Assembly: GCA_023053575.1 (NCBI GenBank)
Contig: JAKZAP010000004.1
Coordinates: forward strand, 19,417,624 to 19,481,623
Direction of reading: 5' to 3'
From: Branchinecta lynchi
Lineage: Eukaryota > Arthropoda > Branchiopoda > Anostraca > Branchinectidae
DNA: 64,000 nt
In this document: one piece after another, positions 1 to 64,000 of the stretch
Numbering within the stretch: position 1 is the stretch's first letter
Layout of the letters: the number at the start of each line of letters is the position of its first letter
Notes under the pieces: generated by a model
What the model was told of the DNA's origin: nothing
Seen by the model: the letters and a program-made list of their open reading frames with translations, nothing else
Databases searched by the model: none
Made by a program: the position numbers and the translations under genes

Positions 1-2795
1 CAAAGTTACTTTTGGTGACCAAACAACCCTGGGCGTATTCATCGGATACGGTCCGGACTTGAAATATGACATCTTAGATACGAGGTCTTTCCAAATATCA
101 AGTTTCATTAAAATCCGATCACCCGTTCGAAAGTCATACATACTTTAAGATTCAGGATTCTCTCTCCCTCCACTCCCCCTACGATGGTCGAATTGGGGAT
201 CTGACTATTTCCAATTAAGCTAAACTGGTCGAGGTTTCTCATATGCCGCCTAGTTTCATCGGCCTAGCCCACCTGGAAGTACTTAACTCGGGATCACCAG
301 AATTCAAGCCCCCCCCCCCCCCCCCCCCCCCCCCCCCCAGTGCCAGTTCTGTCAATGATGCACCTAGAGCTTGTGCTTGTTCTTCCCACCAAGTTTTTTC
401 CTGACTGGAGGACGGTTTTGCCGGAAGTGCAAACGAAATGTCCGAAATCTTATTTATCCCTCGCACATCATCTTAGAGCTGATCAAGAAAAAAATACCCG
501 GAAATTTCGTTTTTAATGGCCATATATATTTATGTATAGCGATCGCATTATCTGTCCGTCCGTCCGTCGGTCGGTCCGGGTTTTGCTAGTTTGGGCACTT
601 CCACATAAGCTAGGACCATGAAACTTGGCAGGCCAAAGATTAAGTTGGAAATATTTACTTTCCCATTCCGAGCATCGTGGGGGGAGTGGAGGGAGAGGGA
701 ATCCTGAATCGTGGGATATTTCTAACTTTTGAACGGGTGATTGGATCTTAATGAAACTTGATATTTGGAAATACCTCGTGTCTTAGACGACCCATTTGAA
801 ATCCGGACCGGATCCGGTGACTTCGGGTGTACTTCCAGGAAGGAACCGGAAATCTTGGGAAACGCGCTTAGAGTAGAGGGATCGGGATGAAACTTGGTGG
901 GAAGAGCAAGCAGAAGTCCTAGCTACATCATTGACATAAATAGACAGGTTCGGCCACTCTGGAGGAATTTGGGATGGGGGGGGGGTGCAATTCTGGTGGT
1001 CCCAGGAGGTCGGTACTTCCTGATGTATTAGGACGACGGGATTTGGCTGGCAAATCAAGGACTCGAACAAACCAACTTGAGAATAGTCGTTTGTATGATC
1101 CAGCCATCGTGTGGGGAGTGTAGGGGTGGGGAATCCGGAATCTAGTGGCATTAATATCACTTGAACGGGCGATCGGTTTTGAATGACACTTGGCAAGTGG
1201 AAAGAGGTGTCGTCTCAGATATTCTATGTCAAGTCCGGACTGGGTCCGATACTGGGGGGGGGGGGGGGGGTGGTTGGAAGGGCGCACCGTTTTTTTTTGT
1301 TTGTTTTTTTTACACGCTTAGCGTCGATGGATCGGAATGGAATAACAAGCATAAATGTTAGATACGTTCTTGATAGAACCAGATCATACCGGGGATCTTT
1401 GGGGGAGTTCGAAGGGTTTCCCGTAATTCCGGTGATCGCGAGCTAGGATACAACTAGATGTGCTAGGGACGATAAAAATTGGCAGGCGTATTAGTGATCC
1501 GACCAAATAGACATAGGAAGACTTCCGTTTCTGGATCAGACCATTTTTCGGGGAGTTGAGGGAGGTTAAATCCGGAAATTACTGACTTCCGTAGGTTGCG
1601 AACCAATGGTCCGATTCAAGTGAAACTTTGTGGGCTATAAGGACTGATGACCTAGATATGCAAAGTATGTGTCCGAACCCGATGCGGCCACGGTTGGTGA
1701 AGTGTGGGGGGGGGGGGGGGGGGGGGTCCTAAAGCTTTGTGACATGCACAAAAAACAAACGGATAGGCCGAGTGTTTATTTTTCTAATTCCCTCCCGTGT
1801 TAGTCTAGTGCTATTAGGGTTGAAAATAAAGATTGATTGATCGATTGAATAGGAAGAAGTTGGACAGTACCAAGTTTATGCGGACTAGTTTTGTCATTGG
1901 GCGTCCGAACCGGATCCCACCGAAGTAGGAGGAGGATGAGGCGGGAAACGGAAATTGAAGATATACTCCAGTTCGAGTTAAACTGGATGGACGGGAAGAG
2001 GAGATGTTAGAGATGCAGAAATCTACGTGTCCGAGTCGTATTCGGCCACAGTGGGGGGAGTTCCGGAAATGTTGTGGCTTGCATAGGACTTAAACGAGTG
2101 GAGTGATTTGAATGGAACTTGGAAAGTATCGAGATTGTATGCCTGAGATGGTATATTCTAGGGTTCGGACCGGATCCGAGCACGGTGGGGAGGGGTACCT
2201 GAATTTCCGGAAAAGTGCTCAGATTTACTTTCTCGTTTCTCACACCACCTACTCGGAAAAAGTGCCATATGAGCTCGTACCTCTTGTTTTTATTATTGTT
2301 TGCAATGAATGGCCAGCTTTGCTTCAAACCTTATATCCGCTCCACTCTAAGCGTGTCACAAGATTTCGGGTTCCCCCCTCTGACTCCCCCTCTACATTCA
2401 TCGAATCCTGTCTGGATTTGAAACGGGATATCTGAGACATGAGTTCAATCCACCCATTTTAAAATTATACATACCACAAGATTCCGGATTCTCCCTCCCT
2501 CCACTCCCCCACGGTGGTTGGATCGGGGAAGTGACTATTTCCAGGTTAGTTTGGTCGGATCCCTGACATGCCTGCCAAGTTTCATCGTCCTAGCACTTCT
2601 GGAAGTACCGTTACTCAGAGGAAAATGCTTAGAGTCGAGTGAAACTAGATATCCTATTTCCAAGCCCGACCATAAAGGGGCTTTTTGTGACGTTCTCGTC
2701 TACTTTCTTGCGCTACGTACTCGTGAGAAGTGCCATATGAGCTCGTATCTCTTGTTATTATTGTCAGCGGTCTTGTCACAGAAAAAATGACTCCA
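1..2795. repeat. S-family repeat block, nested and rearranged
   Basis: It contains a (GTCC)n run near 555, the phrase CACATAAGCTAGGACCATG (600-618), recurring ATGAAACTTGG-type motifs about every 135-150 bp (617, 750, 886, 1180, 1470, 1618, 2112) and recurring CGGACCGGATCC motifs. Parts of 1-245 and 2300-2600 are in the opposite orientation. Related copies lie at 27080-27850, 52017-52790 and 54362-54595. Short open frames here are by-products of the repeats. A 30-base C run is at 309-338. A LINE-like 3' tail with ATTGATTG units ends near 1848. Confidence 0.7.
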
Positions 2796-3035
2796 GGTTT
2801 GAAAACAGGAGTTCACGTACAACTGCCCTCTCCCCTAGAGGCAAGTGGCAGCTAGAGAACCTGAGTATGTCAAAATGTTGTCGAACGAACTGTAAACTGC
2901 ATTTTATTTGCGACAGTTGTCAGGAGAGTCGTTCACCTAACAAGACCTAAATAAAATGGCATTTGGCTTTGACAGGACCGAAAAGTGAGACAAGTCGGAA
3001 TAAAATAAAACACATCTTTACTCATTATTCATGTA
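2796..3035. other. Intron or upstream DNA, nothing recognised
   Basis: No exon, RNA gene or clear repeat boundary seen. It would lie in intron 2 of gene A if that gene is intact upstream. Confidence 0.4.
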
Positions 3036-3175
3036 CACTGTACAAAGTATCTCCGTGTAAAGATTAAAGTTAACTAAAGTATTTGCTACTCAGATACATC
3101 TTATCTCTATTTGGTATCGATCTTATCTGCGTAGAGACAGGGACCCATAAAGTTCCTGTAATGTTTCTTTACAGG
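3036..3175 (+). repeat. CACTG-ended MITE, long subfamily
   Basis: It begins CACTGTA, contains the shared core AGTATTTGCTACT and ends with CCCATAAA...TTTCTTTACAG. The same end structure occurs in the opposite orientation at 7380-7494. Confidence 0.65.
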
Positions 3176-3572
3176 GTCATTTCCTATGCTTCTATGTTGC
3201 TATGTTGCCCGAGCCTCAGCTAGTTTCCAAAAATTATGCTTGGATCGAATCGGCGTTCTTGCTCAGATAGAAAAAATTTGTTCCCACAAGTTTCAAAGAA
3301 CACAGAACAGGGTTGCCACCGGTAGTACAATTGTACTCTTTTTAGTACATTTTTTTCAAAGTAGTGAGTTGGTAGTACATTTGAAAAAGTAGCACTTTCG
3401 TAGTACATTTTAAGAAAGCTACTACTTATTTTTTTTTTTTTTTTTTTACAAATTTCTGTCTAAGATGATGTGGAGCTAGTTGAGCTAGTTGGATTTCAAT
3501 CATTTTATCTGAAACATTTGGTCATTGGATCTGATTACTTTAATCTAATCTTTGTGAGCTAGTGAAGTCAAT

Positions 3573-3652
3573 ATTTGACAGTGCAAAATGGATACGTCAG
3601 CAAGAATTTTATTATAGCTATATTTCGATCCTTATCGGCAAGGGTCCTGGTG
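3573..3652 (+). repeat. Foldback-family fragment
   Basis: TTTGACAGTGCAAAATGGAT terminus, followed by CGTCAGC and TCCTTATCGGCAAGGGTCC, as in the larger foldback copies (18745-19095, 38485-38795, 63568-63708). Confidence 0.7.
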
Positions 3653-3773
3653 TCATAAGTTCTTGAAACTGTTAGCGCTTTTCTCCAAACCGCATCTCCG
3701 GGTCTTAGAACTGTCATGAAATACTACATTACGCATTTGTGCACATTATTAAATACATTTTTGATCCCTTGCC

Positions 3774-4090
3774 CAGAGGCGTTACTAGCCAAAATGTGTT
3801 GTTGTTTTTTTTTTGGGGGGGGGGACAAGGCGTTTACTGACTTACCTACTTTTACCGGCTGTTTTCAAGAAGAAGAAAAAATATGGTTTTGAAAAAATTC
3901 AACCGATTTTTGGAAAAACAGACTGTTTTGACGAAAAATAGACTGATCTTCAGAATAACCGACTGTTTTCATGAAAAAAATCAACTGTCTTGACGAAAAA
4001 TCGCGGCGCTTCGCGTAGACTCGGTTATTTTTTATCGACTGGCCGACAACACTGGGGGGGGGGGGCGTCCCCCCCGTCGCGACGCCCCTG
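3774..4090 (+). mobile_element. hAT-like MITE copy 1 (317 bp)
   Basis: Starts CAGAGGCGTTACTAGCC and ends GGCGTCCC...GTCGCGACGCCCCTG. It is flanked by near-perfect 8-bp duplications CCCTTGCC (3766-3773) and CCCTTGTC (4091-4098). It carries an internal G run and a palindromic G/C-rich subterminal block. CAG/CTG ends with 8-bp duplications are typical of hAT transposons. Confidence 0.85.
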
Positions 4091-4439
4091 CCCTTGTCTC
4101 CTAATTGCAATAGGCCTATCTGCAGAACAGACAAGAAGAGGAGAAAAGAGGATGATTTCGTTTTCTGTTGTAAGAAATGATATAATATTTCTATACATTT
4201 TACCTAACCAGAATTTGTTCAAGAAGTAAAAACCCTAGTTTTGACGAAGGTTCGATTCAGGCCATATTTATAGGGTCGTGTAAAGGCATTTACAGTAGCG
4301 GCAGGGGAAGACAACGCGCGTGTTGCGCGAAGCGCTACACGCTTAAAAAAATTTTTTTTAGGTAATACATTTTCTCCCCTGGTAGTACCGTTTTGGTACT
4401 TGGATAGTGCATTTTATTTGAGTCAAGTGGCAACCTGCA

Positions 4440-6780
4440 CAGAAGCCGTCGGCAAATCGGGTTCTTTTTTATACGCAAGAAATGAAATCCTGCAAACATT
4501 TTACGATCAAAACACTGAAGAAATCGAATTCTGCATGCTTTTGTTGCTCCTCAGTAATCCAGAAGAAATAATTTTGTAATGTTTTTGTTGCGCGTTGGTC
4601 GACTCGTTGGCACATCGGGTTCTTTTTATACGCAAGAAAGGAAATCCTGCAAGAAATCGAATTCTGCATGCTTTTGTTGTGCCTCGGTAATCCAGAAGAA
4701 ATAATTTGTTCATGTTTTTATCGGGCGTTGGTCGGCTCGTTGGCACATTGGGTTCTTTTTATACGCAAGAAAGGAGCTCCTGCAAACATTTGTCGGTCAA
4801 ATCCTGTAAGAAACAAAATTCTGCATGCTTTTGTTGTGCCTCAGTAATCGCGAATAGATAATGTTTAATGTTTTGTCGGGCGATGGTCGACGCGTCTACA
4901 CATCGTGTTCTTTTTATACGCAAGAAAGGAAGTCCTGCAAACATTTGTCGGTCAAATGAATAAATCAAATTCTGCATGCTTTTGTCATGCCTCAGCAATA
5001 CCGAAGAAATAATTTTTTAATATTTTGTGGGGCGATAGTCGACTCGTCGGCACATTAGGTTCTTTTTATACGCAAGAAAGAAAATCCTGCAAACATTTGT
5101 CGGTCAAATGAATAAAGCAAATTCTGCATGCTTTTGTCGTGCCTGAGCAATACCGAAGAAATAATTTTTTAATGTTTTGTCGGGCGATGGTCGACTCGTC
5201 GGCACATTAGGTTCTTTTTATACGCAAGAAAGGAAATCCTACAAACATCTGTCGGTCAAATAAATAAATGACAATTGTCATCAAAACAATGAATAAATCA
5301 AATTATGCATGCATTTATTGTGACTTGGTAATCCAGAAGAAATATTTTTTTAGGTTTTCGTCGGTCAACTCGTCAGCACATCAGGTTCTTTTTATACGCA
5401 AGAAAGAGAATCCTGGAAACATTTGTCGGGCAAAACAATGGATAAATCAAATTATGCATGCATTTATTGTGACTTGGTAATCCAGAAGAAATATTTTTTT
5501 AGTTTTTTGTCGGTCAACTCGTCAGCACATCAGGTTCTTTTAATACGCAAGAAAGGAAATCCTGAAAACATTTGTTGGTCAAAACAATGAATAAATCAAA
5601 TTATGCATGCATTTATTGTGACTTGGTAATCCAGAAGAAATATTTTTTTTAGGTTTTTGTCGGTCAACTCGTCAGCACATCAGGTTCTTTTTGTACGCAA
5701 GAAAGAGAATCCTGGAAACATTTGTCGGGCAAAACAATGAATAAATCAAATTATGCATGCATTTATTGTGACTTGGTAATCCAGAAGAAATATTTTTTTA
5801 GGTTTTTGTCGGTCAACTCGTCAGCACATCAGATTCTTTTTATACGCAAGAAAGGAAATCCTGCAAACATTTGTCGGTCAAAACAATGAATAAATCAAAT
5901 TATGCATGCATTTATTGTGACTTGGTAATCCAGAAGAAATATTTTTTTAGGTTTTTGTCGGTCAACTCGTCAGCACATCAGGTTCTTTTTATACGCAAGA
6001 AAGAGAATCCTGGAAACATTTGTCGGGCAAAACAATGAATAAATCAAATTATGCATGCATTTATTGTGACTTGGTAATCCAGAAGAAATATTTTTTTAGG
6101 TTTTTGTCGGTCAACTCGTCAGCACATCAGGTTCTTTTTATACGCAAGAAAGGAAATCCTGCAAACATTTGTCGGTCAAAACAATGAATAAATCAAATTA
6201 TGCATGCATTTATTGTGACTTGGTAATCCAGAAGAAATATTTTTTTAGGTTTTTGTCGGTCAACTCGTCAGCACATCAGGTTCTTTTTATACGCAAGAAA
6301 GGAAATCCTGCAAACATTTGTCGGTCAAAACAATGAATATATCAAATTCTGCATGCATTTATTGTGACTTGGTAATCACATCAGGTTCTTTTTATACGCA
6401 AGAAAGGAAATCCTGCAAACATTTGTCGGTCAAAACAATGAATAAATCAAATTATGCATGCATTTATTGTGACTTGGTAATCCAGAAGAAATATTTTTTT
6501 AGGTTTTTGTCGGTCAACTCGTCAGCACATCAGGTTCTTTTTATACGCAAGAAAGGAAATCCTGCAAACATTTGTCGGTCAAAACAATGAATAAATCAAA
6601 TTATGCATGCATTTATTGTGACTTGGTAATCCAGAAGAATATTTTTTTAGGTTTTTGTCGGTCAACTCGTCAGCACATCAGGTTCTTTGTATACGCAAGA
6701 AAGAGAATCCTGGAAACATTTGTCGGGCAAAACAATGATTAAATCGAATTCTGCATGCTTTTATCGTGCCTCGGTAATCC
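4440..6780 (+). repeat. Satellite array, 149-bp monomer
   Basis: About 16 monomers. The CAATGAATAAATC landmark recurs at 5287, 5436, 5585, 5735, 5884, 6033, 6182, 6331, 6436, 6585 and 6733, so the period is 148-150 bp apart from one 105-bp deleted copy. The left part (4440-5285) is diverged, with periods of 133-181 bp. The units read through in one frame as short open frames, which are not genes. From 5404 to about 6182 two monomer variants alternate. Confidence 0.95.
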
Positions 6781-7379
6781 AGAAGGGGGTTGGGCATCGG
6801 TGGACTCATCGGCACATCGGGTTCTACTTGTACGAAAGGAATTAAATTCTGCAAACTTTGTCGGGCGCACCCGGGAAGTTCGAGTCTTATCGGTCCAAGG
6901 CGTTAATTTTACACGTAAGAAATCAAGTTCTGTACAGTCTAGTCGAGCAAAACATAGAACAAATCAAATGCTCGATGGTTTTGTCAGGCGTCTGTATTCT
7001 CGTCAGGTTCTTTCACATAAAAAATCGAGTTCTGTAAATTTGTATCGGGTGCATGCTGAAAGACCACAAGACAACTTATCACACATTGTCAATGGCTGCA
7101 TCTTTGACACAACACAACTCTTCATTCATGCACAGAAATGATTATATACAAATAATACCTTTCTGTATGAGCCATCTTCACTCAGGACTATTCAGCTTGC
7201 CACCAGGTACCTAAGCTACGACAAAAGATCCAGGACACTCTTCCATTACATAGAAATAATATTCCCTAGTTCAGCACAATAGCTGCGACAAATTTTCTCT
7301 ATCTGGATAGTAGGGTATTTTATCCCCGTGGATATTTCTCGAACTGTATGACGCTCGGTCAAGAGCGCACACTGGCCCC
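6781..7379. other. Degenerate satellite edge and unassigned DNA
   Basis: To about 7060 it holds decayed copies of the satellite words (TCGGCACATCGGGTTCT, ACGCAAGAAA-like). A frame near 7050-7140 reads HIVNGC, weakly like the end of a LINE zinc motif, but too short to call. Confidence 0.4.
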
Positions 7380-7494
7380 CTGTAAGGAAACATTACAGTA
7401 AATTTATGGGTCCCTGGTAGAGATAAGAATACTCCGGGTAGCAAATACTGCAGTTAACTTTAATCCTTATACGGAAAAACTTTTTACAGTGTAA
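7380..7494 (-). repeat. CACTG-ended MITE, long subfamily, inverted relative to 3036-3175
   Basis: Ends CTTTTTACAGTG at right; left end CTGTAAGGAAACATTACAG with GGGTCCC as in the 3036-3175 copy. Confidence 0.7.
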
Positions 7495-7627
7495 GCGTTG
7501 TGTATTTATTATGCAACTGGTCTTCAATTGGACCCTCCCTGAGCCTCATTTTTTGTTAATAAAAATACGTAAAATACGTATTTACGTAATGTTATATATA
7601 CGTAAAGTTAATCGAAATGCCTTTTAG

Positions 7628-7783
7628 GAGGCATTCTTTTTGCCAAACCTCTCCGAGAGAAAGGATATGTGACAATGCTTGATCCTCTTCAGGAGCGGTA
7701 TGGTAGACGTATTGGCGGTCTCTTGTTTCTCCCGGCCCTGTTTGGAGAAATCTGTTGGACTGGCGCCATTCTTAATGCCCTTG
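7628..7783 (+). CDS. Gene A exon 3
   Basis: Acceptor TTTTAG before 7628 and donor GTAAG after 7783; 156 bp, phase 1 at both ends. It encodes the cytoplasmic loop [16 protein letters not shown] and TM3 ([15 protein letters not shown]). The Trp aligns with substrate-site W141 of human CHT1. Same length and phase as gene B exon 3. Confidence 0.93.
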
Positions 7784-10700
7784 GTAAGTGGAGAAGTTAC
7801 ATAAAACTCATTTTAGAAACACCGTAACCCCTTGCCACAATTACGGTCTGTCAAATACTAGCTGTGTTCATTACCGCCGGAGTACTCACTAGTGGCCACT
7901 GTTTTCTCTTATAAGCAAGAACAAATAAGCCCTTAGAACCTCCGTCTTTCGTCCCAAGCAGCGACTATGGATACCCAGACAAAACGGAGCATAGCTAGAA
8001 GTAATTGCTGAGCTTTGAGTTGATGCCCGTCTACTTCCCTCTTCGCCGTTGCGCATATTGGAGGAAAAAGTGCAACAGGTGTGCTGACCCGCTCTGCAGC
8101 GCCTCATTAATGACGTCACAATGGTAGATGACCAATCGGCTTTTAGGCCCCCATCTAGGACCGCTACTTTTCATAATATATATGAATGACCTTTCAGCAG
8201 CTACAACTAATATATCATAGTCTATATATTATATTTGTGGATGATAGGCTACTGGTCCGACACTTGCTGGAAAATCGGTAAATGAATTGCAAGAAAAATT
8301 GCAGTTCAATGTTTTCACATTTGTGTTGTGGCTTAAAGCTAGCCGGCTATCACTGAATGCGGCAAAGACCAATTTCATGATTGACAGTAAAATCGGCTAC
8401 TATCAATTCATGATTTTTATACAAAATATTGTAATACATAGAATGACTTTAGTTCCTTACCTGGGAATTTGTGTTGATGAACATTTGTCATTTAAAGAAC
8501 GTTCTAACAAGTTAAGATTTAAATTGGCGTAGGAGTAAGGAATAGGCTCAAGAATTTTTGTTTCCTTGTGCAATTCTTGGGCTAATTTATTTTGCTCTTG
8601 TTCATTCGCATCTCACATATTGTCCTTTACTACATTTGGCTACATTTAAAACTCGTCTTAACCATTACATATTTTACAGAACCGGGCTTTAAAGATTTGC
8701 GATCTTTTTGGGATCCCAAAATGTAAGTGGAGGGATACCTATGACATCGCAAAAGTTGTCCGTCTGTCTGTCTGTCTGTGAGCACGACAACTCTCGAAGA
8801 GAATGAGATATGTTGAGGAAACTTGCTGGGGGGATCCTTTGTGGCAAGGGAAAGGTCGAGTTCGTAGATGGGCTCTGTAGCCCTACATTTAGGGGTGGGG
8901 GAGTGGGTTCAAATTAAGGGACAAACAAAAGATTTTTAAACAGCTAATGAGATAGTATATTAAGGGGTAAAAATACATTCTGAACACGAATGTGAAAACC
9001 ATTTTCTCGCAGGACAAGTAGTTCGCCCGTAATCCGGCCAAAACCGGAAAGTTTGTTGAAAGTAAAAGTTTTATTTGAAGTTGATAAGACATCCGATTTA
9101 GGGGTAAGAAAGAGATGTAAGAAGAGATGTTCGATTAAGGGGTAAGAAGACATGCTGAACACTTACGTGAAAACCGTTTTTTTACCCGGACAAGTAGTTC
9201 GCCCGGAATCTTTTAAATTATCTTTTGACAATTTATTTTATCTTTATTTATGACTTTATTTATGACTACAAAAACATCGTATTTGGGCTCTGCCCGCGAG
9301 AGATATGTTTTGCTTTATTATTAAATAAATAAAAAAAACAAAAAATAAATGTGTTTCTTGTTTGCGTTCGTTTATCTTTTGATGTTGTTATTTCTTGTCA
9401 AGCGCTCATTTACCTTTGTTTTTGTATGTACTGTGCAAATGCTTTATTACAAGGCTGCATGTAATAAATTCATTCATTCAACTCCCATCATATTTCCGTC
9501 CAAATATTTTGTTTTCCTTGCCTACTGAAGCACCAGTACGATAGCAATCATACATTGCAAATCTGGGGAAGAGCAAAACAACATAGACCACCTTCTCAAT
9601 CGATGCCAGGAGCTTTCGGAATTACGGGGATCATTATTTTTAAGGGGAAAGTTTTGCTTCTTCTGGATATCCTGAAGCACGTCTGAGAGGGTTATTACCA
9701 AGGTATTTGATTATATAGACAGAGCGCGGAAGCTAAGAGCCTCTTAGCTTCGTAGTGAGGCTCCATACCGCATGAAAATATTAGTTGCGTTTTTGCAGAT
9801 ACCATGGTATCTGTTACCACGGTAACTTGATCTGCAATTAGTCGTTTTTGCAGTTATCGTGGTAGCTGATATACGGTTGCTCTTCAAAAACGACAACTGC
9901 CCAAATTGCGCTTTTCGAAGTCATCCCAAAAGAAAAACTGATATTCAGTCACGTGCCAAACTTCTGTCCCACCAGTTTGACAAAAATTGCTGACAGTGAG
10001 ATGACTTTTTCAGATGCCACGATCAATTACCACGGTCGGACCGTGGTATCTGAATATAGATACCACGATAATTGGCCAGATACCGCGATTAACTGCAAAA
10101 ACGTCTTTCGACCGTGGGATCAGATACCACGATAACTGCAACAAGACCAAAGGTTTCGATGGGATCCCAAAAATTCAGTATCTGATCCAGACAACTGGGT
10201 CTTCTCTTAGCCAGATCCAGTCATCGCCAGACTCCTTGAACATTTTTACAATTAAAATTCAAACAGATTAAGGCCAAATAGCTAGTCATCTGAGAAAACC
10301 AAGTTCAGACATGGATTCAGTATGTGTGTTTACCACTATAAGTCATATCTGTTTTTACGAAAACTTCCTGCCACTTCTGCCAATTTCCTGGTTTCGGTCG
10401 AACTCCAGAACTACTTGTCCGGGTAAAAAAGAAAGCTCAAAAACGAACTCAGGGTATCTTCTTTCCCCAATAATGAACATCTAATCAACTTCAAATAAAA
10501 ATTTAACTTATAACAAATTTTCCGACTCCAGCCGGATTCCGGTCGAACTAAATTTCCGGGTAAAATATGATCGTCAAACACGGATTCAGCATCTCTTCTT
10601 ACCCTTAAATCGGTTACCTAATCAACTAGAAATAAAACTTAAGCTTCTAACAATTTTCCCGTTTTCTCCGGATTCGGGGGGAACTACATGTCCAGGTAGA

Positions 10701-13700
10701 AAATTTTTTCACATAAGTGTTCAGCATGTCTTCTTGCCCTAAATCGAACATCTAATCAACTCCAAATAAAACTTTTATTTTTAACAAACTTTCCGGTGGC
10801 CGGATTCCGGGCGAACTACTTGTCCGATGCAGCATGTCTTCTTACCCCATAATCGACTATCAAATTAGCTGTTTCAAAACATTTTGTTTGCCCCTTAATT
10901 TGAACCCCCTCCACCACCCCTAAATGTAGGGCTACAAAGCCCATCTACGAACTTGACTGGTTCGACGACCCAACGAATCCTCAGACCAAGTTTCATCAAA
11001 ATATCTCATTCCCTTCGAGAGTTATGGTGCTTACAGACGGACAGACGGACAACTTTTGCGATGTCATAGGTATCCCTCCACTTACGTTTTGGGATCCCAA
11101 AAACGACTTTAGACCGTGGTATCAGATACCATGGCCTATCTGCAAAAACGCAACTATTTCTTTATTTTATTTTTGTACTGTATGGCCCCTGGGCCTCGAA
11201 ATACACTTATTATTATTAAATGGAACATTTGAATCCAAAGAGTCTCTTCAAAGAGGTCTCTTTTTTCTCTTTTATCCTATTTCAAATTCATTGTAACTGA
11301 TATTTCCTAAAAAAAATTCTACAAAATCAGCTTTCCCAAATTCTTATTACCAAGTTTAAGAATAGGTAATAAATAATTATTGAGACTGGTTGTATTTCAT
11401 ATTTCTTCATTATAAATTTTCCTCCAGTGATGCTGGTTTTGTGCAACCCTTCGCACATTTTTTCTGCACTGTAAAAAAAAATCTTGCAGTATTTGCTACT
11501 GGGATTCATCTTGTCTCTAAAAAGATAATCTTATCTCTAATTTGGATTAATCTTATCACAGTAGAGATAAGATTGATCCCAGTAGCAAATAGTGCAGTTA
11601 CCTGTAATCCTTACTCGGAGAAACTTTTACAGTGTAGTTGGTGTTTGGATTGATTTCGCTTCGTGTTTGGAGGCTTTGTGCGTTGATCGATCTACTCAGC
11701 GTTGGGTCGATTCTGTTTTATTGATTTATTTTTTTGGAAGGGTTTGGGTTTGAACCATTCGATGTTTTCTGTTCTCCGGTTCAGATCTGAAATAAATATG
11801 AGTTTAGAATATTGTGTTAATAATGTTGTGTATTAGTTTAGCGTCAAGAATAAAAAAAAAAAATTGAACCTTACTTTCGAAATTTCTTCACCAGTGCTTT
11901 ACTGCGATATAGCTGTTTGTAGAGGTAATAAATTATGATGTTCCGCTTAGCTCTTAGCCTCCACTTGTTTGCAGCAGGCAGAGTATATAGGGAACATATT
12001 CGAATCCGAATGGTCGTATTACGGATGTAGGGAGACGGAGGTTCTGGTGCTTATTTGTTCGTGCCATAAGTTGTTTTCGGATTTACTGATGATGCCTGCT
12101 CCCTAGGTCCTATTGCTGACCCTTTATTCGCTTTCATGATTTTGAAATTATCTACGCATAGAAGGAATGTTTAATACAAAACTGTTGGGTGATCATATTT
12201 TTCGTCCCGTTTCGTCAGCGTGATATTATTGTTAGTTCGGGATACAGGCACCTCTATGGTACATGGTTGGGAGGGGGGTATCTGAAGAGCTGCAGAAGGT
12301 TTGAAGACCAACTTTTTGTAAGGAGAACGAAAATCCGACCCCACCACTTCGCACCGATGTAGCTAATCGACTGTTCGGCATATACGGATTAGGCCTATAA
12401 ACACCAACTGTATATAAACATTTTTTCTTGGCAGGACACATAAGCAAAATCCAAAACACTATACATGTTCCGATTTCCCTTTTTATGGGCTATCGAATGG
12501 TGTATTTTTAATTTTTGTAAACTAGTCAATTTTTCTTAGAAACATCCGAGAAATCAAGACTTCAAATTCTTCAACTTTTTAAACTAAATTGTTCGTTTTC
12601 TTGGAAAAACTTCTAGCAAACTACATATTGACAACTTGACTCTTTGACAATCGTTTGAGCTATTAAACTTGCTAAAACTGTGATTCTGATGGAATTTCTT
12701 AAAGCAGGACATCTACCTTTTCATCAATGAGCGACAGTGGAAATTGAAAACGAAAAATATTAGTTTGACTATAAGTTTAGGATCAGTTTTTGACGTGGAA
12801 TTCAGTTATGACATTAATTTTTCTCGTAGGATACATATAGGCCATATGGGCTATTTAGCATAAATGCTGAATTGCCCATGATATAAAAATGTCATGGACT
12901 ATGACATCGCAAAAGTTGTCCGTCTGTCCGTCCGTCCGTCTGTGAGCACGATAACTCTCGAAGGGAATGAGATGTTTTGATGAAACTTGGTGCGAGGATT
13001 CTTTGGGTCAAGAGTAAGGTCGAGTTCGTAGATGGGCTTTGTAGCCCTTCATCTAGGGGGTTTAAATTAAGGGGCAAACAAATTATTTTTAAACAGCTAA
13101 TGCGATAGTCGATTATGAGGTAATAAGTCATGCTGAACATGCTGGTAAAATCATTTTCTCGCCGGATAAGTAGTTCGCCCGGAATCCGGCCAAAACCGGA
13201 AAGTTTGTTAAAAGGAAAAGTTTTATTTGAACTTGATTAGATGTTCGATTTACGGGTAAGGAGATGTGCTGAAGACGATGGTGAAAACCGTTTTCTTGCC
13301 GGAGAAGTAGTTCGCGCGAAATCCGGCCAAAACCTGAAAATGTATTAAAAGCGAAAGTTTTGTTTGAAGTTGATTAGATGACAGATTTAAAGGTAAGAAG
13401 AGATGTTGAATCTGTATATGGCAAGCATTTTTCACCCAGACATATTGTTCGTCCGTAATCAGGTTGAAACCGGATTTTGTAAATAAGTCTTATTTGAAGT
13501 TGACTAGATGTTTTATATTGGGATAAGGAGATACGCTGAATTCGTTTGGAAAGGTCGAGTTCGTAGATGGGCTCTATAGCCCTGCATTTAGGGGTGGGGT
13601 GGGGTTTAAATTAAGAGCAAATTAAAATATTTTTGAATTGCTAATAAGGTAGTCGATTAAAAGACATGTTGAACACGAATATGAAAACTATTTTTTCGCC

Positions 13701-16700
13701 GGACAAGTAGTTGGCCCGGAATCCTGCCCGAGCCGGAAAGTTTGTTAAAAGTAAAAGTTTACTTGAGGTTGATTGGATGTTCGGTAAGAAGGCATGCTGA
13801 ACATTTATGTGAAAGTTATTTTGTACTCGGACAAGTAGTTAGGTGGTAAAATTTGTATTTGTAGTTGATTAAATGTCCGATTTAGGCGCTTCTAAATACT
13901 AAAGTAAAAATATTCATGTTTTTTGGGATCCAGAAACGTAAGTAGAGAGATACCTATAGCATCGCAAAAGTTGTCGGTCTGTCCGTCCGTCTGTCTGTGA
14001 GCACGATAACTCTCGAAGGGAATATAGATGTTTTTATGAAACTTGGTGTGAAGATTCTTTGGGCCAAGAGTAAGGTCGAGTTCGCAGATGGGCTCTGTAG
14101 CCGTATATTTAGGGGTGGTGGAGGTGTTTCAAATTAAGGGGCAAAAACAAATATTTTTTAAAGCTATTGAGATAGCTGATTTAGGGTTAAGGTGACATGC
14201 TGAATCCGAATATGAAAGTTATTTTCTCGCCAGTCAAGTAGTTCACCCGGAATCCGGCAAAAACCAAACACAAAGTTTGTCGACCAGTTTTCGGCTATAG
14301 CAGTCCTTGCCCCTTTATTCTCAAATGAGGAAAATATAATCTTCAAGCGAGGATTTTGTTCAATGAGGATACACTGGTAAAGTACAGGTCAAGTTCGTAG
14401 ATAGGTCCTTTAGTCCTATCTTTAAAGGCAGAGAAGAGGGTTTCGAATTTACGGTAAACACATGCGTGTTTTATAAGCTAATAAGATATTCGTTGAGGGG
14501 GTAAGGAGGTCCGCTGAATCCATATAAATCAATCAGTCAATCTGTGTTATTTTCAACCCTACACTAGGTAAGACGGGCGGGAATTGGAAAAATGAACACC
14601 ATATCTGAACTTAGTTTTGTTGCTGGACAAATAGTTCATCACGAATTCGGCTGAAACTGGAAATTTGGTTGAAGCTCAATGTTGTTCTTAAAATCGTTTA
14701 GAGATTCGGTATCGGGGCAAGGAGACATGCTGAATCCGTTTCTGAACTTTATTTTAACAGTAGAACTCTTCAAGGAATCTGACGAAGACGGAATGGCGAA
14801 GACATGACCCAATTGTTTGAATAATATGTTAGATTTTTGGGATCCCATCGTAACCTTTGGTCTTGTTGATGCTGAACCTATATTTTTAGTGTCGACTCAG
14901 TTGTAAAGGAATTCAATGCAGTCGTGACGTAAGTTAGTGACGTCGCGGGATCTTAGGACCCAACATAGAATTTGATTGTCCCTAGGTCGTTATATAAATG
15001 TAAACGGGACCGGCGCCTCACAGGCCGCTCGGCGCTTTAGATATCTATTAAAATATATATTTACCGATAGGAATAAACTACAGATTTTCGTTTTCTGAGT
15101 TAAAATAGATCAAATGGGTTGACCTCACGCTTGTATGAAATTTCGATACAACTTAGTTTAGACCAGATTTTTCCTCAGTTTTAATTCTCATAGGCTTTTC
15201 AAATACAAATCTGCGTCATCTAACTCTGTAGATGTGTCTGTGCCGTGTGCTTTGCAGTGCGTGTTCACAGAAGTAAGAATGCGGGAAGGTTGCAATATAA
15301 CGATAACGGGGCAAATTCATCTCACTTCTTCTAAGCAATTAAGATGCATGCTGCATACTTGTGGTAAAAAAAACTTGCAGCATTTCTGCTGACGGTTTCT
15401 GAGGTGCACTTCAACCAGCCCGCTCGCTTTATAGGAAACATATGAATATCCCCATCAGATCATGCTACCGATAACGCTCCAGATAGCAACCGCTGACGAT
15501 CTCTTATGACTGGGTATAGCCTGACTGCTATACCTACATGACATCATCATTAACATCAGGAACTGGCGTAACTCGATCATAGCCCCCCCCCCCCCCGCTG
15601 GATTAAGAAAAGGTGACAAGCCTGATTGTAAAACTATAGAGGCATCTCTGTAGTATTAACTGCAGCATAATCCTATACTGCGAAGATTCAGAGATGTCAG
15701 GGACAGACGCACAAGACCAAGCAAGCTGTTTCCACTCCTGACATGGTCTGCTTGGACGAGTCTTGAGTACAGGTTCGAACGTCAAAAGGGAACCATCCAA
15801 ATCTTCATCGACTTAGTTTCTTCATTCGACTCATTGAAGAGAAACATAATTTGGCGGGCAATGCAGGAAAACTGTGTTCTGGAGGAAAGAATTCGCTTTA
15901 CCCATACATACTAGAGCCAGATGAAGTCTTATGTGAGAGGTGGACCGGAGCTGTCAGCGTGGTTCTTGATTGGAGAAGGTGTTCGACATTGTTGCATCCC
16001 CTCGCCAACTCTTTTCGACTTCGTCACTTGGTACTAAGGATCAGGGATAATCACAAGAGTGTGGAAGCAAGCGTACAATTTTCCGTCACAGACCTCAGTT
16101 ACGGCGATGACGCGAATCTCCTCACCGACTCCGTCAAAACCGCACTTTACATGTAAATTAATGTCTCAGCAAGACCGAAGGTCAAACTAGCAGTCTCTAA
16201 CAACGAGACCGAAACCATGAAAACGGGTGTTATGGATAACCTGAATATTCTCCTGGATGGTTTTGTCCCAGCTTCAAATACCTCAGCCCATAACCAACAT
16301 TGAAGGAACGGCGGAAAATGAGACCAGTCACGTTTCTCCTCTACGTGGTCTGTCATTGTACAGCTAAGAAGATCCCATGAGGACGGCCTAAGATATTCAC
16401 CAAAACGGAGAAACATATTTACGAAGCAATTGTCCTGTTGATACGTCTACACGGCTGTGAAGCTTCGCCGCAGAAGCACATTGGGTCTACGTCTTCCATC
16501 CTGCGATCCGTACTCGCAATGAAACGCGAGGATAGAAGGAGTAGTGAGGAAGTGCGAAAACTCGCTGGTGACCGACCAATTCTGTTGGACAGAATCAGAG
16601 CCAGAAGACTAGGATGTTTCGGGCACGTACAACGGCGAACTTAAGATGGTCTATCCAAACGATGCCGTAAGTCCTCCTCTCCCCGGGTGGAAGAAGCGAG

Positions 16701-19700
16701 CAGTGAAGAAAACGAAATACATTGCTTCTGAGGGTCAACGCGGACCTCGAACCGATAGGAGGCTTTAGGAATTTAGGAAGACCACGGGACACCCAATGTG
16801 TAGCCTTAAAATTAAGACCTTATAACAACAAGTTGGCTAGCCTGATTGAAATTTTTCCAACAAAAATCAAGTTAAACACAAAACAAGAACAGTTTCTGTT
16901 ATTGCTTAGTTTCTGAGACATTTCTAATGAATGTTAAAAAGTTTAGAAAAATATGAAACATACGATTTCAAGGCCACAAGCAGAGGCTTCAAAATGTATA
17001 TACTTTCTTGTGTTTCACTTGTTCGTTATGCTAGGGAAAATAGTTTCGTGGAGCTCGTGTTTATAGGCCTAAATTGCTTTTATAGGCGAAAGTTGGTTGA
17101 CTGCAAAGATTTGGAGTTGACCGGCACGATTCTCGTTCTCAGCTTCGGTGTAACTAGCAAGAGAAAGGAACTTTCACTGCTTTCACTGAAATTTCACTGC
17201 CTTTGTGGAAAAAATGGAGGGATGAACTGGTGGTTCGTTGATTGTGTTACATATGTGCAATATGTAGTGACAGTCTTTTTCCTATGCATATGGCTATGGC
17301 GGCTAAAGTAAATAAATGAATATATAAATAATAAATGGGTATGTGCCTGGGATGGGTTTTGCTCTGGGGTTTTAGAAGTAGGATGAAGCTTATAGTTCTA
17401 GTAGAGCTTAACTTATGTACGGTGATCCTCTAAATATATAGACCTATAAGGGAAAAAGTGCCTGGCCGTGTCGCAGGAAAGATACGCCTTTCTGAACTAA
17501 GTTTACTCTTGGCAGGCTCGACGTTGGCTGTAATATTGGGGATTAACATGACAGTTGCTGTTATTGTCAGCGCTGGTGTCACGATGGCGTATATTCTCTT
17601 CGGGGGACTTTACAGTGTCGCATATACAGATATTGTTCAGCTGCTGTGTATATTGGTGGGATTGGTAAGGTAACTATAACGGCTACGGGTATTCTCTAAC
17701 ATTAGATACGGAGTTAGGTTCACAGTTAAATTACTAATACTCTAGTTGATGAGCGGAGAGTGGAACATTTCACAGGTTCCTGGAACGAGATCTGCCGCAA
17801 CGCTATACTCTAGTTTATTCTACAGCCTGACAAGGTCTATATACCTGACGACAGCCTGACGAAGACCTTTGCCAAGAAGGGCCGAAATATTGCTGTTGAA
17901 GCATCGTAGCTGATGTATCCGTTGTATACACTATTTGAATTCAAAGTCAGCTTGGCCTCAAGGAATATTTACTCTAGTTTAGTCCTGTGTAACGTTGCAT
18001 ATACCCTCTGCTCAGTGGGGTAGCTAGGGTTCAGGGGCTTGGGAAAGAGCGTACATTTCCAAGTTAAATCGCTGGCTTTAGTTTGGATTTCTCCATGAGG
18101 CTCTGCCATCAGGGCCCTCGACTGTCTATGTTACGCCGATGGAGTAGTACTCTTCGAGACTTTGTTACAACTTATTCTAGGTTTAGTTTCCATGGCTAAG
18201 AAGTCCGTGTCTTAATTTCCGTCCTTTACGTAGATAGATTTTACTTTGAGGCAAATGAATGTGAACATACCCTACCGTGTGTTAAAGGATCCTTCGTACC
18301 TGTATAAACTCTGCGTCCCCAGTCGTTCCGTTCATTCTCATTCCCGTGATTCCGGACTTGCTATGTAATATTTGTCCACGCTAACGGCCGTTATACTGAT
18401 TCTTGTATTCTCCGTCTTCGGTGCTTTTCGAAAACCGGTTATGGAAGTTTTTCCGAGTTTTTTCCACAAAGCCAAAGGTGCTGCACCGAGACGGCTTTGT
18501 AATCTTTGTGGAATCCGGCAGTATTTCAATGGAGCCACTTGCGTTCGAATATTGACTAGAAAATGTATGTACTGCGACTTGAGCTTTAAGATTTCAGAAT
18601 ATTTGGTCGAACAATAGTTACGTTTTTGCAGATAACGTGGAATCTGATTCAACGGTCTAAAGTTGTTTTCGCAGTTACCGTGATATCCAATGCCACGGTC
18701 AAAAAGCTTTTTTGCAGATACCGTGGTTTCTGGCAAGGTACCATAGTATATTCAAGTTTTGCATCCAACAGATACGTCAGCTACGATGCTTCATCAGCGA
18801 TATTTCGGTCCTTCTTGGCAAGGGTCCTCGTCAGGCTGTCAATCTTCAGGGTCAACGTCAGGGAAGGAAAGAAATCTGTAATTTGATTACAGGTTTGTTT
18901 CCTTCCCCGAAGAAACCTGTAAATTTGATTACAGGTTTGTTTTCTTCCCCGACGTTGACCCAGAAGATTGACAGCCTGACGAGGACCCTTGTCAAGAAGG
19001 GCCTAAATATCGCTGATGACGCATCGTAGCTGACGTATCGTTGTATGCATTATTTGAGTGTATGTTTTATAAGTCAGCTTGGGCTCAAGGAATATTTACC
19101 ATGGTATCTGATATTCAGACAGCACGGTCGGACCGTGGTAACTTCTGAAGAATCCATCTCACTGTCATCATCACTAACACAAGAGTCTAGTTTTTTGTGG
19201 ATATCAGTATTTCTTTTTGGATGAATTCAAATAGCGCAAATCCAGCAATTGTATCAGTCGTAGTATCAGATACCATGGTAACTGCAAAAACGAGTAATTG
19301 CAGATCCAGTTACCGTGGTAACAAGCAGATACCATTGTATCTGGAAAAACGGAACTAATGTTCTTCTGTCACCAATATACCGACCAAATAGGATGCGGCT
19401 GCAGCCGCAGGAGAGTGTCTAATGACTCAGGCAAGTGACCAGGTTTTCGTGTGCGGAGTTTGTACGCGTTCATCATAAAGTGGAAGAAGATCTGAAATTT
19501 ACTTTACTAGATCGATGATTGTGCTGATAATCTTGGCAGGAATCCCAGTCTGCGACCCCCCGTCCTTGGTCATTTGTCTGCAGCTCAAGTTGTCCCGTCT
19601 GAAATGTTACGAAAGATGCATATGTTTACATATGTTTAACACCAAAGTTGCGGCATCATAGTCCGGGTCCAGGGTACTTCAGTCAAACGTCGAACCCCTT

Positions 19701-22700
19701 TACACTCAATATGGGTCATACACGTGTGTGCAGCCCTCCCGTAAGTTAGGATTTATGATAGGAAGATTTCAAAGAACTTGCACTAGGAGTTTTGAATTAC
19801 CAGTTTTTTTTTTATCCTAGATTACTGCTGTCCCGTTTGCCTGGTCACATCCCGCAGTGGGGAGCCTTAGCCCTAAGGACACTGACTGGGTCGGAGAAGT
19901 TAAGATTGAGGACACTGGGGTCTATGTCGAGTCGTTGTTTTTGCTGATATTTGGAGGTATCCCTTGGCAAGTAAGTGTGTGAACCCTCAGTCAGTTTTTC
20001 CCTCATCAGCCATTGTCCGTTCGCACCTCTGTGCGTACCTATCCTGTATTTCCACTACACTACTTATATTGTAATGGCAAGGGCATATTGAGGGGGGGGG
20101 GGTCTAGTACTCCAAGCCCTTTTTTGATATCCATGCTCGAATGCTTGGGCTTAATGGCAGGGGTAAGCGTGGTGCTGATAGGATTTGCCGACTCTTTATT
20201 CCCCAGAAGGTTCCGGTGTACAACACTTTCGAAGTTAGTATTAAATACTGGTTTATTCAATTACTGAAGTGTTTTAGTGACTGCGAAAATTTGCGTATTT
20301 ATTTCTTGCTGCAGCCCGATGATGGCCCTTGCCAAAAATGGCAAGAATATTGCTAGAACCAGTCTTAGCTGACTTACCCATTTAGTCTCATTTCTTATAT
20401 TTATGTGCTTGGTTTTTGTCTTGGTCTCTTTTTAAGTGCTTTAATTATGTAGTTAGTTTCTTTGTTTTGTCTTCAGAAAGTGTGTTGAATATGTAGTTAA
20501 TATTTGTGTGTACCATGGCCCGTTGGGCTTTCCGTGTATAGTACATACTTACATTGGAGGAGAGCGGTAAGGGAAAGTTCGTTATGTAAAAGCTTGGGTG
20601 TCCATTGCACAAAAGAGACTAAGAACGACAATCTGGACGCACTATAGAAGAAGAAGCAAACTGATGTCTGGCCTCGGATGTCCACCGGTCCATATTACCC
20701 CCTGTGACTACCAACTCTGCAAGTTAAGGCAACCCCTAGCACAGACCCACCAAAAATACAACTGGTGAAACCGCAAGTAAAATCTACGGAGCGTTATCTC
20801 GAGTCATTTGTTCCCTATTTTGTAAAGTATTTTAACGGATCGGAATTTTGAATTTAAACTGACATGCTCGTGATTATGTTCGTTATCGGTTTGTATTTTA
20901 AAATTGTAACATATATGTGGTTGTTTACGACTATGTTCACCGTGTATGACGATCCACCACTATTTTTGTAATAAGATAACATGGAATTAAACGAATTAGA
21001 AAAGGACGGAAAAGGAAGAAAGACCGGAGTTGTCATTCTTGTGCGAAATGTTTTTTCCTGCCTTTCTCGTATTCTCCTCTCTCATGTCAGTTTTGTGCTT
21101 GGTTTGCTTTACCGTAGAATGTTTGTTGGATTGTTGTTTCTTTTAGGGATATTTCCAAAGAGTCCTAGCCGTACGAACCCCTGGTGAAGCCAGAACGCTC
21201 TCGCTAGCCGCTGGAAGTGTATGTTTGCTTATGTCCACTCCGTGTATTCTCCTTGGTATTGTGGCAAAAGGAACAGGTATGAGTATGTTCCTCTCTTCTA
21301 CTTTAGTCACAGATAGTACACTGTAAAAAAAAATCATGCAGTATTTGCTACTGGGATTGATCTTGCCTCTACTGAGATTATGTCTAAGTCGGATTAATCT
21401 TGTCCCAGTAGAGATAAGATTAATCCCAGTAGCAAATACTGCAGTTAACTTTAATCCTTACTCGAAGAAACTTTTTACAGTGTTTCCTTCTCTTTGCTCC
21501 CCTCTATCCCACTACTTCATAAGTTCTCAGCCTTATTTGCTGAAATTGTTCGCTTGCAATTTCTTCGTGCATTGCTCATATCCCCTGTGTGGGATCCTGT
21601 CTTGAACGCTTGATGTTTCTCCTTTGAATATTAGGATTAAAAGACAGATTTGGTTTTGATAACGACAAAGGAAGAAGAAGACAACGGTAAATCTTAACTC
21701 CTATATTCCAGTATTTATATCCTATTACATGGTTCTGGTTTCGCATTACCCTTCGTAGCAACATCAGAATCTGAAAAATGGCTTTTCTGGCCGGAAAAAA
21801 AGACAATTGGCTGAGTTTTTGGGATCCAAAAACGGAAGTGGAGTGATACCTATGACATCGCAAAAGTTGTCCGTCTGTCCGCACGATAACTCTCGAACGG
21901 ATTGAGATATTTTGATGAAACTTGGTGGGAGGATCCTTTTGGCCAAAGTACAGTTCAAGTTCGAAGATGGGCTCTGTAGCCATATATTTGAGGGTTGGGG
22001 AGGGGTTTCAAATTAAGGGACACAACAAATATTTTTTGAAAGCTATTGAGATAGTCGATTATGAGGTAAGAAGACATGCTGAGCACGATAATGAAAACCA
22101 TTTTCTTGTCGGACAAGTGGTTCGTCCGCAACCGGCAAAAACCAGAAAGTTTGTTAAAAGTAAAAGTTTCATTTGAAGTTGATTAAATGTTTGATTTAGG
22201 GGTAAGAAAACATGCTGAACACGATGGTGAAAACCATTTTCTCGCTGGACATGTAGTTCGTCCGGAATCTGGGAAAAAACGGAAAGTTGGTTAAAAGAAA
22301 AAGTTTCATTTGAACTTGATTAAATGTTTGATTTAGGGGTAAGAAGACATGCTGAGCATGATGGTGAAAAGAAAAAGTTTCATTTGAACTTGATTAAATG
22401 TTTGATTCAGGGGTAAGAAGACATGCTGAGCATGACGGTGAAAATCATTTTCTCGCCGGACAAGTAGTATCAGAAACTACTTATCAAAAAAACCGGAAAG
22501 TCTGTTAAAAGTAAAAGTATCATTTGAAGTTGATTAAATGTTTGATTTAGAGGTAAGACGACATGCTGAACACGATGGTGAAAACCATTTTCTCGCCGGA
22601 CAACTAGTTCGCCTGGAACCCGGCCAAAACCGGAAAATATGTTAAAAGCAAAAGTTGTATCTGAAGTTGATTAGATGATAGATTTAGGGGTAAGAAGAGA

Positions 22701-25700
22701 CGCTGAGACTGTATATGACAATCATTTTTACCCGGACATATAATTAGTCAGGAATTCGGTTGTACCTGCATTTTTTTTAAGTCAGAGTTTTATTTAAAGT
22801 TGATTAGATGTTCTTTATAGGGATAAGGAGATACGCTGGATTCGTTTCTGAATTTTTTTTTTTTTTTGCTGGACTAGTAGCTCGCTCGGAATTCGGGGGA
22901 AACCGCAAATTTGGAAGAAGTAAAGCAGGAAGTTTCGGTCAGTATCGTCAAAATAGATATGGCTTAGAGGTATAGATAGATAGATAGAATATCTGAACGC
23001 GGTTTTCTCTGATGATTAGCTTAGCGAAGACTGGATCTAGCGAAGACAAGACCCAATTGTCTGGATCAAATCTTAGATTTATGGGATCCCATCGACACCT
23101 TTGGTCTTGTTCGATCAGAGAGTAATATTGACACTAGTCGTATAATCTTATACCTGAGTCTGAATCATGTTCATCTTGTAGACTGGCAGTTGGCAGGATA
23201 TCCAGGAAATTTTTCAACTGCTAACGAAATCAAGAGCATCTTGCCCTTAACGCTGGAATACCTGACTCCGGAGGTAAGGCTCGTCTGGTCCTGTTCTTTA
23301 AAGTTTAACCGAAAAGGGCTGGGATAGGACAGTCTTGTCCATCACTCTTGCCCCGCCCATTGCCAGGCCTTATGTTGGGCCTTATGGTGGGGCCATAAAC
23401 AGTTAATGGTGTTTTTTATTTGTATGAATAAGCTGAACTGTACTGAAAAAAAAAACTGAACTGAACTTATTCAGTTAAAGTTTAACTGAAAAGCAAACTT
23501 ATTTTTTGTCTTATTTGGATTCTGCTAAGAGATTTTTTTATTTTCCACTCTCTGCTTTAGTAGTGAGGTTCAGAATATCTGCGGCTGTCTCCACAGCGCA
23601 AATTCTACTATGACGCAGTATGTTTGAATCTGAACACGAACGCGGCTTTTCAGTGGGCAGTGATAAGTTTGGTGAAAACTGCTTAGTGCCTGAACAAAAA
23701 AAAAATCATAAATCTTTTTAGTCTAGCATACGACACAGGTAGTACCACAAATCTGACAGCGAAATTCCACTATTTGAGAATTGATTATTAGTTAATAGCA
23801 GAACAACGAAGTAACGCATTTTCATGGGGTCTTCAAGCCTCCTAAAGTGAATAAGTGAGGGGTAACAAGACTGTCCCATCTCTGCCCTTATGAGTTAAAC
23901 TTTAAATTGGCCTGAAGACCCGCTGAAAATGCGTTACTTCGTTGTTCCGCTATTCACCAATAATCCATTGTCAAATAGTGGAATTGTCGTGTGATTTGTG
24001 GTACCTCTATGCGCTTGTATTTTTTTTTGTATTCCTTACCTGAAAGATTTATGATTTTTTTTTGTTCGGGTACTAAGCAATCTTCACCAGTCTCGCCACT
24101 GCCCACTGAAAAGCCATGTTTGTGTTCATATTAAAATTTTCTGCGTCATAGAATTTTCGTTGTGGGGACGGCCGTAGATATCTTGAACGTCATAGCTCGA
24201 GCAGATAGTGGAAAATAAGAAAATCCCTTTGCAGAATCCAAATAATTCAGTGTATTCAGTTAAATGACACACAAACAAGTTGGCTTTTCTGTTAAACATT
24301 AAGGTTTAACGGAAATTCCCAACTTATTTTCTTATCATTTAATTAAACACACTAAATCATTTTGAGTGTTTGAAGCGACCCAATGAAAAATCTATCTCAA
24401 AATAGTACTAGGAAGTAGTACGAAAAAGTAGCATGCAGTACTAACGATGCTACTACATGCTTCTTCTTCAAGGCTACCGTATTACTGCATACTACTATAT
24501 GCTACTATTAGCAAGACCGGATGCTACTATGGCAAGACAGGATGCTACTGGATACTACTACATAAGATTGGATCAGTCTGAGGTACATTAAATGATAGTA
24601 TTCTTTGCTATTACATAGTATTACATGCCATGTTTTCGTACTACTACCATACTACTACGCAGGCTACAAATTTTTCATGGGGGAGTTTTTAATTTTTCCC
24701 TATATGCCCTAGTAGTGACGTTTAGAATCTCTACGGCCGTCCCTACAACGTAAAGTTCCACTATGACGCGGAAAATTTGAATCTCAACACAAACGCGGCG
24801 TTTCAGTGGCCAGTGGTGAGGTTGGTTTGGTGAAGATTTTGGCTCAAACAGATATGGACGAACGTCAAGCACTTTATCGTCACCTTCGCCTGTCCCTCAA
24901 TCAATTTCATTTACTTTTTTATTTTTATCTTTCCCAAACCGGTTTCGTCAAGCTTACAACACAGGTAAAAGCGCATAGAGGTACCACAAATCCCACAGGG
25001 AAGTCCACTATCTGAAAATCGATTATTCTTGTATATATAGTGGAGCAACGAAGTAACGCATTTTCATAGGGTCTTCAAGCCTATTTGAGTGATTAAGGGA
25101 TAGGTAAACTGGATTGTCTTATCACGGCCCTTTTCTGCTAAAGTTTAAGCAGAAAGGGCATGACAGTGTATTTTTCTTTACGAAACGATGTGTTAAGTTC
25201 GGTAAATAGAGCGATGGGCGTGTCAGGTAGCGGCCTAAAGTCAGCATGAATAACTTCAAACAGATTAGTGTTTTCAGAAATTCCGAAACTTTTCGATAGT
25301 AAGTGTGCCTAAAGAAAACTCGGGGGAAAAGCTGTTGCACGATATTTTGGGACACCAAGGAACTAAAAGCAGGAATAGGCGACTGTTGTCTCTGGAGCTT
25401 TAATTTCTTGCTTTACTCAAACCTGATGAGGGATTGCACTTTCTCTCTTCGGGAGAAGCTTCGCTGACTTTGGTCATAACCAGACCAGACTGAACGGCTG
25501 TGCGAGATTTTAAGCCAAAACAAAATCGTTCATTTTTTCCAGTGGGTGTCGATCTTCGGACTAGGGGCTGTCAGTGCTGCTATTATGTCGTCTGCGGATT
25601 CTGGAGTTCTCTCTGCAAGTACTTTGCTCGCTCAAAACATTTACAAGAACCTCTTCTACCCTCAGGTAAGAAACCCAGACTGTTGTTTTGTGTTTGGGCT

Positions 25701-28700
25701 TGGGTAGGAGAAGTGGCGAACCTAAGGTGGGCGTGGGGGGAGGGGGAGGGAGAGCTGCCCAACACGAAAATTCTTCGACAAGTTCGTTTTCCAGCTTGAG
25801 TCTGAAGAGGACCCTTGCGAAGAAAGGCCGAAATATAGCTCTAATAAGATGGCTGACTTATCCGTTTTGCACCGTCAAATAAAACTATTGTCGGCCATTA
25901 GGCGGTGTTTGTCGGTGCACTTACGTTTCTGGTACCAAAAAAGCCCTGATAATAAAACAGAAAACTTCCTGTCTGTAAATCGACAGTTTATGTCGTTCGA
26001 TTTGTTGGGAAAACGACAGGGTTTGTCGGTGCGTAACTGCGGATTCCGATTTTTGGAACCGACAAGAACTCTGTTGGTAGTCTTAAATTAGGAAACTTCA
26101 TGTCGGGAATTTGGCTCCGCACCGACAAACAGTTTCCTTGCTTCGTCTGTTGGTCTTTTCATGAACGACCCACGTATAAGTAATCCTATCGCAATCAGAC
26201 GATAGAAAAATCCTGTTCAGTAAATGAGAAGCACCAACAACACCGTTTCTCTTTCCGTTTCTTGAACCGATGAAAGCTATGTCTGAAAAGCTTTACCGGC
26301 AAATTAAGATCCCTAATTGCGTTTCCTAGTGAGTTTCTGATGCGGTCACCGAAAAGTTCGATGCGATCGAACACGAATCCTGTTATTCGTTCCGGTGTCT
26401 GGTAGCCTACTTACAAAAAGCTTTGTCGGTAAATCAAGCCGGGGATCGGCAAAAGCCTCGAAGACATATCGAGATTCTTCTTTCGTTGGTTTTTCATTTT
26501 TGTGGTAACTTGCTAGTGAGTTTCCGATGCGGTCACCGGAAAAAGTTCGATGCGATCGGACACCAATCCTGTTATTTGTTCCGGTATCTGGTAGCCTGCT
26601 GACAAAAAGCCTTGTCGGAAAATCCAGCCGCTGATCGGCAAAAGCCTGGAAGACATATCGAGATTCTTCTTTCGTTTGTTTTTCGTTTTTGCGGTAATTG
26701 GGAAAAATCTTGTCGGTAAACGCAACACTCTTTTCGTTCCGTTTCCTTCTGGAATCAACAAAAATCTTGTCGGCATATCCAGTAATTTTATCGTGAAACC
26801 GTTTGTCGGTGCAAAGATTTTTCTGTGGTGACCGGAAAAGTCTCGTCGGCAAGTTGGTGAACTTTTTGGCGTAAAACACCGGCAAACACTTTCTCGTTCT
26901 GTTCCATTCCCTGTCGGTATATCGAACTCATCGACTTTGTTAATTTTTTTTGTTTGGTCATTTGTATGTTTTCATCCACCAATTGCCTTTTTTCCGGTAA
27001 ATCGGGATATTTTTTTCGTTTACTGGTCTTTTCAGTGGGTAACTGGTAAGTAAACTCGGTAACCAATTGATTCGGGAAATAACCCACTTTACTCAGTGAC
27101 TTATGGCTTTCCAATTCCCATCTAGGGCAAGTCAACTTTGTACCATCAAAGTATCTTCCAAATGGATCAACCCACCTAGTCCCTATGCGTTTTATGCCCT
27201 CCCCCCCCCCCCCTACATCTGGCATCTGCTACTATCACGCATCAAGTATCACTCGAATCGGAGCACTTCCGAAAAATGGCGGTAACCACCCTCCCCAAGC
27301 CCCACCCTCACCCCACCGGTGTCGGATCCGGTTCGGTTCTCAAACTATATTTCTAGGGCCGACGAATTTTTTACCTTCCAAGTTCGTCCCAGTCACTCCT
27401 TTCGTTCGGTCCGCACGTGTGTCACAACATTTCCGGAACCCCCTGCAACTCACGCTCCCGCTGTCGGATGCGGATAAATGGCACATCTCGTGCACGTTTT
27501 GTTAGAATTGGAACACTTTCTATGGCCCATAAGCATTGTATGCTCCCAGTTACATATCAATCGGTCGACCCGTTTGGTTTGATGATGCGTGTCAAAAAAC
27601 TTCCGTGGACCCCTTCATACTCAAATCCCCTCATCCTTGTCGGATGTGGTTCGGACTTTGGACACAAAAGTCGTATATTTCGGTCATTTGATCCGACCAG
27701 CCATCAAGTTTCAGTAAAATTTGGAGTGCCATTTTGGATTTACGCAACTTCCAAGACAAGGGATCGATAGACCGGATAGGCAAGCTTTTTGGAGCATTTG
27801 TTCGACTCATTTATGCGACTGTCAAGTTTCATCGTCCTAGCTAGGTGCTGGTCCTAGCTTACAAACTAGACAAATTTGGTTTTACGAACTAGAAAACATT
27901 AATGCCAAGGAGTGAATGACAAATTCGCACATTTTAATTTATTTTACATACTCCGCTTTTCAAATGGCGGGTTAGAAATAAATTACTTACTTACTTACTA
28001 TTACAAAAAAAAAAATCTCATTCGCCACTGGGTAAGAAGAAGTGGGGTGGTAGAGGGAGTTTAGCGGGTATTACAGATTCAAGTCTGAAATTGTCTAATA
28101 CAGAACCATCCAGCTAGGCCTAGAAAGTTTGATGTCACCACATTGCCGAGCGCGAAACGCTTAGTCGAATTTAGGTTACTACACGAAAGGGAAATAAAGG
28201 GATCCGGCACAGTATTGGCTGAACAACAAAGTCTTTTGTCATCCCGCTGTAACTGAGATTGTCGATTCGTCGCCTGTCTGACGAAGATATATGCCAATGA
28301 ATGAATGAATACTTTTAATTCAGCAAATTGCCGTAAACAGAAAAACACATAGAAAGGAAAACAACAACACAATCATGCAGTCTGTTCCTGCTGTTGCGTT
28401 GCAGCAAGAAGAGACTGCCGTACAAGGCAATGAAAAATTGGCACAGTGGCAAATTTTATAACCTCAATCTTTGAATACAAAAGACGGCACAGAAGTGCCG
28501 CTCTAGCCTCACGGCGAATTTCATCAAAAGTGAGGCATCTTCTCGAAACGACCGCCGAAGAAACACTACAGATATATGGTAGCTTAAACAAACGCCGGAA
28601 CACACGGTTATAACTTATTTTAGCGTTGCTCCAGCGATGTGGTTTCGAGGTTGGTGGATAAGGCTAGGTCTTGAATAGGGTCACTGGGACCTGGTGGATA

Positions 28701-31700
28701 ACGTGGAAATCCTCTGGAGACCGGCGGGCCTGACCTTAAGTTCTACTCTCAAACCCAATCAGCAAAACGAGGGGGTGGAGACGGATGTTCTAGGTAACCT
28801 ATGGCTTAAACGCACCGTGCTCTTCTCTCTCAAAATAACCAAATATAAAACCTTCTCAGTTGGTATAAAATAAACAAGCTCCAAGAATTGCCAATATATG
28901 AGCAGCGAAAATGGGGCCCAAGATACTGCAATAAAACGACGCCTTTTCTTCATTTCCACCAGCTCGATTAATCGCGATAAAACCTAGTACACAACAAGGC
29001 CGCTTGCAGAACCAGGCGTTTTCAAAATATACATGGAGCTCGGAACTTCTTCCTTCTCTTTATATATGTCTCTTTCTTGGTCTGAGTTTTTTATTGGTTC
29101 CTCAGCTGGTTGTTTATTGTTTATTTATTGTTTAGGCCTCCGACAGATCGGTGGTCATATCTACGTGGGTCTCCGTTGTTTTTGTAACATCAACTTCTAC
29201 GATTATGGCCCTGTCAGTCAATACCATACTGGGAATGTCGTGAGTAAATCTTTTCCTTCTATCTATTACGCAGCACCTAGTGCCCGAAGTGATTTTGGAA
29301 GTCTGACTCAGTCCCAAGAAGTTCGCCTTTTTAGACACTGGAAAGTGCAATTCGTTCGCAGTTTGACAGTAGGAAGGTTTTCTGAATCTTCATCGATACA
29401 GGGAAGACTTTCCCACTTCATGTCGCTGCTTGTCTTGCCCAATGTTGCGTGTTCCCGCAAATATTCGTTCATTTATCAGCAGTCGTCAATCAGCTTTGTT
29501 ATCATTCAAACTTCCAAGCACGAGGTGGTCGCATTTTTCGCCGTTATAGGCGTAAGTGTTCATTTTGGCCGTACAGTTTTCATTAAGAATTTTTAATGCG
29601 CACTTACGCGAAAATAGTGCAGTAAAGAAAGATGCAAATGTGGCCAAAGAAATCCTCTTCCGAAACTGCTTGTGGAAGGGGTCCAACGTGGAAAAGTCGT
29701 TGCCTTGAAAAGTGAATGAATAATATATGAATGAAGAGTAACAATAATAATAGTTACAAGAAAATTAAAAAAAATAGGTCATAGGCCTCCACAAAGTTCG
29801 TGTAAAACACTTTCCATCATATTTCTATCGGTGTACAGATTGTCCAAGGAGTTCTTGAAAGCGTTGATGGAGTCGCTCAGAACTACTTCAAATGGAAGAT
29901 AGATGGAACAGTACATCACTCTATTTTTGAAGACCATCTGCCAATTTCCCTGGAAAATCGCCGGCCTCTCCGCTTGAAGTCATGTGCATGCAGACGTTGT
30001 GTGAATAGTAATACAGAGGACGAGGGGCATTTTTTGGTTGAATGCGAGCAACTCTCAGAACCCAGGAGACATTTTCATAATTTCAATCAATCAGTCGAGT
30101 TTAATCCAAATAGCTAAAAGCTAGACGAGGAATACAAATTTACGAAACACACAGACAGGAAACAAATTAACTATACACTTACAAGATATGACCAGAAATA
30201 AATGATGGGATAAACTACGTAAAAATTAGGCAGAAGAATTAGCTGGATGTAGAGAAAACTGATTGCCAGTATTCCTCTCGGACCGACGCACGGAAGATGG
30301 GAGGGGGGAATAGATATGCCATCTGGGGACAATACATTATCTTAGCTCCAAATTTGTTCGAAAGAGTATTTCTGAGTTTGATGAGAGTCTCTTCATATGA
30401 AATATTATTATCACCACCCAGAATGATTCTCACTGCTCTCTTTTGGACATTTTCCAGGCGATCAGAGAGCCCTGTAGAAAGAGAAGAATGCCAAACCGGT
30501 GAAGCATATTCTAAATGAGGACGGATATAAGTTTTAAAATAACAGAGGAGGTATTTAGTATTAAATGGGTATACTATCAAGTTCCTCGATGATCTTGAAA
30601 CAAAAAATAAAGAGTGTATAAGTATTGAGTGATGTAAAAGTGTATTGTAACCATCATCTATTTTGTACGGCCAATTGGCTATTAAATATATTCATATTCA
30701 TATCATAGTTTTCTTGACAAACCTTTTAAACATTCAAGCAGATGCCGCGTTGAAACCGATATGATTGCGAAGGTAAATACAGGGCTTGGAATCGTTGCGT
30801 TGGATTTAATGCACCAAGGGAAGGGCAGAACTTCGTGAAACGTCGCTGTACTCTTTCTACGACACCGATGTGTTCATCAAGAAATCGTGTGATGGAAGAG
30901 TGTCCTTACTCTATGATTATTGAACTGGGCCAACTTTTGCGTGTGGGGGGGGGGGGGGGAAGGTGAGCGCCTCAAAAAATTCTGTAATTTGTCTTAAGGG
31001 TTCTGCTTCTGATAGCGTATATCCACTTTTAAGAAATCATCTCTTCTAGGTATTTGTGTTCTGATTTGGTCTACGTCATATTGTTTCCACAACTGCTGTT
31101 GGTTGTATATTGCCCAAACTTTTGTAACTCCTACGGGTCGCTCGCTGCATTCGCCGTGGGATCTATCCTCCGTGTCCTAGGTAAGTGACAGTTCATGAAG
31201 ATGACACTTTACACAAGGGACTTGTACCGTGAGTCGTGACCAACAAACCAGAAATAGTTTTGTTGATTTAAATTTAGAAGTCTAGGACTCAATTGTCGGA
31301 GCCACGTAGACAAACCAGGACCCACAAAGGGGGGTCTCATGGTGAAAACCAAGTAAAACCAAACATACAATTTCGATGGGGAAGACGCCCTTGAGATGGA
31401 AACATTGTATAAGTAGTGAACTGTAAGACAAAAATGTCTTACATTTTTATTTTCATCACTCTGTTCACAAGCCCCTCGGTAGCTCAAATGGTTAGAGCGC
31501 CTGCCTTGTAAGCAGAGGGTACTGGGTTCAAACCCCAGTGGCCAGTGTTTCGCCGGGAAGCTAGCCGAAGCCGGAAAATTAGTAAAAGTGAATGTTTCAT
31601 TTGAAGCTGATTAGAGGTTCGACATAGGGGTAATGGGCGGCAAGCTAAATTCGTTTTTGAACTTTATATTTTTGCCAGACAAGTAGTTCACCTGCAATCT

Positions 31701-32989
31701 TGCCGGGATATAGCCTAAATTTTTTTTTTTTCTCCTGAGGTTGATTAAAGTTCCGACATCGGGGAAAAATACATGGTAAATTCATGTCTGAAGTTAATTT
31801 TCTCACTGGTCGAGCGGTTTGCCCGGAATCCGGCAGAAACAGGAGGTTTGGCTGAGCTGAAGTTTAACATTCTCAAGTTTACTAGAGCTTTGGTTTGAAG
31901 GGAAGAACGCATGCTGGATCCACATCTGTGCTCAGTGTTCTCAGCGGATCGGTCTTTTTGCCGTGTTTTGGGAAAAATACGTGGGACATTAAAAGAAGTA
32001 AAATACGGTAGAAGGTTGTTAAACCAGAAAAAGACAAGGAAGAGTTTGGAAACACTTCGTTATCGCCTTGTGTGGGCAGACTGGTTGACTTGGAGATCGG
32101 TTAGAAGAAAGCAAATGTAACAGTATAGACAAATAAAAATAAAAAGACAAAAACTAAGCAATACAAAATCAACAAATATTTCTCTTGTGGGACCCAGCCC
32201 ATGGAAAACTATTCTCTTGTTTGGAAAAGAAATCGCGCGTTTCTTTCCAAAGCATTGTCTTCAGGTCTTGACTTAAAAACTAATTACTAGCTTCCAACCA
32301 GGGAAATTTAAAGTAAGCAACTCCAAAAGATCATAAGCTCTGATTTTTGAAAATTGTGGATGATGTATGCAGAGAAAGAACTTCAGGGGAATAGTATAAG
32401 AGCATAAAGGCTCAAAAAAATATATTTCGTTCAGACTGACTGTTGTAGTTAACGTAATTATTGGATGAGATATCGGAAGTCAACGCTACCATTGGTCTGA
32501 AAGACCTTCGCAGTAGATCTTGAAAATTCGCCTTTGGAACTTAAATACAAGCCGACTGCGCATTTTTTTGGATGATTGTTAGTGTTAAACCGCGAGTTTG
32601 GGTAATTTTTTTTGGCACAACTCTCGGGCTATTTTGGTAATACATCCACATGGTAAAGCACTATAAGAGGATCAAGATTATAAGTTGCGTAGTTTCTTTC
32701 GTCCGATTGACTGTCCGTTCTTTATTTAGGCGGCGAGCCACTCTTGGGATTGCCAGCTCTTTTGGAGTACCCTCAGTACGAAAATGGCGAGCAGAAGTTT
32801 CCATTCCGGACTCTGGCTATGGTTGTATCTATTTTAATACACTTAGTAATTTCCAGGATAGCTACTTGGCTGTTCGTAAGGAAGCGTGTGCCACGTCGCT
32901 TTGATTTCTTAAGTGTTTTCGGTGAGCTTTCGAACAACCCTCCAGAGAATTTGAGAATTTTCTCTCCAGTAAAAAGTGAAATAAGCTAG
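7628..32989 (+). CDS. Gene A: SLC5A7/CHT1-like choline transporter, 5' part outside window (exons 3-11)
   Basis: Nine coding exons are seen: 7628-7783, 17516-17664, 19821-19970, 21147-21276, 23182-23273, 25543-25665, 29136-29239, 31050-31180, 32730-32989 (stop TAG 32987-32989). All junctions are GT-AG and phases join into one open frame. The product matches the CHT1 family from the FFAKP-like motif after TM2 to the C-terminus: [56 protein letters not shown] and the GEP...QKFPF last-exon block. CHT1 imports choline with Na+ for acetylcholine synthesis at cholinergic terminals; transport here is inferred from family. Trp equivalents of human W141 (exon 3) and W254 (exon 5) are present. Exons 1-2 were not found in 1-7627, so intron 2 is at least 7.6 kb or the copy is 5'-truncated. 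The C-tail is shorter than in human CHT1. Confidence 0.92.
7905..8115 (-). repeat. GTGGCACCAAG-family TIR element fragment
   Basis: Shares AAGAACAAATAAGC..AGAACCTCCGTCT, then GCCCGTCTACTTCC and CTTCGCCGTTGCGCA, with the inverted-repeat element at 41120-41520. A third fragment is at 12022-12075. Confidence 0.6.
8150..8704 (+). pseudogene. LINE reverse-transcriptase relic
   Basis: Broken frames read [24 protein letters not shown] (the YADD-type catalytic box), [18 protein letters not shown] and [15 protein letters not shown], then HLTYCPLL. This is the order of motifs in CR1/jockey-type non-LTR reverse transcriptases. Stops and frame changes interrupt it. It is cut by a P-family element at 8705. 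Confidence 0.85.
8705..9210 (+). mobile_element. P-family element P1 (truncated)
   Basis: Starts TTTTTGGGATCCCAAAATG, then ATGACATCGCAAAAG, a (CTGT)n run and two 137-bp-type subrepeats containing CCGGACAAGTAGTTCGCCC. The far end is missing. It lies inside a LINE relic. Confidence 0.85.
9211..9480 (+). repeat. Probable LINE 3' end with short-repeat tail
   Basis: A/T-rich with no coding; ends TAATAAATTCATTCATTC. It plausibly continues the reverse-transcriptase relic 8150-8704 beyond the P1 insertion. Confidence 0.5.
9538..9675 (+). pseudogene. LINE C-terminal zinc-motif relic
   Basis: An open stretch without Met reads [20 protein letters not shown] then LSELRG. A C...H-x4-C end with an E-x-x-x-H-L-L pattern and a following ELR is typical of the C-terminal end of non-LTR retrotransposon ORF2. 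Confidence 0.55.
9784..11154 (+). mobile_element. GTTGCG MITE copy 1, split by P2
   Basis: TIRs GTTGCGTTTTTGCAGATACC and its inverse at 11131-11154, flanked by TA on both sides (9782-9783, 11155-11156). It is interrupted by the P2 element (10141-11103). The uninterrupted relative at 33898-34228 is 331 bp. Confidence 0.85.
10141..11103 (-). mobile_element. P-family element P2 (full length, 963 bp)
   Basis: Left end ACAAGACCAAAGGTTTCGAT then GGGATCCCAAAAA; right end ACAGACGGAC run, GCGATGTCATAGG, CACTTACGTTTTGGGATCCC. In between are several diverged 137-bp-type subrepeats with AACATCTAATCAACT and CTACTTGTCCGG. It is inserted in an A run of the GTTGCG MITE, so both boundaries are known to within 1-2 bases. 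Confidence 0.9.
11467..11634 (+). mobile_element. CACTG-ended MITE copy 2 (168 bp)
   Basis: TIRs CACTGTAAAAAAAAATC and AAACTTTTACAGTG; long palindromic core AGTATTTGCTACTGGGATT...AATCCCAGTAGCAAATA. Lies in intron 3 of gene A. Confidence 0.9.
11635..12899. other. Intron 3 of gene A, mostly unassigned
   Basis: Only a fragment of the GTGGCACCAAG-family element (12022-12075, GACGGAGGTTCTGGTGCTTA) is recognised. No exon or RNA gene seen. Confidence 0.45.
12900..13885 (+). mobile_element. P-family element P3 (both ends missing)
   Basis: Begins within ATGACATCGCAAAAGTTGTC, with CCGTCTGTCCGTCCGTCCG, then about six 137-bp-type subrepeats. It directly abuts the next P copy. Confidence 0.8.
13919..14866 (+). 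mobile_element. P-family element P4 (full length)
   Basis: Starts TTTTTTGGGATCCAGAAACG and ends TTTTTGGGATCCCATCGTAA..TTTGGTCTTGT. Internal subrepeats are degenerate; a LINE-like tail segment with ATCAATCAGTCAATC is embedded near 14530-14600. Confidence 0.85.
14867..15689. other. Intron 3 of gene A, unassigned
   Basis: No exon, RNA gene or known repeat seen; a C run lies near 15582-15597. Confidence 0.4.
15690..16645 (+). pseudogene. LINE reverse-transcriptase relic, second lineage
   Basis: Across several frames it reads [20 protein letters not shown] (15801-15860), a [12 protein letters not shown] motif, [13 protein letters not shown] (YxDD catalytic box, near 16098-16135) and at the end RLHGCEAS...[12 protein letters not shown] (16440-16640). 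This order (FDS, GVRQGC-SP, YADD, YGCE, RRLRWFGH) is that of craniate/invertebrate RTE/R2-like LINE reverse transcriptases. Many frameshifts make it a fossil. Confidence 0.82.
16646..17515. other. Intron 3 of gene A, unassigned
   Basis: An open frame 16931-17311 has no recognisable motif and lies directly upstream of exon 4; it is not supported as a gene. Confidence 0.4.
17516..17664 (+). CDS. Gene A exon 4
   Basis: Acceptor TTGGCAG and donor GTAAG; 149 bp, phase 1 to 0. It encodes the TM4-TM5 region with [16 protein letters not shown], a hallmark of the CHT branch. An NMT sequon is present near the start. The preceding intron (7784-17515) is almost entirely transposon sequence. Confidence 0.92.
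17838..17975 (+). repeat. Foldback-family half copy
   Basis: AGCCTGACGAAGACC, GCCAAGAAGGGCCGAAATAT, GCATCGTAGCTGATGTATCC; the right arm of the family, ending at CTTGGCCTCAAGGAATATTTA. Confidence 0.75.
17976..18615. other. Intron 4 of gene A, unassigned
   Basis: No feature recognised before the GTTGCG MITE. Confidence 0.35.
18616..19355 (+). mobile_element. GTTGCG MITE copy 2, carrying a nested foldback element
   Basis: TIRs GTTACGTTTTTGCAGATAAC and ...TGTATCTGGAAAAACGGAAC, with TA at 18614-18615 and 19356-19357. The interior holds the foldback element at about 18745-19095, making this copy more than twice the length of copy 3. Confidence 0.82.
18745..19095. mobile_element. Foldback element F3, arms of about 150 bp
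   Basis: Left arm GATACGTCAGCTACGATGC, TTTCGGTCCTTCTTGGCAAG, AGGCTGTCAATCTTCAGGGT, GACGTCAGGG... mirrors the right arm ...ACGTTGACCCAGAAGATTGA, CAGCCTGACGAGGACC, GCATCGTAGCTGACGTATC. The centre is a duplicated TTTGATTACAGGTTTG. Confidence 0.88.
19821..19970 (+). CDS. Gene A exon 5
   Basis: Acceptor ATCCTAG and donor GTAAGT; 150 bp, phase 0 at both ends. It encodes [13 protein letters not shown], an extracellular stretch, then the TM6 end FGGIPWQ. The TGG codon for Trp (equivalent to human CHT1 W254) is retained, unlike in gene B. Confidence 0.92.
20295..20385 (+). repeat. Foldback-family fragment
   Basis: CCCGATGATGGCCCTTGCC, GGCAAGAATATTGCTAGAAC, TTAGCTGACTTACCCA; diverged right-arm copy in intron 5 of gene A. 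The rest of 19971-21146 holds no other recognised feature. Confidence 0.55.
21147..21276 (+). CDS. Gene A exon 6
   Basis: Acceptor TTTTAG and donor GTATG; 130 bp, phase 0 to 1. It encodes [17 protein letters not shown] and TM7 ([20 protein letters not shown]). A CACTG-ended MITE begins 43 bp downstream of the donor. Confidence 0.92.
21319..21482 (+). mobile_element. CACTG-ended MITE copy 3 (164 bp)
   Basis: CACTGTAAAAAAAAATC ... GAAACTTTTTACAGTG, with the same palindromic TTTGCTACTGGGATT core as 11467-11634. Intron 6 of gene A. Confidence 0.9.
21816..23110 (+). mobile_element. P-family element P5 (full length, about 1.3 kb)
   Basis: TTTTTGGGATCCAAAAACGG start; ATGACATCGCAAAAG; about six 137-bp-type subrepeats (AAGAAGACATGCTGA, ACCATTTTCTCGCCGGACAA recurring near 22060, 22205, 22340, 22420, 22555, 22690); end GGGATCCCATCG...TTTGGTCTTGT. 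Confidence 0.9.
23182..23273 (+). CDS. Gene A exon 7
   Basis: Acceptor CTTGTAG and donor GTAAGG; 92 bp, phase 1 to 0. It encodes the extracellular loop [19 protein letters not shown] and [11 protein letters not shown]. The NFS sequon lies close to the glycosylated loop of human CHT1 (N301). The acceptor is only about 70 bp after a P-family element. Confidence 0.9.
23298..24311. mobile_element. Two TTAAAGTTTAAC-ended elements, head to head
   Basis: A + copy runs from 23476 (TTAAAGTTTAACTGAAAAGC) to 23911 (GAGTTAAACTTTAA). A - copy follows from about 23912 to 24311 (TGTTAAACATTAAGG). A third partial end lies at 23298-23340. Shared internal words include AATGCGTTACTTCGTTGTTC, TCTGCGGCTGTC and ACGAACGCGGCTTTTCAGTG. 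Intron 7 of gene A. Confidence 0.8.
24379..24681 (+). mobile_element. ACT-rich MITE copy 1
   Basis: CCCAATGAAAAATC ... CTACAAATTTTTCATGGGG; interior rich in TACTACATGCTACTA-type words. Relatives at 44127-44400 and 55134-55419. Confidence 0.85.
24683..25145 (+). mobile_element. TTAAAGTTTAAC-family copy, left end lost
   Basis: Shares ACGGCCGTCC, ACACAAACGCGGC, CAACGAAGTAACGCATTTTC and CCCTTTTCTGCTAAAGTTTAA with the copies at 23476 and 62418. It abuts the ACT-rich MITE. Confidence 0.75.
25543..25665 (+). CDS. Gene A exon 8
   Basis: Acceptor TTTCCAG and donor GTAAGA; 123 bp, phase 0. It encodes [20 protein letters not shown] and a following helix [19 protein letters not shown] contains the Asp aligning with D349 of human CHT1 and the TM8 serines that form the Na2-type sodium site in the SLC5 fold. 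Confidence 0.94.
25793..25892 (+). repeat. Foldback-family half copy next to exon 8
   Basis: GAGGACCCTTGCGAAGAAAG, GCCGAAATATAGCTCTAATA, GACTTATCCGTTTTGCACCG TCAAA terminus. Starts about 130 bp after the exon 8 donor. Confidence 0.75.
26331..26702. repeat. Two-copy tandem duplication, 187 bp
   Basis: GATGCGGTCACCG at 26339 and 26526, with GGTAGCCT, GGCAAAAGCCT and CATATCGAGATTCTTCTTTC repeated at the same spacing. It lies in a wider tract (25880-27060) where TTGTCGGT and variants recur at irregular short intervals. The 179-codon minus-strand frame across it (26346-26885) reflects the repeat. Confidence 0.85.
27080..27850 (-). repeat. S-family repeat copy
   Basis: Inverse orientation: CAAGTTTCATCGTCCTAG, CGGATCCGGTTCGG, GCGTGTCAAAAAACTTCCG and C runs, as in 1-2795. 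No coding exon. Confidence 0.65.
27905..28020 (-). repeat. Dispersed 3'-tail repeat (CCCGCCATTTTG family)
   Basis: CTCCGCTTTTCAAATGGCGG GTTAGAAATAAATTACTTAC; the same words in + orientation at 50084-50150 and 51776-51860. A TTAC-repeat tail suggests a LINE or SINE 3' end. Confidence 0.6.
28290..28605 (-). repeat. Possible LINE 3' end
   Basis: Read on the minus strand it has an open frame (28373-28603) followed by an A/T-rich end and an ATTCATTCATT tail. No motif in the frame is recognised. The rest of 28021-29135 shows nothing else. Confidence 0.35.
29136..29239 (+). CDS. Gene A exon 9
   Basis: Acceptor TGTTTAG and donor GTGAG; 104 bp, phase 0 to 2. It encodes [15 protein letters not shown] and a hydrophobic helix ending NTILGM. 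A longer overlapping open frame at 29033-29596 is in a different frame and is not the gene. Confidence 0.88.
29806..30114 (+). pseudogene. LINE C-terminal relic with zinc motif
   Basis: A 103-codon open stretch without Met: [18 protein letters not shown], then [21 protein letters not shown] and [11 protein letters not shown]. The C-x2-C...H-x4-C pattern with an E-D before H-F-L and R soon after matches the C-terminal end of non-LTR ORF2 proteins. Lies in intron 9 of gene A. Confidence 0.55.
30090..30580 (-). pseudogene. CR1/jockey-like LINE 3' portion, 5'-truncated
   Basis: The minus-strand frame 30580-30239 reads [39 protein letters not shown] and [16 protein letters not shown], the thumb and end of a reverse transcriptase. 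The 3' UTR follows with TTTTTAGCTATTTGG and an ATTGATTG tail near 30085. The UTR is shared with 45945-46150. Confidence 0.88.
30581..31049. other. Intron 9 of gene A, unassigned
   Basis: A short ATTCAT-repeat tail near 30685-30700 and a G run near 30946-30959 are the only notable items. Confidence 0.4.
31050..31180 (+). CDS. Gene A exon 10
   Basis: Acceptor CTTCTAG and donor GTAAGT; 131 bp, phase 2 to 1. It encodes [20 protein letters not shown] and [16 protein letters not shown], matching the CHT1 block WYLSSDLVYIVIFPQLL. Confidence 0.93.
31471..31545 (+). pseudogene. tRNA-Thr(TGT)-like sequence, relic or SINE head
   Basis: A box TAGCTCAAATGG and perfect B box GGTTCAAACCC. D-stem GCTC/GAGC, anticodon arm with TTGTAAG loop, and T-stem CTGGG/CCCAG all pair. 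The acceptor strands (CCCTCGG-type and TGGCCAG) do not pair, so a working tRNA is unlikely. A tRNA-derived SINE head is the main alternative. It lies in intron 10 of gene A. Confidence 0.6.
31546..31920 (+). repeat. P-family fragment P6
   Basis: Three degenerate subrepeats with TTTCATTTGAAGCTGATTAG, GCCAGACAAGTAGTTCACC and GCCCGGAATCCGGCAG; no GGGATCCC ends. It directly follows the tRNA-like segment. Confidence 0.7.
31921..32729. other. Intron 10 of gene A, unassigned
   Basis: A frame at 31911-32120 has no known motif. Nothing else recognised before exon 11. Confidence 0.35.
32730..32989 (+). CDS. Gene A exon 11 (terminal)
   Basis: Acceptor TTATTTAG; stop TAG at 32987-32989. It encodes [30 protein letters not shown], the last membrane helix, and a short tail ([19 protein letters not shown], then a Ser/Lys end). 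The tail is about 40 residues shorter than in human CHT1. Confidence 0.9.
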
Positions 32990-33137
32990 TTGAGTGCTCA
33001 AACTTTTACGTTGTTTTGACCAGTTCCCGGAATAGATCTGATATTTGCACTATAGTCTTATTAGGGGCTTTTCTAGCATTTTGGAATTTGGAAATGGCCT
33101 CTGCTATTCCTATTGTCTCTCCGCGGTACAGTGGGTA

Positions 33138-33300
33138 AGGTGAGTTTTTTTTATATGTAGTTTCACTCTAATTTGACGAGTTATGAAAGTACAGTATGTG
33201 GAGTACACAAATAAAATAGTACACATTCTGTACTTTCATAACTGAAACGAACGTTAAACTACAGTGAAACTACATCCAAACAAAAAAACGCACCTTCACT
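33138..33300. repeat. Palindromic element with 21-bp inner hairpin
   Basis: Outer arms AAGGTGAG...TATGTAGTTTCACT and AGTGAAACTACATCC...CGCACCTT; inner arms GTTATGAAAGTACAGTATGT (33180) and ACATTCTGTACTTTCATAAC (33223), one mismatch. It starts about 150 bp after the gene A stop. A related inverted pair (AAGTTGCGTTTTATTGGAT and ATCCAAAAAAACGCAACTT) follows at 33335-33580. Confidence 0.7.
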
Positions 33301-33897
33301 CGGCTTTGGTGATGCGGTATCTGGAAGTATCGCTTAAGTTGCGTTTTATTGGATTCACTTTTGTTGTGTCAAAGTTTGTAGTTTGGCTCTTGTTTTGTCT
33401 TACTTGCGTTTTATTGAGTTCTTGTTTCTGAATAGTCAAACTACACCAAACTACGTCGGCGGGTAGTTTGTAGTTTGAGCTCCGTAGTTTCAGGTTCGAA
33501 ACTACAGCAAATGGAATGGACAGATAAAACGGCTTTTAAGCGAAACTACGCCGAAACTGCATCCAAAAAAACGCAACTTTAGCTAGCCCGATCGACGCAC
33601 CGAACTCTGACTCCTGGCAAAGAGCTGTTGACACAGGAAATGAGTACCTGTCGTATTTGCACATATGGTGATTAGGTTTGTGTCCCTTACTTGGTCAGAA
33701 CGGTTCCGTTTACTGAAAGGAAGACGAACACAAAATACTCGAGTCGCAAATAGACATATTTGCTAAGAACCCAAGAGCCAGCAACCAACCGACATGTCGC
33801 CAGGTCGCTTGCCTCACTTGCCTGATCGCGACTAAAAACAAAATCCGACCTCGCCATAAAAATAGTGAGCCACGACGGAGAGTGTGAGGATTTAATA

Positions 33898-34228
33898 GTT
33901 GCGATTTTGCAGATACCATGGTATCTGTTACCACGGTAACTGGATTTGCAATTAGTCGCTTTTGCAGTTACGACAATTGTCGAAATTGCAGTTTTAGAAG
34001 TCATCTCAGAAGAAAAACTGATATTCGGTCATATTACTGAAGTGCCAAACTTCTTTCCCACCAATTTGACAAAAATTGATGAAAGTCAGATGACTTTTCC
34101 AGATACCACAATCAGTTACCACGGTAACTGCAAAAACGCCTTTTGACCGGGGTATCAGATACCACGATAACTAAAAAAACGAAGTTGGACCTTGGTATCA
34201 GATACCACGGTATCTGCAAAAACGCAAC
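33898..34228 (+). mobile_element. GTTGCG MITE copy 3, uninterrupted (331 bp)
   Basis: GTTGCGATTTTGCAGATACC ... GGTATCTGCAAAAACGCAAC, flanked by TA at 33896-33897 and 34229-34230. Contains repeated short palindromes of the form GATACCATGGTATC and TTACCACGGTAA. It serves as the empty-site reference for copies 1 and 2. Confidence 0.9.
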
Positions 34229-35486
34229 TAATGCCTTCTGTAGAAAACAAAACGGAGGTTGCGCTGAGCTACAAAATTACGCGGCAAGTTTATTTACACT
34301 TTATCAACCCACCTCAGAAGCTTGGCAACCATTCCAGTACCAGCAAAATTGCAGTCTCGCTTCGCTTTTAGTCCTAAGCGGTAAGTCTTCCATTGTTCTC
34401 GGACGTCTCCGGTAAATCTGGGCATGACTTTGTTCATGTCTATGGTCTCCGATCGACACTTCGCAGAAGTTGCGTGAAGTCGGAATAAGCTTTGTTCGTG
34501 AAACCTGTTTCGTGGTTCATTGGATGCGATTTACGAATACGTGGCAACGCTGTAAAAGCTGTTTCTGTGAAAAGGCTAGGATGTGAAGCTTCTACTGTAT
34601 TAGTCGGAAACATAGCAAGGATAGTGCAAGTGTACAAGGCATGTGCACGAACTTCGATTTTATTCCTGTGAACAATAAAATTAAGAAAAACACCTGTCTG
34701 TGCAACGTATATTTTACGCGATATTCAACCACAGAATAAAATGAACAGTTGGCTCGGTGAACCAGAGTTCTGGGGAGCTTTATCGAGTGCGCGCTTAGCA
34801 ACAGCGACAACAATACACAGTTTGCATAAAGGCTGACTTATTATGGATACATAACTACAGCATGCCATTTGACTAAAAGATCTTGCCAACTTCCTTGCAA
34901 CCGACACTGCCCAAGAAAAAAGATATTCTGGTGCCTAAAATGAAGCCCATAGAGAAACTTAACCGCAGTAGTGACACGAAGAATCTTTAAAGTGCGAATA
35001 CACGATCAAGATCTTCCGGCCGGATTTCCTGTACTTTCGTAAGAAAAATTTCAACTTTTCCATATGGAAGTGATGATGGTGCCGAAAATCTGGGCGGGAA
35101 TTCCAGTCCAGGAACTCCTGATCTGAATTGTTGACGCCAAACGGACTATTTACGATTTCGCACGTTTCCTTCACTGACGTTTAGATTCTATAAGTTTGAG
35201 TTTAATAATATGTAGAATAATAATAATAATAATTGTATTTGAAAAAGCCCGAGGGCCATATGAGTACAGGTTATTAATACACAAAAACGTAAATAACCGT
35301 ACAACTAAGCAACGGAGAGCTTCCTATATTCCAGCGCTCTAGACACAAACTTGCAAATCCTGCTAATCGACTAGGCGGATGTACACTTCAGGATACCAGG
35401 AATTGTCGGGATATAATTACGTACGTGGGGTACGTACAGCAACAAAAGCAACGTACACATACAGCAACATGATAAGCCACATGCAG
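34229..35486. other. Gene A-B intergenic DNA, unassigned
   Basis: Only an AATAATAATAAT tract with CCCGAGGGCCATATGAG near 35215-35265, like a LINE tail, is recognised (a related piece lies near 11180). Confidence 0.4.
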
Positions 35487-36642
35487 TTTTTGGGATCCCA
35501 AAACATAAGTGGAGGGATACCTATGACATCGCAAAAGTTGTCTGTCTGTAAGCACGATAACTCTCGAGGGGAACGAGATATTCTGATGAAACTTGGTGTG
35601 AGGACGTTTAGGTCAAGGGAAGGGTAGAGTTCGTAGATGGGCTATGTAGCTCAACATTTAGGGGCGGGGGAGGGGTTCAGTTTAAGGGGCGAAAAAACAA
35701 ATTGTAAACAGCTAATGAGTCGATTTATGGCGAAGAAGACGTGCTAAACATGAATATGAAAACCATTTCCTCGCCGGACCAGTAGTTCGCCCGGAATCCG
35801 GCCAAAACCGCAAAGTTTGTTAAAAGTAAAAGCTTTACATAAAGTTAATTAGGTGTTCGATTCAGGGGTAAGAAGACATGCTGAACATTTATATCAAAAT
35901 CTTTTTCTTGTCGGACTTGTCTTTTCCGAAACCGGAAAAGTTGTTGAAAGTAAAAGTTTTATCTGAAGTTCGATTGATGGGTAAGAAGATATACTAAATC
36001 CGCCTTTGACAATCATTTTCTACCCGGACAAATAGTTCGCCCGGAATCCGGTTGAAACCGGAAAATTTGTTAAAACTTAAGTTTTATCTGAAGTTGATTA
36101 GATGTTCGATATAGGGGTAATTTGATACGCAGCATTCTTTTTTGAGCTTTAGTTTTTGCCGGACAAGTAGTTCGCCCAGAATCCAAAAACTGCGATTTGG
36201 CAGAAGTATAAGGCAGGAAGATTTGATCAGTTTGTCAAAGTAGATATGACGTATAGCCTAGGAGTAAATAGACACATGGGGAATGCATAACTGAACTTGG
36301 CTTTCTCGGGTGATTTACCATTGACCTTCTTCTGTTTCTAAATCTTTGTAGTAAAAATGTTCAAGGAATTTGGTGAAGACCAGATATCTACAAGACAAGG
36401 CCGTATCCAGGGGGGGGGGGTAGGGGATTGACCCCCCCCCCCCCCCCCCCGAAACATGCAAAAATCATCAATTTTATAGGCTTTTCCCTCTGATCTATGT
36501 CTTTTTTTGTACTTTTTTGTCAGCCTGCAGGCAAACCCCCCCCCCCCCCCCCCCCCCCCGAAATAAATTCCTTATACTGGCCTGCTACAAGACCAAATTG
36601 GATATTAAATTTTTAGGATCCCGTCGAAACCTTTGGTCTTGT
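35487..36642 (+). mobile_element. P-family element P7 with a nested 189-bp insertion
   Basis: TTTTTGGGATCCCAAAACAT start; ATGACATCGCAAAAG; four 137-bp-type subrepeats; end TTTTTAGGATCCCGTCGAAA..TTTGGTCTTGT. Insertion at 36397-36585 is described separately. Confidence 0.88.
36397..36585 (+). mobile_element. hAT-like MITE, second type, in P7
   Basis: Flanked by perfect 8-bp duplications TACAAGAC (36389-36396 and 36586-36593). Ends AAGGCCGTATCCAGGG and ...CCTTATACTGGCCTGC are imperfect inverted repeats. Interior holds two long C runs around TTTATAGGCTTTTCCC. Confidence 0.8.
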
Positions 36643-38155
36643 CTCATTTGAGTCTTTAGCTTTGGGGAAAGGATCCGCATTTCTCTTGTCCTTATGCCTT
36701 GAACACACGATCAGGGTTGGGTGCTCCTGGTCGGGAATTCCTGCCTCCCTATGAAAAGTTGAAATTGTTTCAGTTATGAAAATGCAGGAAATCCGACCGA
36801 AAAATCCTGATCGTTTGTTCGCAGATGTTAACCGGAATTCTCAAATGAACTTTGGAGAGAGCTAAAATTTATGTGACGTTTCCAGTGCTGATGTTAAAAG
36901 AGAGGAAGGAAAAGGAGGCGGAGGTCGTTTGTGTTAGAGAATTCGGTTTGGGTCTCCCTCTGTTTAGTGTGGCTACAGATCTATGCACTGTGTTATGGGT
37001 AGAGTTAAACCCGTCGGCTTTTGCAAGCCAACCTCGTTTTTTTCTTATTTTTTTTCCCTGCCTGTATGCCATTTTTAGCAGATGAAGGTTAGATAAATAG
37101 TAAATCAGTCAGGAATCCTGGACAAAATCGAGAAGCGTGTGCGAAGGGGAAAAGTGTACACCTCTGTTGCTCCGTCTGCCCATGTAGCCTATTTCGAGGG
37201 TGGCTCCGTATGTCCCAAGAGGCAAGTTAATCGGTAATCCGGATATTTAAAACAATGTGTGCGATTACTTGAGGGACAGCTAAGATTACGAGCGAAAGTG
37301 CCTCCCCCTCTTCTGCCTGCTTAAAATAATAGTACAATAGTACAACCGGTCAAGACAGGTATCAGTAGCGTTGTAGTTTCATTTAAGTTGTGTCGTTTGA
37401 ACTAGCGAGTGCGAGTCCACAGACGGATTATTGTTCAGAGGTACGGTATTTTCAACACATTTTAGTTGTAGGTAATATTAGATTAGTTTCTTGATATTAC
37501 TTTAATAATAATAATGCACTTTGTTCCCTTGATAGCTTGTATATCTACATGCTAGCACTGGATCATCCATTCACAACAAATTACATGACACAGTTACAAC
37601 ATTTGCAACTTAACTTGAATTAAAATATTTGTGAAATAGGGTACACAAGATTTCATAGAATGATCACTCGAGTATATGGGTGGTTTTACTAGTCTCTGGG
37701 AAGCATCGTCCCTCTGCCTTTTTCGCGTATTGGGCCTGCTACTTGCTAGGGTCTCAAAATCAGATAAAATGGCACGATGCGTATATATGACTAAGTCCAA
37801 AACACACCAGTGATCCTCAAGAAGAAGGAGTAAGCGTGTCCGTACGATTCAAATCGTGCGTCAATCAATCACCACGATCGTTGGGAGCAGCTGTGACACC
37901 ACTTCTGCGGTCTGCCTTTCTTCCGCTAGGTACCTGGATAGGCCGGAGATTTGTGCATCGGCAAGGAGAAATAGTCGTCAAGAGTAGATGATGCCGTCTT
38001 TCAGCAAGGTTTGGCAGGTCTTCAGGCTTGGCAAACCTAGCCAGGCCGGCAAGCTAGTACTTGCAAAATTATTATATGTACAGATTGTGTATCTTGCAGG
38101 GCAGGATAGCCCGGATCGTGGGAAATAACATATTAGTTTGAACTCTCTGTTTCAG
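36643..38155. other. Upstream region of gene B
   Basis: Should contain the non-coding first exon and promoter of gene B, since exon 1 coding is preceded by a splice acceptor. I cannot place them. Open frames at 36852-37085 and 37594-37800 have no recognisable motif. Confidence 0.35.
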
Positions 38156-38162
38156 CTAAAGA

Positions 38163-38340
38163 ATGAACTGGATTGGTGCCATCTCTGTGTCTGTCTTCTA
38201 TGCAATAGTATTTGCAGCCGGTATCTGGGCCGGATGGGTGCAGAAGAAGAAAATGAAGAAATGTGACAACACGCAAGCAGATGTAATGTTTCTAGCAGAA
38301 CGAGATCTCGGGCTTTTCGTTGGGATCTTAACTTTGACAG
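38163..38340 (+). CDS. Gene B exon 1
   Basis: The exon really begins at 38156 after acceptor TGTTTCAG; CTAAAGA precedes the ATG. Donor GTATTT; coding 178 bp, ends phase 1. It encodes TM1 ([18 protein letters not shown]), the basic loop and the start of TM2. Confidence 0.93.
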
Positions 38341-41300
38341 GTATTTTATAATTAATTTCTCGCCCCAGGTTGATTGATGGATTATTATTTTCTAAAACGT
38401 TGCCGGCAATCGTTGCAGAAGGCAAACGACACTAAACGGCAGGAGCAAAGTTTGGCGATTTTTTCCGAGTGGATCGCGCTTGATGGTGCTAAATTGATTC
38501 GGCAAGGGCCCTCTTCAGGCCGTAGTTAAACTCTATCTTCAGACAATATATAAAACGGATACGTCAGCTACGACACGATGCATTGGCAGTAATATTTCAG
38601 CCCTTTTTTGCAATGGCCCTCTTCAGGCTGTCGAACGTGAAACATGGTCCTTGATGCTCGACAGCCTGAAGAGAATCTTTGCCAAGAAGAGCCGAACTAT
38701 CGCATAAAGCATTGTATCGTAGCTGACATATCCGTTTTATGTATTGTTTGAATATATGTTTACCAGTCAGCCTGGGCTCAAGGAGTATTTAGTTAAACTT
38801 TTTGCATCATCTATCAGCTACAGCCAGATGATAGTCAGTCAGCTTGGTATGATTTACTTAAAGTTCAATGGGCACATCAAACTACCCCAATCCCAGTCTG
38901 TAACAACCTAAGAACAATGCTTACCCCCTAGATCAGCAGCTTTTTCAACAGTTTCCTCTCTGAGATATTTCAAAGCGTAATTTTTTGTGCCAGTACATGC
39001 TCAATTTACTAGCTTGGACAAAGATAAAAATGATGTTTCTTCTAATACTTAGTAGATCTTTATTGTATGCATAAATCAGCTTGTATAATTAAGATTTGAA
39101 TAGGTTATTTGTTTCTGAATGATTTTTGTAGCTATGTTATTTCTTATAAGCTTATTGCATATTCTGGTACATTTTATAAAGCAAGCTAATCAAGCTTCAC
39201 AACACTATTCCACAAAAAAAAACTTTTGATAGGCACTTTAAGCCATGGAACTGATGAAAAACACTAGAACAATCAGTAAACTGCACCTGCGGCTTATATC
39301 AAGCATTGCTTGGAGTTTTTGAATTTCCTGCCACGATATCCCAGCTCCTAAGATTTGGATTGCCGCAATGCCAGAGAGGTAAAGACAAGGGATAACAAGA
39401 AAACGGCCGATTTTCGTAGCACCTTCTAAAGGAAGTCGGAAATGTTTATTTGTGAAGTATTTAATACAAAGTAAAGCATTAGATGTGTCCATTGTGCTTT
39501 AAGGGTGGATACCAGCAAAGCGCGGATCCTGAAGTTATTCCGTTATTATTAATTTTTATTTCAGCTTCACCTTTTACCGTAAACTGTATTATGGGCAGAG
39601 GCGTTACTAGCCAAAATATTTTTTTTTTGGGGGGGGGGGGGACGAGGGATTTACCGACTGGCTGCTAATTTTTACCGACTTTTTCTGCAAAAGAAAACGC
39701 CTGTTTTCAACAACGAAACTGACATTTTTGAAAATATCGACTGATTTTCAGAAAAATGCACGGGTTTTCAGAAAAACCAACTGTTTTCATGAAAAAAATC
39801 AACTGTTACAAAAATCGCGGCGCTTCGCGCCGACTCGGTTATCTTTTCCCGACTGGCCGACAGCATTGGGGGGGGGGGGCGTCCCCCCCCCGTCGTGACC
39901 CCCTGATTATTGGGTGTAATGAAGATCTGTAGACAATATCCTGTGTAATTGTGTCTTATGTGCCCGTTCGGAACATTGCCAAGTGGGAGTTCTCGATGGT
40001 GTTCATTCGTCAGTATCATACTGTTAAATTTATGCTTAGTCTTTTTTGTTACAGCTACCTGGGTTGGAGGCAGTTACATCAATGGCACGGTTGAAGCCAT
40101 CTTCACGAAAGGAATAGTCTGGTGCTTGCCTCCTTTCGGGTACTCCCTCAGCCTGATTTTAGGTAAGACCTTTTTCTTCCTTCTTGTTCTTCTTTTCTTT
40201 TTTCCACTCTTCATTTCCTGGAGTAACTTCTTCTTGAAGCTTGATGGTTGAGTTACTAGGAGTAACGACCTTTGGGCCCAGAGCTTCCCAACCGCTGTAA
40301 AACTTAGTTGACGGGGCACAAAACCGAATGTGTATATACTCTATATACAATCAGTCTTAGCGGGTGTACTTTTTAACTTTTCATTCACATGTTGTTGATC
40401 ACTGAAGTATTTTCGGTCTACCATATGTGAGATGTGCGTTAAAGAATGCGATGGGACGGCGCCGTTGGTCCCTCTTTGGTTTTCGTAAAATGAAGCATCT
40501 ATCTTTAATAATATAGAGAAAGTATCGTAGGGATAAACCGCTCGTTTGTTCTAGTGATACTGTTTTGTTTTTATTTTGGCTTGCTGTTCTGGCCTTATCC
40601 AAGTGGTTGCTGAGCTTCTTCTAGCTCGTGCTCCCTCTAACGAACAACAAATGATAAAGTAAATACACACAGTTATTCTCTTGGGAAGAAGTTTTCAGGG
40701 GAACGGTTGCCAGTGCAGCTGACTCGTCAAGATTTATATAGTATTATAACGGAAATGTTTAGAACAGTAGCCAATTAGATTTGAATTAGTACTAGAACGG
40801 AAGAACTAGATTATTCACTGTAAAAAAAACCTTGCAGTATTTGTACATGGGATTAATCTTGTCTCTACTAAGGTAAGATTATCTCTAATTCGAATTAATC
40901 TTATCCCACTAGAGATAAGATTAATCCCAGTAGCAAATACTGCAGTTAGCTTTTCCTTAATCGGATAAACTTTTTACAGTGTACGTGTACTAACCCTCTC
41001 TCAGCTTGTTTCCTCGCACGAATGATGATCCGACATGTGATTGGTTTTTATCCAGAGCGGGATATCTTGCGAGAGACAACCGGATCCACAATCCAGTATG
41101 TGCATTTTTGTTGTTCTTCGTGGCACCAAGAACAAATAATCAGATAGAACCTCCGTCTCTCTATCTCTGCATGCGAGTCGACTATTTTCCCCGTACCTTT
41201 TCCGCTGCGAACGAGCGGAGGTTAGTAGCATCGCGCCACATCACGTTTCGTTAGCTCTATAATCAGCGATATCGCTGTGAAACCACCTTGAGGAAAAGGA

Positions 41301-44300
41301 GGAGACAAAGCTGATTGGTTCTTTGGACGCGCTCAAGAGCGGGTACGCCTCCTGCATTTTCTTTCTCTGCGATGAGCAACGGCGAAGACGGAAGTAGAGT
41401 AGACGGGTAAAAAAGCTACACTAAATACCTCTAGGTACGCTTAGTTTTATCGGGGTATTCGTAGTCACTGCATGATACCAAAGATAGACGTACTATCTGA
41501 TTATTTGGTCTTGGTGGCACGGAGTTTCTGCTGCAAAGGCTTCCCAGACGGGAATTGTTACTAGCTATGATTATGCTGAGCTATGGTTAATATTTCCAGG
41601 AGGCATGTTTTTCGCCAAGCCTATGCGGGAGAAAGGATACGTGACCTTACTTGACCCTTTCCAAGAGAAATATGGCAGGCGCATCGGAGGACTCTTCGTG
41701 ATTCCTGCTCTTTTTGCAGACATAGTCTGGGTGGGAACCGTCCTTTACGTACTTGGTAAGCACAATCTTTGATATATTTCAGCTGAGCCTTTTGACGCTA
41801 GTGCAGCGTAAGAGTTTGGAAGTACACTTGAGGTGGGTTGGGTGCGGCTAGAGATTCGAATACCAATATCTGTGACGCTTTAAACATTTAATTACTTTTA
41901 CAACGGTCCAGCATCTGGTTTTCCTGATGCCTCTGCGTTCGGTTTCGAAATTCAGTTGTAGAAGTTGTCTTAGCAAACATTTTCATTTACTTCTAGAAAT
42001 TATGAAATGAAAGAGAAGTCCGAAATACGCCAGTGATCCTACCGAAGAACGAGAAACGTCAACCAAATGGCGTTTCTGGCTCTTCGCTGGGCATCCGGCG
42101 ATTCCTCATCTGCGCGAAGAGTTAGTCATTAGCTGCGTTCGTTTTTCGTCGTTAGGTTCACCGTTCGAACCGTCGTTCCACTACAAGCGTTTTCTTTAGA
42201 ACGCCGTTTCACGAACTGCCGATAAGGAGTTTCCTTTGTTCGATTGAACTGCCGTTTCATTCGTCGTTCCTGAAACGACGAACTGAGCCGGAAAGTCAGT
42301 TCAGTTTTTAGGCTCGAATTTTCGAAATTCTCGACAAAACAAACTAAAGTTGTAAACCAAGTTTAAAAACGATGGTCTTGTCATGCTTAAAATCCATTTT
42401 AGTACTTTTTTTTATAGCTGCTGTTGCAAATATTAAGTTAGACTGTTAATATGAAAATTTAAACGACGTTCTTCGTACCGACAACGACGAACACGAACGC
42501 GGCTATTAGTATACCGTCTCAGCCCAAGTCCCCGAATCACGCCACTGGTCCCCGACCATAAACCGTGCGGATATGAGGTAGATGGAACTAGCTGAACACC
42601 TTGACTACTTCCCTATTAGAAGTTTTTCATTCAGATGCTCTTTTCTTCTAGATCAGTAAGCTCTTTGGAAAGTTTGGGGTTGGTGATGTTAGGATGGCGT
42701 TGTTTCCGTGTGTCCCCAGTTTTCTTTGTATATTGAAGCACTATGTACTGGTTGACATTAACTCCTTGTTACTCGCAGGATCAACGCTGTCTGTCATCTT
42801 GGATGTCAACGTCACGGCTGCTGTTGTCGTCAGTGCTGTCATTGTAATGTTGTATGTCCTGTTTGGAGGGCTCTACAGTGTTGCTTATACGGATGTAATC
42901 CAGCTCTTCTGTATTTTACTGGGATTGGTGAGTACGCCACTGACCGCCTTCGAAGTATAGGGATAATAAGCCAATTCTAACATAGCCTAGTATACAATGT
43001 ACCTAACATCCCAGACGCTTACTTCTTGCCATAAACTTGCTACGAATGTACCGCAGATACTTGGTTCTATTTATGCAGCTGTTGCACTTCCTCACATTCT
43101 TTTCCCGTCTGTTTTCTTTTCTTCTTTCCGTCCTTTTGGACTTTCTGCGTTAAAAGTTACTTATTATAAATTCTCTAAATTCCTTTCTTGGTTTCCCTGT
43201 TTCTGCGAGTAAGGCGTTCCAGGGCTTTTTCCAGGAAATTTTAAAGCGAAGAATCCTCTGGAAACTTTGAATAGTAAAATCCAAAACTTTTATAAAAAGG
43301 CTGACAACATTCTTGTTGATCATGACCTTTCTCCTTCTTTCAAAAAAAACGCCCCGATGAGTTTGTTTAATTCTGTCTTTGTTTTTTTCCTTTGTATTTC
43401 CTTCACAGAACGTTTAGCTTTTTATTTTATATTTTATTTATTCGGGGTGTTTTTTTTTGGTCAACTAGTTACCCCTCCAAGATGATGTGCGAGGGATAAA
43501 TAAGACCACTATTAGCATTCCTTTTGAGGACGGTTTGCCGGAAGTGCAACCGAAATATCCGAAATTGTATTTATCCCTCGCACATCATCTTGGAGGGGTA
43601 ACTAGCTGATCAAGAAAAAAACCAGAAAATCTCGTTTTTTCTATTTTATTTGAAATGAATGGTCAGCTTGGCTTCAAACCTTATATTACTGTTCAGTTTT
43701 GAGGGATTCAAGTAAATAATAATAATATGAAAAATAAATAAAAAATACCCTGAATAAGTTAAGATCTTCACTTTCGTACTTAATTTCGGCCTCTCAACAA
43801 AATACTCCAAAATACCAATCATATTTTTCTTTTTATAAAGAGACAAGACTATTGCTCGAAACTGGTATTACTATTACTATCCCTACTCGTTCCATCCAGT
43901 ACATCCAGGACACCGAATTCTGAATTTTTCATCTGCCGTGTTTGGCCCTTTTCGAAGTGGTTGCGAGTCGTGCTAAACTTCACTTTCGTCTCCAGTTGTC
44001 TACTGTCCGTCTACCTGAATTTTAATTTTCTGCCGTCGGAAGAAGACAGAGTGACTTTTTTTTTGTTGAGATACGGTCGGCAGGCTGTGTAAGAACCGGA
44101 ACCACATCAAACGTTGTTGAGTGGTCCCCGATGAATTTTTTTTCTCAAAATAGTAGTATGAAGCTGTACAAAAAAGTAGCATGCAGTACTAACTGATGCT
44201 ACTACATGCTTCTAATTCAGGGCTACTGTGTTACTACATGCTACTATTAGCAAGGCGGGATGCTACTGGATACTGCTACATAAGATTGGACCAGTCTGAG

Positions 44301-47300
44301 GCACATTAAATGATAGTATTCTTTGCTACTACATAGTATTACATGCAACTTTTTCGTACAACTACCATACTACTACGCAGACTACAAATTTTTCATCAGG
44401 TTTGCATAGAATTTGAGTCAACTTTTGGGATCTGACTGGGTGATGCTTCTTGTTCTTCCCTAGGATCACCGGTGGTTTTCGGACTTAGTCATATAGAGTA
44501 TGTACATAACCTAAATTACGCTGTGTTTGTGACCCGAATTTCTCGCAGGGAGCATACCCTTGCGTACGACTCGGTGGGGTAATATTTCTGTTCTGTTCGG
44601 TGTACCAGTAGCTTCACGTCTCTCTTTTCCAGATAGTCGCTGTTCCTTTTGCCTGGAATGATCCAGCTGTCGGAAGCCTCAGCCCAAAGGATACAGACTG
44701 GATTGGAGAAGTAAAATCTGCAGACGTTGGAGTGTATATCGAGAATATTTGTCTGATAGTTCTGGGTGGAATTCCTTTTCAGGTATGTCTTCTCCTCTCC
44801 TTTCAATCAATCAATCCGTTTACTGCGCCGTAAGATTATAACAAGACCAAAGGTTTCGATGGGATCCCAAAAATGTTAATATTTGCTCCCGACAATTCGG
44901 TCTTGTAGATATTCGGTCTTCAACAGACTTCTTAAGTATTTTTACTTTTAACATTTAAAAACAGGTTAAGGCCAATGATAATAATGGGAGAAGACCAAGT
45001 TCGTATTTGATAGTGCAAACCGGATACGCCAGCTGAATTTCAACAAGTTCAGATATATTCAGATATCCGTTTTGCGCTGTCAAATATTCAAATATGGATT
45101 CAGCATATGGTTTACCCTATAGCCTACGTCGTATCTTCTGCCTTGCTTACTTCTGCCCAACTTCAGGTTTCGGCCGGATTCCGGAGAAACTGTATGTCTG
45201 GCAAGAAACTAAAGCTCAAAAACGAATTCAGCGTGTCAATCTTCAGATTAAACTTTTACTTTTAAAAAAATTTCCGGTTTTGCCCGGATTCCGGCCGGAT
45301 TTCCTCCCACCAAGCTTCATCAAAATATCTCTATCCCTTCGAGAGTTATCTTGCAGACAGACGGACGAACGGACAGACGGACAACTTTTGCGATGTCATA
45401 GGTGTCCCTCCACTTGTGTTTTGCGATCCCAAAAAGGTAAATAAACGCTTAACAAGAAATGCAGAGGGTACGTAAAATCTACAACGACAGCGAAAGATAA
45501 TAAATGCAAAACAAGAGATACACAACGAAACACGAAAATAACAATAAATCTACTGCATTAGCTGGCCATTGGGCATTGGGGCAGGAAGGCGGTTGAATGA
45601 TGGCAGAAGCTTAACAGTTGGGTGCGGAATAGGGTTTCATCAGTATTATACAGTAGAGCTATGTATGCTTATTTGGACGTTTGTTGACTTCAAACTTTGC
45701 CATTTTCATGAACTTGCTGTGAAGTAGGTAATTAAGGGCCGCTGAAAACCCTGAAAAGGTATTTTGGATCTTCACTCTACCATTGTGCTCAAAACTCCGC
45801 TGTTCACATTTAAGTAACTGTTCAAATAAGCATACATCTACTATAAGTTCACTATATGGCTGAAAAGCGAAAATCTGCTTACAAGCCCCTTTTCACTTTA
45901 ACCGGTTTAAAGACACGATGAAAATCAATAAATCAATCAAATTTATGACCAAATAGCTGAAAGCTAGAACATGAATACATTATTTACGAAATACACAGAA
46001 AACGAAACAAATTAACTAATACACTTACAAGATATGACCAGAAATAAGTGATGTGAAAGAAATTGGGCAGAAGAATCAGCAGGATATGGAGAAAACTGAT
46101 TGCCAGTGTTCTCTCGGACCGACGCACAGACGACGGAAGGGGGGAGGGTTAGAAAATGCGTTGCGGCATTGCTTTGCTATTTATGAATAACGATCTTACG
46201 TGTGCAAAGTTCTTTCAAGTTTGTGGTAACTACAGATACCCAAGAGCATCAAGTTGCCTGATGACAGTAAACTCTTTGGGGTCTGTTCTGAGTTATATTG
46301 CAACAGCGTCTGTGATTTTCTGTTGTTCGCTATTTGTGGAACAAGAGCACTTCTTCGATGAAATTCAAATTTTATGGTCTACCTGTGATTCTCGCCATGC
46401 TGGGATCCATATTCTCAGAATCACTACAGAAGCCTGTTGTGAAAAACAAAATCCTTCAAAGGTTAAAATAATTAATTATATTCACGATACAAATTTAGTC
46501 TGGCTTTTCAGTTAAACTTTAAGTGGATCTTGTAAAAGGCTCATACTATCTTTATTTTAGAGTTACTTCCAACGAGTTTTGGCTGCTCGGACACCCAGGG
46601 ATGCCAGTATCCTTTCATATGCGGCTGGTGGCGTCTGCCTGCTCATGGCTTTACCTTGCGTCTTATTGGGAATCGTAGCCAAAGGAACGGGTAAGTTCTT
46701 GTGGAATCTCCAGCAAGCCAATTCGTTACTAAAGGATCAAAATTAATCTCGAAGAGTTGTGGCGAAAGCTGCAAAATGCCGAACAATTCATCCCACGTGT
46801 ATAGGACATCGTATTCGCTTTCATTCGTTGCATATTCACTAAGTACATAAGTACGTTCAAAGAGCATGCAGTTTACTCTAGAGGACCTCAGCCAGCGTCA
46901 CTAATCATTTTAGTATCGGAGTTCGTCCTCCTTGGGAAGGGCGTATACCAAAACTGGAACGATAGGCCTACAGAGATCTTAGAGCCGGATGTCGATATTA
47001 GCCAGATGACCGGTAATAGAACTGGAAGAGTATGCAATAGCCTAGATGACCTCAGGAAGCGTCACTAATCGTTTTAAATCGGACTTCGCCCTCCTTCGGG
47101 AGGACTTGTACTAAAATTGCTACGATAGGACTAAATAGAAAATTAGAGCTGAATGTCGGTATTAGCCAGAGGCTCGCATGATCGGTCATGTCCCTATCCC
47201 TACCGTTTTTTGTTTTTTTTTAGATTGGCACATGACAGGATACCTCGGAAATTTCACGACCCCGGATGAAATCAAGAGTGTTTTGCCTTTAACGCTCGAG

Positions 47301-50300
47301 CACTTGACCCCACAGGTAAGGATATATGGTAAAGTAGTTACTTTTCGTCATTAAGGGAGTTCTCTAGTCCCATTACACAGATATTTACGTACAGACAAAA
47401 TTTTTAATTAACGTCACTCACTCTCTTCAAATATCCTTCCACTTCTCATACTCATTGTAGTTTTTCATTTAGTGATATCTGTAAATCCCCTACATAAATT
47501 TGAATTGAGTCCTTCTGGAGAAAATGGTCCATATTTCCTACGTCGACCTTAAAAAATTTATTCTTGTCCCACGAGTTTAGGCTCGGGGGCCTCTGCCGGC
47601 AACTAGCTGACGTTTCATCTGATACTTCACGATACTGTACTTCAACTTACCGAGCCTTGCCGCCGAGTTTGTAAATACAATGGGTATCGATTAGCCTACC
47701 AGCTTATCTGGTAATGCGTATAACTCTACTGGCTTTAAAAACTTCTTCCTGTGATTTGCTTCTCTGTGTTTGGTTGATGTTTACTCCTTATTGTTGTCTC
47801 TTTTTAACGGGTTGCACACCAAGCTCTCAAATAAAATCTATGGATGGCAATAAAAGTCCGTCGAGAAAATCCTCAGGGATTTCAGAGATTGCCGAGACAG
47901 ATTTTTATTGAATTTGTTTCGAGTTTCGACAACACTAAAAACTTTACTGCAATCAAATCCTTAGTCCCATGTGTGAAATAGTGTGCTGAACTAACCGAAT
48001 ACTTTTTCTCTTAGTGGGTGTCAGTCCTTGGTCTTGGAGCTGTCAGTGCTGCAATCATGTCGTCAGCCGATTCAGCAGTGCTCTCTGCAAGCACACTGCT
48101 GGCGCAAAATGTCTTCAAGAACTTGCTATATCCCACAGTAAGTGTTAGAGTTTACAATGCCTTCAAGCAACCACGAGTACTGTACCTGACGTGCGCGTGG
48201 CTTTCCCTACGCTCACCCGTCAGTTTGCGAAGTCCATCAGTCTGATGCATGGGTGGGTCAAGCGGGCGAGTTGATTTGGTGGACGAAATGACAGCTGTGT
48301 CGAATGGCGTTTGTCACGTCCAACCTGTCGTTGTCCTATATTTGTTGGCATGTTTTGTATCTGGTCATCACGCCCCAAGACGAGAAAAGATAGTGCCGTG
48401 TCTTTAAATCTATAGTTCCAAACAGTATAAAAAGTACGTCTTCCGCCAATGACCTTGGATTCTTGGTCGACAACTTATCCTGTCTTTAACCTTACAGGCG
48501 TCCGACAAGTCAATTCTCATAGTTACGTGGCTCTCAATTTTGGTCGTCACTTCTGTCTCTATCATGATGGCACTGTCGGTGAAAAGTATTCTAGGAATGG
48601 CGTAAGTAGACTTTGGGCTTATCGATGAGGCTTGGCTTGGTGATAGGCACCTTTCCTCAAATCACTTATTTCCTCCCTTTCCAGACCCGCTATAGAGCAA
48701 ACGACTTTCCTCATCTTTTTCAAGTCACCCACCAGAACCCCAGACCGGAGTAGTTTTTTCTGAATAGTTTCTTCTATTGTTATTCTGTGAGTCCTCAACG
48801 CCATAGTAACATATTTAAGCCTGCTTCTGGTTAGCATCCTGAAAGTACGATTGTGCTTTCGTAAATAGGATATTGAATAGGCCTACTTAATATAACAAGA
48901 CTAAAGGTTTCAATGGGATCCAAAAAATGTTAATATTTCTTGGACTTGGATTATCCAGAATTTCCTAAAACATTTTACTATTTATCACTAGTCAGCCAAT
49001 TGAAAATAAACATAAATGATACCATATGGTTTTTTGTTGGAAAATTATGGCCAAACGAATCAACTACAGGCGAAACTGTTACTCTTTGCACATTTTCTGG
49101 TTTGGGCCGGATTCCGGGTGAACTATTTGTCCGGCGAGAAACTAATTTTCGTACACGGATTCAGGATGTCTCCTTACCCCTGTATCGAACCTCTGATCAA
49201 CTTCAAGTAAAATCTTTGTTTTTAACAAATTCCCGGCTTTGACCGGATTTCCGGTGAACTGAATACATCATTTCTCCTAACGTCTATATCGAACCTCTAA
49301 TCAACTTCAAGTAAAATTTTACTTTTAAAAGTTTTCCGGTTTTTGCCCGATTCCGGACGAACTATTTGTCCGGTGAGAAAATAATTATCATACAAGGATT
49401 CCATGCCTGCTTACCAGTGAATCAATATCTCAATAGCTTTTTATACAATATTTTGTTGGTCCCTTAGTTTGAACCCCCACCCCAAAAGATAGAGCTACCC
49501 AAAATAGAGCTATCTCTGAACTCGACCTACTTTGACCCCACAAATCCACACACCAAGTTTGAACGAAATATCTCGTTCCCTTCTAGAGTTATCGTGCTTA
49601 CAGACGGACGGACAGATGTATAACTTTTCCGATGTCATAGGTGTCCCTCCACTTACGTTTTGGGATCCCAAAAAGGAAATAATACAGTATCAAGAACTCT
49701 TAAGTTCTACGATGGCAGCATACATTAGTTCATGACCCTATGGTTTCTGAGTAGCCTTCTTATTTTCAGGTACCTGTGTTCTGATCTCGTCTATGTCATA
49801 CTGTTTCCTCAACTCCTTCTTGTTGTCTACTGTCCAGATATCTGCAATTCATATGGAGCGCTTGCCGCGTACATCATCGGAGCCATCCTCCGCGTAATAG
49901 GTTTGTAATAATTATTCGCTATTTTCGGACAAACCGTACTATTTACTGTGTTTAGATGGGAAAAGATTTTTCAGTTTCGTGCAAGCGCATCTGACCAGAT
50001 CTTTGAAGTTAAGTGTATGCCGTGGTAAGAACCCCATTCCAAAACCTTTCTCGCTTTGAAACCAGGCTGTAAGTAAGTAATTTATTTATGACCCGCCATT
50101 TTGAAAAAGCGGAGTAAATGAAGAATATAAACAAAACACATTAACACACAGAAAAAGACCAGGAAGTGTGTGCCTTCGTTCTTAATTGATGGTTGCATAT
50201 TGTATGCTCCTATTAGAGGGAGATTTTTTTGCTGTAATACCAGTGTAAATTAATCTCAGAGCGTACTGTGCCTTATGGGTGTCCCAACCAGGGCGTCACT

Positions 50301-51201
50301 TAGGGAGGACCCCCCCCCCCCAATGTTTTCGCAAGTCGGCAAAAAATAACCGAGTGGGCGCGAAGTGCCTTTTTTGTCTTAGAAACAGTCGGTTCCTCGT
50401 AAACACAGTTGGTTTCTCTTAAAATTAGACAATTTTTCGTCATACTAATATTTTTTTTTTTTAAAACAGGTGTTTTACTGCAATAAAAAAAGTCGGTAAA
50501 AATTACCAGCAAGTCGGTCATTGGGCCCATTTTGCACAGCGACTTAAGATCGTAACTTTACCGCGGTTGTAGTTATGTCGATGAAGCTTTTTGTACCTAT
50601 AGATAACAAGCTTAAAAAGAGACTCTTGGAGTTCTTCTCCCGCCACCATCAGGCATCAACTTTAGATTTGGTATACTCTATGATATTTAGGGCTATTTTA
50701 CCTTTTTAGGGTTAGCACAACACGATAGATATCAAGTTAGAATGGTTGCTATCATTGAGGTCTTTTTTATTTCTTTGAGCTCACTTAGTTGTCGGTTATT
50801 TTAATAACACGATACGTGTTACGTCCTACTGGTGAAATAAAAACGACAGGTTTTTGTGTTCTGGGCGAGTCCGAGAGAGGGGTTAACGCTTTGTGACTTG
50901 TGATATTATTAGTGTCTTTCGACGTTAGTTTTCATAAGCTCGTTTATTTTTAGGAGGCGAGCCATTAATCGGTCTACCTGCTGTCTTCGAGTATCCACTG
51001 TTCCAAGACGGAGAGCAAAAGTTCCCGTTCCGAACCCTTGCCATGGTTGTTTCAGTTTTCGTACACCTGATAGTTTCAAAAACAGCTGCTTGGCTATTTA
51101 CAAAGCAGTACCTACCTCGGCGTTGCGATTTGCTAAATGTTTTCCCTGAAGTAGATGAAGTACCCCTAGAAAATATTGACGTGGCAGCAGTTAAAGTATG
51201 A
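38163..51201 (+). CDS. Gene B: complete SLC5A7/CHT1-like choline transporter
   Basis: Eleven exons: 38163-38340, 40055-40162, 41600-41755, 42779-42927, 44633-44782, 46561-46690, 47224-47315, 48015-48137, 48498-48601, 49770-49900, 50954-51201. They sum to 1569 bp (522 residues plus TGA) in one frame with GT-AG junctions throughout. The product is a multi-pass Na+/solute symporter of the choline-transporter branch: N-terminal TM1, Lys-rich loop [33 protein letters not shown] (human W62 kept), [10 protein letters not shown] (Y91 kept), W141 kept, [14 protein letters not shown]. The aligned W254 is Phe (GGIPFQ). The loop sequon is NFT. The start was chosen because MNWIGAISV is matched by gene C and lies 7 bp after a splice acceptor, implying a 5' UTR exon upstream that I could not place. 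The tail lacks the acidic dileucine-like region of human CHT1. Function is inferred from family. Confidence 0.94.
38485..38795. mobile_element. Foldback element F6 in gene B intron 1
   Basis: AAACGGATACGTCAGCTACG, GCCCTCTTCAGGCTGTCGA and the mirror CGACAGCCTGAAGAG, GCATTGTATCGTAGCTGAC, ATATCCGTTTTATG; ends CTGGGCTCAAGGAGTATTTA. Confidence 0.85.
39596..39905 (+). mobile_element. hAT-like MITE copy 2 (310 bp)
   Basis: CAGAGGCGTTACTAGCC start, CCCCTG end, with 8-bp flanks ATTATGGG (39588-39595) and ATTATTGG (39906-39913), 7 of 8 matching. Same orientation as copy 1. Gene B intron 1; exon 2 starts 150 bp later. Confidence 0.85.
40055..40162 (+). CDS. Gene B exon 2
   Basis: Acceptor TTACAG and donor GTAAGA; 108 bp, phase 1. 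It encodes [17 protein letters not shown] and [10 protein letters not shown]. The Trp and Tyr align with substrate-site W62 and Y91 of human CHT1. Confidence 0.94.
40816..40981 (+). mobile_element. CACTG-ended MITE copy 4 (166 bp)
   Basis: CACTGTAAAAAAAACC ... AAACTTTTTACAGTG with the TAATCCCAGTAGCAAATACT core. Gene B intron 2. Confidence 0.9.
41120..41520. mobile_element. GTGGCACCAAG inverted-repeat element (about 400 bp)
   Basis: Left arm GTGGCACCAAGAACAAATAA TCAGATAG; right arm CTATCTGATTATTTGGTCTT GGTGGCAC. No transposase. Gene B intron 2; the next exon begins 80 bp later. Confidence 0.78.
41600..41755 (+). CDS. Gene B exon 3
   Basis: Acceptor TTTCCAG and donor GTAAG; 156 bp. It encodes [20 protein letters not shown] and TM3 with the W141-equivalent Trp (ADIVW). 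Confidence 0.94.
42130..42504. mobile_element. AGCTGCGTTCGT inverted-repeat element (375 bp)
   Basis: Left AGCTGCGTTCGTTTTTCGTC GTT, right AACGACGAACACGAACGCGG CT; both flanks carry ATT. Interior has recurring short words such as CGTCGTT and GAACTGCCG. Gene B intron 3. Confidence 0.75.
42779..42927 (+). CDS. Gene B exon 4
   Basis: Acceptor CTCGCAG and donor GTGAG; 149 bp. It encodes [20 protein letters not shown] and [19 protein letters not shown]. Confidence 0.94.
43465..43605. repeat. Perfect 38-bp inverted repeat, 65-bp loop
   Basis: Arms 43465-43502 and 43568-43605 are exact reverse complements (CTAGTTACCCCTCCAAGATG ...), continuing imperfectly into TTTTTTTTGGTCAA / TGATCAAGAAAAAAA outside. 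The loop and right arm resemble 400-500 near the window start, a single-copy version. Gene B intron 4. Confidence 0.92.
44127..44400 (+). mobile_element. ACT-rich MITE copy 2
   Basis: CCCCGATGAATTTTTTTTCTC ... CTACAAATTTTTCATC; same interior words as copies at 24379 and 55134. Gene B intron 4. Confidence 0.83.
44633..44782 (+). CDS. Gene B exon 5
   Basis: Acceptor TTTTCCAG and donor GTATG; 150 bp, phase 0. It encodes [19 protein letters not shown] and [10 protein letters not shown]. The last-but-one codon is TTT (Phe) where gene A and human CHT1 have Trp. Confidence 0.94.
44841..45435 (-). mobile_element. P-family element P8 with a nested foldback end pair
   Basis: ACAAGACCAAAGGTTTCGAT start; GACGGACAACTTTTGCGATG and GATCCCAAAAA end. 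At 45009-45093 a short insertion bounded by TTTGATAGTGCAAACCGGAT and ATCCGTTTTGCGCTGTCAAA interrupts it. Confidence 0.85.
45945..46150 (-). pseudogene. CR1-like LINE 3' UTR copy
   Basis: Nearly the same sequence as 30110-30300 (CAGAAATAAGTGATG, AAAACTGATTGCCAGTGTTC, TCTCGGACCGACGCAC). Ends in ATTGATTGATT on the minus strand. Gene B intron 5. Confidence 0.85.
46561..46690 (+). CDS. Gene B exon 6
   Basis: Acceptor TATTTTAG and donor GTAAG; 130 bp. It encodes [16 protein letters not shown] and TM7 ([20 protein letters not shown]). Confidence 0.93.
46883..47190. repeat. Two-copy tandem duplication, 165 bp, gene B intron 6
   Basis: GACCTCAG..AGCGTCACTAATC at 46883 and 47048, followed in both by TCGTCCTCCTT / TCGCCCTCCTT, ACGATAGG and GGATGTCG / GAATGTCG, TATTAGCCAGA. 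Confidence 0.85.
47224..47315 (+). CDS. Gene B exon 7
   Basis: Acceptor TTTTTTTAG and donor GTAAGG; 92 bp. It encodes the loop [19 protein letters not shown] with an NFT glycosylation sequon, then [11 protein letters not shown]. Confidence 0.91.
48015..48137 (+). CDS. Gene B exon 8
   Basis: Acceptor TCTTAG and donor GTAAGT; 123 bp. It encodes [20 protein letters not shown] and [14 protein letters not shown]; the TM8 Na+-site serines and Asp are conserved. Confidence 0.94.
48498..48601 (+). CDS. Gene B exon 9
   Basis: Acceptor CTTACAG and donor GTAAG; 104 bp, phase 0 to 2. It encodes [17 protein letters not shown] and a helix ending KSILGM. Confidence 0.92.
48895..49674 (-). mobile_element. 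P-family element P9 (full length)
   Basis: ACAAGACTAAAGGTTTCAAT start; CCACTTACGTTTTGGGATCC CAAAAA end; about four subrepeats. It ends 95 bp before gene B exon 10. Confidence 0.88.
49770..49900 (+). CDS. Gene B exon 10
   Basis: Acceptor TTTTCAG; donor GTTTGT is weaker than its neighbours but still GT. 131 bp. It encodes [20 protein letters not shown] and [12 protein letters not shown]. Confidence 0.93.
50084..50150 (+). repeat. CCCGCCATTTTG tail repeat
   Basis: TAAGTAATTTATTTATGACC CGCCATTTTGAAAAAGCGGA; relative at 51776-51860 and inverse at 27905-28020. Confidence 0.65.
50289..50520 (-). mobile_element. hAT-like MITE copy 3, one end decayed
   Basis: CAGGGCGTCACTTAGGG, C run, AATGTTTTCGCAAGTCGG, AAAAAATAACCGAGTGGGCG and TTACCAGCAAGTCGG match 56079-56383; the CAGAGGCGTTACTAGCC end is missing. 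Gene B intron 10. Confidence 0.75.
50954..51201 (+). CDS. Gene B exon 11 (terminal)
   Basis: Acceptor TTTTTAG; stop TGA 51199-51201. It encodes [31 protein letters not shown], the last helix, and the short tail [16 protein letters not shown] followed by about 14 residues. Confidence 0.92.
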
Positions 51202-52016
51202 TCGTCAGTGAATCTGTTTTTATCTGATCGTAATATATTTTCGTATGTCATGTTTGTTTTGCTACAATTAGGAAAGGCTGTTAGTAGGTCTTCTCTAGCT
51301 GTCTTAGAGCTGTCCATCCAGGAGGATCTTCCTGGAGGCATGGCCGGTACTGGGGCTGTAAACATCAGATAGTGTTGTGAACTGCTTTAAGTACTTTTAC
51401 TTCAGGTACTACAAATTTCCTGGAGTACTTGATACTTATTATCACTTTGAAGTTTAACCGAATAGGGATGGGTAACTAGACATGAAAGTCTGTTTACCCA
51501 TCATTTCTTCGCTTAAATAAGCTAAAAAACTTGATGGAAATGCGTTACTTCGTGGTTCCCCTATTCATATTGGATGAAGGTTTTCTTTTGGGGTTTGTAG
51601 TAGCTCTGTGTGCCTATACTTCTATGCTTGAAGCATTTAGCAACTATAACGGTATTGCCGATAAAATAATGCAAATTCGTGAGTTGTTCTGGTCATTTCT
51701 AAACAAGTCCTTTGAGATAAGAATGCACATGGGCCCTTGTTAATCAAGAAAATATATCTTTTTGTACAAAGTATAAGTAAGTAAGTAATTTATTTCTAAC
51801 CCGCCATTTTGAAAAGCGGAGTAAATTAAAGAAAATAAATAAAATACATAAACACACATGTCATGTATGCTATTTTTGCACTTGCCTGTGATGATGCGCA
51901 CTTTAAGGTCTCTAGATATTGATTAGAGATCAATTTCTATAAGCAAAACCCCTGAGTCAACAACGAGGATGGGCTCATCGGGATCAAAATGTGTATTTGC
52001 TCAAAATATTTTTTAT
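51202..52016. other. Gene B-C intergenic DNA
   Basis: Holds a TTTGAAGTTTAACCGAATAG end (about 51448) with AATGCGTTACTTCGTGGTTC, a fragment of the TTAAAGTTTAAC family, and a CCCGCCATTTTG tail repeat at 51776-51860. No gene. Confidence 0.5.
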
Positions 52017-52790
52017 GGCACTTGCCCTTCGGACAGGTGCCATATAGCGATCGCAATTTCTGTCGGTCGGTCTGTCCAGGCTTTGCTAGTTCGGGCACTT
52101 CCACATAAGCTAGGACGATGAAACTTGGCAGGCGTATCAGGGACACCAAATGATTAAGTTGGAAATAGTCACTTTCCCTATCCGAGCATCGGGGAGGGGG
52201 GGGAGCGGAGGGAGGGGGAATCCGGAAAAATGGTTTTTTTTTTTACTTACGACCGAGTGATCAGATCTTATTGAAACTTGATATATAAAAAGACCTCGTG
52301 TCAGAAACGTCCCATTTTTAATCCGGACCGGATCCGATGACATTGGGTGAAACTTGGGTGGGTGAACAAGCACAAGTCCTAGATACGTGACTGACATAAC
52401 CGGACCGGATCCGCTCACTGTGGGGGAGGGGGGGGCGAATTTAACTTGATGGACGGGAAGAGGAGATGTTAGAGGTGCGAAATTTGTGTCCGAGTCATAT
52501 TCGGACACAGTTGGGGGGGGGGGGAGTCCTGGAAATGGTTTGACTCGCATAGGGGTTAAACGAGTGGAGTGATTTGAAAGAAAATTGAAAGTAGAGAGAT
52601 CGTATGGTGAAGATGGTATGTTTAGGGTTCGGACCGGATCCGAGCACGGTGGGGAGGGGTACCAGAGTTTCTGGGAAAATGGTCAGATTTACTTCCTCGT
52701 TTCTCACACTGCCTACTCGTAACAAGTGCCATATGAGCTCGTAGCTCTTATTTACTTTATTCACTTTTCGGATGAGATGTGAACTTTAAG
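52017..52790 (+). repeat. S-family repeat copy with terminal hairpin
   Basis: Begins with hairpin GGCACTTGCCCTTCGGACAG GTGCC, then CGATCGCAATTTCTGTCGG, CTAGTTCGGGCACTTCC, ATGAAACTTGG; ends AAGTGCCATATGAGCTCGTA. C/G runs near 52195 and 52510. Confidence 0.72.
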
Positions 52791-52798
52791 GGTGCTAG

Positions 52799-52852
52799 CA
52801 GGGACGTCGCTAGCCAAAACTCAAGGGGGGGGGGGGAGGGGCCCTACCGCCC
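52799..52852 (+). repeat. hAT-like MITE end fragment
   Basis: CAGGGACGTCGCTAGCCAAAA followed by a G run; only one end remains. 52853-53446 holds nothing recognised. Confidence 0.5.
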
Positions 52853-53446
52853 GATTATCTTTTCGTCGCATACGTAACAGTAAAACTCCTGATCCCTGCA
52901 AGTGCTGAAGACTGGAGAAGCCTACTCGTATATCCGAGCAGATCAGAGGCGGTTTGAAGGGCTTGGGCATGGGATGAGGTGACTACATTAAAATATACGA
53001 CTGAACATTAAAGCGACATTCGTAATAAGATGAATTCACTTCCGCAATAGCCCGACCTGCAGCAGTTTCTAATGACTGTCGATCAGACAAAATGAAAATG
53101 AGCGCCGCAGGCGAAATTTTAGAAGTAAGCTATGGTTTTTTTCGGGCAAAAGGCAACTTCCCCCCAACAAAACCTAGCTTTAAATGTGGCCCAAGCCGCG
53201 AAATTCCAAGCTTAAAACCCGAATGAAACAAAGCGATCTTCCAGTAAGCCTACTACGAAAAGCGTCGCAGGCAAATTTGTGGAATCCGGTTTGATCATAA
53301 CGTCTTTTCGGATCCCAAATGAAAATATGGGTCACTTTGCGCGGACCTGCCCGTCTATCTTTGTTCAAGACGAATCCAGAAAAATGTGAGACATTAGACA
53401 GAAATTCGACCCTTTCCGAAAAAGAACTACTGATCATCCAGAGAAA

Positions 53447-53820
53447 ACAAGACCAAAGGTTTCGATGAGATCCCGAATATTGAATATTTATAGGACTTTT
53501 TGATCCAGAAAATCGGATTTTGCAGATTCCTCAGTCTTCACCAGACACCTTCAACATTTTGCTATTTATCCATAACCCACCTCTTGAATATGTACAAAAA
53601 GTAAGGTTACCGTTTTGGAGTGTTTAGCAACTTACGGCTAAACAACTAATCAGATGAAAACCTTTCAATCCAGATTTCCGAATTTTGCCTGCTTATCTGT
53701 CATAGAAATAAAGTTAAAAATTCAGTTCAGCATGTCACCTTACCCCGATACCGAATTTCTAGTCGACTTTGAACGAAATTTCCAGTTTCGGCCGAATTTG
53801 GGTGAATCAAACCCTTCGAC
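53447..53820 (-). mobile_element. P-family element P10, truncated
   Basis: ACAAGACCAAAGGTTTCGAT then GAGATCCCGAATATT; one or two subrepeats; broken at a C run near 53829. Confidence 0.75.
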
Positions 53821-54129
53821 GGCTTTGACCCCCCCCCCCCCCCCGCCCGACGTGACAGACTTCCATGTGTCAGCCGCCATGACTAAAACCAAAGAATAGG
53901 ATAAAAGGGTCGGGTAGGGATTGGTGTTTTCCGGAAATTGGTCGATAAATTTTCATTAAAACTGTTCACCAGACAGTTGTCGGGATGCATTCTTCCTTTT
54001 TCAGCCAGTAAATGCCGGTTGGGACTTTCAAGATACTAAACTGATCGCATACACTTTTTGTTTATCTTTAGTATTTTCGAAAGTTGCAACAACGTGTCTG
54101 CTCACTCTATATCGACTATATCGTTGGGT

Positions 54130-54361
54130 TTTAGAATTTCATGCTAAACTTCGCGATTCCGGGCGAACTATAATTGTCCGTCCAAAAATATAATTTTCAA
54201 TTTTTTATTCAGCGTGTCCTCTTACCCTAAAGTCGACCATCTAATTAACTTCAGATTCAACTTTACTTTTTACAAATTTTCCGGGTTTTGCCGGATTCCG
54301 GGTGAACTACTTGTCCGGTGAGAAAATAAATTTCATATTCGGATTCAGCATGTCTTCTTAA
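54130..54361 (-). repeat. P-family fragment P11
   Basis: TTCCGGGCGAACTA, CGTGTCCTCTTACC, CGGATTCCGGGTGAACTACT; no ends. It is cut by an S-family copy. Confidence 0.7.
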
Positions 54362-54600
54362 AGATCCGGTCACCTGTTCCAAAGTTCTAGGCTACATACC
54401 TCAAGATTCCGAATTACCCCTCCCTTCACTCCCCCAACGATTTCCAAGTTCGTTTGGTCGGGTCCTTAATATGCCTGCCAAGTTTCATCGTCCTAGCACA
54501 TATGGAAGTGCCTTAACTCGCCATCACCGGACTGAGCGACCGACGAAAAAGTGATCGGTATTTGGCACTTGGCCTGAAGGCAAGTGTCATACAAATATTC
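54362..54600 (-). repeat. S-family end with perfect-stem hairpin
   Basis: CCTGCCAAGTTTCATCGTCC TAGCAC near 54475 and the hairpin TTGGCACTTGGCCTGAAGGC AAGTGTCA near 54571-54598, the counterpart of 52017. Confidence 0.7.
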
Positions 54601-54779
54601 TGGCTTTCCAGTTAAAGTAACTAAACTGTTAAAAGTTTTACGACATGTTAGCTAGGAAACGTCACTGTCAGAACACTTTCAAAGAAAATCTGTTGAAAAT
54701 CTCGCTCTTGTCTGAAAAAAGTGTCAGCGAAGCGACATTTTCATCAAAACATATTGCTTTCAACACGTAATAGACGCCA

Positions 54780-55080
54780 AGTTCATAGATGGGTCCTTCA
54801 GCCCTATATATTTAGAGGCAGAGGAGGGGGTTTTGAATTAAGAGTACACAAATATGTTTTGTAAGCTAATGAGATAATCGTTTAAGGAGGCCTGCTGAAT
54901 ACACATCTGAACTTAGTTATCCTGCCGGACAAATTATTCACCCTGAATTCGGCCGAAACTGGAAATTTGGTTGAAGCTCCAAGTTGTTTCTGAAGTCGAT
55001 TAGACATTCGCTACCGGAGTAAGGAGACGTGCTGAATCGAATTTTGAACTTTATTTCCTTGACGGCTAAGTTTGCAAAGA
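54780..55080 (+). repeat. P-family fragment P12
   Basis: AAGTTCATAGATGGGTCC, CAGCCCTATATATTTAGAGG, CGCTACCGGAGTAAGGAGAC; degenerate, directly before P13. Confidence 0.65.
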
Positions 55081-55133
55081 CCACATCTGAGCTTGGTTTT
55101 TGGTATCCAAAAATGTAAGTGGAGGGATGCCTA

Positions 55134-55419
55134 CCCAATGAAAAATTATCTCAAAATAGTACTATGAGGTAGTACGAAAAAGTAGCATGCAGTACTAACG
55201 ATGCTGCTTACTACATGCTTCTACTTCAAGGCTACCGTGTTACTTCATACTACTACATGCTGCTATTAGCAAGACCGGATGCTACTGGATACTACTACAT
55301 AAGATTGGACCAGTCTGAGGCACATTAAATGATAGTATTCTTTGCTATTACATAGTATTACATGCAACGTTTTCGGATTACTACCATACTACTACGCAGT
55401 CTACAAATTTTTCATCGGG
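55134..55419 (+). mobile_element. ACT-rich MITE copy 3 (286 bp), in P13
   Basis: CCCAATGAAAAATTATC ... CTACAAATTTTTCATCGGG with TA on both sides (55132-55133, 55420-55421). The intact P sequence reads CCTATGAC at this point, so the target duplication is TA. Confidence 0.92.
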
Positions 55420-56078
55420 TATGACTTCGTAAAAGTTGCCCGTCTGTCAGCACGATTACTCACGAAGGGGAAGAGATATTTTTTTCAAACTTGGTGTCAG
55501 GATCCATTGGGTCAAATTACAGGTCAAGTTCGTAGATTAGACCTGTAGCCCATTTTAGGGGTGTGGGAGGGGTTTAAAATTAAGGAACGAACAACTTTTT
55601 TTTAAACAATGAGATAGTCGAATTTGAGGAGATATTCTGAATCCATATCTGAAACTTCTTTTCTCGCCAGTCAATTAGTTCGTCCGGAATCCGGCCAAAA
55701 CCGGAAAATTTGTTAAAAGTAAAAGTTTTATGATTAAATGTTCGTCTGAAAGGTAAAAAGACATGCCGAATCCATTAATAACAATCTATTTGTACCCGGA
55801 CATATAGTTCGCCCGGGATCCGGCCGAAACCGGAAAACCTAGAATAGCTAAAGTTTATCTCAAGGAGATTAGGGGTTTGATGTAGGGGTAAAGAGATATG
55901 CTGAATCCGTTTTGACATTTTTTGTTTAGCCGGGCAAGTAGTTCACCCGGAATCCGGCGGAAACCGGATAGTTGGTAAAAGTAAGGCTGGAATTTTCGAT
56001 CAATTTCTTGGAATTAGATGTAATTTATATAGGAGTAAACACACATGCTGGATCCATACTCGAACTTGGTATTCTCAG

Positions 56079-56383
56079 CAGGGGCGTCACGACTGGGGGG
56101 GGACGCCCCCCCCCCCCAATGCTGTCGGCCAGTCGGTAAAAAAATAACCGAGTCGTCGCGAAGCGCCGCGATTTTTCGTCAAAACAGTTGATTTTTTTCA
56201 TGAAAATTGTCGGTCTTTATGAAAATTGGTCGATTTTTCGTCAAAATAGTCGATTTTTTTCGAAAATGTCATTTTTTTGTTGAAAACGGTCCTTTTTCTG
56301 CACAAAAAGTCGGTAAAAAATTACCAGCCAGTCGGTAAATGCCTCGTCCCCCCCCCCAAACATTTTGGCTAGTAACGCCTCTG
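56079..56383 (-). mobile_element. hAT-like MITE copy 4 (305 bp), in P13
   Basis: CAGGGGCGTCACGACTGGGG ... TTTTGGCTAGTAACGCCTCT G, flanked by identical 8-bp ATTCTCAG at 56071-56078 and 56384-56391. Opposite orientation to copies 1 and 2. Confidence 0.93.
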
Positions 56384-56707
56384 ATTCTCAGATGACTAGC
56401 CATTGGAATTAATCTGATTATATATTTTAATACTAAAAATGTTCAAGGAGTCTGGCTAAGACCGGATATCTAGAAGACGGAATTGTCTGGATTAAATATT
56501 CAATTCTTGGTATCCCATGGAAACCCTTGCCCTTGTTCTCATTTGATTTGTTGTTTGGCCGTAGCCTAGGTGGTAAAAAAAACTCCAAAGCGGTAACATT
56601 GTTTTGTACATATTTAAGCAGTTGATTGTGGATAAATGGCAAAATGCTAAAGGGGTATGGCGCAGACTCCGAAACCTACAATTGTCTCGATGTCTGGACG
56701 AAAAAGA

Positions 56708-57050
56708 GCCAAGGTTTCGATGGGATCCCAAAAATCTTTCATTTGATCCAGGTATTGTTTTCGCCAGATCCAGTTCTCGCCAGGCTAATCATCTGAGAAA
56801 ACCAAGTTCACTTATACCTCTATAAGCCATATATGTTTTGACGATACTGACCGAAACTTCCTGCTTTACTTCTGCCAAATTTCCGGTTTCGGCCGAATTC
56901 CGGAATAACTACTTGTCCAGCACAAAAGAGGAAAGCGTATCTTCTTATCCCTATTAAGAACATTTGATCTAATTCAAATAGAACTTTAACTTATACCCAT
57001 TTTTCCAGTTCGTGTTCATATGTCTTCATACTCCATAATCCACTGCTGAA
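56708..57050 (-). mobile_element. P-family element P16, truncated
   Basis: AAGGTTTCGATGGGATCCCA AAAATC start, CTGAGAAAACCAAGTTCA, one or two subrepeats, then lost before an A run at 57052. Confidence 0.8.
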
Positions 57051-57125
57051 TAAAAAAAAAATCTGAAGACACAGCGAGCTGCCTTCATGAAGCTACAACG
57101 TAAAATGTTGCAAAGTCTAAAGAGA

Positions 57126-58266
57126 ACAAGACCAAAGGTTTCGATGGGATCCCAAAAAGTCAATATTTGATCCAGACAATTGGGTCTTGTCTTTGCCAGA
57201 CTACTTGAACAGATTAATATTAAAATTCAGCAACAGATAAGGCCAAATAGCTAATCAGCTGAGAAAACCAAGTTTAGATATGGATTCAGCATGTGTGTTT
57301 ATCCCTATAAGTCATATCTGTTTTGACGAAAACTTCCTGCCACTTCTGACAATTTCCCGGTTTCAGCCGAATTCCGGAACTACCTTTCCGGCGAAAAAAG
57401 AAAGTTCAAAAACGAATTCAGCGTATCCCCAATATTGAACATCTAATCAACTTCAACTAAAAATTTAACTTATAACAAATCGAACTATATGTCCGGGTAA
57501 AAAATGATTTTCATACACGGATTCAGCATCTCTTCTTACCCCTGAATCGGATATCTAATCAACAACAAATATAACTTTAACTTTTTCCGGTTTTGGCCGG
57601 ATTCTGGGCGAAGTAATTGCCGGGGTAGAAAATTGTTTTCACACAAGTATTCAGCATGTTTTCTTACTCCTAAATCGAACATCTGATCAACTCCAAATAA
57701 AACTTTTACTTTTAACAAACTTTCCGGTTTTGGCCGGATTCCGGACGAACTAATTGTCCGGCAAGAAAATGGTTTTCACCATCGTTTTCAGCATGTCTTC
57801 TTACCCCTAAATCGAACATATAATCAACTTCAAATAAAACTTTAACTTTTAACAAGCTTTCCGATTTCGGCCGGATTCCGGGCGAACTACTTGGCCGATG
57901 ACAAAATGGTTTTCACCATCGTGTTCAGCATGACTTCTTACCCCATAATAGACTATCACAGTATATGCTTAAAAATATTTCATTTGCCCCTTAATCTAAA
58001 CCCCTCCCCCACCCCTAAATGTAGGGCTACAGAGCCCATCTACGAACTTGACCTTACTCTTGACACAAAGAATCCTCACACCAAGTTTCATCAATATATC
58101 TCATTCATAAATATTCTTTCTCATTCCCTTCGAGAGTTATAGTGCGCACAGACGGACGGACGGAAAGACGGACAGACGGAAAGACGGACAGACGGAAAGA
58201 CGGACAGACGGACAACTTTTGCGATGTCATAGGGATCCCGCCACTTACGTTTTGGGATCCCAAAAA
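57126..58266 (-). mobile_element. P-family element P15 (full length, 1.14 kb)
   Basis: ACAAGACCAAAGGTTTCGAT ... CACTTACGTTTTGGGATCCC AAAAA; about four subrepeats; ACGG/AAGACGGACAG microsatellite at 58147-58215. Confidence 0.93.
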
Positions 58267-58798
58267 TTGGCGCGTTTTCAAGCTTTTCCGCTTCAGTTTC
58301 TTTTTTCATGGATACGCCGTCACTAGCCTTTTACCTTTGGAAGACCTTTCAAGTTTTGCTTGAAATAATCGCAAAAAACCGCGTTGCTGGATAGCGACAC
58401 CGTGACGCACCCTTTGTCTAACTAGTGAAGACTGCGAAATGCGCCGCAGGAATTGTTTTTGGAAACACTGATGATAAAAGTTCCTTTTTGCGATCCCAAG
58501 ATTACCTATTAAACCCAGAGCTGTCTGGCGAAACGAAAGGGGCGATCCAGGCTAAAGTAGATACAAAGTACATTTGTTCTGAATTTACAGCAAACAAAAG
58601 TAGGCTAGTTTTCACGTCAAGAGACGTGCTTATTTCTGAAGCACTGTCATCCTAAGAAGTAAAAAATTGAACAGTAACCAGGTGAAGCTACCATAAATGG
58701 TAAAGAACGAGAGCTAAATAAATGCTACTTAACTGACCGAACTCAGTAACTGGGTTGAAGCCAATAATGAATTCGTACTATACCGAAAAACTAACTAA
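58267..58798. other. Gene B-C intergenic DNA between P15 and P14
   Basis: An open frame 58425-58655 has no motif. Parts (GCGCCGCAGGAATT, GCGATCCCAAGATTA) resemble 53240-53330 and 63220-63420, so this may be a low-copy repeat. Confidence 0.4.
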
Positions 58799-60214
58799 AC
58801 AAGACCAAAGGTTTCGATGGGATCCCAAAAATTCAATATCCGATCCAGACAACTGGGTCTTGTCTTAGCCAGATCCAGTCTTCGCCAGACTCCTTGAACA
58901 TTTTTACAATTAAAATTCAGAAACAGATTAAGGCCAAATAGCTAATCACCTGAGAAAACCAAGTTCAGATTTGGATTCAGCATGTGTGTTTACCCCTATA
59001 AGTCATATCTGTTTTGACGAAAACTTCCTGCCAATTTCCCGGTTCCGGCCGAACTCCAGAACTACTTGCCCGGCGAAAAAAGAAAGCTCAAAGACGAAAT
59101 CAGGGTATCTTCTTTCCCCAGTAATGAACATCTAATCAACTTCAAATAGAAATTTAGCTTATAACAAATTTTCCGATTCCAGCCCGATTGCGGTCGAACT
59201 GTATGTCGGGGTAAAATACGATTGTCACACAGGGACTCAGCATCTCTTCTTACCCCTAAATCGCTTATCTAATCAACTAGAAATAAAACTTTGACTTCCA
59301 ACAGTTTTCCGGTTTTGGCCGGATTCCGGACGAACTACATGTCCGGGTAGAAACTTGTTTTCACATAAGTGTTCAGCATGTCTTCTTGCCCTAAATCGAA
59401 CATCTAATCAACTCCAAATAAAACTTTTAATTTTGACAAACTTTCCGGTTTGGGCCGGATTCCGGTCGAAATACTTGTCCGTCGAGAAAATAGTTTTCAC
59501 CATCGTCTTCAGCATGTTTCCCTACCTCTAAATCGAACATTTAATCAACTTCAAATAAAACTTTTACTTTCAACAAACTTTCCGGTTTGGGCCGGATTCC
59601 GGGCGAAATACTTGTCCATCGAGAAAATATTTTTCACCATCGTCTTCAGCATGTCTTCCTACCCCTAAATCGATCATCTAATCAATTTCAAATAAAACTT
59701 TTACTTTCAACAAACTTTCCGGTTTGGGCCGGATTCCGGGCGAAATACTTGTCCGTCGAGAAAATAATTTTCACCATCGTCTTCAGCATGTCTTCCTACC
59801 CCTAAATCGAACATCTAATCAACTTCAAATAAAACTTTTACTTTCAACAAACTTTCCGGCTTTGGCCGGATTCCGGGCGAACTACTTATCCAATGACAAA
59901 ATGGTTTTCACCATCGTGTTCAGCATGTCTTCTTACCCCATAATCGACTATCACATTAGCTGTTTCAAAATATTTTGTTTGTCCCTTAATTTGAATCCCC
60001 TCCCCCACCCCTAAATGTAGAGCTACAAAGCCCATCTACAAACTTGACTGGTCCGACGACCCAACGAACCCTCACACCAAGTTTCATCAAAATATCTCAT
60101 TCCCTTCGAGAGTTATTGTGCTTACATACGGACGGACGGACGGACGGACGGACAGACGGACAACTTTTGCGATGTCATAGGTATCCCTCCACTTACGTTT
60201 TGGGATCCCAAAAA
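58799..60214 (-). mobile_element. P-family element P14 (full length, 1.42 kb), best example
   Basis: ACAAGACCAAAGGTTTCGAT start; at least seven subrepeats, of which those at 59450, 59587, 59724 are spaced exactly 137 bp and nearly identical (TTTCCGGTTTGGGCCGGATT, TACTTTCAACAAACTT); unique segment CCCTAAATGTAGAGCTACAA; (ACGG)n at 60126-60162; end CTTACGTTTTGGGATCCCAA AAA. Confidence 0.95.
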
Positions 60215-61417
60215 TAAGGAACAGATCGAGAGCGGTATAACAACCTAATTTGGTAATGGAGTAAAACTCTGGTTAGAACCACCTAAAATAACCAAATTGG
60301 GCAAGTAATAGTAATAGAAACCGTATTCGGTAACGAATCAGAACCTGATGAATCTCACCAATTCAGTTATGAAGTGGACTGACCGAATGCAACCGAATTC
60401 GTAATTCGGTAAAGAATGAGATCAAATAAATAGGTTTAATCACCGAATTTACGCAGGGACGGAGCGAATTCGGCAAAAATCGATGCGGACTGAACAAAAG
60501 TTGGATGCGTTATCGAATTCGGTCACGAATCAGAACGAATCAGAAATTAATGACCGAATTATAAAACGGACTGACCGAATTCGACAGAACAGATACGGAC
60601 TTGAGAAAAGCCAGGTAAATTACTGAATTCGGAGACCAAATAAACAGGTCAAAGACCGAGTTTCCGAAGGGACGGACAGAATGCGGTAAAATCAACGGAC
60701 AAACGATTTTATGAAAAGTTTTCGGTTTTTCGGTTTTGACCGAATTTTTCGCCGAATTTGACCGAATGCCCAAAACGTAGGAGGGGGGCACTGTGCCCTC
60801 CCCGCCCCCTCGCGACGCCCCTGGTCGTAGGTATCCCTGCCCTTTCGTTTTAGGATCCCAAAAAGTCCAGTAATTACTAAATTTTTGGGATCCCAACAAA
60901 ACCTTTTGTCTTGTTATTAACGAACTAGCTGCATAATGTTTCCGGTTTAACTCTTTTGTGTTAAGGAGCGGCAGGTCGAAAAAACTATAACGTAATTCTG
61001 TTATAGAACTTATCCGTTATTCCGCTGCTTTCAATGTAGATGGCGTCTGATTTTCCTGTCGGTTCATGACGTATTCGTACTTCGTAGTACCTTCTCTTTG
61101 AAACGTAACGAGCATGGGCGAATGCCAAAGGGGAGGGGAGAATACATTAGCGGGGAAGCTGCTGGACGAGCCGACCGGTTAGGTGACGTAACAAGAGAAA
61201 ACTAGTAGTCAATCAGTGCGCAGGGTGACGCTGACTGTAAACACAAGTTTTCCATAGCTTCAATTCCTTTGGTTACGCGATAGGCCTGTGGTGGCCTAGG
61301 CTAGGGCAGTTTCTACATAGGTATGCTGTTTCCTGTTAGTTAATTATTTAGATGTTATTAACTGTGTACAATGCCCATTTGAAATCCTATCTTTTCCTGA
61401 TTTGTTTATATTTTTAG
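60215..61417. other. Upstream region of gene C
   Basis: Contains ACCGAATTCGGT-type recurring words (60300-60770), an isolated CGCGACGCCCCTG hAT-like end (60810-60823), then a solo P right end (60824-60865) and inverse left end (60876-60916). A non-coding first exon of gene C is expected here or further upstream but not located. Confidence 0.45.
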
Positions 61418-61424
61418 CTGAAGA

Positions 61425-61602
61425 ATGAACTGGCTGGGTGCTATTTCTGTGGCTGTCTTCTATGCAATAATATTTGGAGTAGGTCTCTGGGCAGGATGGG
61501 TTCAGAAGAAGAAAATGAGGAAATGCGCCAACGAACAAGCAGATGTGATCTTTTTAGCAAAACGAGATCTCGGCCTTTTCGTAGGGATCTTAACTATGAC
61601 AG
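61425..61602 (+). CDS. Gene C exon 1: third CHT1-like paralogue, continues past the window
   Basis: The exon starts at 61418 after acceptor ATTTTTAG, with CTGAAGA before the ATG, almost identical to gene B. The coding part is 178 bp, ends phase 1 at donor GTAAGC, as in gene B. It encodes MNWLGAISVAVFYAIIFGVG, a basic loop QKKKMRKC, and [13 protein letters not shown]. No exon 2 (ATWVGG-type) is found in 61603-64000, so intron 1 is longer than 2.4 kb. The match to gene B exon 1 is very close in protein, implying a recent duplication or conserved constraint. Confidence 0.93.
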
Positions 61603-61641
61603 GTAAGCTGCGACTTGCTCGTACTAGCTGGGCAGATAATG

Positions 61642-62159
61642 CCGAGGGGTCGACGACTCTAATTTTTTATGTACACCATTCCGGAATAACCTAATAATCC
61701 TGACCATTCCGGATTATTCCTGGCCATTCCGGATTATTCCTAACCATTCCGGATTATTCCTAACTATTCCGGATTATTCCTAACCCTCTGTATGGGATAT
61801 AATTCCAGTTGAAATTAATAATTCGAGTCGTCTGGCTTCCTTCATGGCTACAGTGAAGAGATTTTTCCTTGCAAAAGGATAGTAATGACGCGTGAGTGGT
61901 TTTTGTAAGCAGAATGTTTGTTGTACATGTATGAACCGTGTATGAATGGCATGTAGAATAATATAAAAATAGTGTTACCATATTTTGTAGAATAGAGAAG
62001 ACTGCCACCTAATAAAATTTAATCTAGTCTGATATAATCCATTCCGAATTATTTTTGACCATTCCGGATTATTCCTGACTATTCCGGATTATTCCTGACC
62101 ATTCCGGATTATTCCTTCGGGATATGTACACCATTCCATGAGAGTCGTCGACCCCTCGG
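61642..62159. mobile_element. TIR element with internal 20-bp minisatellite, gene C intron 1
   Basis: Perfect 19-bp inverted ends CCGAGGGGTCGACGACTCT (61642-61660; mirror 62141-62159). Inside, CCATTCCGGATTATTCCTAA units repeat about five times after the left end and about four times before the right end. The middle (61800-62030) is unique. Confidence 0.85.
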
Positions 62160-62417
62160 ATATTGCTCATGCTCAGTGGCGGTTCTGTTTGCTTGGGATT
62201 GGGTGGGGGGGGGGACCTCGAAACATACGGCTGGTTATTGCCCGGCAATTATACCGATTATATACAATAGACAACGAACACAGCATCACGGGCGAAAAGA
62301 CCTAAGAATTTGAAGAAAAATTACTACCTTCTTTAGAAAAGGCTAGGGAAAAGGTCAATGCAGGAATCAAATAATAAACACATAAACAACAGAGATTCGA
62401 GCGTGCGGTTCATTTAC

Positions 62418-62862
62418 AATTTAACTGCAAAGCCAACTTTGTTTGTTTGTTGTGTAACCGAATACGCTGAATTAGTTGGATTCTGCGAAGGGATTGTTTT
62501 TTTTTTGTTCCACTATCTACTCTAGTTACGACGTTCGAAATATCTGCGGCCGCCCCCACAACGAAAATTGTACTATGAGGCGGGAAATTTTAATCTCAAC
62601 ACAAACGCGGCTTTTCATTGGTCTGTGGTCAGATTGGTAGAGATTGCTCAAGAACAAAAAATCATAAATCTTTCTGGTAAGGCATACAACACAAATACAA
62701 TCGCATAGAGATACCACAATCACACGGAAATTCCACTATTGGAAAATCAGTTGTTCCTGACAATGAAATAATGCATTTTCAGCGGGTCTTCAGCCAATTT
62801 TAGTGAATAAGTGATGGGTTAACTAGATTGTCCTATCCCAGCCCTTTTCGGTTGAACTTTAA
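62418..62862 (+). mobile_element. TTAAAGTTTAAC-family copy
   Basis: AATTTAACTGCAAAGCCAAC ... GCCCTTTTCGGTTGAACTTT AA; ATCTGCGGCCGCC, CAAACGCGGCTTTTC and AATAATGCATTTTCAGCGGG shared with intron 7 of gene A. 62863-63567 holds nothing else recognised. Confidence 0.78.
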
Positions 62863-63567
62863 GCTTCCCTGAAGAGCGAAGTCTCGGCAGCAGGTTTGAA
62901 CGGATGCATCCATGTTGCACCCCCAGATTTTGTAATCCGAGTTTTCCTGGTTTCAGCAGTTTTCCACACAAATTCTAGATATTAATGTGGGTGGGACCCC
63001 AAAATCTCAAGCCGAAAGTCGCAGCTATAGAACGCACCTTCAACTAAATAGGGAAAATATACGAAAGGTGCCATAGGCGAATTTTTTGTATGTGCCTTTT
63101 TTCTGGCTTCAGTTACTTCCGAAACGAATTTTATCTTTTAACCTTGCTCAAATCCGAAGCCAAAATCTCACCTAAATGACCTGCGGTTCGACTAGATATA
63201 AAATAGGCTGCCATGGAATACGCTGCAGGCGAAATTTTTGGAAACATATATGTTTTGGATTCCGAACGAAATTAAGGAATGCCTGTGATACTACAGATCT
63301 GTATGTCTGTAGTGACCCCACTAACTCAAAATGGAGTGGGATGTCTTGCCGAGAGTTGGGACATGGCAACATCTACTCGTCCCTTTCCGAGAGTGGGTAG
63401 TGGCCATCCAGAATAAAATAGATACAAAGTAGATTTGGTCTGAATTGTCTGAACAAAAAATTGTAGAAACATCTGACCAGTCATCAGTGCTTACAAAGCC
63501 ACTTTATGTTCAAACAAAATATCCATCTATAGATAGTCCTTCAGCCCAAGCTGACTGCGAATCATAT

Positions 63568-63708
63568 TTGACGGTACATTTTATTAGAGCTATACTTCGG
63601 CCCTTCTTGGCAAGGGTCCTCTTCAGGCTCAAGCTGGAAAATTAACAAGAAGGGCCGAAATATTGCTCTAATAAATGTAGCTGACTTATCCGTTTTGCAC
63701 CGTCAACA
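63568..63708. mobile_element. Foldback element F8, short form
   Basis: TTTGACGGTACATTTTATTA GAGC ... GCTCTAATAAATG...ATCCGTTTTGCACCGTCAA; arms TTCGGCCCTTCTTGGCAAG and AAGAAGGGCCGAAATATTG pair with a short loop. Confidence 0.88.
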
Positions 63709-64000
63709 AATATCCACCTGTTTTATGCTTAAACTAGACCTGCGTTGCCTGGGCAACGTGAAGTGTTTCAGCAAGCTTTGTTCGTCTTCGCCGACTAAAG
63801 TGTTGCTATCCATGAAGAATATTTTTCTGAACTGATGGCACAATCTGTAATCACATTGTTATCCCTCAGCGTTGAAAAAAAACAACAGAACGTCTGAAGT
63901 AGGGACTAAAATGACTTTGCAGCCAGTTGAACTTTATCCTTTTCAATCGTAGACATCGTGACTTGTGGAAACATTATCTTATATAACCTAGTTGGCATTA

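What the first reader, a model, noticed from the sequence alone, without database searches (positions are those of the whole stretch)
58799..60214. P family: a probably undescribed non-autonomous element with GGGATCCC ends, 137-bp core repeats and ACGG microsatellite
About 15 copies share fixed end modules, a variable number of 137-bp subrepeats, one unique module and a tetranucleotide run. This is the layout of bivalve pearl/HINE (Helitron-related) elements, but the sequence ends are distinctive. Core number varies from one to seven or more, so it may seed satellite arrays.
Basis: partly seen in the sequence, partly recalled or inferred. Interest (0 to 1): 0.75.

Follow-up and report, generated by a model that had tools for sequence, protein, structure and literature searches.

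The report
Giant family of rolling-circle jumping DNA

Summary
The window has 15 GGGATCCC sites against 0.51 expected and nine copies with both ends, including 58799-60213. The genome has 38,343 left and 38,153 right ends within 3 mismatches; reversed controls give 0. The family covers 9.9% of a 200-kb sample, nearer 7% of the genome after scaling by end counts.

It is a non-autonomous Helentron (HINE) read backwards. On the minus strand: T-run, palindromic subTIR TTTTGGGATCCCAAAA, GTCC microsatellite, unique module, 137-bp cores, 3' subTIR, weak hairpin ending CTTGT. It sits between T and T (42 of 46 copies) without target duplication, with empty sites in A-runs.

Rep-helicase-endonuclease Helentrons exist (two long open frames, one shorter), but their 3' end is that of a sibling family (19,383 ends) also present in the window. 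No gene-bearing element with GGGATCCC ends was found; several decayed loci were not read.

Satellite seeding is not supported: 2.81 core motifs per end genome-wide, 2.65 in the sample; cores descend by position. A new member of a known kind, notable for size and missing partner.

The parts
58799..60213 (-). Finding's copy of the P family, 1,415 bp; Helentron 5'->3' runs on the minus strand
   Evidence: both ends found; 96.6% identical over 1,424 aligned columns to the copy in L023
60198..60213 (-). 5' end: T-run and palindromic subTIR TTTTGGGATCCCAAAA
   Evidence: sequence; exact in 31 of 46 full copies
60180..60187 (.). GGTATCCC, imperfect inverted repeat beside the 5' subTIR
   Evidence: sequence
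60128..60161 (.). (ACGG)n = (GTCC)n microsatellite
   Evidence: TRF, 8.5 copies; a run of three or more GTCN in the first 130 bases of 41 of 46 copies
60077..60088 (-). GATGAAACTTGG motif, shared with the sibling family's 5' module
   Evidence: within 2 mismatches in 41 of 46 copies; also in the sibling 5' end
59957..60213 (-). 5' module (end, microsatellite, unique module)
   Evidence: 94.2% to the 245-bp consensus
59100..59947 (-). central array of 137-bp cores, first and last partial
   Evidence: seven matches to the core; TRF
58799..58968 (-). 3' module
   Evidence: 98.2% to the 170-bp consensus
58819..58830 (-). 3' subTIR (TTTTGGGATCCC on the minus strand)
   Evidence: exact in 38 of 46 copies
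58799..58816 (-). 3' tail CGAAACCTTTGGTCTTGT, small imperfect hairpin ending CTTGT
   Evidence: tail identical in 35 of 46 copies; each of six pairs kept in 43-46 of 46
10141..11102 (-). P copy, both ends
13921..14866 (+). P copy, both ends; a second 5' module lies at 12899-13099
21817..23110 (+). P copy, both ends
35488..36642 (+). P copy, both ends
44841..45434 (-). P copy, both ends, short
48895..49673 (-). P copy, both ends
55098..56536 (+). P copy, both ends
57126..58265 (-). P copy, both ends
8706..9210 (+). P fragment: 5' module and cores, no 3' end
53447..54335 (-). P fragment: 3' end and cores
56704..57010 (-). P fragment: 3' module and cores
52010..52753 (+). copy of the sibling HINE family whose 3' end matches that of the Helentrons found
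   Evidence: 5' end 83.8%, 3' end 97.4%

Best explanation
P is a HINE: a non-autonomous rolling-circle element of the Helentron group. A Rep/helicase/endonuclease made elsewhere nicks at the T-run ends, copies the element as a single strand from the subTIR end to the hairpin ending CTTGT, and inserts it between two T's without duplicating the target. The array of 137-bp cores rides along as passenger sequence and is inherited as a block from master copies. Shown: ends, target, lack of target duplication, empty sites, copy number, descent of cores by position, presence of Helentron proteins in the genome. Inferred: rolling-circle mechanism, supply of the protein in trans, role of hairpin and subTIRs.
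For: Sharp ends (65 left and 56 right ends); A|A on the + strand in 42 of 46 copies; longest direct match across the insertion is 1 base in 37 of 46, as in randomly re-paired flanks (38.9 of 46); paralogous empty sites with an A-run at the junction in five of the seven usable pairs printed; subTIR, microsatellite and motif counts; near-equal end counts 38,343 and 38,153; sibling family of the same layout with a Rep (PF14214), PIF1 and C-terminal Exo_endo_phos protein whose 3' end is also a hairpin with a three-base loop followed by TTGT.
Against: No gene-bearing element with GGGATCCC ends found. The terminal hairpin is weak (three pairs, a mismatch, three more pairs of which one is G-T; -1.6 kcal/mol alone) and hardly varies, so there is no covariation. 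The 3' subTIR lies 20 bases from the end, nearer than the 38-60 given for mite HINEs. Of nine pairs printed, two (L011, L044) are matches of a copy to its own flank beside another P copy and are no empty sites; L047 is offset; L003 is A-rich but not an A-run; the joined flanks lack 3-8 bases that the empty sites have, and the finding's own pair differs by a CTAA unit as well.
Confidence: 0.92

Rival explanations
1. A cut-and-paste DNA transposon (MITE) with GGGATCCCAAAA terminal inverted repeats.
For: A 12-bp inverted repeat GGGATCCCAAAA/TTTTGGGATCCC is near both ends.
Against: The repeat is not terminal: 20 conserved bases lie outside it on one side only. No target duplication beyond chance. 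The empty sites show none.
Confidence: 0.03
2. A canonical Helitron derivative (5' TC, 3' CTRR, insertion between A and T).
For: Rolling-circle traits: no target duplication, a 3' hairpin.
Against: Ends are T-run...CTTGT, target is T|T, subTIRs present; definitions from PMC4067079 (passages).
Confidence: 0.03
3. A dispersed satellite: 137-bp arrays spread on their own and P ends are incidental.
For: Many arrays are short: 24 of 48 in sample and window have one or two core hits, some of them in copies without both ends.
Against: The two ends are equally numerous; core motifs per left end are 107,881/38,343 = 2.81 genome-wide, 53/20 = 2.65 in the sample and 23/11 = 2.1 in the window; longest array in sample and window 960 bp; 2 of 205 cores have their nearest relative in the same element.
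Confidence: 0.04
4. P is mobilised by the sibling family's Helentron although the subTIR sequences differ (cross-mobilisation; not exclusive of the best explanation).
For: Its protein is the only Helentron protein with a long open frame found; both families share T-run, palindromic subTIR, GTCC-type microsatellite, GATGAAACTTGG and a 3' end CTTGT after a small hairpin.
Against: HINEs are reported as over 95% identical to their partner in Culex and 98% for DINE-1 (PMC4067079 section 8); here the subTIRs differ. P's own partner may be extinct, absent from this individual, or among the unread decayed loci.
Confidence: 0.2

Closest known systems
HINE / Helentron (Metaseiulus, Culex; Thomas et al. 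2014, PMC4067079; passages and section 8 seen)
   Same: palindromic subTIRs near a T-run, 3' palindrome, T-T target, no target duplication, optional microsatellite and tandem repeats
   Different: 3' subTIR is nearer the end; hairpin weaker; no partner with the same ends found; end sequences could not be compared (paper's end sequences not seen)
Cg_HINE of Crassostrea gigas and pearl (Vojvoda Zeljko et al. 2020, PMC7492417; parts 1-4 of 7 seen)
   Same: 5' subTIR plus inverted repeat, GTCY-type microsatellite, central repeats (consensus 138-181 bp there) in one orientation, 3' subTIR, palindrome, T-rich target; partner also unresolved there
   Different: core is 137 bp, and sequences could not be compared (figures not held); one family alone covers about 7-10% here, against 0.85% of the assembly for the arrays, without flanks, of 13 clusters there
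DINE-1 of Drosophila (as described in PMC4067079)
   Same: subTIR, inverted repeat, microsatellite, 3' stem-loop, TT target
   Different: DINE-1 subTIRs are not palindromic
Tsp elements of sea urchin (Cohen et al. 1985; cited in PMC4067079, paper itself not read)
   Same: called DINE-1-like in that paper
   Different: not compared

Membership tests
HINE / Helentron | insertion between T and T, T-rich target | tested here: met
   A|A on the + strand in 42 of 46; A-run at the junction in five of seven usable empty sites printed
HINE / Helentron | no target-site duplication | tested here: met
   compared with re-paired flanks
HINE / Helentron | subterminal inverted repeats | tested here: met
   5' palindrome exact in 31 of 46, 3' subTIR exact in 38 of 46
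HINE / Helentron | palindrome (5-10 bp in the mite families) near the 3' end | tested here: inconclusive
   small hairpin imperfect and nearly invariant; an 8-bp pairing ACAAGACC/GGTCTTGT exists in the consensus, its inner arm exact or with one of four single mismatches in 31 of 46
HINE / Helentron | microsatellite and central repeats (common, not obligatory) | tested here: met
HINE / Helentron | autonomous Rep/helicase/endonuclease partner with the same ends | tested here: inconclusive
   three Helentron loci, and remains at C14:2.02 and 13.51 Mb, have the sibling 3' end; no P end in the 1.25 kb read after C13:20.35 and C22:4.65 Mb; loci at C1 (four), C5, C16 and C22:5.71 Mb not read
canonical Helitron | 5' TC, 3' CTRR, A^T target | tested here: not met
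cut-and-paste MITE | terminal inverted repeats and target duplication | tested here: not met
satellite DNA source | long arrays of the core outside the element | tested here: not met
   in the assembly only, by motif counts and in 264 kb of sample and window; unassembled arrays not testable
catalogued Repbase/Dfam family | sequence match | not testable with these tools
   libraries not available

The most novel reading that the evidence does not exclude
P is an orphan HINE that amplified to about 38,000 copies by borrowing the machinery of the sibling Helentron, whose subTIR sequence differs; the enzyme would then read structure (T-run, palindromic subTIR, small hairpin, CTTGT) rather than subTIR sequence, which would also explain HINE families in oysters whose partner could not be found.
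Probability: 0.18. Interest if true: 0.6.

Novelty: new member of a known kind. Interest (0 to 1): 0.36.

Why it matters
One protein-less family with ends at about 38,000 places makes up some 7-10% of this genome. Beside it stand Helentrons with long open frames and their own HINE family. In oysters the partner of HINEs is an open question (PMC7492417, part 4; PMC7992393 found no autonomous element, passages), so this genome offers a matched pair (the sibling family) and an unmatched one (P) to test what Helentron enzymes recognise. Against surprise: in oyster, too, Helitrons are the most abundant transposon superfamily.

Tried and rejected
Rejected: cut-and-paste MITE, canonical Helitron, satellite source (see rivals). 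L029, whose P end is followed by foreign sequence, first looked like another interior; its sequence reads as a nested inverted-repeat insertion (my reading). An interior shared by L045 and the window's inverted end at 60872-60914 is put down to neighbouring P cores (my reading). tblastn of the Helentron piece against the other loci over 500 bases and the window gave no hit at E 0.01. Six library searches, seen as listings, on HINE/Helentron and on the end strings gave no description of this family by title or abstract start. Passages of PMC11136912 on oyster satellites added nothing on this family. The organism was not identified; a COX1 search did not complete. One script timed out and one stopped with an error after its results were printed.

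Rows dropped: one exact duplicate copy (L027) before all counts on 46; L025 and L026, copies of one segmental duplication, are both kept in the 46. L026 was left out before the count on 205 of 211 cores of at least 110 bp. Four of 46 copies without a 200-bp match were left out of the identity medians. L001-L030 were chosen as exact end matches on C1, so they favour young copies; they are 23 of the 46 full copies; 14 come from the 20 stretches and 9 from the window.

Full report
OBSERVATION. The element at 58799-60213 is real and belongs to a large family. GGGATCCC occurs 15 times in the window against 0.51 expected. The 32-base left end occurs 38,343 times in the 575.7-Mb genome with up to 3 mismatches, the 25-base right end 38,153 times, and the patterns read backwards 0 times. 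Nine window copies have both ends and at least six are partial. In 20 stretches of 10 kb that I placed at round coordinates on C1-C20 (200 kb), two reference copies cover 9.9% of bases (bootstrap over stretches 6.3-14.0%), and 16.4% of the window; the references read backwards give no hit. The stretches hold 20 left ends, where the genome count would give 13.3, so they are rich by chance, or the count is low; scaled, the family is nearer 7% of the genome.

ANATOMY. On the minus strand it begins with a T-run and the 16-base palindrome TTTTGGGATCCCAAAA (31 of 46 copies exact), then a GTCC microsatellite (41 of 46), the motif GATGAAACTTGG within 2 mismatches (41 of 46), a unique module, the 137-bp cores, a 3' subTIR TTTTGGGATCCC (38 of 46 exact) and the tail CGAAACCTTTGGTCTTGT (35 of 46 identical). 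The tail can form a small imperfect hairpin with a three-base loop (-1.6 kcal/mol by itself); a longer pairing of ACAAGACC with the terminal GGTCTTGT is also possible in the consensus, its inner arm being found in 31 of 46. Conservation falls from about 1.5 bits to under 0.3 bits outside AACAAGACC on the left and GGGATCCCAAAAA on the right; the outermost A on each side may be element or target.

TARGET. On the + strand the base on each side is A in 42 of 46 copies, i.e. the insertion lies between T and T in Helentron orientation. The longest match between left and right flank is one base in 37 of 46, as in re-paired flanks (38.9), so there is no target duplication. Joined flanks of copies lying in other repeats match uninterrupted copies of those repeats; nine pairs were printed. 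Two (L011, L044) turned out to be a copy's own flank beside another P copy. Of the other seven, five (L008, L036, L039 and the window copies at 10141 and 58799) have a run of A's at the junction, L003 is A-rich with a C, and L047 is offset by a few bases. The joined flanks are 3-8 bases shorter than the empty sites, which fits A's taken up at the ends of the element, or a small deletion; the finding's own copy also lacks a CTAA unit.

AGE AND CORES. Copies of 1,395-1,460 bp are the youngest (median 93.4% to the 5' module consensus, 14 copies) against 84.5% for the other 28; the consensus leans to young copies, so this is a rank, not a date. The finding's copy is 96.6% identical to the one in L023. 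Of 205 cores, 124 have their nearest relative at the same position (counted from the 5' side) of another element and 2 within their own element, so arrays are copied as blocks and not homogenised in place. The core motif occurs 107,881 times in the genome, 2.81 per left end, against 53/20 = 2.65 in the sample and 23/11 = 2.1 in the window; the longest array in sample and window is 960 bp. Satellite seeding is therefore not seen in the assembly. Unassembled arrays cannot be excluded.

PARTNER. Helitron_like_N (PF14214) has 9 matches in the genome (11 candidates scored). Three (C4, C13, C15) lie in frames of 2,787, 2,783 and 1,438 codons with PIF1; the C15 frame lacks the first 61 positions of the Rep domain. 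The C-terminal 482 residues, read in C4, carry an Exo_endo_phos domain (PF14529 3e-11, PF03372 4.7e-7) and match all three loci over their whole length at 100% as rounded, C13 scoring slightly lower: a Helentron protein. The three loci are 100% identical over 1,577 bp from just before the frame's end, and the match to both other copies stops at the same base, after CAAGTGCCATATGAGCTCGTAGCTCTTGTTTTT. This is a hairpin GAGCT-CGT-AGCTC followed by TTGT and T's; like P, it ends CTTGT. Its subTIR differs from P's. The next element there starts TTTTTATGGCACTTG..., microsatellite, GATGAAACTTGG, which I read as the 5' end of the same sibling family. That family has 19,383 3' ends and non-coding copies with both ends, one at window 52010-52753. 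Other Helentron remains: C14:2.02 Mb is an older copy with the sibling 3' end; C14:13.51 Mb (pieces 55-62% identical) ends in the same 35 bases as the sibling; C22:4.65 Mb and C13:20.35 Mb show no P end in the 1.25 kb read after them; C1 (four), C22:5.71 Mb, C5 and C16 loci were not read. The result is that no P-ended gene-bearing element was found, not that none exists; the search scores only the best candidates.

HOW IT WORKS. Most likely P is copied by a Helentron protein in trans: nick at the T-run, displacement of one strand from the subTIR end to the hairpin, insertion in a T-T site. The mechanism is inferred from the group (PMC4067079, passages and section 8; PMC7492417, parts 1-4 of 7), not shown here. 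Whether the sibling Helentron moves P is open; published HINEs match their partner closely, but in oyster no partner could be assigned.

NOVELTY. The traits met place it in the HINE kind; the 3' palindrome and the partner are the two tests left inconclusive. I could not test whether this family is catalogued. The size of the family, its recent copies and the presence of Helentrons with another 3' end are the points of interest.

On re-reading the calls I scaled the genome share down, took two self-matches out of the empty sites, marked the 3' palindrome inconclusive, and noted that one of the three Helentron frames is shortened.

Noticed in passing
window 52010-52753; 3' ends at 2252-2291 and 2720-2759: Copies of a second HINE family (subTIR GGCACTTG) whose 3' end matches that of the Helentrons found in this genome.
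   Followed up: yes
G000 C4:9637463 to about 9645826 (upper limit estimated from frame length), C13:6.006-6.015 Mb, C15:24.840-24.844 Mb: Rep-helicase-endonuclease Helentrons, two with long open frames and one shortened, identical over the 1,577 bp of DNA compared: apparently recent movement.
   Followed up: partly
window 4518-6785: Tandem array of units of about 105-152 bp, about 2.2 kb, with no match to P modules.
   Followed up: partly
window 12899-14866: Two P 5' modules in the same orientation but one 3' module: a tandem or nested copy, one of them without its 3' end.
   Followed up: partly
window 60824-60914: A P 5' end and a P 3' end in opposite orientation, 8 bases apart, with no interior: a rearranged remnant.
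   Followed up: no
L025, L026, L027 (C1:1.930-1.952 Mb): The same P insertion with the same flanks at three places about 9.24 kb apart: a tandem segmental duplication.
   Followed up: no
window 18771-19039: Inverted repeat with 112-nt arms, 92% complementary, 45 nt apart: probably another transposable element.
   Followed up: no
L011, P copy from position 1501 and its right flank: A second P 3' end in the same orientation starts a few bases after the first copy, as if T-run ends attracted further insertions.
   Followed up: no
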